Source: Fragilariopsis cylindrus CCMP1102 (Eukaryota; Bacillariophyta; Bacillariophyceae; Bacillariales; Bacillariaceae). From it: DNA of 47,078 nt. This document shows, in pieces, positions 1 to 47,078 of the stretch. The number at the start of each line of letters is the position of its first letter. Positions within the stretch are counted from its first letter, which is position 1. The stretch lies in assembly GCA_900095095.1 (NCBI GenBank), contig FMBT01000183.1, forward strand, positions 1-47,078. Direction: 5' to 3'. Under the pieces are notes generated by a model. The model was not told where the DNA came from. It saw only the letters and a list, made by a program, of their open reading frames with translations, and ran no database searches. The position numbers were made by a program, and so were the translations under genes.

Positions 1-1
1 A

Positions 2-487
2 CATTGTCGTGCCAAAGGAAAATCAACAAATGGAATTTCCAAACTAGAACAAATAAATACAACATCGCCTACAAGTAAATCTAAAGCAACTGATCGGGAA
101 CAACGCAGTCGTCGCCGCCGAGGATCATCCTTTGACGAAATATCGCCCCACAACAATATGTTGCCTCTGCTACCGGTACTGCTACTGCCGCCGCCGCCGC
201 CCACCCGGCCCGCTAATTCTAGCACTAACGCTGGGTCAGCGTCTTCGTCCTTGAAGAATAAACGATCAAGCGCACAAGGTAGCAGCAGCAGCAATAACAA
301 CAAGACCAAAAACGCTAAGGGGGAATATGCGTCCAGGAACAAGAAGGGCAAATTTGGAAACAACGGTGGTGTATCGAAATCTAACAATGCTAAAAAGGAT
401 GTCGTGAAGGTTCAACTTTTAACAGGAACTCTTTATCTATACCGTGGTGGTGCCAACCGTCATGTGGAATTTATTATGAATAAATAA
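2..487 (+). CDS. 3' end of a basic low-complexity protein, 5' truncated by the window
   Basis: The reading frame is open from base 2 to the TAA at 485-487, about 161 residues, with no need for an internal start. It therefore looks like the tail of a longer gene whose start lies outside the window. The visible part is rich in Ser, Asn, Lys and Arg. It has an Arg cluster near residue 38, a short Leu/Pro run (PPPPP) and several poly-Ser and poly-Asn stretches, and ends in VEFIMNK. Nothing in it matches a domain I recognise, and there is no membrane segment or zinc motif. The lysine-rich, disordered character suggests a nucleic-acid or cytoskeleton-binding tail, but that is only a guess. The long open frame running to the window edge is the main argument that it is coding. 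Confidence 0.5.
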   Translation, partial: HCRAKGKSTNGISKLEQINTTSPTSKSKATDREQRSRRRRGSSFDEISPHNNMLPLLPVLLLPPPPPTRPANSSTNAGSASSSLKNKRSSAQGSSSSNNNKTKNAKGEYASRNKKGKFGNNGGVSKSNNAKKDVVKVQLLTGTLYLYRGGANRHVEFIMNK

Positions 488-498
488 ATGTACTGAAG

Positions 499-521
499 AC
501 ACACACACACACACACACACC
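499..521. repeat. AC dinucleotide microsatellite
   Basis: About eleven AC units lie just after the stop codon of the first partial gene, so probably within its 3' UTR. Confidence 0.9.
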
Positions 522-1080
522 CGAACATGCTCGAATTTATTATTTATTCACCGAGATGGGTGATGCAGCGGTGCATTCCAAGGAAATAAAAATGATCTGA
601 ACTAGATTTACTATTTATTTACATACATGCATAATAATATATAAAACCGGTACAAGTAACAAAAATATCTACTAATCTTTATAACAAGCGACAATTTCCA
701 GAATTAATTAAGTACTAGTACGTCATACATGTAATAAGTATGATGATCATAAGAAGAAGAAAAAGCATATCCGCTATAATTTTCAGCTAACTTTTATCAA
801 CACATTCAATATATTTTCGTTCTTTTTTCTGCTCTACCAGATACAAGTAAAGTTTTAGCGTGTACTGTAACGTTACTTGTATCGGTACTCGCCATGAGCA
901 ATAGCTACAGTACAATGTAGCAGCTATGATTTTTCTATTTAGAGATTTTCTTTCAGGCTCGTATTCTTCTTGTACATGTATGTATGTATGTACGTACAGT
1001 ACTATTCGTGTTTCAAGAAAGTATCTCAATTTTTTCTCGTGGTTTCTTTGCTTGTTTGTTGTGATATATTTTATTAAAAA

Positions 1081-1222
1081 GATACCAAGCGAATGCCATC
1101 AGATTTGATCCTTCCGACTACTGTAATCAAACGAGTCGGAACCGGCAACCTATGAATCATCATTATTTTTATAAGATAGATACGAAACGGGGAACCTACG
1201 TCGTACAGATAAGGGGCATATG
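1081..1222 (+). repeat. Dispersed repeat, copy 1 (upstream of FYVE-like gene 1)
   Basis: This stretch matches the reverse complement of 23253-23383. The best-conserved blocks are AATCAAACGAG, CGGAACCGG, AACCTATGAATCAT, AGATAGATAC, AAACGGGGA and GGGGCATA. They are separated by small indels, and similarity fades at both ends. Each copy has the same orientation relative to its downstream gene. It ends about 360 bp before the ATG at 1581. Confidence 0.8.
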
Positions 1223-1580
1223 TCTTCCGAACCAAATCGTTTACAACTGAAATAATGAGCGATAAAAAGCGAGGCGCTCATTAAAAATATATATGCTGGT
1301 CGAACACGAAGAAACGTGAAATTTTCGTGGTCCTGTGTAAAAATTGTGTGAATTTGTAAATTCTAAATTCTTTCATTATCAATAGAAAATTTGTTGCCAA
1401 ATTTGCAATCAACAGACAACCGAGCGTTGGGTAATCTCACTTATCTTCGAAATATAGTCTCAAACTGGTCGATCACTTCTTGATTCGATTCTCATTCAAC
1501 AACTAGTCGAAACTTTCTAGATAGAAGCACTACGGTAGCGAACGACATAGGTATAACTGTTTCAATAAAAGATTAAAAAG

Positions 1581-3978
1581 ATGGTATTGAAAAATATGAA
1601 CGATGGCGAATGGGTAGCTTTCAGTAAGGATGCCGATTCATCTGGGTTCGAAGCAATTGATCGTCCTTCATCGAAAGTAGTTCAACTAAGCAATCATGCA
1701 ACGATTAGAAGGAAAGCAAATAGAAGAATTAGTAGTGGTAGCAAGGATGATTCGATTAGTGTTGCTACCTGGATGAAGAAACCAATCAATTCCGATGCTT
1801 CATGGGCCCCAGTTGCTGCACCTCCACCTGCTTCTCGTTCAAATTTAAACGAGGAGCATCCTGTTGCCAGTAAGAAACGTCCACCTAAGCACTTAGCTAA
1901 GTCAACTGCACCAACTATGGATGGTCCGAATCCAGTATCGTCATCTTCTGAATCTTCGTCGTCTGCTTCTGGGCAGCGACGGCGATCACGCAGTAAATCC
2001 CGGACTAGTAGATCTTCTCATAGGGACAATTCGAGACCCAGACCAACAGCACCACCATCAATCAATCTGCCCTTAAAGTCACAGTCATCGATTCGTTCAA
2101 GATCTCCTTCTATAGTATCGAAAAAGGAATCGTCTGGTCAAGTTAGGGATCCATCATCTCGAAGAGGTAGATCTCGAACACGGAATCCTGGTGAGACAAC
2201 AAAAGTCATTCAGCAATCTTCTACGACTGCTACAGCAGTTGCTAGTCGAGGTCGATCGATAAGCCAGTCACGAATATCTCAACGAGAGCGCTCTTCCAGT
2301 GCTGCTAGTCGTCGAAGCTCTACTAGAAGTAACGTTCAAGTGTCAGGAACGAAAGTTAGAACTGGAGGTCGTCCTCCAGTAACATCTCCGAGAGCAGGAG
2401 GGACCCGTCCTCCGGATATGTACTCAACAGGTAGTCGTCGCTCACGATCAACTAGTAGAAATGCAGCTCCAAGATCCAGATCTACAAGCCGTACACGTTC
2501 TCAGTCGAGGAATCCTCCACCTAGCACTCTTCGGTCTAGGACGGAAGTTCGTAATCCCGTTCATGGCTCTAATAGTGTTGACGGTCCACTTCCACAACGA
2601 GGAGGCCATAGTAGCGGGACTAGTCTTTGTTCAGCTGACGTAAATATTGGAAGGAATATCAGTTTTGGTAGAACAAAGTCAACGGCAACGAACAAACCAT
2701 GTCTACCAGCACTACCAACGAAGCGATCACCAATAATGGAAAAGCTCTTTGGTGATCAGGTATCAACTCAAGCAAAAAAAGCTTATCTACCTCGATCTAA
2801 TCACTCCTCGAATGGTAGTGCATCGAGTGCTGCTTCGTGGCAACAACCGGAAAGGATTCATTCGAGAATTCTACTTACCGCAACTGTTTATCACAATACT
2901 GCGACAAATTTGTGGATCGCTACAATTAATACCAACCAAAAGGGTGTAGCCAAAAATCCCGCAATGGCTTCAAGATATCTTAAGGCTTTTTCGTTTTCCA
3001 ATGAGAATGAAGCAAGAGAATCCGCTATTGCGAATGCACCTCCAAAAATGATGAAGTTTGATGACCACCAAAACTGTTTTGTTTGTCAGGGCAAGTTTGC
3101 TATGTTTCGTCGTGCCTGCCACTGCAGAAATTGCGGTGTTTGTGTATGTAGTGGTTGCTCTACCACGTGGCCCGCTAAAGCTATACCTGACACATACAAC
3201 CTCAAAAAAGAATCACAAGTCAAGATTTGCAAAAGTTGTAATTTCTTGAGTGGTGCTTTTAAGAAGTCCCTACTAGAGGGGGATTATGAAGAAGCTATTG
3301 CTCTATACGGAAGTGGCAACGTTAACCTTCGCACTCCTTTCCCCCAATTTTCAGGTAAAAAAGAGGAAGTCGTCTATCCAATGCACTGTGCTGTAGAAGG
3401 AGGTGATATTGATATCGTTCGATGGTTAATGGAAGATCATTTCTGCCCGGTCAAAGTGATCCGTGCTGGAGGGAAAAGATCAAAGAAAGGTGGCAGTACA
3501 GACTTTCCAATCCTCACATCCAAGAATCGCTCCGTTTTAACAATTGCGATGGAACATTTACATGTAAAATTACTTCGATACCTGGTTGTTGATAATGGTG
3601 TATCCATTTACGAGTCAAAGGATTTGAAGGGATCTTTACGAGCTTTGGAAGCAGTGCTGAGTGCACTGCCTAGTGGTTTGGGAGAATATCGTAGCGACAA
3701 CTTCTCCCATCGATGGGATGATGCTGTTTATGATGGAGAGGTCACCTCCGTTGCTAGTTCACTCGGTGCTGATGGAACATTCACAGGAAGCGAATTTGAA
3801 GTATCGAAACATGCTAGACGTAACGAAGCAGATTCTTGCATAATATGTTATGATAAGCTATCGACTGTGTAATAACTCATGTGGACACCAAATCTGTTGC
3901 CTCGGCTGCAGTAAAAAGCTTTCGGTGTGTCCTGTGTGTAATAGTCAGGGCGAATTTATCAAGATCTTCAGACCATAG
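1581..3978 (+). CDS. FYVE-like zinc finger / ankyrin-like / RING protein 1 with RS-rich N-terminus (frameshifted at RING)
   Basis: The first 763 residues are uninterrupted to a stop at 3872. The N-terminal 400 residues are rich in Ser-Arg dipeptides (RSRSTSR type). A module with WIATINT and an APPKM motif follows. Next is a FYVE-like zinc finger with CFVC, RRACHCRNCG, CSGC and ICKSC; the usual RHHCR patch is altered to RACHCR. An ankyrin-like stretch follows (MHCAVEGGDIDIVRWL). The frame breaks inside a C-terminal RING finger: CIICYDK, then two frames on CGHQICCLGC and CPVC, ending at a TAG at 3976-3978. Adding one base near 3858 and one near 3878, each in a C doublet, restores a RING like those of the two paralogues and gives 799 residues. 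The gene has no introns, although both paralogues do. A membrane-associated E3 ubiquitin ligase is plausible from FYVE plus RING, but unproven. Confidence 0.8.
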
Positions 3979-4408
3979 AACAATTACCAGCTGATGCAAC
4001 ATAGCAACAACATAGGGGAACATGAAAGACTATGCTCGAAAAATCTTCTGAACATGCATGCTATTTGAAATCAATATTACTGCAATGCATGACAGGGATC
4101 AATCAATTTACGAATTTTATAGAATTACTCTTAATAATTTACAATACTTAAGATCTTACAGATTTTTTAAATATCATTATTTGAGTGAAGAATCTACCAG
4201 TCTATCTGTTTACTACCGCATCTACTGCGTATATAACTTTGTACGACACTTCCTTATAAATGGTACTAGAAAAGTCCCGAAATGGTATGTGGAAATTCCG
4301 GCCCAATTATTGTGAGATGGGTATTTCATGGTGTAACAAATGACAAAATAAACCTTGTTTTACATAAAATAAATATTATTATCATGCTCATAAATTATAA
4401 TTATAACA
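3979..4408. other. Intergenic region between FYVE-like gene 1 and the kinase
   Basis: 430 bp, AT-rich. An 85-codon open frame at 4058-4315 has Tyr/Phe/Ile-rich composition with no domain and looks random. The segment probably holds the 3' UTR of gene 1 and the kinase promoter. No distinct motif is seen. Confidence 0.5.
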
Positions 4409-5752
4409 ATGTCATCCGGTGAACTGCCACTCGAAATATACCATCCAACGAAAGCGATTGGTTCTGGTAGCTATGGATCAATTGTAGTCGTTTACGATGA
4501 TGAAGGCGAAGAGTATGCGATGAAACTCTTTGATGACGACGTCGACGACGATGACGAAAGTGGCGATGATTCTAATTATGGCTTGCCTCTTGGTACCCTC
4601 CGTGAATATCCGTTCTTCGCCTTCTAAGAGAAGAGAACTCGCACCCTAATGTAATTGCAATTCATGATGTTCAGACTTCCTTTGGAGAAGAAGACGATGA
4701 AGTTCTGGGTGTTTATGCTATGGCGATGCCTTTATTCAATGAAGGAAGTTTGGCCGATGCATTTACAAAAATTACTACCAAGAAACAAAAGGTTTTATTG
4801 CGTTCGAAATTCTCAGCGCTGTTGCTTATTTACATGAGAATTCTTTCATACACCGAGATATCAAATCTGATAACATTCTCCTTAGGTACAATTCATCCGA
4901 CGAAGAGGGCGACGACGATATTTTTCATCCTGTTCTAATTGACTTCAGTCTAGCTAAATTGGTAGATGCGAATAATTCCTTGGAGTCAGAACCTACACAC
5001 ACACCATCAATCGGAACACCGACATATAGAGCTCCCGAAGTTGTAGAAGAAGAACCCTACGGCTTACCATCAGACTTGTGGAGTGTTGGTGTTGTACTGT
5101 TGGAGTTATTACAGGGAAAATGCATCGAGTCCTTTAAGGACAAAGGAGCTTTGGAGTTTATTTCACAGCAACTCGAAATATTGCCAAAAGGACAACCTTT
5201 TCCTTCATTAATTCGTGGCTTATTGGAGGCTGATCCTACAAAACGCTGGACTGCTCGTCATGCTATGAATTGCGACCTATTTGCTAAATTTGGTTTGTCA
5301 GAAGCATCAATTCCAAAAACATTTCATCGTATCTCTTTCAAAAGTGCTCTGCCCATTGAAGGAGACGAAAGTGAATATTATTATAGTCTTGTTGACAAAG
5401 AAAACAATCATAACAACCAACGTCGATCGCCAACCGGAAAAAAGAAAAAGACTAACCCTGTATTGTTGAAACGAGCAAAATTATCCTTAAGGTGTGTGAT
5501 TGGATGCATTGGGAAAACCCTGTGACGGCACGTGCAGCGCTGTTGTATAGTACCCAAATGAATGAGATCTGTGATAATATTGACGATACAAATGAGTCCA
5601 ATACTCTTCTAGATTGTCTTGTTTTGGCGCACAAGTTTTTTGAACGTAATTTATGTTGTCAAAATGACCTAGACGCCCTGTATGAAAAATATGGACAAGG
5701 AGGATTCGACGTTGAAGAATATGTGGCAACGAGAATGCACTATTCACAATGA
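4409..5752 (+). CDS. Protein kinase, CDK-like, with an extra C-terminal domain (three single-base frameshifts)
   Basis: The ATG at 4409 begins a kinase domain with a glycine loop GSGSYG, a catalytic-lysine motif YAMK, and an acidic insert before GTLRE. The frame then moves by one base near 4605, near 4797 and near 5490. Across these steps the kinase continues with ENSHPNV, AYLHE, the catalytic loop HRDIKSDN, DFS in place of the DFG motif, GTPTYRAPEV and DLWSVGVVLLELL. Adding one base at each site gives 448 residues. After the kinase domain come a basic linker (GKKKKTN) and about 95 residues including LLDCLVLAHKFFE, which recalls a cyclin fold; that reading is weak. It lies between two FYVE-like paralogues, but nothing shows a functional link. 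DFS is unusual, so activity is uncertain. Either a pseudogene or an assembly artefact would fit the breaks. Confidence 0.75.
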
Positions 5753-6564
5753 TGGAATTTTGCCTATACCCTAGGTGACAGATTGCATAGTAATGAATGC
5801 TGAATACTTTTCTACTGACTTAATTTATTTACTTAAGTGATTATTCCATTTAATTTAATTTTAACCTTTCATTTCCTTAAGAAAACCCTTGAAGTATTGT
5901 CGATCGAATCAAGCACAACTCTAAGGGAGTTAAAGAATCTAAACTAGTATATACTTCGCAATCCAGACAAATAGATTGCATAAAAGTTAAAGGTTCTTTG
6001 TATTGGGTTTGTTGCCCCCAAATCATTTTGTGTGTACCTCTTCTCATGCCCCCCTTCTATTGACTATCCACGAGCAAATTTAATCGAATCGAATCCTATA
6101 CCCGTCGCGGCCCCCGAATTCTTTTTGGTTCCAAAAACTCGGGAAAACTAATCCTATTTTAATGTGTATCCTATTTTACATTTTCATTCATGCTAACTTA
6201 CTGTAATATCGACAACAACAATGATCGAAGGATGCTACTTCTGAGTCTCCGTTAGCAGTAAATATTCCATTCGATCTTTCTCTCTCTCTCTCTCTCTCAA
6301 AGGAACGGAACAACATGTCCCCCGATAGGAGTAAATCTCGTAAAATAATTCTGTCACATCATCTCCTGCAAAGGTTGATAACGGCGAGGATGCGCAGGAA
6401 GGAAATCGTGTCATGGAAGCGTGTCTGTTGAAAGTAGTAGCTCGACTGACGACCCCCACGAAGTTCTTCGCGCTTCTTGGCTACGAAAGCAACAACAGAA
6501 AAAATGTTCGGTCCCACCATTCCCAGCTCGGGTAGCAATAGGAGAAGCTCGTTATTCTTCTTCC
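5753..6564. other. Intergenic region and uncertain 5' end of FYVE-like gene 2
   Basis: About 800 bp between the kinase stop and the first in-frame ATG of the next gene. It contains a CT microsatellite at 6279-6298. From 6382 onward the frame of the next gene is already open, and an out-of-frame ATG stands at 6413, so the true start of that gene may lie here. Nothing else is recognisable. Confidence 0.5.
6279..6298. repeat. CT dinucleotide microsatellite
   Basis: About ten TC units upstream of FYVE-like gene 2. A similar tract occurs at 41252-41272, also close to a gene start. Confidence 0.9.
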
Positions 6565-9500
6565 ATGACGGCTTCTTCTTCTTCCCTGTATCCATCTTTG
6601 GATGAGATAAGTCGATGTGAGTCTAATATCGGTCAGGCGACGAACACATCAAGGCTATCACGTCATTTCTCAGAGTCGTTATCATCATTAAACGAAGTCG
6701 CGTCATCAGAACTGGCAGCATCAATGGCAGCAGCTGCTAGTTCGGAAGCATTTTTCATTCCAAGTGAACAATCGGACGGCAACGATGATGATTTGATTGC
6801 TTTAAAAATAGCCGCGAATAACGAAGCAGAGACCGAAGTCGAGGCGATCATGGAATATGAAATCATACATCCGTCTGAAGAGAATCCGTTGTACGCGCAG
6901 AATTTGTATGTCAGCGGGAGAATAACCCCGAACAGCAGCAATCGTCAGTCGACAATACTCAATACTACGAAACAACCTATGATTATCAAGGGTGTAGTAA
7001 CAATGAGGAAATAGCTACCGAAGCGACAGTAATTGCGAGCGGACCTCCAGAAAAAGCAACGATAGCTGCTTGGTCAGGAGAGACTGCTCCTGAGGCTTTA
7101 GTACTCCAGCAACAAGACAGTGGGACATCTTATGAATGCATTGATGACCTGGATAGAAAGCCCCCTGCTATACAATTTGGCAATGATTTATCAAACGACA
7201 TAATACCCTTAGGAGAATACCAGCTACAGCAGCAAACTTACGAAAACGAAAATGAGAACGCCTCGGCGACTGTGGAAAATAACGCAACTGCTACAGTTGT
7301 CGATTATGATGTCCACCCTTCAGAAATGATGGAGAGGTCGGTACAAGCAGAATTTGTCGGTAGGTCATCATCTGTAAACGTTGCTGCTGCTGACCGCTCC
7401 GACAATATTTCCGAGGTAAATGAAACTGAAGAAACTACCGAAGCGACTGTAGTGGATAGTGGTCCAATAGAAAAAGCAACAGTAGAAGCCTGGAGCACCA
7501 TGACAACAACAGAAGAAGCGCAAGTACTATTAGAAGATAATTACGATGCAAACGTAGCTATTGCTGAAGATGCAGATAAGCTTAATGATGGTCAGGCCGA
7601 AATCGTTGAAATCAGTGAGAGGTTTCATCCCGCCGAATTTGAATTAGAGGCAGCTGCAACGGCAGAGCTAATTGGGGATTCTGATCATGCGTTAGATGAA
7701 GCGACTGTACTAGATGAAATCGATGGACAAAATGAACAGCCCATAACCCCGGCCGCTGTCCTGGGTGTCGATGACAGTACAAACGACCAATTTTACGACT
7801 ATCCACAAAAGTTAACCAGCAATGATTGTCGAGAATATGAGTCAAGAGACTACCGAGCCACAGAGTCGGAATCAATGCAATCTCCCTCGTCAGAACGTCA
7901 GGATACCGATAAACCCACTTCAAGCTACCCTACAGCCGCAACAGCTCGATTCAATAATGAAGACAGCGAATGTACCGAAGATCCCCAAATATCAACACAA
8001 AGTCAGCATTCATCATCAAGAGCAATAAACTCAGATAATGATCGAGTTACAAGCGAGGGGAGCAATGGAGTCCAAATAGTGAGTATTGTAATCGAGAAGT
8101 ATCAGTATCGAAATATGTGTCGCTTAGGATTTCTCTAACATTTGCTTGATTGCGTTATTCTAGCTTACAAACAATATTGCAAGGGGTACAAATAATATGA
8201 TGGACATTCTATTTGGTACTATCAGGCCATCCTTATGTTGCAAACCCATTTCATTCGAGATGAATTCTTTCACGACTTCAGTTTCACCGAGAACGCTACT
8301 TCCTTCTTCCGTGATATTTTCTGAAGCTACAGAGTCTTGGGTCGCAACAGTCAATACGAGTCAAAAGATTCTCGACAGTAAAAACGTAGAAGAAAGCTCA
8401 AAGGCTCTTAGAGCCTTTTCAGTGCCAACCAAGAAACACGCAATGTGCCTTGCAATCGCTTGGGCTCCACCAAGAATGTACCCTTTTCCATCCAGTCCAA
8501 AATGCTTTATTTGTGAGACGCAATTTGCCGTGTTTCGAAGGGCATGTCATTGCAGAAACTGTGGTGTATGCATATGTAGCTCGTGCGCTGTACAGTGGCC
8601 ATCAAAGATGCTTCCAGCGACTTATAATATTAAGAGCGAGTGCGTAGTTAATATCTGCAAAGCATGTGACTGGCTATGTTCTGCCTTCAGGCTAGCTCTC
8701 TTGCACGGAGATTACGACAAGGCTATCGCCTTACATGCTACTGAAAATATCAATCTGACTACCCCATTTGCAAATATCAAGGGAGAAGTATTGTGAGTTG
8801 TTAGTTTTGTTGCGATAATAATACAATCGATATTTTCACTGTATATATATTCTCAACCTATTTTTTCTTGAACTTCAACGTTTGCTTTGATAGTTATCCA
8901 GTTCACTGTGCAGTTCTAGGAGGTAATCTATCGCTACTTAGATGGTTGATAGACATCAATTGTTGTCCTTTAAGGTGTATTCGAGTTGGTCGTGGAGGAT
9001 CAAAAGCCACAAATGATATTCATACACCTATTCTCACCTCATTTAAAAGAAGCCTATTACATATTGCTTTGTCGAATAATTTCATCGATATCTTGAGATA
9101 TCTTGTAGTTGAGAAGAATGTGCCTTTGCGTGCAGAGATGAGGGATATTCCAATAGAGACTTTTGTTGAAAATCTTGATACAGTTCTCAGAATTTTACCA
9201 AAAGAAAGCGTTGGTCATCAATCAGATGATGGGATGCAGGAGATATCTGAAGGATCCACTTCTGCAGAAATATCGATATCATCACCTTCCGCAGCTAACG
9301 AAGATTTCTCTGGGGTGAATCGTGTCGAAGATGTAAGTCTCACTCAAAGAGAGACGCCGTGTTGTGTCGTATTCTGATTTTGTATCAATAGGGTAACATC
9401 ATTTCTGACATCTTTCCCCTTCTAAATTCATATATCTTAAATTCAAGTGTATAATATGCTTTTCTAACCCAATAGACTGTGTAGTAACACCATGCGGCCA

Positions 9501-9591
9501 TCAAATATGCTGCTTGGAGTGCAGTAAAAATATATCTCGATGTCCTGTATGTTCAGCTGATTGCTCGTTTATAAGAGTTTTCAGGGCATAG
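6565..9591 (+). CDS. FYVE-like zinc finger / ankyrin-like / RING protein 2 with acidic repeat N-terminus
   Basis: Exons 6565-8078, 8164-8792, 8894-9332 and 9448-9591 are separated by GT-AG introns of 85, 101 and 115 bp, in phases 0, 2 and 0. With one base added near 6890 the gene codes for 908 residues. The N-terminal half is acidic and carries diverged repeats (HPSE, AEFV and EATV motifs). The C-terminal half matches gene 1. It has SWVATVNT and APPRM, then a FYVE-like finger (CFIC, RRACHCRNCG, CSSC, ICKAC). An ankyrin-like segment follows (VHCAVLGGNLSLLRWL), then a RING in the last exon (CIICF, CGHQICCLEC, CPVC) ending at the TAG at 9589-9591. The start is uncertain: the frame is open back to 6382, and an out-of-frame ATG at 6413 would need one more shift. 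The gene is tail-to-tail with paralogue 3. Confidence 0.82.
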
Positions 9592-10090
9592 TAAGGTTAT
9601 ATCTGCTACATTCCTTCGATAAGATGTGAGAAAGAATACGCTGTATTTTCTCTCTTAAGTTGTTACAAAATTAGGAGAGCGATATTTGTCAGTCTCCTGT
9701 CAAGACTTTTCCAGAAATTATTTTGGGTTTGAAAATCATGAACAATATTATCACACAATACTAAGATTAGAGTAGTTTTTATTACAGAAGAAGAAGCTCA
9801 CGAGGACTTTAATCATTTCTTTCTATACAATTGTATAAATGCTAAGTCATAACTATCTCAAATATTAAAAATATAAAATTAAAGTTATGAAAGTTAGCTA
9901 GAATCTTTCGAATCAAGTTATTTTGGGTAAAATTTTTACTGCAGCTTCAGCTAAAACTAGGACCTGCAAACAAACAAACGAACAGACAAAAGTTTGTGTA
10001 GTACTACTACTGCTGTCGAAAAATTAATATGTAAGCAAGCATGCAGTCATTGCTGTTGGTTGATGTCAACCAATAATGAAGTCAGCTTTC
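9592..10090. other. Convergent intergenic region between FYVE-like genes 2 and 3
   Basis: 499 bp between two stop codons on opposite strands, AT-rich, presumably both 3' UTRs. No open frame or structured repeat was found. Confidence 0.6.
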
Positions 10091-11493
10091 TCAGCCTTTA
10101 AATATCCTCAGTACGTTGCAATTCTGTTTGCAAAGTGGACATTCCAATAGTTGATTCCCGCAGTCCGAGCAGCATACCTGATGCCCACAGGGCGCAAGGA
10201 CACAATTCATTTGTTTTTCGTAACAAATGATACACTACAAAACAAGATTTGATGAGTAATGAAAAATAATTGAGAATGATGTATGGTACGAGTAATAATT
10301 ATGTACAGGACATTAATCGCATTGTAGGTACTAGTGTTCAACTTACAGCATCCTCTATTGTTGTGACCGAGTCATCGGTACAATCTGTGTATAAGGGAAG
10401 ACTAGACGATGTATTACCTCTTTCGTCTTGTTCAAATCGGTATCCTGCACTCATTACAGTTTGCAACGTCTTCGCAGCAAGAGTAGGATCCTTTGCATCA
10501 CGAACGTCTAGGTTCTTAGCCACCAAGTATGCAAGAATATCAACCTTAGGCTTCCCAGTCATGACCAGGTCCATTAATGTTCTTGACTTGGATGTTTGTA
10601 CCGATTGGAGCATACCCGACTGTGGACTTCGTTGCACAGAGATTGGACAACCGTGAGCATCTATAAGCCATTTCACAAGATCCAAATTCCCACCCATTAC
10701 AGCACAGTGAATCGGAAACCTACGTATAACACGGAGACGGGGAAGTTACAGATGAGAAAACATCATAAAAAGATAGGATTTGAAAATGATAGAAACATAT
10801 TCCCGAAAATGAAAAATTAACTTACATAGCCTCCTTATGTATATCTGCAAAACAACAACGTAAATTGATATTACCGGACACATGGATAAGAACAGCATTA
10901 TTGTGTTGTCCTTGTAAAAGAGCCATACAAAATGCATTACTCAGCCAGTCACAAGATTTGCATACTCGAGCTGTTAGAGCTGATCCAATGTTTGTATCAT
11001 TGGGGGTGATTAGATAGGTTTTTGGAAGCATCCGTACACCCCACCGTCGAGAACATCCATCACATATTTGTACACCACAATTATTGCAATTGCATGGTTT
11101 ACATTTACTTGTACTAAATTTGACCGAACAACGAAAACACTGAAGACTATCAGTCATAATTTTTGGTGGACTGTATGCTTTACCGAATCTTCTTCCATCC
11201 GCTTCTGTTGGGAAAGAAAACCTTGTGTGTGAATTAGTGTTATGATTCCCAGCGATGGTTGTTATCCAACTCGAGGTTGATACACTGTAATGGACCGAAA
11301 ATTCACGAAGTTCACGTTTGCGAATCGATTCAGCTGGAAGTAAAGATATATCAAACGATGAAGTACGATGACGTTTAGGTCTATTCCTTACAGCGGCAAC
11401 GGCGGCAGAAAAATTGTTGCGAAAACCCGCATTCGAATTTGCTCCTGCAGAAGAAGGCCTACTTGTATTGATAATAGTATTGGAGCTTGCCAT
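10091..11493 (-). CDS. FYVE-like zinc finger / ankyrin-like / RING protein 3
   Basis: Read on the minus strand, the exons are 11493-10826, 10719-10347 and 10234-10091. The introns are 106 and 112 bp, GT-AG, at the same two positions and phases (2, then 0) as in paralogue 2. The product is 394 residues with no frameshift. It is the shortest member, with a brief Ser/Ala/Asn-rich N-terminus. The pre-finger module follows (SWITTI, then YSPPKIM). The FYVE-like finger has CFRC, KPCNCNNCG, CDGC and VCKSC, and so lacks the Arg-rich patch of the others. Next come an ankyrin-like segment (IHCAVMGGNLDLVKWL) and a C-terminal RING (CIICYEK, CGHQVCCSDC, CPLC) ending in IFKG. As the only uninterrupted copy it is the best template for the family. 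Role inferred from FYVE plus RING: ubiquitin ligase acting at membranes, not certain. Confidence 0.85.
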
Positions 11494-12246
11494 GATTGTG
11501 AGCGATCGCTTGTCTGTAGTCGTAAATCTGATCGTTTCGACGAGGATTCTAAACTATGTCACATGGGAAGATAGGAGAAAGCAGTTCATGTTCAATGTCA
11601 TGTAGGAGTATCGGTATATACAGTAGATGCACTATTTCCTTTATTAGTCATTCGAGAGAGAAGGAATCTAGCTTTTTTCGTTGGAAGAATTTTGAATATC
11701 TTGTAAAAATGAGAACGCTTTTTGAGCGGTTGTCGCGCATTTTCACAAGAATGATACTGTTGCTTTTCTTCATTGATGTTCTGGCAGCAGTCCTACTTAA
11801 CAAAATATAAGGAGGAGAATTAAGCAAGTAAGGGAAAGAACGAGAACAACTTTGGAATATTATACCTGCTAATCACATGGCAGTTGGAATGTACCACCAA
11901 ATAAAGTGTTATTTCTGATGAATAAGTGAAAGGGGGTATCTCCGAGTCTAGAAATATGCATGTTTTGTATATATATATATATATATATATACTACAAATG
12001 TTGAGAATTCAGCATTGCATGAAGATTACAAGTGGAAAATTGTGGTAATCCTCGAAGGAAAAGAAATCTTGATTGTAAAGGAAGTGCACATAACTTCAAA
12101 AAATACGCCTCTACATCTTGTGATCGTCTTCCTTCCTACTATAGACTATACGTCAAAAATAGGCGGAAATAACTATATATATATGGTTGATATAACTAAC
12201 GCGAGGCTTTATTTATTCTTTGAGAGGGTTTAGAATGAATCATTTA
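11494..12246. other. Intergenic region between FYVE-like gene 3 and elongation factor G
   Basis: About 750 bp upstream of the FYVE-like gene 3 start and downstream of the EF-G stop. It holds a TA microsatellite at 11969-11991. Short open frames on the plus strand (up to 84 codons) have no domain and look random. Confidence 0.6.
11969..11991. repeat. TA dinucleotide microsatellite
   Basis: About eleven TA units in the intergenic region, roughly 255 bp beyond the EF-G stop codon. Confidence 0.9.
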
Positions 12247-14706
12247 TCAAGCAGCGTCTTCTTCTTGTTTTTGTTCCCTGTACTTCTTCATCAATTCCTC
12301 CTGTGCATTTTTAGATACCTGACTATGTTTTAAGTATTCCATAGTGAATTCTCCCTTCCCTTGTGTCAGAGAACGGAGTTCCGTCGAGTAGCCAAACATG
12401 TTCGACAGTGGAACTTCTGCAAGAATCTTGATACCGCTCCCATCGTCATTCACATCACTGTTTTGGATCATACCCATTCGACGATTTAACGCGGCTACAA
12501 CTGTTCCTTGGAATTCAGAAGGTATTTCAACTTCAACGTTCATTACAGGTTCGAGAATGGAAGGGTTGGCTTTTTTCATAGTATCACGAACAGCATTGGC
12601 CATAGCCGTACGAAAGGCCATATCGGACGAATCGACTGCATGCGCTGCGCCGTCTTGTAAGACAACACGAATACCTTCCACTTCGCTACCAACTAGGGCA
12701 CCTTCCAACATAGCATCATTCATACCCTTTATACAACTAGAATAAAATTCGGGAGGAATATTCGTTCCTGTGCATTTATTATCGAAATGGGTAACACTTT
12801 CAAGCTCTGCTTGTTCTTCTTCTGATAAAGGTTCGATGTAACCCATAACTCGAGCATATTGACCAGATCCACCGGTTTGTTTCTTGTGGATCCAATCGAA
12901 TTTCTGCATTTTGTTGATAGTTTCTTTGTACGTTACATTTGGTTGACCAGTGATACACTCTACTCCATACTCTCTATTTAATCGCTCGATATAAACTTCA
13001 AGATGTAGCTCACCCATACCACTTATAATTGTTTCCTTCGTATCGCCATCTACTTTAACTCTAAGGGTAGGATCTTCATTAGTGAATTTATTAAGAGCCT
13101 TCCCAAATTGATTTTGCATCGTCGTATTCTTTGGCTTGACAGATAGACTCATAACTGGTTCGGCTACAAACATACTGGCCATAACCAAGTCAGTGGCACC
13201 GTCAGAAAATGTATCCATAGACTTACAGTCAACACCGAACATAGCAACAACTTCACCAGAACCTGCCTCATCGATTTCTTCCATATCATCCGAATGCATT
13301 CTTACTATACGTGCGAGTTTTACTTTCTTCCCAGTGTTGACATTGGTAATATAGTTTCCCCTTTTAAGCATACCTTGGTATACTCGCATATATGTCAGTT
13401 GACCATATTTTGTCTCGTCGAGTTTAAATGCAAGGGCCAGGAGAGAATCATCGTTACTACTAGTCACTTCAACGGGTGTTTCGTCATTTTTTAGATCAAG
13501 AGCGAAATTTTTCTTTTCACTTGGCTCAGGTAAATAGTCAATAACTCCATTCAGGAGAGGTTGTACACCTTTGTTCTTAAATGCAGATCCCATAAAAACT
13601 GGTACAAAGCTACATGAAATAGTTTGACGACGAATGGCAGCCTTTAACGTTTTAGTATCAGGAAATTCTTCCATCAAAAATAATTCAGCAATTTCATCAT
13701 CAACGTCCGCTAGTCGTTCTAATAGTTCTAGTCGTTTCTCTTCCACCTCTTCCTTCAAGTCCTCTGGAACATCACCGTACACAATTGTTTCACCTTTTTC
13801 ACCGTCAAACGTAATCGACCGTTGTTCAATCAAATCAATGACACCTTCGTGGATACCCTCGAGGCCGATGGGAATCTGTACAGCGGCAGCATTTAATTTC
13901 AATTGATCACGAAGTTGATCGATCACGTTGTTGGGAGATGCACCCTGCCGATCCAATTTGTTTACAAAAGCCAAACGAGGAACATCGTATCGTTTCATTT
14001 GACGGTCCACCGTAAGCGACTGTGACTGAACCCCGGAAACTCCACAAAGGACTAGAACTCCTCCATCCAAAACACGGAGGGATCTTTCCACTTCGACTGT
14101 GAAGTCTACATGACCAGGTGCTATGAAAGAAAACAAGAAGAAAAATTGCCGTGAGGTGGATGATAATTTCAGGGTGGATAGGTACATGTGCAGTATCCGC
14201 GAGTAAGTAGTATCACATCATGACAAAGCTTCACACAAGCACTATGTGTAGTATAATTGTAGTCGAAAGACACAGAGATATGCATAAGCATAGCATGGAA
14301 AAGCTTGAAACTTACTGTCAATGATATTGATATGTGAATCATTCCATTGGCAATATGTTGCTGCCGATTGAATGGTAATACCCTTTTCTCTTTCTAGTTC
14401 CATACTGTCCATCTTTGCGCCTACTCCATCCTTCCCTCGTACGTCGTGGATCGAATTAATTTTTCCTGTATAAAAGAGGATTCGTTCGGTAAGAGTTGTC
14501 TTCCCACTATCAATATGTGCACTAATTCCGATATTTCGTAAAACCGCCTTTTTGTCGCTACTACTCATCCATCGTCGTCGGAATTGCGTCGATATATCAT
14601 CGTTGAGAAAGGTAGCAGAAGACAATAAGGGAAGAAGTTTTGTGTTAACCCTCGACGACGTTACTGAACCAAATGATCGGGTTGCGAAACGAACTAATCC
14701 TGCCAT
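12247..14706 (-). CDS. GFM1: Mitochondrial translation elongation factor G (EF-G1)
   Basis: Two exons on the minus strand, 14706-14316 and 14120-12247, join across a 195-bp GT-AG intron in phase 1 and code for 754 residues without frameshifts. EF-G is the GTPase that drives ribosome translocation. The GTP-binding motifs are clear: [17 protein letters not shown] (rebuilt exactly over the splice) and NKLDR. Domains II to V follow, with the family signatures GMGELHLEV and GSGQYA. The N-terminus is basic and hydroxylated with few acidic residues ([14 protein letters not shown]), as expected for a mitochondrial targeting peptide. Length and motifs fit mitochondrial EF-G1, the translocase, better than the recycling factor EF-G2 or cytosolic EF2. 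A plastid location is less likely but cannot be excluded from sequence alone. Confidence 0.93.
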
Positions 14707-14987
14707 TGTCTAATTGAATGGAGAAATATATATCCGGTACGATATCAATTTTCGTATTTCGGAAGAAGATACAAACTAAATGTGTTTCTTGACGTTGGCA
14801 GCAACAATAATCCTCGATGTGTGATGACAATAATGTGTAAGAGAAAGTCAGAAAGTCGAAAAAATAGTGAGAATGCAAAAATCAAAAATCTGAGTTTGCT
14901 TTCCATCACATCGGCTTCGTACGGTCAGGGGACAGACAGCTGATTCGAGCAAGATTAGAAAAAATCAAGTGATATTCATTCTGTTTA

Positions 14988-15003
14988 CCCCCCCCCCCCC
15001 CCC
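14988..15003. repeat. Homopolymer of 16 C
   Basis: An unbroken C16 run about 280 bp upstream of the EF-G start codon, read as G16 on the EF-G sense strand. Confidence 0.9.
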
Positions 15004-15037
15004 AGCTGTATTGACTATTATTATACCTATCTAATGT

Positions 15038-15078
15038 ATCACCAGCATTCAATGTTCCATAGATACCAGCATTCAATG
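15038..15078. repeat. Short local duplication
   Basis: The motif CCAGCATTCAATG appears twice about 24 bp apart in otherwise unique intergenic DNA. Confidence 0.7.
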
Positions 15079-15621
15079 GGCCATTCCATACATGGCAAAG
15101 AGAGGCAGACGGAATTGCTTAGAATGCAGTACTTGTACAATACAGGCATTCCTTCATACTATAATCTTTCAGCTGATATTATTGCATTATTGCATACATA
15201 TCAAAGTTAAAAAAGAAGAATATCAGGAATCCACGTTACATGTTTAGTTCTTCAAAGCTTGTTCACTGATTTATACCTGCCTGTTATGCCTTATATTTGG
15301 CAAGACCTTGTAGCTTCCACCAGATGAAACATCCTATTAGTGAAATTTCTATAAAGCAGCACGTGCATTCAACCTGCACACATCAAAAGATTTGAAAAAG
15401 AGAAACAAGTAGTGGTATTGCATAGTTTCTATCTGAAGAAATATCCATGGATAATTCTAGATCTAATACTTAATTAATTGTAGGCATTGCAGCAATAATA
15501 AGCATTCAATAGCAGGAGAGTGTCCTCTTGCTTGTGTGAAATGAAATTGATGTGCCATGAATAGAGACCCATTTGTACTGGTATTCAAGTAGCAAAGTTA
15601 CTGTTGATCTAAATCACAGTC

Positions 15622-15644
15622 TATTATTATTATTATTATTATTA
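15622..15644. repeat. TAT/ATT trinucleotide microsatellite
   Basis: Seven or so trinucleotide units just downstream of the Sua5 stop codon. Confidence 0.85.
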
Positions 15645-15699
15645 CTATTGATATCTATCCTACCAGTGTTATTCTTACAATATGATCCTACGTACTTGC

Positions 15700-17208
15700 T
15701 TATTTATCTATCCCTGTATGCAATGAATCAATGATGACTCCGCTGGCAGCTCGAGTAAGACGATCTTTTAATGCAAGAGTCAAGGCATCCAGTGAGCATG
15801 CTTGTCTCCCCTCCACCTCATCATCATCATCAGCAATTTCTGAGAATAGAATTTGATTTGCATCACGGATTTGTTCTGCCCATCGTAACGTTTCAAAGAC
15901 CCCTCTGGTAGCTTCCGCAGAGTCAGCTTTCTCGCTCAAATCTCGATAGGCCAGTGATAAATGTTCCCACGTTTTGAGTTTACCTCCAAAATCGATCAAC
16001 ACTGATTTTCTTAGAAATTCCCTTTCGTCGTCGCTGGTAGTATTTAAAGTTGGTAACGACTTCGATAGAATAAAACTTGGTATGTCCGGCGAATAATGCC
16101 GAATAGTTTGACCGGGTGCAACATTGGCCACTGTCTCATCAGTTGCCTTTTTGGTGAGTGCCAATACTTCAAAATGATCGACCAATCCGGCTTCCGTTAG
16201 ACAGTCTTGAATATCTTGTAACGAAACAGCACCTTGTCGGAGTAAGGTAATTCGTCCCTTCTCATTGTCTGCCGCAATCATTTCGATCTTAGCTACGGAT
16301 GATTCCACTCCCACTTGACAACAAGAAGTATCATCATCGTTAGAAGTCTTTGTTGTCGATTCTTCTTCTTCTTCTTTGACTATCCAAACATCCTCATTTT
16401 TCAAGTCATCCCATACATGATGAGATCGAGTTGGAGAAATATGACCAAATTTATTTGCACTAGGTGCTGCAATTGGAACTTTTGCAGCATTGATTAATGC
16501 AATAGAAATAGGATGTTGTGGTGATCGACACGCAACAAAGCCAGTATTGGCCATCAATATCGGTGGAACATTTGGTGCAGCCTTCGCAACGAGTGTAAGT
16601 GGACCAGGCCAAAATGTATCACAGAGTGCATGTATTGCCCTTCCTTCTAGGGACGAAGAAGAATCTGCTGTCGTCGTCGTCGAAGAAGATGTTGTCGTCA
16701 TATCTGCCGCCCACAGTTGAAACGCTACTTGATTATCTGTAACGTGTGTAATGAGTGGATCGGTCAATGGTCGTTCTTTAGCCTCAAAGACTTTAATAAT
16801 TGCCGATTCATCTAATGCGTTACAACCTAATCCGTACACTGTTTCAGTTGGGAATGCTACTAAACCACCCTGTCGTAGGCGTGCACCACATTTTTCCAAA
16901 TTAGTTGAGGATAAGGGGATCATTGTGGCAGATTTGACACCACAATTATTGTCGTTAACTGTTTGTTTCATTTCGTCTTGATGGGAAATCCCGATCATAC
17001 TAATCGTTGTCATCTGCTGCTGCTGCTGCTGCTGCTTTCGTAAAATAGAAATTCGTTGTCGATGGTTTGAGGAAACTTGATATCTAAAAAATTGACAATG
17101 TAAAACTTTCGAAGATAACGATAATACTGGGATACAATAGGAAGATAATCTACTAATGTGCGTAAACGTTGTTATCATTGACACCAAGAAAAATAATGCT
17201 CGTTGCAT
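15700..17208 (-). CDS. SUA5: Threonylcarbamoyl-AMP synthase (Sua5/YrdC family)
   Basis: A single exon of 502 residues starts at the ATG at 17208. The enzyme makes threonylcarbamoyl-AMP from threonine, bicarbonate and ATP, the first step of the t6A modification at position 37 of ANN-decoding tRNAs. The YrdC domain is clear: FPTETVYGLG at residues 119-128, KERPLTDPLI at 144-153, then FWPGPLTLV and the substrate-pocket motif PSANKFG. The C-terminal third, joined by a linker with GQTIRHYSPDIP, is the Sua5 extension found in the longer archaeal and eukaryotic enzymes. About 100 extra N-terminal residues include a basic, hydrophobic stretch and a poly-Q run. They suggest organelle targeting, or alternative starts giving two locations. 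The gene shares a 396-bp 5' region with the divergent Abitram-like gene. Confidence 0.92.
   Translation of the reverse strand: MQRALFFLVSMITTFTHISRLSSYCIPVLSLSSKVLHCQFFRYQVSSNHRQRISILRKQQQQQQQMTTISMIGISHQDEMKQTVNDNNCGVKSATMIPLSSTNLEKCGARLRQGGLVAFPTETVYGLGCNALDESAIIKVFEAKERPLTDPLITHVTDNQVAFQLWAADMTTTSSSTTTTADSSSSLEGRAIHALCDTFWPGPLTLVAKAAPNVPPILMANTGFVACRSPQHPISIALINAAKVPIAAPSANKFGHISPTRSHHVWDDLKNEDVWIVKEEEEESTTKTSNDDDTSCCQVGVESSVAKIEMIAADNEKGRITLLRQGAVSLQDIQDCLTEAGLVDHFEVLALTKKATDETVANVAPGQTIRHYSPDIPSFILSKSLPTLNTTSDDEREFLRKSVLIDFGGKLKTWEHLSLAYRDLSEKADSAEATRGVFETLRWAEQIRDANQILFSEIADDDDEVEGRQACSLDALTLALKDRLTRAASGVIIDSLHTGIDK
17014..17036 (-). repeat. CAG trinucleotide tract coding for poly-Q in Sua5
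   Basis: CTG repeats on the plus strand read as CAG on the coding strand. They give a run of seven or eight Gln in the N-terminal extension of the Sua5 protein, before the catalytic domain. Confidence 0.85.
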
Positions 17209-17604
17209 TTGGAAATCTGTCCTAGGAAAAACTTTTCGTCATCAAACGCGATCTTGCTTTTTCAGGCCAGTTCAGTATTGGTGATGTTGAACTATTGTGA
17301 TACTGTAGCGGAAGAATATATACAATTGTAGTATATAAGCACAACATCTCTCCTTTCACCAGCATGTTTAATGTTCAAAGTCTCGACAAAATCAAATGTA
17401 CAGTAAACAAAAAAAATGTGATGCTGTGCATGCACGTTTGAAGTTTGATGGCTAACATCTTGTCTGACGAGCGATGCAAGACTTTGAAAAGGCTTACTGT
17501 ACTTCGAAGTACTCATATTACTAGTACAAATACAATTAGTGCAATAGATTGTCGGCACAATCCTGATTGTATCAGCGAATAATAATGATGATGATGTTGA
17601 AACG
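17209..17604. promoter_or_regulatory. Shared divergent 5' region of SUA5 and the Abitram-like gene
   Basis: 396 bp between two start codons facing away from each other, so both promoters must lie here if the starts are right. No specific element is identified. The open frame crossing it on the minus strand is probably chance. Confidence 0.5.
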
Positions 17605-18498
17605 ATGAATGACAACGAAAACAACGACAACAACACCACCGAGGATTGTACTGTTCTTGAAAAGATAGAGGAGGTGAAATCTACTACTGAACCAACATTA
17701 TTATCATCGCTGGTCGATAAAAGTAAAGGTACTACTACTACTACTGCGATGACTACTCATAATAATAAAAAGAGAAAACGAGCGTATGGGGAAAGTATGA
17801 TAGCTGCTTACTCTTCGGTATCATTTGAACCGGTGGTGAAGAGAGATAGAAAAAATAATAATAACAACGACGAAAAAAACGACTCCAGCCCACCAGATAG
17901 TCCTAGCTTTTTCTTTTCATCTTCTTATACTGTGACACCGTTGTTATCGTCGCCAGGATCTTCTTCATCTTCTTCTGAAGCAGCAACAACAAGAGATGAT
18001 GAGACCAGAGGAATTAAAATCCAACAAATTGTTCATCAGCATATCAATGGTCTTTGTATTGTTACTGCTGGTCAATTATCTAAAAGTATCCCATCCTCTT
18101 TGACATTACAATCTATTCGATTTGTGGCGAAAGAAGCTCCACCATGTAGTGCTGCCATGAAACGAAAACGGATAACTAAAATGATGAAGGGAGGTACAGT
18201 TGACGATGTTGTTCATCCCTCCACAGTGATTGCAGAACTGATATTAGAGGAAAACAACAACAACAACAACAATGATAACAATGATAACACCGAAGATAAC
18301 AATACTAAAGAAATCCAAGAAAAGGAAACGATCATCATCCCACTTTATGCTTGTGTTTGGGGAACAATTATGGAGTTGAATAATCGTAACAATGAATTAA
18401 CACCGAAAATATTGTTGGACGATCCATTATTAGATGGACATATTGCAATAATATTACCATCAGGTACATTCCCACCAGAAAGAAATTCTGCTGTATAA
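17605..18498 (+). CDS. Abitram (FAM206/Simiate)-like protein
   Basis: A single exon of 297 residues. The first 135 residues are low complexity (poly-N, poly-T, poly-S) with a KKRKR basic cluster that could act as a nuclear signal. The conserved core follows: HINGLCIVTAG, then a stretch ending in IPLYACVWGTIMELN, and DGHIAIILPSG near the C-terminus. These correspond to the landmarks of the eukaryotic Abitram family, which has a fold like the glycine cleavage H protein and is nuclear in animals. A poly-N/D insert splits the core. The assignment rests on motif memory rather than alignment. The molecular role of the family is poorly known, so none is proposed here. No frameshift is seen. Confidence 0.68.
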   Translation: MNDNENNDNNTTEDCTVLEKIEEVKSTTEPTLLSSLVDKSKGTTTTTAMTTHNNKKRKRAYGESMIAAYSSVSFEPVVKRDRKNNNNNDEKNDSSPPDSPSFFFSSSYTVTPLLSSPGSSSSSSEAATTRDDETRGIKIQQIVHQHINGLCIVTAGQLSKSIPSSLTLQSIRFVAKEAPPCSAAMKRKRITKMMKGGTVDDVVHPSTVIAELILEENNNNNNNDNNDNTEDNNTKEIQEKETIIIPLYACVWGTIMELNNRNNELTPKILLDDPLLDGHIAIILPSGTFPPERNSAV

Positions 18499-18671
18499 TG
18501 CATCGATTGACAATACACAGAAGTAGTACTCTTAATTCAATAATGGCTAGCATGCAGTTATTTAACATAAGAAAAGCTTTCTTTAATGCCTATAATCGAA
18601 TTTTCTATACTGAGTTTACAATTGCGACTATTATGCTATTGCGTCTATGTCTTAGTTGTTGCTTTCTTTAT

Positions 18672-21600
18672 TTAGTCCTGTGGTACTGGATTGATAAGAC
18701 GATTCCGAAAACTTCCTTGAAGTAAAAATGAAAATGGTAGCTTATAGCGTTTGAACATTGCAATCAAATTCCACCAAATGGTCGCCCTGACATCCCTTCC
18801 ACTTCGCCACGCAGGGTTTAGTATTTGCTCTATACTATCACTAGTTCCAATGATATGACTGAGTTCTTTTCTCAATACCCAAGGCTGTTGAGTTCATGAT
18901 AAAAATTAACAAAGAAGAAGAGAAGGAGTTAGATAGGAAGAAAAAAGAAGGAACGATCATTCATTGATGCTGTGGTACGCTCGTAAATGAATTGAATATA
19001 GTTGTCGAATTAACTTACAGAAAGAAACTCGCAATACAGAGGTGTACCTGGACCCTGAGAGCCTTCGAATGTAGGAGAAGAGCAGGAAACTTTGAATCGT
19101 GATACAAATCGGTGACTGCATAGTGGGCAGGAAGTTGTGAAGTCTTGGAAATCACGCTGCTGCCAACCAGAAACGATATCCTCTTCTTTCATAATATTTG
19201 AACACGAAGGACATGCATCACCATACGTGTCGATGAAAATATCAGGATAGAGAAAATCCAAAAGGCTCTCACCTAATACAAGTTGTTTCTTTAGTCGGTC
19301 AGATAGAATTTCTGTTTGAATCATTGATGCCTTCTTATTTCGTCTTCGCTTCTTTTTTTTCTTAGTTCTTGAGTTCGTCAAATTTGATGCAAAGAATTGA
19401 AGAAAAGCAGCAGAAGTCGCATGTTCAATCGATAGTTCTGAGCCATTGTCTGATAACCCATCACTGCCAACACTTTCTTCGTCCGATGGTACCTTCATAC
19501 CGAAAATATTTCTTTGGGAATCGCCTTTCATCTTGTTAAGATTCTTCTTCAGAAAGAGAGAGTAGGCGTCAGATTTAGGATCTCCACTCGGAAGATTTTT
19601 GCTCTCCTGATCATCTCTGCTCTGTGCAAATGAAGCTACGAAGAAGGCAAGTACGTCACTATTCGCCACCAGACCATCGCGTTTCATAATCTCGATTAAT
19701 TCGAAAGCTCTTTTGGTATCCCCGCATCTTCCACAAGCTTCCATCAACGATTTGAAAACGTCGGGATCAGTCCTTAGACCACGCGTCTCCATATTCTGAA
19801 GAGCATCAAAAGCCAAATCAAGCTGAGCTACCGCAACTGCCCTTATTTCTTCATATTCCGCCAATGCTTCGTCATTGTCAAGAAGGCTTCGATCACGACA
19901 AACTCTAGTTGGATCAAGTGATAGAGCAAAATTCGACATCGTGTCGTACGCCGCTTGAGCACCTGTGTTCAGATCAGGACATGGAGATTTACTAGTCATA
20001 TATGAAATAGCATCATCAATTGCGGCTTCTCCACCGGGACAAACAATTCCACCGCCACCGCATAACCCCATCGTGAAGTCTGTCGCAATGTTTGACTGAG
20101 AAGAAGCGACGCTCTCGCCGTTGCGAATGTCGGTAGATTCAGCTTCATCCTTCTGGACACCTTGTTCTGCAGTCTTTTCTCGTACAACTTTTGAGGTTGC
20201 TACCGGTATCTCATTTTCTATCTCATCTCTCTTTGATTGATACTCTTGCCACTCCCGTCCAATAATCGCAGAGTAGGCAAAGAAAAATACGGTGAAAGAC
20301 ATGCCCTCAGGAGAGTAATCGTAGTCACTCCCATAAAAATTGGCGAGATCAGCACTTTTGTCGACAGAATAATTCTTCTGCAACTGTTTTACCAGCGAAG
20401 CTTGACGGTCAAATTCTGCCGTAATCATGCCTGGGATTGGACGAGGACGACAAAACAGTGACGAATCGAATTTTTCTGGCCAAGTTTCGTATATGAAAGG
20501 AGCTTCTTCAAAAAGATCAGAGGTATTTGGTTCCACAGCAACGAAAGTCTCGAGCTGTTTGTGTACTTTGGCACTTTGAAGAAAAGGGGTATGCACCTTT
20601 TTTAGTTTCAACCGGCTACGGTTTAGTTTTGCATCAATACTTTGGTCAAAGAATATAATATCGGGTAGTTCTGGACTGTACAACCGTTTTGTGATAAAAT
20701 CATCGAATTGTTGGGTCGAGCATAGTTCTGACAGTATAAGAAGTATTCTGATTTCTGGGAGGTGATGAAACTATCCGTGTCAAATCTGTGGTTCTTGCCC
20801 CATGACAACCAATCCTTTGAGTCTGGGGACGACGACGATTGAAGGTCTAGCTTAGACTTATCGGGGACATGAACGCATTTTCGGTAATCCTTCATATGGC
20901 CACAAAAAATCGCAAGAAAGCTTCCTGTAATCGATCCCATTGATTTTGTTCCCTATCGTTTATCGTGTCATCCGACAAATTCTCTGAATCTGGAGTATAT
21001 TGCAAATTGAATGCTTGATCCAACGTTTGAAGTTTTTCCCTCCAAACTCGTTCCCCCTTTTCTTTCGCTATTTCTTTGAAAGCGCACTGACTGATCTTAT
21101 TTTGAACAAATTCTTGGTATTCAGTTTCAAGACCTCTGCCTTTCCAGAATAGATGCCCAGCTATCTCTTGTAGACTATGCTGAAGCTTCGACCATTTCTT
21201 CCCTGGCACAGGCGGCAATTCCATCGTCCGCTGACCAAACATGATACTATTTCGATCCAAGTCGACAACTATCGCTTCGTCACAGACAAATTTTTGTACA
21301 TTCATCCAGTTATCACGTGTTACTCCACATAGGTAGGGAACTAGCAATGGAAAGAAAAGAAGAAAAAATTGTGAAGTTAGTATGAAGTATCGAACATACC
21401 ATTTACAAGAAGTACCTGCAAGACGTTGCTTAGAATAAATTGACGTACCCGGAGCATCTAAGATAGGACATAGAAATTTAGGAAGCAATGGTACATATAG
21501 ATGACTCCATTTCATTGGGTACAATAATGAACAAAGAATCTCTGAACAAACCGTCAGAATAGAATGTTGACTCGACACTAAAATGATTTTTCGTTCCATA

Positions 21601-23024
21601 GTCAAGCAATACCAAAGATGTAAAATATTTTCAATATCAAGACAATCGAAGAGTATCTGATACGGTAGGGCCACGTATGCAATCGGTAACTTCGCTGGCG
21701 GGGACCAAAATCTAATAACAGAATCAAGGATGCTTATCTTGACTTCAAAAGATCCTGGAGGAGGTGCAGGAATTTCCATACAAAGATTCATCACATACCG
21801 TTCAATGGGAGCTTTCATACAGTCTGTGCTTGTTGCTAGACGATATAGTTGAGCAAGATATTCCCGAAATGCAGTAACATACGGCCATATTGATAAAAGA
21901 CATAAGCACTTTGGAATGTATAACCGCTTGCCTTCTGAATTAACACTGACTTCAATACCGGCTTCTCCCACAGTTGCAGAATGTAGTTTTTCATTATTTT
22001 GCCAGGGTGTATTATCCGTTGGTTGGTATTCTTCATATATTGTCAAGCATGTTCCATATACTTTCCGTCCCTTATCATTCGTCATAACAAAATGATGTGC
22101 ACTGGGCATTCTATATTCGGAGGGTTGTATTATATCTCCCACAGGAAAACAAAATTGTGTCACCATCGGATTTAATGGATGATCTGAATGATCTTCTAAT
22201 GGAAATCTAGCTGTAATTTTTGGTGCGAATGTGTAGGGATTCTTATCTCCGCTATAAATACTTGTATCTGGCATATGTATATTTTCACTTTCTTCTTCTC
22301 CCTTCTCCACAATATTTCGATTCCATTTCTCTCGAGGTGTCGGTGGTGGTGACAGTAAAGTGGGAGACGACGACGGCTCTTCTTCTTCTTCTTCTTCTTT
22401 ACTTTCATCATCTTCATAATGACGATTCTTCGGCGAAAGGGTATGGTTTATTGCGTGATCAGTTCCAGTTTTTTCGTCGTTATCAACTACATCGTTAAGT
22501 GATCGACCAATTCTCTTGGGTGATACCCCTTCGTTATCTTTGTCGTTGTCGTGTCTTGTCTTACTATCGTTACTCGAAGTGTATGTTTGTTTCTGGTTGG
22601 CAGATACTGCCTGGGGACGTTTTTGGACCGGAGTTCTTAGCACTTGAATCTGATCATCTTTATTTGTTGCGGCAGCAGCAGCAGTTTCCCATCTAGGATG
22701 ACAGCTAACTACGATAAAATATTCGACTAATCGTTGAACAGAAACGGCATTATCTATCGATTCTTCGACAGTAACTTTTCGTCTTAACTTAAGTGGTGTA
22801 AGTTTAGGAGATGGTATATTGTTACTATTTTTTCGCTCTTGTGGCTGTTGTTGTTGCTGCTGCTGCTCTTTTTGCTGAGTTGCCTTGATCTTCGTTTCGT
22901 CCGCTGGAGTGGATGTCGATGATGCACGACTTGTCATTGAGCTACCACTGCCTAATTTCGACGGAGAGACATGATGTTTAGTATCTTCAGCGACAACGTC
23001 ACCAGCATACTCGGTTTCGGTCAT
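18672..23024 (-). CDS. DENND4/Crag-like DENN-domain Rab exchange factor (two single-base frameshifts)
   Basis: Exons on the minus strand are 23024-21449, 21340-19019 and 18884-18672, with GT-AG introns of 108 bp (length divisible by three, so the frame stays open through it) and 134 bp. A Ser/Gln-rich N-terminus precedes the DENN module. The uDENN part includes RKVYGTCLTIYEEY. The cDENN part has RKIILVSSQHSILTVCSEIL and DAP joined to VPYLCGV across the intron. The dDENN part has AFLRFFVAI, KDYRKC and FDDFI. The frame slips by one base near 20897 and near 20741; adding a base at each gives 1,370 residues. Downstream are PPR-like helices (DPDVFKSLMEACGRCGDTKRA), a CPSC/CPLC zinc motif and SPWVLRKEL. 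That order is typical of DENND4/Crag proteins, which activate Rab10-class GTPases in secretory traffic. Confidence 0.87.
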
Positions 23025-24051
23025 CCTTTTCTGCTACAGTACGGTACAACCCTTGTTCCTTATTCAATGAACCGCTAATCGACGAAATACGATGCAATAC
23101 AGTAATAATACGGTACAATTCGACTTTAAAAAAAAGTTTCTTCAGTATTTTTTATGTGATGCTTATGATGTTCATTGCTAAATTGATCCGTTGAGGCCGA
23201 CAGTACTTTTTGGTACAGCACATGTTTGTCGTGAGTAGACTCCTACTAGTATGTTCGTAAGACCTATGCCCCATTCTGTACGCTCCCCGTTTGGTATCTA
23301 TCCTATGAATGATTCATAGGTTACCGGTTCCGGCTCGTTTGATTATAGAGGATTTTAAATCTAAGCAAAGGCAAAGCTTGGCACTAACCACCAACAACCC
23401 TATTAAGCAGGTAGCAAGTAACCTGTAGGACCTACCAGCATATCAGACTATCAATGCAAACCTGCTTTGACTGTCTTCGAAAGACCTACCTCTTGCTGCC
23501 AAGCCTCAATTTCTTTGAACTGATCCATTGCAAATGGCAATTTCTCAGTTCTCTAATAGTCGTAGTGGTAACAATGATAGATTTAATTGTTCAAGTCCCA
23601 AGTAAACAAGCTATCAACACTACATATATGGTCATCATGAAACCAATCGAGTTGTGGCAACAACGACATCCTTCAAACAAGCAAACCCACACTGAGGGAT
23701 GCTTGTTCTAGCAGCAATCCTCTGTGTAACACCCTGATTCATTGCCTTCCTTCAGATATGGAATTAGGTGATTCTGTAAACTAAGCAAGCATTCATGACG
23801 CATGGCTAGCACAAGCCAAAGACACCAGTAAATCTTCCATCACTAAGTGAACACTACCAGGAGCGGTACTACTACTGTATCAGGTGTTATTTTAACAAGT
23901 ATTAATACACAGACTTTATCAAAAACTTCAGCCTCAAAGATAGTATCTCTGTAGAATTAGGCAACATCAGCACAGTCTCTGTGGATGAAAAAAATGTACA
24001 CAACAAATCCCGTAATCCCAAGGCAAAGCAATAGATTATTACCCCTGACTA
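23025..24051. other. 5' region of the DENN gene, left of the transposon
   Basis: About 1 kb before the transposon boundary. It contains copy 2 of the dispersed repeat and, further right, unremarkable AT-rich sequence. An 85-codon open frame at 23454-23711 shows no domain and is not supported as a gene. Confidence 0.55.
23253..23383 (-). repeat. Dispersed repeat, copy 2 (upstream of the DENN gene)
   Basis: Reverse complement of the repeat at about 1081-1222. Read on the minus strand it begins roughly 360 bp and ends roughly 230 bp before the DENN start codon, so it has the same orientation to its gene as copy 1. This copy contains a short inverted motif (CCTATGAATGATTCATAGG) where copy 1 has only one arm. 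Confidence 0.8.
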
Positions 24052-24104
24052 CCAGTAGATATTCTAAGTGCGTACCCGCGCGCTAACTGCGTACAAGAGG
24101 AGAC
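24052..24104 (+). repeat. Left terminal inverted repeat of the transposon
   Basis: The first 24 bp match the right end with one mismatch. After an insert of about 17 bases the match resumes at the GAGACACCGA word. Target TA immediately precedes it. Confidence 0.88.
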
Positions 24105-24662
24105 ACCGAATGTGCCATCTCTATTAAGCATCCGTTAACATGCTCCAATCACTCTATGATATTAGATACAATTAGAGATAACACATAAACGAAGCATGCT
24201 ATAGAAGGAATAAAGTTTATATTCGATATTCATGTCTGTATAGATAGGTTACTACCTTGGTTCTTTTTTGGCGTTGAATTATTCAAAAAATCCGGAGAGA
24301 CACCAAAAAATATTTTGCGCGCCACTCCATGCGCTATTAGCCAATCAGAATCCACCATTTAAATTATTTTTCCATCTCCTATCGTCATTAACAGCCTATC
24401 GTTGATACGCTTTCAACCAAAATTTCCTTATTGCACATACTTCATCTCCTATATCAATCAATATTTGAGTAGATTCAAAGATGATTGAGTGGTAGAAAGT
24501 TACGAAAAATGGTGGAGAACCCACCGGAAGGTCATGGTCTACAGGTATAGCGTTGGTTAGATGTGAAATGGACAAGAATTGAGGAAGGAAAAGCTGTATT
24601 TCCAGTTCTCTTTTTCTTATCATAAAATAAAATCGATTATACAACAACAACAACAATCAATC

Positions 24663-25544
24663 ATGGAGGAATCCAAAGGACTTAATCAACTAACTGAAGG
24701 GTGGGCTTCATGGAGTTATGTCGATAGTCCTCCACCTTCTGTTGCTTCTGTTCAATCTGGTGTTAAAGATTACATTCCAGGACAAAAAACCCCAGAAACA
24801 GAACTGACTGTATCTTCTTCTTCTTCTTATGTAGCTGGTAACTTTCCTATTCCTTCCACTATCTTCTATGACGACGCTTCGGTAAAGACGGTAACGACAC
24901 TAACAGAGTACGAAGCGGTTGGTATGGTAGTTGGCTTTGTCAATGACAAGAAGAGGAAGGCAACTACACCACCTGTTGCTTCTAACAAGAATCCAATCAA
25001 GTACAATGACGTTGAAGCTCTTGACGCGTTCGACGGTCACTTGTACAAGAACTTAGATATTTGTATTGGTGCTCCCTTGGATCATGATACTTGGAACTTA
25101 TATGGTACTATCTTGGTACAAGTTACTGAGTACATGGAAAATAGACCTTGTACTCAATGTGGTAATATTGCTTGTACTGAAAAAACTATGAACACATACT
25201 CACTTGTCATTGCCAAAAGGTTTGGTATGATTAAAAAGGATGGTCGATACGCTCGGGGTTGGGCGGACATGCTTAATAATCGATACTATAGAACTGACTA
25301 TCATCTATTCCATCAAATGTTAATCAAGTCAGAAGATAAACAACCACCAGGCAAATGTTTAAAGCAACTCCTCACAGAGTTATTCCCTGCTCCCAAGCAT
25401 TTACGGGCTGAAGGAAAGCTTTGTAGCAACCATTTTCTCAACAACAACCCTGCCCGGTTTGTATTCCATGAAGAATCAATGGATGCGTTCTTTCCACTTG
25501 ACGACAAGTACTTTGTTAATGGATCATTTAAACTAACTATTTAA
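24663..25544 (+). CDS. Transposon accessory protein of unknown function
   Basis: 293 residues from the ATG at 24663, inside the left half of the transposon and convergent with the transposase. The N-terminal third is Ser/Pro/Thr-rich and contains WASWSYVD. The C-terminal two thirds look folded. They include an aromatic-rich region (LDHDTWNLYGTILVQVTEYM), a small Cys cluster (CTQCGNIAC) that might bind metal, and a basic segment with KRFGMIKKDGRYARGWADM. The C-terminus, LDDKYFVNGSFKLTI, is followed by a repeat of its last 14 coding bases. I recognise no family. Its location suggests a role in transposition or its control, or a captured host gene; neither is shown. Its frame is fully open, which argues for selection within the element. 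Confidence 0.75.
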   Translation: MEESKGLNQLTEGWASWSYVDSPPPSVASVQSGVKDYIPGQKTPETELTVSSSSSYVAGNFPIPSTIFYDDASVKTVTTLTEYEAVGMVVGFVNDKKRKATTPPVASNKNPIKYNDVEALDAFDGHLYKNLDICIGAPLDHDTWNLYGTILVQVTEYMENRPCTQCGNIACTEKTMNTYSLVIAKRFGMIKKDGRYARGWADMLNNRYYRTDYHLFHQMLIKSEDKQPPGKCLKQLLTELFPAPKHLRAEGKLCSNHFLNNNPARFVFHEESMDAFFPLDDKYFVNGSFKLTI

Positions 25545-25909
25545 ACTAACTATTGGTCCTATGTAATAACGAAATGAAGACTTGAATGCATGTATGTATT
25601 AGTTATTATCAATCGAGTCCAATCGAATAACTAAATTAAAAAAAATATTATATATCAAACTCAACAACTCAATCACCAACTTACTTGACAGTAGTAGTGC
25701 CTACTTTAAAAAAAAAATAGTTAAGATTGATAATAGGATTTTCTTTTCAATCACACATTGGCTCTCTCTGGGTGTAGAATAAAAAGCAATAGAGGTACGG
25801 TCTTGTTTCGATCGAATTCTAACTACAAACACTATAGTAAATATATCCTATACAGTACTACTACTATTACTACTTATAATTTCGTTACTTCTATAATTAT
25901 TCTACAGAA
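25545..25909. other. Convergent spacer between the two transposon genes
   Basis: 365 bp, strongly AT-rich, between stop codons on opposite strands. Probably both 3' UTRs. It includes an A10 run near 25708. No other feature is seen. Confidence 0.6.
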
Positions 25910-28900
25910 CTAGATCTCCGATATTTGGGTATTCCACACTTGACCACCATGATAGTTCGAATCTGCACACTCGTCAGTCATAGTTAGGGTAAATAAGCTT
26001 TGAGCTGCTTCAAAATGCTCAACAGAAGCGTCAGTTCTTGGCAAATCACTATTCACCCTTGACAAAGCTTCTATATCAATTTCTTCCACTTCCACATCAT
26101 TATTAGCTTCAACAACAGTAATAAAATTGTCTGGTTTTACTGGTGGAGATGGCTCGTTCATAATATAATAAATACTATCCCAGGCAACTCGTCTTTCTGC
26201 AAGAGTGTTTGGTATCTTCGATTTTTGCTTCACACACCCAAGTTGTTTATATCTAATCAGATCTACATAATCATCATTCAACAACCATCGACTTGCTTTT
26301 CTTAAACCATTAACAATCTTATTCCTAATAGGACCATTTGAGACCCCATACAATACACCACCCTCAGCATGTGCAGCATAATGATGTTTAGATTTCTCCA
26401 TTGCAGCTTTACCACTAATATATGTTTTCATATCACGAATATACTGTTTAGAAGCCTTTTTTGCCAACTTATCTAACATAGCGATTGTTTTTCCTTCTAC
26501 AATCGAGAGTGTGGTTTCCCCAAGACCCCAATGACCTTGACTAGTCAACCCTCCAGAAGTTAGTCTGCCAGTGAACTTATCAATCAAATTCGATCGATCA
26601 GAATTGTCTAGTCGCTGTTGTTGTACTAGTTTTTTCTTTTCTTGGTGATGCCTTTCTCTTGCTACATTTCGATTGGTGGATGTGGTAAGCACACTTAAAT
26701 AGTGCTGTGCTTTTCCTTCTGACACATTCATACCAGCCAATCGAGTAGGATCAGCTCGATTCGTTGCAGCCATAGCTATCTGTGATTCACTCTGTGATTC
26801 ACTCATGTCAGATACGGTCAGTTGAGATAAAGTCTGTTGTGATAGAGTCTGTTGTGATTGAGTCTGTTGTGATAGAGTAACCTTCTTCGACTTCAAAACT
26901 TCAGGATGAGATAAACAGCCACGATTAAGGGGATTCCAACCGCGTTGTAGTATTGCTTTTTTGTTACCCTCCACATTGCCAAAACTCCTATCGAATACCT
27001 TAGACATGATAAGTAGAACATGATGTCTGCTGATTTTGATGCGCTCACAGTTAATCCGTTGATCAACTCGAATAACTTCTTTTGCTTCTCGTGTAAGATT
27101 CTTATACATTCCATTCTGTTCAGAGGAATCACCAACTTGCCAGTAGGCAGTACCATTTGGCAAACCAAGACAAATATTCCACTTATGATTCGCTCCAGCC
27201 ACAACCTTCCCTTCTTCATCACGATTGTTAATATACCTCATGAATTCAGGACTTAGACGCGAGCCATGCCCATCTAAGATCGCACCAGGAGGTGGATCAC
27301 CAGGTACTCGCGGAACTAGTGCATCGTATAGTCGTAGGACATCCACTAGAATTTCTGGAGTGATACCACCGCTAGCTGAACGCCGTACAAGTGTTGGTAT
27401 TTCAATACCATTGACAGTACATATAGGACCTCCTGGAAACACTTTGCCTGGTCCTGTGTTGAGTTGCAGCAACTCAACCGAAAATACACTACCAGCCAAC
27501 ATCTCTTTCATTTTCTTTTCTTTATCAAGATCATTATTGATATTCTTTATTTCATTAAACATAGTATCATCACCAATCCATAATGCATTAACATCTAAAC
27601 CATGTAATTCGGAATAACTAAGTTCTCCATCTTTTTCTATAATAACTAAACAAATTGCCGGATTTCCATCTAATTTCGTCCATACCATGGTCGTAAAATG
27701 ACAATCACTAGTACATGCTGGCAACTTTGCCATAACTCCTTTTGTTGAGCAGCGTTTCTTGTTGCCAGCTGACATCTTATCTTTTGACATGTTAGTATTT
27801 GTTCCACACTCATCAGCAGCCATGAACAATTCCGGATGTTTGAATCGATGATAAACTGGTTCACCATATTGATCAGGATCATCTATATCACAAACTTCAC
27901 CATTTCCATTATAATATAAAGGTTGTTCTAACACTTCAGCATACCCCCATTTAACAAGCAGACCATATACGTTGTCGTACATCTCCACAAACTTTTCGTA
28001 TGTACAGTGCTCAGTTCGATAAAAATCAACATTACTTGACCCTTTATATTGAACCTCCTTCCCCCATCTCCTAATAAACCCATCGAACCACCCTTTGCCT
28101 AGATTGGCTGAGGTAGGCTTGATACCATGTTCGATATAGCGATCTCGCAAATCAACTTGATGTCGTAGTTTCCATGCAATCACATCATCTTCCACAGGAG
28201 TGCCACTGACATAGGAGTTGGCATAATCAATTATTTCTCTCTGATTCATTGTGTCATTACAATCTGTTGATTGATTTATGTACATTACAATTAAAGGTTC
28301 TGCATCTAGCATTGGGCTCTTCATACCAGTTCCTTTTACTTCTAATCGATCGCGACAGATTCTACTGTAGATAGTAGTGGAAGCAACGCGATATGTATCA
28401 GGATCTAATTGGTACTCGTGCTGTTTGTTAGCAATAAGCTGCTTGAGGGTCATCTTGTTCGTATGATCAGTTGGTAGTAGCTTGTTTTCAACCCATGACA
28501 GTGCTATATCATTCTTCATTTGTGAGAATTTTTTGTCAACTCTTGCTTTGCTTTATTTGTGGTACCAATAGGACGACCCGATTTGCCTGACACAGTCGTA
28601 GGTGAAGTTGGTGCCACAGTTGTCTTGTTGTTGTTGTTATTCAATTCTACTAAAGGCAAAGCAATGTTAATTCTATTTTTATTTATATCAGACATATTTC
28701 TCCACTTCATTTTTACTTTATTTCCATTCTCTAGCCATTGTTGTGTTTTACTATACTGTTTAACTAGCTTAGCAAGTGAACCGAATGGTGGTTCACCATT
28801 CTTCTTCTGCTTTGGCTCGCACTGTCGCCATTTCGTTAGGATTTCTATGATAATAGTTTGAATATGATCTTGTGCTATTTGATCATTTGGAAAGTGAATG

Positions 28901-29028
28901 CCCTTTTTTTGTTGGTTATTTACCTTTTGCTTTGCTTGTTTTGCTGCCGATTGTTTCCCTCTTTTGATAGTAGTGCGAGAAGAAGGTAATGAACGTCGTT
29001 GTTGTGCTCTATTCGATGCTTTAACCAT
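25910..29028 (-). CDS. Transposase with AT-hook, CENP-B-type DNA-binding and DDE domains (one frameshift)
   Basis: Two open frames meet at 28516-28519, where stop and ATG overlap as ATGA. One base added in the adjacent A run fuses them into 1,039 residues. The first frame (170 residues) is basic and ends with an AT-hook-like GRPIGTT. In the second, GWFDGFIRRWG at residues 143-153 is the CENP-B-type helix-turn-helix signature. The candidate DDE triad is D236 (AADECGTN), D416 (ILDGHGSR) and D464 (QVGDSSEQNG), in the order and context of the pogo/CENP-B DDE_1 family. A short SQQT repeat lies near residue 550. It should cut and paste the element by binding its inverted repeats. Translation by termination-reinitiation at ATGA is an alternative to a sequencing error. 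The catalytic residues appear intact. Confidence 0.85.
26815..26880 (-). repeat. 15-bp minisatellite inside the transposase gene
   Basis: Three to four copies of a 15-bp unit code for SQQT(Q/L) pentapeptides. They sit after the catalytic domain, in a Ser/Gln-rich linker, so the frame is kept whatever the copy number. Confidence 0.8.
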
Positions 29029-29537
29029 GATAACAGCTTAACAATCACCATCTTTGTTCAAATAAAAAGAATAATATTATGAATCATATTGTAGTAACTG
29101 AGTAACTGATTTAGAACTGGGGTTACAAGCTAAAGCTTGAAATCGCATTGCTTTGAAGACCTGTCACGTGACAGTTCTTCAAAACGACTCATCTTAATAG
29201 AGGAGGAACGCATCTTAATAGATGATCATGTCGTTGTTGTTGATGTTCCATTTGCCTTTTTTCAAAAATAAAATCAGAATTTTATTAGGTGTCACTGTTT
29301 GTACGCGCGCTCAGTACACTTTTCTACAGGGCGCAAACTGCGTAAATATGAAATTAATTTCAAAAAAAGGCAAGTGTAACGTTGACAAATAACCGCGTAT
29401 TAGTGATTTGATTAAAAAATGTATATATACAAAACAACACATTTTAATGTGTTGATGAAGACTGTATAATAGGATAGGCTAGTAAAGCTATCTAGTTTGA
29501 TTTACAAACCGCTTATTATAACGACAAAAAAAACCAG
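29029..29537. other. Transposase 5' region
   Basis: About 510 bp between the transposase start and the right inverted repeat. It contains the palindrome at 29161-29174, a direct repeat of CATCTTAATAG at about 29191 and 29210, and GCGC-rich words at about 29304-29343 resembling the left end. It is presumably the transposase promoter plus subterminal binding sites. Confidence 0.55.
29161..29174. promoter_or_regulatory. Perfect 14-bp palindrome with CACGTG core
   Basis: CTGTCACGTGACAG reads the same on both strands and lies 133 bp upstream of the transposase start codon. A CACGTG core is the classic bHLH/bZIP site in eukaryotes, so it may recruit a host factor, or be an autoregulatory site. Function is inferred only from sequence and position. 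Confidence 0.5.
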
Positions 29538-29578
29538 TCGGTGTCTCTTCGCGCGTACGCACTTAGGATATCTACTGG
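29538..29578 (-). repeat. Right terminal inverted repeat of the transposon
   Basis: Inverted match to the left end, about 41 bp including the inner GAGACACCGA word, followed by the target TA at 29579-29580. Confidence 0.88.
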
Positions 29579-30626
29579 TACTGTAGTATGTTGTCCATGT
29601 TCATCGAGAAGAAGTGTTTTTTATTTTTTGGCGCGACCGATTTTGATGTGTTGTCCGTGTCGAGCCCGACACACCACCGTTGACGGACAGAAAAAGCGAG
29701 ATGGCGCGAAAACAAGAAATGGCAATGCAGCGCGCCCTTCGAAAATATTAAAAAGTCAATTTATGCATTTTTAATTTTGCGTCGCTCGTCGTGCGGAGAA
29801 CGATACACCGCGGCGCTACGCGATTTTATGTGAGTTTGTAAAGTTGTTGTGTTGTGTTGTTGTATCGACAAAGACAGTTAATAAAAAATACATGTCTATA
29901 AAAGACGAATTAAATTGATTGTGTTCAGGTAGGTCCTAATAGTTGTCGGACGATGTTTAAAGAGTTTTAATTGATGAAATTGTTGTTATCTTGGTCCCAA
30001 AAAATCCGAAACAACGATACGTGCATGCATGAGATTTGAGTTTTTTTGCCGAAGGATGATAATAATGCTGCCCTCGAGCGGCGAGCGTTTTTAAAATAAA
30101 ACATTATTTATTTTTGTGTTATTGGATGCAGTTCATATTATATATCGAGTCACATATCACATTATCTGCTCCCTTAAAAAACAATTCCACCTCGAGACAC
30201 GTGATGTAAATTGATAAGGAGACGCAAATATACTTCATTATATTTTTTTCATCGTACTATTACTATTGATTTTGTTTTAATTCATTTGATTGAATGTATG
30301 TTATTATTAGTTCTAAGAATAATCTGTACTTGATCGGAGATGCATTACTTTACAAAACATAATAACTCGATTGTGCTACTCAATACGACCATACGCCTCG
30401 CTTTGAATTCATCCCGCAAACATGCAGAACTAACTCAAACTCATATACATCAATACATCATCCATCTCACACTTTTCCTTCCTTTTCATTCGTTTTTTTG
30501 ACTGACCGTTCACAATACTTGACTTGTATTATTATTCGTTAAAATAGATAGAAACACATCGGCAACTTTTGGTCTGATTTGATTATAAACGATTACGGAA
30601 GTAGTCCATTCTAATAAGTTAAGACA
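29579..30626. other. 5' region of the CHD remodeller gene
   Basis: About 1 kb between the transposon and the CHD start. Its first 250 bases are richer in CG dinucleotides (GGCGCGA, GCGGCGC). They include a small hairpin-forming motif GTGTCG-AGCC-CGACAC at 29657-29672. An open frame across it at 29541-29774 starts inside the transposon end and is not supported. The remainder is AT-rich. Likely promoter and 5' UTR. Confidence 0.5.
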
Positions 30627-33600
30627 ATGTCTGATGAAGAAAGAGGAGGAGGAATAGGAGGGGGTCGTCGCTCTAGACGAGCCAAGTCTAAGCCTATTGA
30701 CTACGCCAAGGAACAAGAATTCAGTGATGAAGAAAATCTATTTGAAGACGCAGACAAACCTGCACCTGTTCCTACCAACGTTGCTCCCAAAAAAAGACGT
30801 GCCAAAGGAAATCGTAAATCCAAAGGGAAAAAGCAGCAGCAGCAAGAAGGTGACTATCGCGGCAATGACGGTATGGATCAATACGAAGAAGAAGACACCG
30901 AAGATTATCGTCCACCGAAACCAGTTTACACCGAACGGGGTTACGACCCAACTCTTCCACCAATTCGAGAACGATTTACATTTCTACCTGAATATGAATT
31001 GGATGGGTCACCCAAAATTGAAGGGATTATTGGTAGACGTCCGGTCGATGAAAAAGAAGACAAAGAAGACAAAAATAGTGATGACGATAACAGCACCACC
31101 AGCAATGGCAACGACGACGTCGATGATGAGGAAGAAGGATCCGATGGGAAGAAAGAACGAAGTCGGCGGGGAAACGGCAATAAGGGGGGGGAAAAGTACA
31201 ATAATAAATCGCCTGCCAAAAATAAAGACAAAATCAAAGAGTCAAACTCTAATTTTATCGACTACGAGTATCTTGTTAAATACCGGAATCAATCACACTT
31301 GCACCTTGGATGGAAGACAGGTGCAGACTTAGAATCGATGAACAAGTCAGCCAAGACCATTTACCGTCGTTATCTCAAAAAGGTAGCAGCGGGACAAGAC
31401 GAAGAATTGGAAAATCCTGATATCGATCAATCTTTTGTGGTAGTACAAAAGATTCTTGCCGAAGAAGAACAGGAACTTGTATTGGAACTTTCCGATAAGG
31501 AGCTATTGGCATGGGAGAAGGAAAGGGAAAAGGAAATGGCCGAAGAGGATGAAACCAGTGAGGAGGAAGGAGAAGAAAAGAAGGAAGAAGCCGAGAAAAA
31601 GGACAAAGGTCCAAAAGAAACTACTACAAATAGTATAGAGAAAAAGGACGAAGGACTAGTAGAAACTTCTATAGACAAAAAGGACGCAATGGATGTTTCA
31701 CCCTCGGAAGAAAAAAAGGGTAAGTTTTTCAAAGTATTTTCACTTCACTACACCACACTAGCCTTAATTTTTCGTTTTTGCTCACTCACTTTTCATTTCT
31801 GTCTTAATCATGCTGTCATTCGTAATTGACGCTCCATATTATAATCTTGGTTCTTTAGATGACATAATAGACTGGAAGAAGGATGATATCGACTTTAGCC
31901 AGCTTACTATTGATCAACTCAAAATCATCATAGGCAAGGAAGAACCATATTATCCCAAATTTGAAGGATGTGATAACGCTTACCGGGATGGATTATTAAC
32001 AGAGCCCCCCAAAAAGCCTCGAGCTTCCTATCTATTCTTTCAGTGCATAATGCGCTCGTACTTTGCTATGCGGAACCCCGGTGCCACTAACGGAGAGCTC
32101 ATGACTATTCTAGGAGAAAAGTGGGGCTCCATGTCTGAAGAAAATGGCCAAGGGCCTTTTCTTGAGCTCGCGAAGGATGAAGTCAAGCTTTATGAGCATG
32201 AACGTTTTTTACTAGAAAAGGCACAAAGACCAAATGAAATGTGGCAGCCAATCCGTAGATGTCGGATGATCGTGGACAGGCTTGCACAAGACGGTTTCGC
32301 TAATATTTTCCTCGAGCCGGTAAATCTAGATGACTTTCCCGACTATGAAGAATCTATAGATATCCCTATGGATCTTGGAACAGTTCGGACGAAATTATTA
32401 TCAAAGAAGTACCAGATGCCCGAACAATTTGCTCGAGATATGCGTAAGATCTGGAATAATTGCAAGATCTACAACCGTCATGGATCTGCCATTTGGCATG
32501 TCGCTGATTATATGTCGAAACAATTTGAGCGACTCTATCATGCATGGGTGCAAGAATTTCGTGAGCGATATTTGAGATGGGCAAACCCCAGAGCTCGTCC
32601 ATGGGAACATACTTGCCGGGAGCATGATGGAAAATGCAATACCAAGGACAAAGACCTCGTACTTTGTGATCATTGTGATGCTGCTTACGGATATAAGTGC
32701 ACGACGCCTCCGCTGGACGAGCTTCCAAGTGGCATTTGGCATTGTTCCGAGTGCTCTAAAAAATTGAGATCCGTTAGAGGTGTCCGGATGCTGTCTGCAA
32801 CATCAGAGCAAGCAGCTCGGAAAAGAGCGGATCTCGGGGAAATACCCAGGCGAAAGGTGAAGCAAACTATGTATCTCGTGAAATGGGCAGGCCTGGGGTA
32901 TGAGTTTTGTACATGGGAAACGAAAGATGATATCGGGAGTTCAGATGTCATCAATGAATACCATAAACTAAACGATTCTTTTCCTGACGAAATAGGCATG
33001 CCCGAGGAGGCAGCGACAAAGATCATGTCGGCAACAGAACACATTAACAGGAAAAACGCCGGAGGTAGTACCTGTGTACCTGATCTTCGAACCAATCTAT
33101 ACGCACAAACAAGGGCCTTTCAATTTACGAAGTTTGGCTTAGATGTGCCAGAAAATGTTTGTCGAGAATGTGGACCTTTGACGAAGGCATCCCATGAGTT
33201 TTACGTTCGTGATGAACTAAGTCCTTCACATCCAAAAGAAGTTCTTGAATGTGTTTATGAAATGACGGATAGAGTCGCTTTAAAGGATACCCTCCCACAA
33301 ATGATGAAATCGGATCATATGCTTCCACCACTTCTAACAGGAGAGTATGATGTAGTCGTGCCTATTACTTCAAGGGGACTTATGATGAATGTTGGAGAAA
33401 TTAATGGTTCCGTGGCATTCCTAGGATATAGACAATTCCCGGATGGTAGCAAAGGCCCCGCTGAATTAAAGCAACTCCTTCGAGGAGCCGGGGACAAAAT
33501 TATTGCCGTGGACGGTGTCAGCACCGTAAATAAATCTTTCAAGGATATAATTGGTATGCTCCGTGAGAGCGGCAAGAACACATTCGCAATCATGCGCTTC

Positions 33601-36600
33601 TTGGAAAATAGACTTACTGGTGTTGAAGGGGATTATACTAGTTACGGAAATCGCGGAAGATACTCGATTGTAGAACTTAAGAAAAAGCTCAGCAATGATC
33701 GAAAGCGGCTTTTGGTACACCGAGATATGAATATTTTTGAGGATGATACTAAAGAAGGAAAGGAAACAACGAAGGAAGGAAGTGGTTCTGACGAGGAGGC
33801 AGATAGCGAAGGAGAGTTTCAGCTAGATAGCGATGACGACGAGGAAGAAGAAGGGATTGGTAATACATCGATGGTCAAGTCCGAATTAGATGACTTAAAA
33901 GCGTCGATCGAAGAAGATGTGAAATTAGAAGAGCCGTCGAAGATCGAAGAAGTGAAGAAAACGCCAACTGAGGCAATGACTAGCTCACCACCACCACGAG
34001 ACAAAACCGATACTCCTCCGGCAAATGACACCGGAACACCAAGGAGTCCATCCTCCGATGAAACTTTCCAATCGTTGACGATTCAATCTGAAAAAACTCG
34101 TTCACTTGCGTCTCGCCTATTGAACCTAGATATTGGCTACAGCAGCGACGAGGGTGGAGACGAAGATTGTTTATTCTACTTGGATGGTCTCGACGATACT
34201 TTTACATCGAAAGATTCGTTACATAAAGTATCAGTAAAACCTGCAACGGAGGTAAATGAAGAAGAAAATATAATACCGGTTAAACGCAATGAGTTTTCTT
34301 CACTCGGAGACAGAAGTAAGTTGTTGGCATCTGTTGCTATTACTTCTTGCCTTCCCGATGCTGATGACTTCGATGAAAATTTCCCCTTTCCGTCAAAGAA
34401 GGAAATTGCAGCGAAGGAAGCAGTTAAGGAAGCCGATGCCAAAAAGGCCGAAGAAGAAGCCATCACACCTAGTAGTCCGGAAAAACTTGCCAAAAGATCT
34501 ACCGTGAAGATTGAACAGATTGCTACGGAGACTTCTGAGACCCTTAACGTGTGGGCAAATGTTGAATCTGCTGCCGCAACTCTTCAGCTGCCTCTAAGTG
34601 AAATTAAGAGAATTTTACGAGGAGAGTTGGACGAAGATGATTTCAATGACGAAGTAGGAGGTTTTCGTTGGCAGTATGCTGCCACAAACGCGTTAGTCAC
34701 TGCTGGTGAAAGTAAAAGAAAGGGAAGCAAGCAAAGTAAGGAGGCTTTAATGGAATTTCGAGATAAACTTTATGACCCAACCGAGCCCCATCCTTACAAG
34801 AATGGTAATAAACTTCGGGACTATCAGGTTGAGGGAGTGAATTGGTTAGCAAGTACTTTCTACAAAAAACAAGGTTGTATCTTAGCCGACGAAATGGGGT
34901 TGGGAAAAGTGAGTATTTTCGGAAGTACAGTAATACGTTTTTTTAAAGTGGTTATATATATATATATATATATATATATCTTTTGTTGTTGTTGTTGTCG
35001 TCGTCTGATGTTCGATCTCACCAAATATTCTCGTCTTTGGTATACTTTCTCGCATACTTTTGTTGTTTTTCTAGACTGTTCAAATTGTCTCTTATTTGGA
35101 ACATTTGCATCGTGTCGAAAAGATTACTGGACCCTTCTTGGTAGTTGTGCCATTATCGACCGTAGAACATTGGAGACGTGAATTCGAAGGTTGGACAGAT
35201 ATGGTTACTTGTGTGTATCATGACAGACAACGTCAATGGCGTGATGTTCTTCGCGAATATGAATGGTATTATGAAGATAAGCCTCGCAGCCCTGAATTTC
35301 TGAAATTCAGCGTCCTCGTAACAACATATGACACATTGATCGGTGATTTTGATGTGATTGGTCAGATACCATTCCGGGTAGCTGTAGTCGACGAAGCACA
35401 TCGACTAAGGAATCAAAAAGGAAAACTACTTGAATGTATGAAAGAAATAAGCGCGAAAGGGACTATACAACACGGCTACCAAAGTCGTGTGCTCATGTCT
35501 GGTACACCCCTCCAGAACGATCTTAGCGAGCTGTGGACGCTTTTGAATTTCATTGAACCATTCAAATTCCCAGATTTGGACAATTTTTATATCATTATGG
35601 AAATATGAGAAGCAGGGAACAGGTTGAAAGCTTGCAAGCACAGATATCTCCATTTATGCTGCGACGAGTAAAAGAAGATGTGGCGAAGGATATTCCAGCA
35701 AAAGAAGAAACTGTGATCGATGTCGAGCTGACATCTGTTCAGAAGCAATACTATCGTGCTATTTTTGAGCGCAATCACGCCTTTTTGAATATGGGTAATT
35801 CTCGTGTGACCGCACCTAAGCTGATGAACATTCAAATGGAACTTCGAAAAGTGTGCAACCATCCCTGTCTTCTAGATGGCGTTGAACACAGAGAACAAGA
35901 GCGTGTGTTCAAGGAATTTCTAGAAGAGGGCAAGTTTGATGGAAAATCACCAGAGGAGCAGCAGTATATAATGAATGAGCATCTACAGGTACAGACCAGT
36001 GGGAAAATGGTGTTGCTGGACAAGCTTCTTCCAAAACTTCGACGAGAGGGACATAAGATTCTTATATTTAGTCAAATGGTAAAAATGTTGGATTTGATTT
36101 CTGAATACTGTGAATTCCGGAATTTCCCTCACGAACGACTTGATGGTCGTGTTCGAGGTGCGGATCGACAAAAATCGATCGATCGATTCAATACGGAAGA
36201 GAATGCATTCCTATTTCTCCTTTCAACTCGCGCGGTGGCGTTGGTATCAATTTGACAGCTGCTGATGTTTGTATCATTTTTGATAGTGATTGGAATCCGT
36301 AAGTACTGAGATGCTTTTTTAGACTTTAAACACAAGCATTATCGAGCCATCGAGAAGGGTTTAAGAAAAAACTCACCATCCTTTGTTCCATTTCTTCTTC
36401 TTTGTGATCTATCACGCTACAAACAGACAAAATGATGTCCAAGCTCAGGCTAGATGTCATCGAATTGGACAGACTAAAGATGTACGAATTTATCGTCTCG
36501 TCACCAGCCGTTCTTTCGAGGAAGAAATGTTTGACAGGGCAAGTAAAAAGCTGGGTCTAGAACAGGCAGTTCTTGGAACGTTCGGACAAGATGAGGACGA

Positions 36601-39194
36601 TGATAAGCCAACTAACAAGGAAATGGAACAATTGCTCAAAAAGGGTGCATATGCTCTATTAGCGGATGATAATGACGAGATTGTAAAACAATTCTGCGCG
36701 GATGATATTGATACTATTCTAGCAAAGAGAACCCGTACACGGGTCGTTGAGGGTGCAAAGACCGCCACTTGGTTAAACAAGCAGGGAATGAATGTTACCA
36801 AGTCCAAATTTTCCGCCGACTCTAAGTCAGTCGGCCTTGATATGGATGACCCACTTTTTTGGCAAAAGGTCATGCCAGATTTTATTACTCCCAATCTTAT
36901 GGTAAAGCAACTCGAAGATTTGTCTAATGAAATATGTGGAACCACCAAGAAAAAAGGACCCGGCAGGGCAGGGGTCGTGGGAGGTGGAAAAAGAAAGATA
37001 AAGAACAAGAGAGCGACGTAAAAGAGATGCCGACGACTCAGCCAACACCACAGAAAATTCCAATTTAGATGCTGCCTTAGATACTGTTAAGGATGCAGTG
37101 GAAGAAAAATCCAAGGAGGACGAAGATTCGAAAGATGATACGAATATCGATTCCAATTCCAATTCAATTCTGAAACTGTAAAGAAAAATGACGATGAAGG
37201 AGATGGAGACGACATCGATGACAATGAAGAAGAAAAGAAATTTCACATCACAAAGACTCAGAAACGAAAGATCGCGAAATTCATGTCAGATCTCAAGAGT
37301 TTGATGGAAGGTCTATTGGATGAGGCAGAAGATGACAGTCTTTCTAGCGAAGACAAGGCTAGCGGTCTGAAACTGTTGCTAACTATTACAGTGAACGAGA
37401 AGATGTTTAATGATGACCAAAGGCATTTCGCCAAAGCAACATTGAAACGCCTCGAGGGAAACAGAAGGCGGCGATGTAGAACGTCAGAACCAGGGGGAAA
37501 TCAAAATCAACGATCCTCGCCCACGAAACAATCATCTCGTGATGACGATTTTGAAATTCGAGAAGAGCTTAGGATTGTTAGTACTAAGAAGATTAAAAAA
37601 CGCAGAAGGAAGGGCGGCGAAGACGAAGAACAGGAAACAAAACGCAGGAAAAAATAATTCTCTAGAAGTCGGAGATGATGGCTACAAGATTCACTCTGAT
37701 GATGAAGCTGATTGGTCTGATGTAGGGGAAGACATTTACGGTCAATCAACAAAGAAAAAAGCAACAATTTCGAGGAAAGAGGCACGTCGTAGGCGCCAAT
37801 GGGCCGCAGATGGTGACGCCGCCATTGCCGCCGGACGCCCATGGCCGGCACTGCCTCGAACCGAGGTTTCGAAGGTTCTCAGATCTTTACTTGAGGAAGT
37901 ATTGAAGCACGACGAAGCCAAGGGTGGTATCTTTTCTGAACCAGTTCCCCGTGACGATTTTCCTGAATATTATGAGCAGGTTAAGACCCCAATGGATTAT
38001 GGTACGATGAAGAAGAAGTTAGACAATGGAGAATATCGCTCGGGGCAGGCGATGCAAAAAGATTTCCGACTTGTCATGCAGAATTGCCTTCAATTCAATG
38101 CGCACGAGTCAGATATCTGCCAGGAAGCACGTCAGCAGGCACTTATGATGCCCACTCAGTTAAGAGAGGCTGCGATAAAGAACGATTTATTTCTAGCTGA
38201 AGATGGTTCGGTCCTTCACATTGTTGATGAGAAGAACGGAAAAGATAAAGATGACAGCAAAACACCCGCTTCTGCCAAGAAACGAAAGAAGAGAAAGAGA
38301 GATGATTCTAAAGATGACGACACTACAGGAAAGAAGAAAGGAAAGAAAAGGGTCAAAGACGAAGAAGCAATCGACTTGGGTGTTGAGGAGGATGACGTAC
38401 CCTTATTTGATCTTCAATTGAAGAAGAAGAAACCAAGAATTAAGATCAACCTTCGGGAAATTATGCAAGCCGAAGAAGAGGAAGGAAAGATAGTCACCGC
38501 TGACGGTAATCTCGGCAAAGAAAAACCACCTGCTACTAAAACGCCGGCTTCTCGTAAAAAGAAAGGTCGCAAGGCTATTGCTAAGGTCGAAGAGAATGGA
38601 GATGAAGATGAAGTTAAAGTACCGGTACCGACACCGTCGAAACGGGCAAGGAATGCAAAGAAAGACACAACACCCCAAAGAAAAGCACCCGCGTCACGCG
38701 GCAGGTCGTATGATGAAGACTATCTGAATCCAGCACTTCTCAAGACAGAAAGAGAAAATCTTGGGGGCGATAATTCTTTTGCAGCAGCAAGGAAGCTTTT
38801 TATCAGTAAAAGAGCATGGGTTTTACCATCTCCGATTACGCCTGACAAACTTCGTGACGTCGCATTAGCGACTTTTAAACAGATGGAAAAAATTGATCGT
38901 TATGGTGTCTTTGCAGAACCTGTGTCTGATTCCGATGCTCCTGACTACTCAGATATTGTGAAGAATCCAATTGATCTTGCTACGATGAAGACGAAATTAA
39001 ATAACGGAGAATACGGAGAAGGCACAAAAGGTGCCTCCAAGCTTTATGCAGACTTCCTACTCATGTTCGACAATTGCCGCTTGTACAACGACGACGATGG
39101 AGAAGTAACCGAAGAAGCAGCAAGAATTATGGCATTGCTACCTGAGATCTATGGCAGCTCGTGTTCTACGGCGCTTAAGAAGCAGAAGAAGTAG
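30627..39194 (+). CDS. CHD-type chromatin remodeller with HMG, bromo, PHD, PDZ-like and SNF2 domains (several frameshifts)
   Basis: Exons are 30627-31719, 31859-34908, 35075-36298 and 36427-39194, joined by GT-AG introns of 139, 166 and 128 bp. Domains by position: chromodomain about 31250-31350 ([16 protein letters not shown]); HMG box 31990-32220; bromodomain 32230-32560; PHD finger 32610-32770 ([13 protein letters not shown]); second chromodomain 32870-32990 ([15 protein letters not shown]); PDZ-like domain 33360-33605; SNF2 ATPase 34790-36600 with DEMGLGKT over a splice site, DEAH and HRIGQT; two bromodomains 37865-38170 and 38835-39165. The frame shifts near 35586, 36234, 36960-37025 (two), 37165 and 37650. 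Single added bases, or two at the last site, restore continuous domains and about 2,713 residues. It should slide or evict nucleosomes using ATP, guided by acetyl- and methyl-lysine readers. Acidic linkers abound. Confidence 0.88.
34953..34979. repeat. TA microsatellite in CHD intron 2
   Basis: About thirteen TA units followed by a TGT/CGT trinucleotide stretch, wholly inside the 166-bp intron that splits the Walker A motif codons. Confidence 0.85.
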
Positions 39195-39235
39195 ATAACA
39201 AAGAGAACTTTAATTAAGATAAAAAGCTATATACA
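39195..39235. terminator. 41-bp convergent 3' junction
   Basis: Only 41 bp separate the CHD stop codon from the stop codon of the opposite-strand orphan. The two 3' UTRs and polyadenylation sites must overlap. No strong AATAAA signal is obvious; ATTAAG and ATAAAAAG words occur. Confidence 0.4.
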
Positions 39236-41233
39236 TTATTCACCAAGCCCATTTTCTTTCAATTGATCGAGCAAGTCGTGTAACTGAGGACCAATTTTTC
39301 GAGCTAGTTTCACACCTTTCTTTTCTTTCTCCTGATTTATGTTGTTTTCAGAAGACGGGGATATTTCATCTTCGTTCTCAACGACTACTACTGTTGAACA
39401 TTCGTCTTCTTTGATGGCAGTACCAAGAATAATACCAGAATATCCATTCAAAATGCCATCGGTTTCGTGTTCTGGTTCAGGAATGTTTTTTACCTCAGCA
39501 GGGAAAGAAACATTGATACCTTCATCGACATCTCCATTGAAAGGTCTGACGCCGATGCCGATGTCACTCTCACACTCAGATTGTGTGGAAGTAACATCAT
39601 ATGTCTCCATCTTACCCATATTCGAAGATTCAATTCCATGTTGCGATGATTTTTTCTCGTTGCTGTCTTCGATGGAAAAATCAATTTTGCGAGCAACCCT
39701 AATCTTTTTGTCGGCTTTGGGGAATTTTCTCCATCGTATCTCGGAATTTTCTATACTTACGGAAGGCAAAAAGATTGATGGTGTTGCGCAGTTTGCTTTT
39801 CGAGGAGTTGCAGCCGATAATAATGCATCTGTATCTTCCAAAGCCTGATGATGCAGTTGGAATTCGGCTACACTGGACTCAATTGATTTACAACTGTAAC
39901 GATTTAGAATCCCAACACCATAATCATCGTTGTTGTCTACATCGACAACACTTCCATTGCCCAAATCTGATATGACACTCGAATTGTCGTTCATAAGAAT
40001 TGATTTATCGTCTTGTTCGTCGTCGTCAATTTCATTGGCATCAATGTCATTATCACCAAAATTGCATCTCGGCGCCGTTATTGCATCAACTTTTTTGCTA
40101 TCAATCGAATACGCACTCATAGTCTTTAACCGCTGGGCTGTCTTCTGTTGATACAGATTTTTTTGAGCACGTAATGCAGGTTCTGATAATAGGGATAGAC
40201 TCGATTGACTTTTCTGATCGTCTTCATTATCTAGAACGTTTTTGTCTTCAATTTCCTGATGATCAAATTGATTCATTGAATTTAGTGCGGAAAAGTCGAC
40301 GTACCACGTAGTCGAATCATTCAAGGAAACATTTTCACGCCCCACATTCTGTGATTTGATAGTAACTTCCTTCTGTTGTTGATGAACTTGTTCCTTAATT
40401 TCACTGAATTCACCCCAAAGTTCCCTATATCCGGCAATATCTTTTCGCCTATCCTTAATCTTTTCCTCCTGCCGATGCTGTTTTTGCAACGAATGCGCCT
40501 GTTGAGCCTGTGTTTTGATTTTGTTGAACGTAGAAATAGTCAAAGGATTGACAGTGGAAGAATACGGTACTGGTGAACTAAATTTTGCATTCTTTGGAGG
40601 AGCCAAAAGTGGTGGGTGGTCAGGTTTAGACGCCATCGGGTAACTTCTGAGGTGATTATCATTATCAGTGACAATGTCTGTGGAAGAACATGGGTACGCT
40701 CCGATTTCAGTATCATTATGGATGGTAGTACCCGTAGGATTAGGAGGTGTACATAACTGATGGAATTGATCACTACCAACCTTCTCCTCGCGATCATTTC
40801 TAATTTCCTCACTAGAGTATGTCGGTTCCTCATCTTCGTTATCTTTTTTTTCGCCAGTTTTAGGTTCATCGAAAGTAAATTGAATATCTTCAATATGATC
40901 TTGGTCATCGAATTCTTCGTCCGAAGGATATCCATCATCCTCGTCTCCAACAACAAGTTTATTCCCCTGTGGGGAGAAGAATGGAGAAGTGATTTGCGAG
41001 GATGGGGATATCATTTGCGTTACATCTGTCTTATCTGATGGGGAAATCAACGCTAAATCATATGCGACTTTTAGCCCACCAAAAGTCGAAGACCTACTTG
41101 GTGTTGATTTACTGGGTAGGTGATGTAGATGATGATTCTGGCTCTTTTTAACAGCGTAAACATCACCATCACCACCAGCGCCAACGCCAACATCGCTCGA
41201 CTGACGTTCCAGTTGACTATGACAGACTCCCAT
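39236..41233 (-). CDS. Acidic orphan protein with predicted N-terminal lipid anchor
   Basis: A single exon of 665 residues without frameshifts. I recognise no family. The N-terminus MGVCHSQ has Gly2 for N-myristoylation and Cys4 for palmitoylation, a typical dual membrane anchor. The rest is hydrophilic and largely disordered. It has a His-rich patch (HHLHHLPS), acidic tracts (DEDDGYPSDEEFDDQDH), a Gln/Lys-rich coiled-coil candidate around RELWGEFSEIKEQVHQQQKE, and a closing segment GPQLHDLLDQLKENG. No transmembrane helix is visible. A membrane-tethered scaffold is a reasonable guess. It is convergent with the CHD gene and divergent from the lipase gene. Full openness over 2 kb supports a real gene. 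Confidence 0.75.
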   Translation of the reverse strand: MGVCHSQLERQSSDVGVGAGGDGDVYAVKKSQNHHLHHLPSKSTPSRSSTFGGLKVAYDLALISPSDKTDVTQMISPSSQITSPFFSPQGNKLVVGDEDDGYPSDEEFDDQDHIEDIQFTFDEPKTGEKKDNEDEEPTYSSEEIRNDREEKVGSDQFHQLCTPPNPTGTTIHNDTEIGAYPCSSTDIVTDNDNHLRSYPMASKPDHPPLLAPPKNAKFSSPVPYSSTVNPLTISTFNKIKTQAQQAHSLQKQHRQEEKIKDRRKDIAGYRELWGEFSEIKEQVHQQQKEVTIKSQNVGRENVSLNDSTTWYVDFSALNSMNQFDHQEIEDKNVLDNEDDQKSQSSLSLLSEPALRAQKNLYQQKTAQRLKTMSAYSIDSKKVDAITAPRCNFGDNDIDANEIDDDEQDDKSILMNDNSSVISDLGNGSVVDVDNNDDYGVGILNRYSCKSIESSVAEFQLHHQALEDTDALLSAATPRKANCATPSIFLPSVSIENSEIRWRKFPKADKKIRVARKIDFSIEDSNEKKSSQHGIESSNMGKMETYDVTSTQSECESDIGIGVRPFNGDVDEGINVSFPAEVKNIPEPEHETDGILNGYSGIILGTAIKEDECSTVVVVENEDEISPSSENNINQEKEKKGVKLARKIGPQLHDLLDQLKENGLGE

Positions 41234-41665
41234 TGTTCTTCAGTTTTTTTTTCTCTCTCTCTCTCTCTCTCTTGTTTCCTTTGTCTCGATTGCTTTTTGT
41301 TGCTTCACGAAGGTGTTGAACGTAAATTCTCAATACTGTACAGTAGATGAACTAGTATGATTGAAACATAACGGATAGTAAAAAAAAAGATTGATTTGAA
41401 AGTTGTTTGAGATTTGAATTTTAAAAAACTAGCTTACTGCACGTTCATTGGTTAATTATGGTCGCGCAATGAACATTGGTCGCGCAACGAATGGCTTTAA
41501 TCGAAAGAGTCGAATACAACTTCATTCGCGGATATATCTTAAATTTTTTCATTTGATTGTAATATTTTTATTTCTGGCCTCATCTCTTCAATCTTCATCT
41601 CACACCTATTGCCCAGTCGAAATAGATAATAGAACAAAACAAAACTTCGACAATATGCTATCACA
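41234..41665. promoter_or_regulatory. Shared divergent 5' region of the orphan and lipase genes
   Basis: 432 bp between two opposed start codons. A CT tract lies 18 bp upstream of the orphan's ATG (GA-rich on its sense strand). AT-rich words such as TTTTAAAAAA occur mid-region. A 97-codon open frame starting at 41448 runs into the lipase gene in another frame and is not supported. Confidence 0.5.
41252..41272. repeat. CT dinucleotide microsatellite
   Basis: About ten CT units immediately upstream of the orphan protein start, in its probable 5' UTR. Confidence 0.9.
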
Positions 41666-43730
41666 ATGGATTTTAAGTACCACATCACTACGTTATTGTT
41701 CATTTTTATCCTTGCTGTTTCATATTCACATTCAGTATTAGCAAATAATGATGATAGCGTCGATGGATCTTGCGTTGACGATGATGGTACCTCATCTAGT
41801 AACACCAATACCAACGAGATTTTCCAGTTTTTAAAAGAAGCTGTATTCGGGCAGCGCGACGCCGACGTTTCGTATCCCTTTTTGACTATGCTAGAAGATG
41901 ACGATGACGATGGAACTGAAAAGAAAGATAGCAATAATGATAATCCATTCCTCAGTTTCTATAACGGGATCTTACAAAGCACAAAGTCAGCTATTGGAAC
42001 GGAAGAAGGAGAAGAGAATACAAATGCAATCATTTCACAGTTATTAGACAAAGCAAGGATGTTGACACAGGAAGAGGATAATATTGTAGGTATTGAATTC
42101 TTGAAACGTATAAATATTGCACTTCAAGAAGTTGCCAAACAAATGAAGGATCATTCTGGTAGCCTATTCGATGACGTCGATGCATCCCTAGCATTATCGA
42201 TACCCTATTTTGCAGCAAAAGAAGATTCTCGAATGAGTCCACTTTGGAAACGACGAATGCATCGTTTTTATAATAAGGTAACAAAAGCAGATCTAATTCA
42301 GGTACGTGACAACGTCGTAACGACTGATTGTCTCCATCGACACGACGACCAACACAGACAATAAAGAGATATCATTCATCTTCTACTAACTTATTATGAT
42401 GATTTTAATATGTTTTAGTTGCACGACGCCTTATATCTATCACATCTTGCATACGTCGATACTGTGAAACAATTTCGAGACGGTCTTGCAAAGTTTCAAA
42501 ATAATTCCTGGGAAATCCTCTACGGAACAACCGATTCACTTCCCGATCTACCTGCTAATTTTTTATTAATCCACAAGCAACTTGCTCCTCTGGAAGAACC
42601 ATCATTTAAAACCTTTTTTGAAGCAAAGGAACAATCCGAAGTTCTTGTTACTTTAGTTGTTCGGGGTACGAAGCATATTTCTGATGTACTTTCTGATGGC
42701 CTATTAGAAGCAAAGGACTACCGAGGTGGTAAGGCGCATGGTGGTATTTTATCTAGTGGCAAAAACTTAGCTGAATATTATCTTCCAAAACTGAAAGAGC
42801 TTCATCGTACAACGGGTAAGTGAAAGTACGCAAGTACGCATTAATATAAATGTAATCAACGCAGTGGCGTATTTGTTGGGAATCATCTCACTCAACGTAG
42901 TGATGTTAATGACATATTTGTTTCTCAGGTCGCGATAAGATCAGACTTGTCATTATAGGCCATAGCCTGGGGGCTGGAACAGCTGCCATCGCAGCTATGG
43001 AACTAAAGGAGCATATCTTCCTGGAGGTAGAAGCTGTAGGATTTGGATGTCCTTCTCTGCTATCTAGAGAGCTATCTACTTCAACGAAAGATTACATCAC
43101 AACAGTAGTCAATGATGCAGATATCGTACCGAGAATGAGTGGCGCATCAATGCATAACCTAATGTTGGATTTGATCGAGTACGACTGGACGGATGATGCA
43201 TTGGAAGATGTTGAATTTACTTTGCGACGGGGTCGGGACTCTTTAGATTTTGGTAACCTCCTTCCAGACACAGATACAGTATTGAATTGGATTAGAGATT
43301 ATCTAAACAAAAAGGTTCTTCCAAAATATAGCAATATAGAGAGGAAAGAGCGACTACCAAGCGTACTGATACCCCCAGGACAGTGCATTCACATCTTCCG
43401 GGACGGATATGGTTTCACTTGTACCTACACTCCTTGTGACTTCTTCGCATCAGTAGATTTTTCTCCAACAGTTCTTGACGATCATCTTATCCCAACCGGA
43501 TATCAAAGGGCTGTGCTCTCTGCCGTACAAGATAGTGATAGGGACTACAGCGTGAGTTTATATACGGATAGTAATTTTTGTGTCATGAAGAAATGGACTT
43601 CTCATTGGAATTTTTTTACAATACATATATGTATATATATTCTTTCTTTTCTTTTCCTAGTTTCAATTTTCAAATGATATAACAGGTATCGTTGGAGTAT
43701 AACAATGCCTTTGAAATTGATGTTTGGTAG
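41666..43730 (+). CDS. Secreted or ER-targeted class 3 lipase
   Basis: Exons 41666-42301, 42419-42815, 42929-43551 and 43686-43730 have GT-AG introns of 117, 113 and 134 bp (phases 0, 1, 0) and code for 566 residues. The N-terminus is a signal peptide or anchor: a short charged start, then a hydrophobic stretch (ITTLLFIFILAVSY). The alpha/beta-hydrolase core shows VVRGTKHISDVLSDG, then the nucleophile elbow GHSLGAG, split from the upstream part by the second intron. FGCPSL and NDADIVPR follow, the latter supplying the likely catalytic Asp. That order is diagnostic of the class 3 lipase family, which includes diacylglycerol lipases. A His is expected near MSGASMHNLM or further on. Substrate is unknown: mono- or diacylglycerol or galactolipid are possible. 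The terminal 14-residue exon is assigned from splice signals alone. Confidence 0.87.
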
Positions 43731-44188
43731 GAACATATAATATTATGTAGTAAGTAGGACCTAGCAAGAAAAGAGCATGATATCAGTAATAAATGTGAAA
43801 TGCATCAGGCTCTGATTTGTGATGCTGAGGATATCAATCTTTTTGAAAATAGTTGTAGAGCTCAACCCTCTAGATATATATATTAGAATGATTACGGTAA
43901 CTTAGCAGATAACGTTGCCGTGTTTTTTTCGTACGTAAAATGCAATATTATTTTAATTTTAGTCCTAGCAGAGTAAGTCTGTCCGTCAATCACTGGAAGT
44001 AAGTTCCACCTGGAGATTGAATCGGCTTTCGTATCTTATCGTTGTTGTTATTCTTAGATTCATTCATAACGTTGTTGCTTGATGCTTCACAAATTCATAA
44101 GTGCATTATTTGTAACTTCATAACTACAGTTACGATATAGTACTTGCTTGTAACACAACCTTTTAAACACATACAGACATACCAGACA
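43731..44188. other. Intergenic region between lipase and TRIC genes
   Basis: 458 bp, AT-rich, carrying the lipase 3' UTR and the TRIC promoter. The TRIC frame is open some way upstream of its ATG, but no upstream in-frame ATG exists there. No other feature is seen. Confidence 0.55.
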
Positions 44189-45215
44189 ATGATTGAATCT
44201 ATTGTCAATATCCTAACGGGATCTTCGCCGTACAATGTAGAACTTAGAACATTTGGTCAGGCATTTATGGGAGCAATGGCTGTACGCAGTGGGAAAAATA
44301 AAAACAAAGAAATGAATTGGTTTCATGCATTTGCTCTATCGACAATCGTTGGCTTCGGTGGTGGTTGGTTTGGTTTCGTATGGATGGGCAAACCAACATC
44401 GCTTATTACCAATGGTGATATTACCCTAACATTAACTGCGATAGCCTTCGTAATATCAACGTACACACCAATGGATATTGGTTACAAACTAGGATCATCT
44501 CTTCCTGTTAAGATAGTGATGAATTGTTGGGCGCAATTATTCCGTGCACTTGGTATGATCGGTTTTATAAATGCGTGTGCGGCTGAAGTTGGTCCGTCAA
44601 AGTATTATCCAACTGCAATCTTAGGACCTGTCGTGTACGGAACCCTTCTAGGGAATATGGGAAGCTTTTTCCTAAAAGGTTTTAATCAACATCTGGAGAA
44701 GGCTATTCCTTGGCCGTTTCAAAATGGTGAGTGTACTTATTTATATGATATTATGGTACACAAGTGAATAATCTTTTTGGGAATAATCAATCACGCAGAG
44801 ATGATCTCTAACACTTTCTGTTTCCTTTCGTTTTTTTAAATTAATAGGCCTCGTTATGGGATTCTTTTATCACGTTTATACTCACGACATAAACGGATCT
44901 ATGGGAATTACCTTACGATCGGCTGTTCAATCTACTGGTATCCAGGGATCAATGGACGATAAACTTTTTGCTATCTTGGTTGTTACTAGTTTTATGCAGG
45001 TCACAGGGGTATTGATGTTGCCTGAATTCTTCGGTCCTACGTATAATCTTCTTCTATTACCGAAGAGAATGTTGTTCGACAATCTTATCTCTACAACAAA
45101 AACTAGTAGTACAGTAGTTGAAAAAGTCAAAGAAGTAGACAGTAATGCATCAAATGATGGGGAGACAACTGTAAAGCAAAAGAAGAAGAGACAGAAGAAG
45201 AAAAAGACGGCCTAA
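44189..45215 (+). CDS. TRIC-type (TMEM38-like) intracellular cation channel
   Basis: Exons 44189-44726 and 44848-45215 join over a 121-bp GT-AG intron (phase 1) to give 301 residues. TRIC channels are trimeric monovalent cation channels that balance charge during Ca2+ release from the ER. Family landmarks are visible: HAFALSTIVGFGGGWFG; a second helix ending in a short loop before TYTPMDIGYKLGSSLPVKIV, matching the YCPGDVVxxxxxxLPV region of animal TRICs; and a pseudo-repeated glycine motif GTLLGNMGSFF. About six or seven hydrophobic segments are present. The C-terminus is a basic tail (KQKKKRQKKKKT), as in animal TRICs. I chose the ATG at 44189; 15 extra open codons upstream lack an ATG. No frameshift is seen. 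Confidence 0.78.
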
Positions 45216-45497
45216 CTTTTATCTAATACAGTAGGTAGGCATCAACTATTAAATAGCTAGCTAGGAATAATGACGAAGATTTAGAAAAATGTATTTGTAA
45301 CTTAAAACTAGGGAATTAAGTATGTACAAGTTGAATGATATTGCGTCTAAAAGTTTATAAGGCTGGTAATATAATAGCTAGTTATATATATACAAATTTA
45401 CCATGCTGGTATTTGTTGGAGAAATCAGTGCTCAGCAAACTCGTGTGCTAAGTAAAAGGCTAAGTAAAAGCCTGATATTTACATTTTTTATTTATTT

Positions 45498-47078
45498 TTA
45501 CGAATCAAGCTTGGTGATTATGTGCTTGGCGAACGTGTAGTTTTTCTGTAAAATAATAATGGACAACGCAGATTGGAATTAGCTCATAGTTATGACGATG
45601 ATGCAAAACATTAAATGCACATACACAAGCACACGATATAACTTACCAATTCTGTGGAATGTGCATTGAGCTCTTTAAGAAGCCCTATCTTCTCTTCTGA
45701 ATCAGGGACAACATCCAATGTAGTTTGTACAACGTAATTTGCATATGGGTCTCGAACCATCAATAGCACAACGCTTGTACCTACTTCTCCATCCTCCACA
45801 AAGCTATCAGTCTTTTCATTTACAATCCTTAACATCTCTCGGACGATTGATATTCGCTGTCCTGCATTTCCATATTTGAGTAATTTCTCTACAACGTTAC
45901 TCGCAAATTTCTGGCGTGACAATTTCAGCAGACCATTTTTGACAACCATTTCCAGTACCATGTCTCGATCCTTGACGCGACCAAACTGAAGTACATGTTG
46001 AATGACGTAATTGCCATATTGATCATCAAAGAGTGTTCGAAGGCATTGACTGATCTTCTCTAATGCCATACTTTTTTGGTTCTCTACACAGAATTCAAGC
46101 ACTCGTTGCAACACCCTACAACCGTATGGATGACAAGCGAGTGTCGATAAATTGTCAAGAACATCGCCTACAACAAAATCGATTTGTTCACTGAAAAACA
46201 AAGCTTTTATTCTTCATTTTCTTCCCGAGCTGCTTTCGCCTTCAGGCTCATTACCTCAATACACTTCTGGATAACGTGATTCCCGTTTTGATCATGAATA
46301 AGGCTCAGTACATTATTCTGAAACTCGGAAAGAAGTTTAGGTAGATCACTTTCATCGACGCACTCAAGACACTTTTGAACAACTCGACACCCATACATTT
46401 GCATCGAAAGCTGTACTATTTCTCCAATCATGGTATCTCGTAGATCTTTTTTCATTTTCTCGGTACCAAAACCCCAAAGTTTTTGGACTACATAATTTCC
46501 AAAAACATCATTCCTAAGTTGTTCGACTTCGGGAAGAACTTCAGTCACAACAATCTCCTTTTCATTGTCATCTCCAAGTTCTAATCGTTGTTGAATGAAC
46601 CGAGAACCATTCTGATCCTGACAGAATTCAACAACATGTCCCTTAACATCGTTAACCGTCCAGTCACGATTGTTCTTTTTGGCTTTGTAATCTTCTAGCA
46701 AGGAAGTATTTGGGTTAGGATTCACTATAGTCTGGGATTTGATCTCTCCATTATTATTACCATTACCATTACCAATACCACCTCCCCACCACCGCCGCGA
46801 CGTGCCGGAGTTGCACCGCCGTTTCGTCGACCTTTTCCGTTTTTCTCCCTCCCACGACCACCAGGTGTTGTAGCTTGCCGTTGTTTTTGCCTCTGCTGTT
46901 GCGGTTCTGCTGCTCCTGATTTTGATTCACCCATTCGTTGAGGGACATTATTCATCATGACCATACCTGCTGCTGTAGGGGGTATAATGTGAGTGTGCTG
47001 TGGACCACCTTGGTGTTGTCCATTGGGAGGTTGCCAATATGTATATGACCCTCCAGGGCCGATACTTTTACATGGCCT
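45498..47078 (-). CDS. Pumilio/PUF RNA-binding protein, 5' truncated by the window (two frameshifts)
   Basis: The frame is open from the right window edge. A Gln/Gly/Arg-rich N-terminal part includes RRGGGG. A one-base slip near 46790 leads into the PUF domain and another near 46214 falls between repeats 4 and 5. A 101-bp GT-AG intron (45646-45546) precedes a 48-bp last exon ending in HIITKLDS. Eight repeats are visible with RNA-contact residues NGSRFIQQ, FGNYVVQK, YGCRVVQK, NGNHVIQK, YGCRVLQR, YGNYVIQH, FASNVVEK and YANYVVQT. By the established PUF code these read UGUAUAUA, the classic Pumilio target. The protein should bind 3' UTRs of selected mRNAs and repress or destabilise them. Since each slip is cured by one base (an A and a G in short runs), the gene is probably intact in the organism. 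Confidence 0.92.

Follow-up and report, generated by a model that had tools for sequence, protein, structure and literature searches.

The tandem chromodomains of CHD motors are thought to restrain the ATPase. An oomycete protein was tabulated in 2014 as 'Chromodomain-containing protein (D)', with the order [Chromo], Bromo, PHD, Chromo, [PDZ], SNF2, HelC, followed by PHDs (PMC4030286, Table 2). The brackets in this table denote domains that are missing or non-significant in some species, and the protein D of Phytophthora infestans is PITG_03401 (PMC4030286). Beyond this paper, no title among the open-licence papers retrieved by the literature searches indicated a protein of this kind.

The window analysed here is a stretch of 47,078 nucleotides from the diatom Fragilariopsis cylindrus (the main contig). 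Positions 30627–39194 of its forward strand encode, in this order, a weak chromodomain, an HMG box, a bromodomain, a degenerate PHD finger, a second chromodomain, a PDZ-like domain, an SNF2/helicase motor and two further bromodomains. This list of domains and their order, proposed in an initial annotation of the DNA, were borne out. Judged from its sequence, the protein appears to be a CHD-family nucleosome remodeller, most likely the diatom counterpart of the oomycete protein D with extra readers added. We assign this reading a probability of about 0.72.

Gene model and extent of the gene

The gene for the CHD-type remodeller was modelled with four exons and three introns on the forward strand, all three introns having GT/AG ends. 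Exon 1 (30627–31719) is an open frame from the ATG and encodes a charged N-terminus, chromodomain 1 and the probable first strand of chromodomain 2. It is followed by the T-rich intron 1 (31720–31858, GTAAGT...TTTAG), which showed no coding signal when scored over 31722–31858. Exon 2 (31859–34908), a single unbroken frame in the main contig, covers the HMG box, bromodomain, PHD finger, chromodomain 2, PDZ-like domain, a linker and ATPase motif I. Intron 2 (34909–35074, GTGAGT...CTAG) separates it from exon 3 (35075–36298), which carries the SNF2 ATPase with DEAH and SGTPLQN and the first part of helicase C. After intron 3 (36299–36426, GTAAGT...ACAG), exon 4 (36427–39194) encodes the end of helicase C (an 11-residue stretch), a charged linker and two bromodomains.

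A second copy of the gene, 99.6% identical, is present on contig C134. The frame of exon 3 is broken within the ATPase at 35584 and 36234 in the main contig only. The C134 copy of this exon is intact there and open over 409 codons, and the two breaks are therefore probably assembly errors. A frame change near 37649 in exon 4 is likewise confined to the main contig. Relatives of exon 2 were not detected in viral contigs (9 pattern matches), and a search of plasmid DNA gave no match. The assembly contains 27 silicon-transporter matches, which mark the host as a diatom.

Two further frame changes in exon 4, at about 37017 and 37165, are present in both contigs. They raise the question of two adjacent genes, namely a CHD remodeller terminated by the TAA at 37019–37021 and a double-bromodomain protein starting from the ATG at 37283. 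Both the stop and the later frame are found in the main contig as well as in C134, where the later frame continues without a stop over 684 codons, and the C-terminus of the oomycete counterpart is tabulated with PHDs and without bromodomains (PMC4030286). However, the intervening region 37017–37165 scores as coding in two successive frames. These reach 0.62 and 0.53 bits per codon, whereas none of 36 largely overlapping non-coding reference pieces exceeds 0.25, and no in-frame ATG upstream of 37283 was found in these two coding-like frames from about 37017 onward. The stretch between the frame changes is also A-rich, with a T content of 0.19 compared to 0.33–0.48 in the three introns. The contigs differ by nine single-base length differences within 30400–39400, and only a single difference site lies between 36497 and 39400, so that they may not be independent witnesses. 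We consider two separate genes decidedly unlikely. Because 37017–37165 scores as coding and lacks an in-frame ATG before 37283, one gene spanning 30627–39194 is the favoured model. An intron over 37019–37180 as the cause of the frame changes was set aside, since the A-rich, coding-like sequence there is unlike that of the three T-rich introns.

The SNF2 ATPase and its assignment to the CHD family

The SNF2 ATPase starts at 34822–34908 with motif I (DEMGLGK), corresponding to positions 1–30 of the Pfam SNF2-rel_dom profile. Pfam scans were run on separate open frames of the main contig, and the SNF2 domain was recovered there in three pieces (1.5e-6, 2.6e-32 and 6.7e-17), together with Helicase_C (8.4e-11). 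Exon 3 of C134 gave 1e-56 for SNF2 and 8e-20 for Helicase_C. No further domain above its cut-off was detected in a Pfam scan of 37160–37538 and the intact C134 frames.

Ranking of the exon 3 ATPase against PDB placed human CHD1 first (2.4e-92), followed by yeast Chd1 (2.2e-91) and CHD4 (6.3e-85). The CHDs were followed by a chain of SMARCA type (1.4e-81), and chains named as ISWI began at 3.5e-79. Among the 21 SNF2 loci of the genome, the closest ATPase stretch was that of the CHD-type locus C343 with 289 bits, the next reaching 250; C585, the other CHD of the genome, scored 218 bits, below three loci at 248–250. By PDB ranking and comparison with genome loci, ATPase and helicase C are thus nearest to CHD ATPases. 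Two chromodomains lie N-terminal to the ATPase, as in a CHD protein, the second strong (8.2e-10) and the first below the cut-off (0.027). They are not in direct tandem, however, since about 415 residues comprising the HMG box, bromodomain and PHD finger lie in or between them.

With its many interaction modules, a degenerate PHD finger and a weak first chromodomain, the protein might alternatively be chiefly a scaffold or a hub of readers, with an ATPase that is weak or dead. Four ATPase motifs (29 residues in all) are intact by eye, and the unbroken exon 3 of C134 retains the strong SNF2 match given above. Both observations make a mere scaffold highly improbable.

Chromodomains, HMG-bromo-PHD cassette and PDZ-like domain

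Strands 2–3 and the helix of chromodomain 1, which include a 19-residue stretch, were located at 31239–31370 (Pfam Chromo 0.027 in context). With the loop shortened the match reached 24.6 bits, just under the cut-off of 25.1, and the first strand may lie at about 31011, upstream of a long acidic loop. A small profile typed this domain as chromo1-type (58.75 versus 30.25); the same small profiles classified 8 of 8 reference segments correctly on leave-one-out, in two cases with a margin under 2 points. In the alignment, chromodomain 1 reads VKY-RNQ at the position of IKW-KGW in human CHD1, the tryptophans of which form the methyl-lysine cage. Methyl-lysine reading by chromodomain 1 is consequently doubtful on sequence grounds, and of the two methyl readers that had been claimed, the chromodomain-like parts are present while the function of the first is in question.

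Chromodomain 2 is represented by strands 2–3 and the helix at 32854–32967, which matched Pfam Chromo with 8.2e-10 over profile positions 13–52 only. A probable first strand of 14 residues was found far upstream, at 31428–31469, parted from the remainder by the inserted cassette. Against a strand-1 profile of CHD chromo2 domains it ranked first among 1372 segments taken from exons 1 and 2, with a score of 16.25 (next 8.25). Splicing this strand to the downstream half raised the Chromo match from 44.1 bits (13–52) to 49.6 bits (2–52 of 53), and one control splice gave 45.4 bits (13–52); the gain thus amounts to 5.5 bits relative to the unspliced sequence and to 4.2 bits relative to this one control. 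When the cassette was removed and the acidic loop shortened, the sequence aligned through the junction to the human CHD1 tandem chromodomains (3.7e-7). By eye, the other two CHDs of the genome, at C585 and C343, show the order chromodomain 1, linker, strand-1-like stretch, long loop and strand 2.

These data may also be read as two whole chromodomains flanking the cassette. The second would then form a PHD-chromo unit like PHD2-chromo1 of CHD3/4/5, with RGVRML as its first strand and ten upstream residues as a leftover linker. CHD5 and CHD4 indeed match both the PHD finger and the chromodomain of this stretch, in which the chromodomain follows the PHD finger as in CHD4/5. The downstream half has no clear type by the small profiles (53.25 chromo2-type versus 54.5 chromo1-type), and exon 1 alone matched PDB CHD chains over chromodomain 1 only in the alignments shown (6 matches, best 0.038), with no part of a second chromodomain. 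On the other hand, RGVRML, just upstream of strand 2, obtained a strand-1 score of 0.0 (rank 28 of 1372) compared to 16.25 for the ten-residue stretch, the contiguous sequence lacks the beginning of the Chromo profile, and the part between the PHD finger and VKW aligns poorly to CHD4. Overall, we regard two whole chromodomains as rather unlikely. Chromodomain 2 is probably split by the HMG-bromo-PHD cassette, inserted into the loop that connects its strands 1 and 2. The initial annotation, which placed the HMG box and the bromodomain between the chromodomains, thus had the order right, but the cassette probably interrupts the second chromodomain.

Within the cassette, the HMG box at 32008–32202 was recognized by Pfam HMG_box with 4.4e-9 (37.1 bits, cut-off 25.4). 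The inner bromodomain at 32260–32508 (Pfam 7.3e-21) keeps the acetyl-lysine Asn (IYN), as aligned to BRD4, and scores highest among the 43 bromodomain matches that the assembly yielded. Profile searches that were able to reject this domain thus strongly supported it. Polybromo-1 was the best PDB match of exon 2. The PHD finger at 32614–32754 is degenerate. Its Pfam match (5.7e-5, 23.5 bits) falls just below the cut-off of 24, and a Gly replaces the zinc-ligand His in the alignment to the PHD fingers of CHD5, CHD4 and PHF12. The C134 copy has the same Gly, and the Cys4-His-Cys3 ligand set is incomplete. The second PHD zinc ligand may be a His or a displaced Cys. The two C-terminal bromodomains at 37881–38132 (QFN) and 38874–39122 (LYN) were found by Pfam and genome profile matches, jointly reaching 4.9e-42 in Pfam. 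The acetyl-lysine Asn is therefore retained in all three bromodomains.

The PDZ-like domain (GLMM...GDKIIAVDG) lies at 33343–33612, with approximate borders. It remained under the Pfam cut-offs (PDZ_6 0.0092, PDZ 0.11), and four other contigs carry relatives. A profile of four PDZ-like stretches from this genome retrieved 52 PDB matches up to E 10, 46 of them PDZ by name; the best reached 5.3e-5 for a whole chain with two PDZ domains summed, and 0.13 for the best single stretch. A single-sequence AlphaFold model of the stretch (pLDDT 40.5) was too poor for a fold search. The PDZ-like call, originally made on 17 residues, thereby receives moderate support.

Proposed mechanism and comparison with known systems

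The split chromodomain 2 would hold the HMG-bromo-PHD cassette beside the ATPase. As expected from their domain families, the HMG box could grip the DNA of nucleosomes or linkers, while docking on acetylated histone tails would fall to the bromodomains. The motor might thereby be recruited to acetylated active chromatin and perhaps be released there from chromodomain autoinhibition, while the PDZ-like domain could act as a scaffold that binds the C-terminus or an internal peptide of a partner. We tentatively propose an acetylation-gated remodeller, in which nesting of the cassette couples acetyl-lysine and DNA binding mechanically to the chromodomain gate, and which was ancestral to stramenopiles, the two C-terminal bromodomains being gained in diatoms. 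This proposal is possible rather than probable. If true, a chromodomain split by an acetyl-lysine/DNA reader cassette would represent a natural experiment, in diatoms, on the control of CHD motors by histone marks. The domain order may also mark a stramenopile CHD subfamily outside the classifications based on human and yeast.

Human CHD1 and yeast Chd1 are the closest solved ATPases, and the tandem chromodomains of CHD1 align to the diatom protein once the cassette is removed. CHD1 is not known to have an HMG box, bromodomain, PHD finger or PDZ domain. Pfam matches of SANT or SLIDE type were absent from the diatom frames scanned. In CHD3/4/5 (Mi-2) a PHD finger adjoins a chromodomain as in the diatom protein, and the CHD4 ATPase is also a close match; Mi-2 proteins have two PHD fingers ahead of both chromodomains and are not known to carry a bromodomain or a PDZ domain. 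Polybromo and BRG1-type proteins share the presence of several bromodomains, but are not known to have chromodomains, and the match of the diatom ATPase to BRG1 is much weaker (about 219 bits versus 313 for CHD1).

The oomycete protein D shares the order Chromo-Bromo-PHD-Chromo-PDZ-SNF2-HelC, although chromodomain 1, the PHD finger and the PDZ-like domain of the diatom protein are under the Pfam cut-offs. From this order, the two proteins would be orthologous. The initial annotation knew of no protein with such a combination, which is overstated in view of the similar order tabulated for PITG_03401 (PMC4030286). The HMG box of the diatom protein is not listed in that table, and in place of the C-terminal PHD, [PHD], PHD-like and PHD domains given there the diatom protein has two bromodomains. 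A PHD match after the ATPase, and hence the oomycete-type PHD cluster, was absent from the diatom frames scanned with Pfam. The architecture is thus precedented and differs from the tabulated protein D by the HMG box and by two C-terminal bromodomains instead of PHDs; the probable nesting of the HMG-bromo-PHD cassette in chromodomain 2 is new here.

Gene model and domain content

The remodeller gene was read from the ORF listing and the splice sites as four exons on the plus strand, located at 30627-31719, 31859-34908, 35075-36298 and 36427-39194. The introns between them have the ends GTAAGT...TTTAG, GTGAGT...CTAG and GTAAGT...ACAG, respectively. A Pfam scan of the separate open frames revealed an HMG box (4.4e-9), an inner bromodomain (7.3e-21), the second chromodomain (8.2e-10), SNF2 and helicase C domains and two C-terminal bromodomains (4.9e-42). 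The PHD finger stayed slightly below the cut-off (23.5 versus 24 bits), and the first chromodomain (0.027) and PDZ_6 (0.0092) gave weak matches. A second scan covered the intact frames of C134, a contig with a near-identical copy of the gene, and the stretches omitted at first. The C134 frames yielded SNF2 (1e-56), Helicase_C (8e-20) and two bromodomains (7.4e-42), and no additional domain above the cut-off was found in these frames or stretches. Supported by these matches, the remodeller described at 30627-39194 in the initial annotation is real, and it is an unusual gene that was well described there. Of the two calls named there as open to rejection by profile searches, the inner bromodomain was confirmed, whereas the PDZ-like domain remained below the Pfam cut-off and is accepted with moderate confidence.

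This PDZ-like stretch (exon 2 residues about 487-615) has relatives on four other contigs, with two stretches on C139 (51% and 56%) and one each on C313 (51%), C88 (38%) and C46 (39%). The four contigs may form two haplotype pairs, C139/C313 and C88/C46, and the relatives would then represent two loci. The relatives (L035, L036, L037, L038 and L039) sit in largely low-complexity frames; another frame of C313 shows a weak Myb-like match under the cut-off. A profile built from the window stretch and three relatives was searched against the PDB. Among 52 rows to E 10, 46 were PDZ proteins as judged by name, and GRIP was the best match (whole chain 5.3e-5, best single stretch 0.13). Three of the four profile members match Pfam PDZ models when E values as high as 5 are allowed; in the member displayed, these matches fall short of the cut-off.

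At 32665-32700 in the PHD finger a Gly occupies the position of a zinc-ligand His when aligned to CHD5, CHD4 and PHF12, and its codon is identical in C134 and the window contig, C490. In the corresponding stretch of human CHD1 (IKWKGWSHIH), the two tryptophans function in H3K4me3 binding. The first chromodomain has Tyr in place of one and Gln in place of the other, which makes H3K4me3 binding by this domain doubtful. The Asn is retained in all three bromodomains.

Frame breaks and neighbourhood

A search of the assembly (67.9 Mb, 818 contigs) showed 99.57% identity of C134 to the window over 17.5 kb; C134 is presumably the other haplotype. Between 30400 and 39400 the contigs differ in length by a single base at nine places and by eight bases at one. 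The frame breaks at 35584 and 36234 in the ATPase exon are missing from C134, where exon 3 is open for 409 codons, while C134 carries its own breaks in exons 1 and 2. These breaks, each seen in only one contig, look like assembly errors.

Frame shifts near 37017 and 37165 are common to both contigs. Since the contigs differ at one place only across 36497-39400, their agreement is not independent evidence. The 264 bases of 37019-37282 are exon-like in composition (T 0.19 versus 0.33-0.48 in the three introns), and neither of their coding-like frames contains an ATG before 37283. Read in the first of these frames, 37019-37155 has codon log-odds of 0.62 bits; 37160-37282, in the frame that follows, has 0.53. 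The 36 non-coding pieces used for comparison reached 0.25 at most; they doubled as background model and thereby had their own scores lowered. These pieces were the three introns and 33 overlapping windows of 29029-30626, partly inside a transposon end; the coding model consisted of uncurated long open frames from other loci of the genome. The simplest reading is a single gene, in which either two base-level errors or two genuine length changes in a linker shift the frame; a separate gene encoding the double bromodomains is less likely.

A 5.5 kb insertion at 24053-29578 is missing from the C134 copy. It shows terminal inverted repeats (CCAGTAGATAT...), an apparent TA target duplication and an 869-codon minus-strand frame for which Pfam gave nothing at E values up to 0.05. 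The insertion is probably a DNA transposon whose presence is polymorphic between these contigs. Neighbouring frames match DENN (20892-23024), Sua5/YrdC (15700-17208) and elongation factor G (12247-14187) on the minus strand, and FYVE plus ankyrin repeats (1581-3872) on the plus strand. Elsewhere, six bromodomain matches on one strand within less than 4 kb (G000:C288:18976-22619) perhaps represent a polybromo-like gene. Silicon transporters gave 27 matches in the assembly (exon pieces and copies counted separately; best 1.1e-226); in the control searches one of 14 genomes gave a signal, under the cut-off. The host is identified as a diatom by these transporters.

Second chromodomain and the HMG-bromo-PHD cassette

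The most interesting new point of the remodeller is the apparent nesting of the HMG-bromo-PHD cassette of exon 2 within the second chromodomain, whose Pfam coverage is limited to positions 13-52. A profile for strand 1 of chromodomain 2 was built on four segments, taken from yeast Chd1, human CHD1 and this genome's other two CHDs. It was scored over 1372 segments drawn from exons 1 and 2 (mean -12.8, sd 5.9). A candidate strand in exon 1 ranked first with 16.25, followed by 8.25; the stretch immediately preceding the downstream chromodomain half ranked 28 with 0.0. Spliced to this half, the exon 1 strand gave 49.6 bits over positions 2-52. The contiguous stretch reached 44.1 bits, the core by itself 43.9 and a single control splice 45.4. 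With the cassette removed and an acidic loop shortened, the alignment to human CHD1 crosses the junction (3.7e-7); the same sequence matches HP1-type chains from query residue ~91 onward. The paralogues on C585 and C343, read by eye, have a long loop at the equivalent place. Against nesting, the downstream half is not clearly of the chromodomain 2 type and resembles the PHD-chromo unit of CHD4/5, and the match of exon 1 alone to CHD chains is confined to chromodomain 1. We assign the nested arrangement a probability of about 0.7.

Family placement and probable oomycete counterpart

In the PDB ranking of the ATPase, human CHD1 (2.4e-92) was followed by yeast Chd1, CHD4 (6.3e-85), a SMARCA-type chain (1.4e-81) and ISWI-named chains (from 3.5e-79). 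Among the 21 SNF2 loci of the genome, the best single stretch was that of C343 (289 bits), then L013, L017 and L016 (248-250), then L020 and C585 (218). By these two rankings the remodeller is placed in the CHD family. At least two other loci, C585 and C343, combine chromodomain and SNF2 matches.

The combination of domains had been considered unmatched. Its core order is already in print: Table 2 of PMC4030286 gives it for the oomycete 'Chromodomain-containing protein (D)', which the architecture of the remodeller matches by tabulated domain order, the table being silent on which species lack which domain. No HMG box is listed there for protein D. Furthermore, the tabulated protein D carries a C-terminal PHD cluster, whereas the remodeller, read as one gene, ends in two bromodomains.
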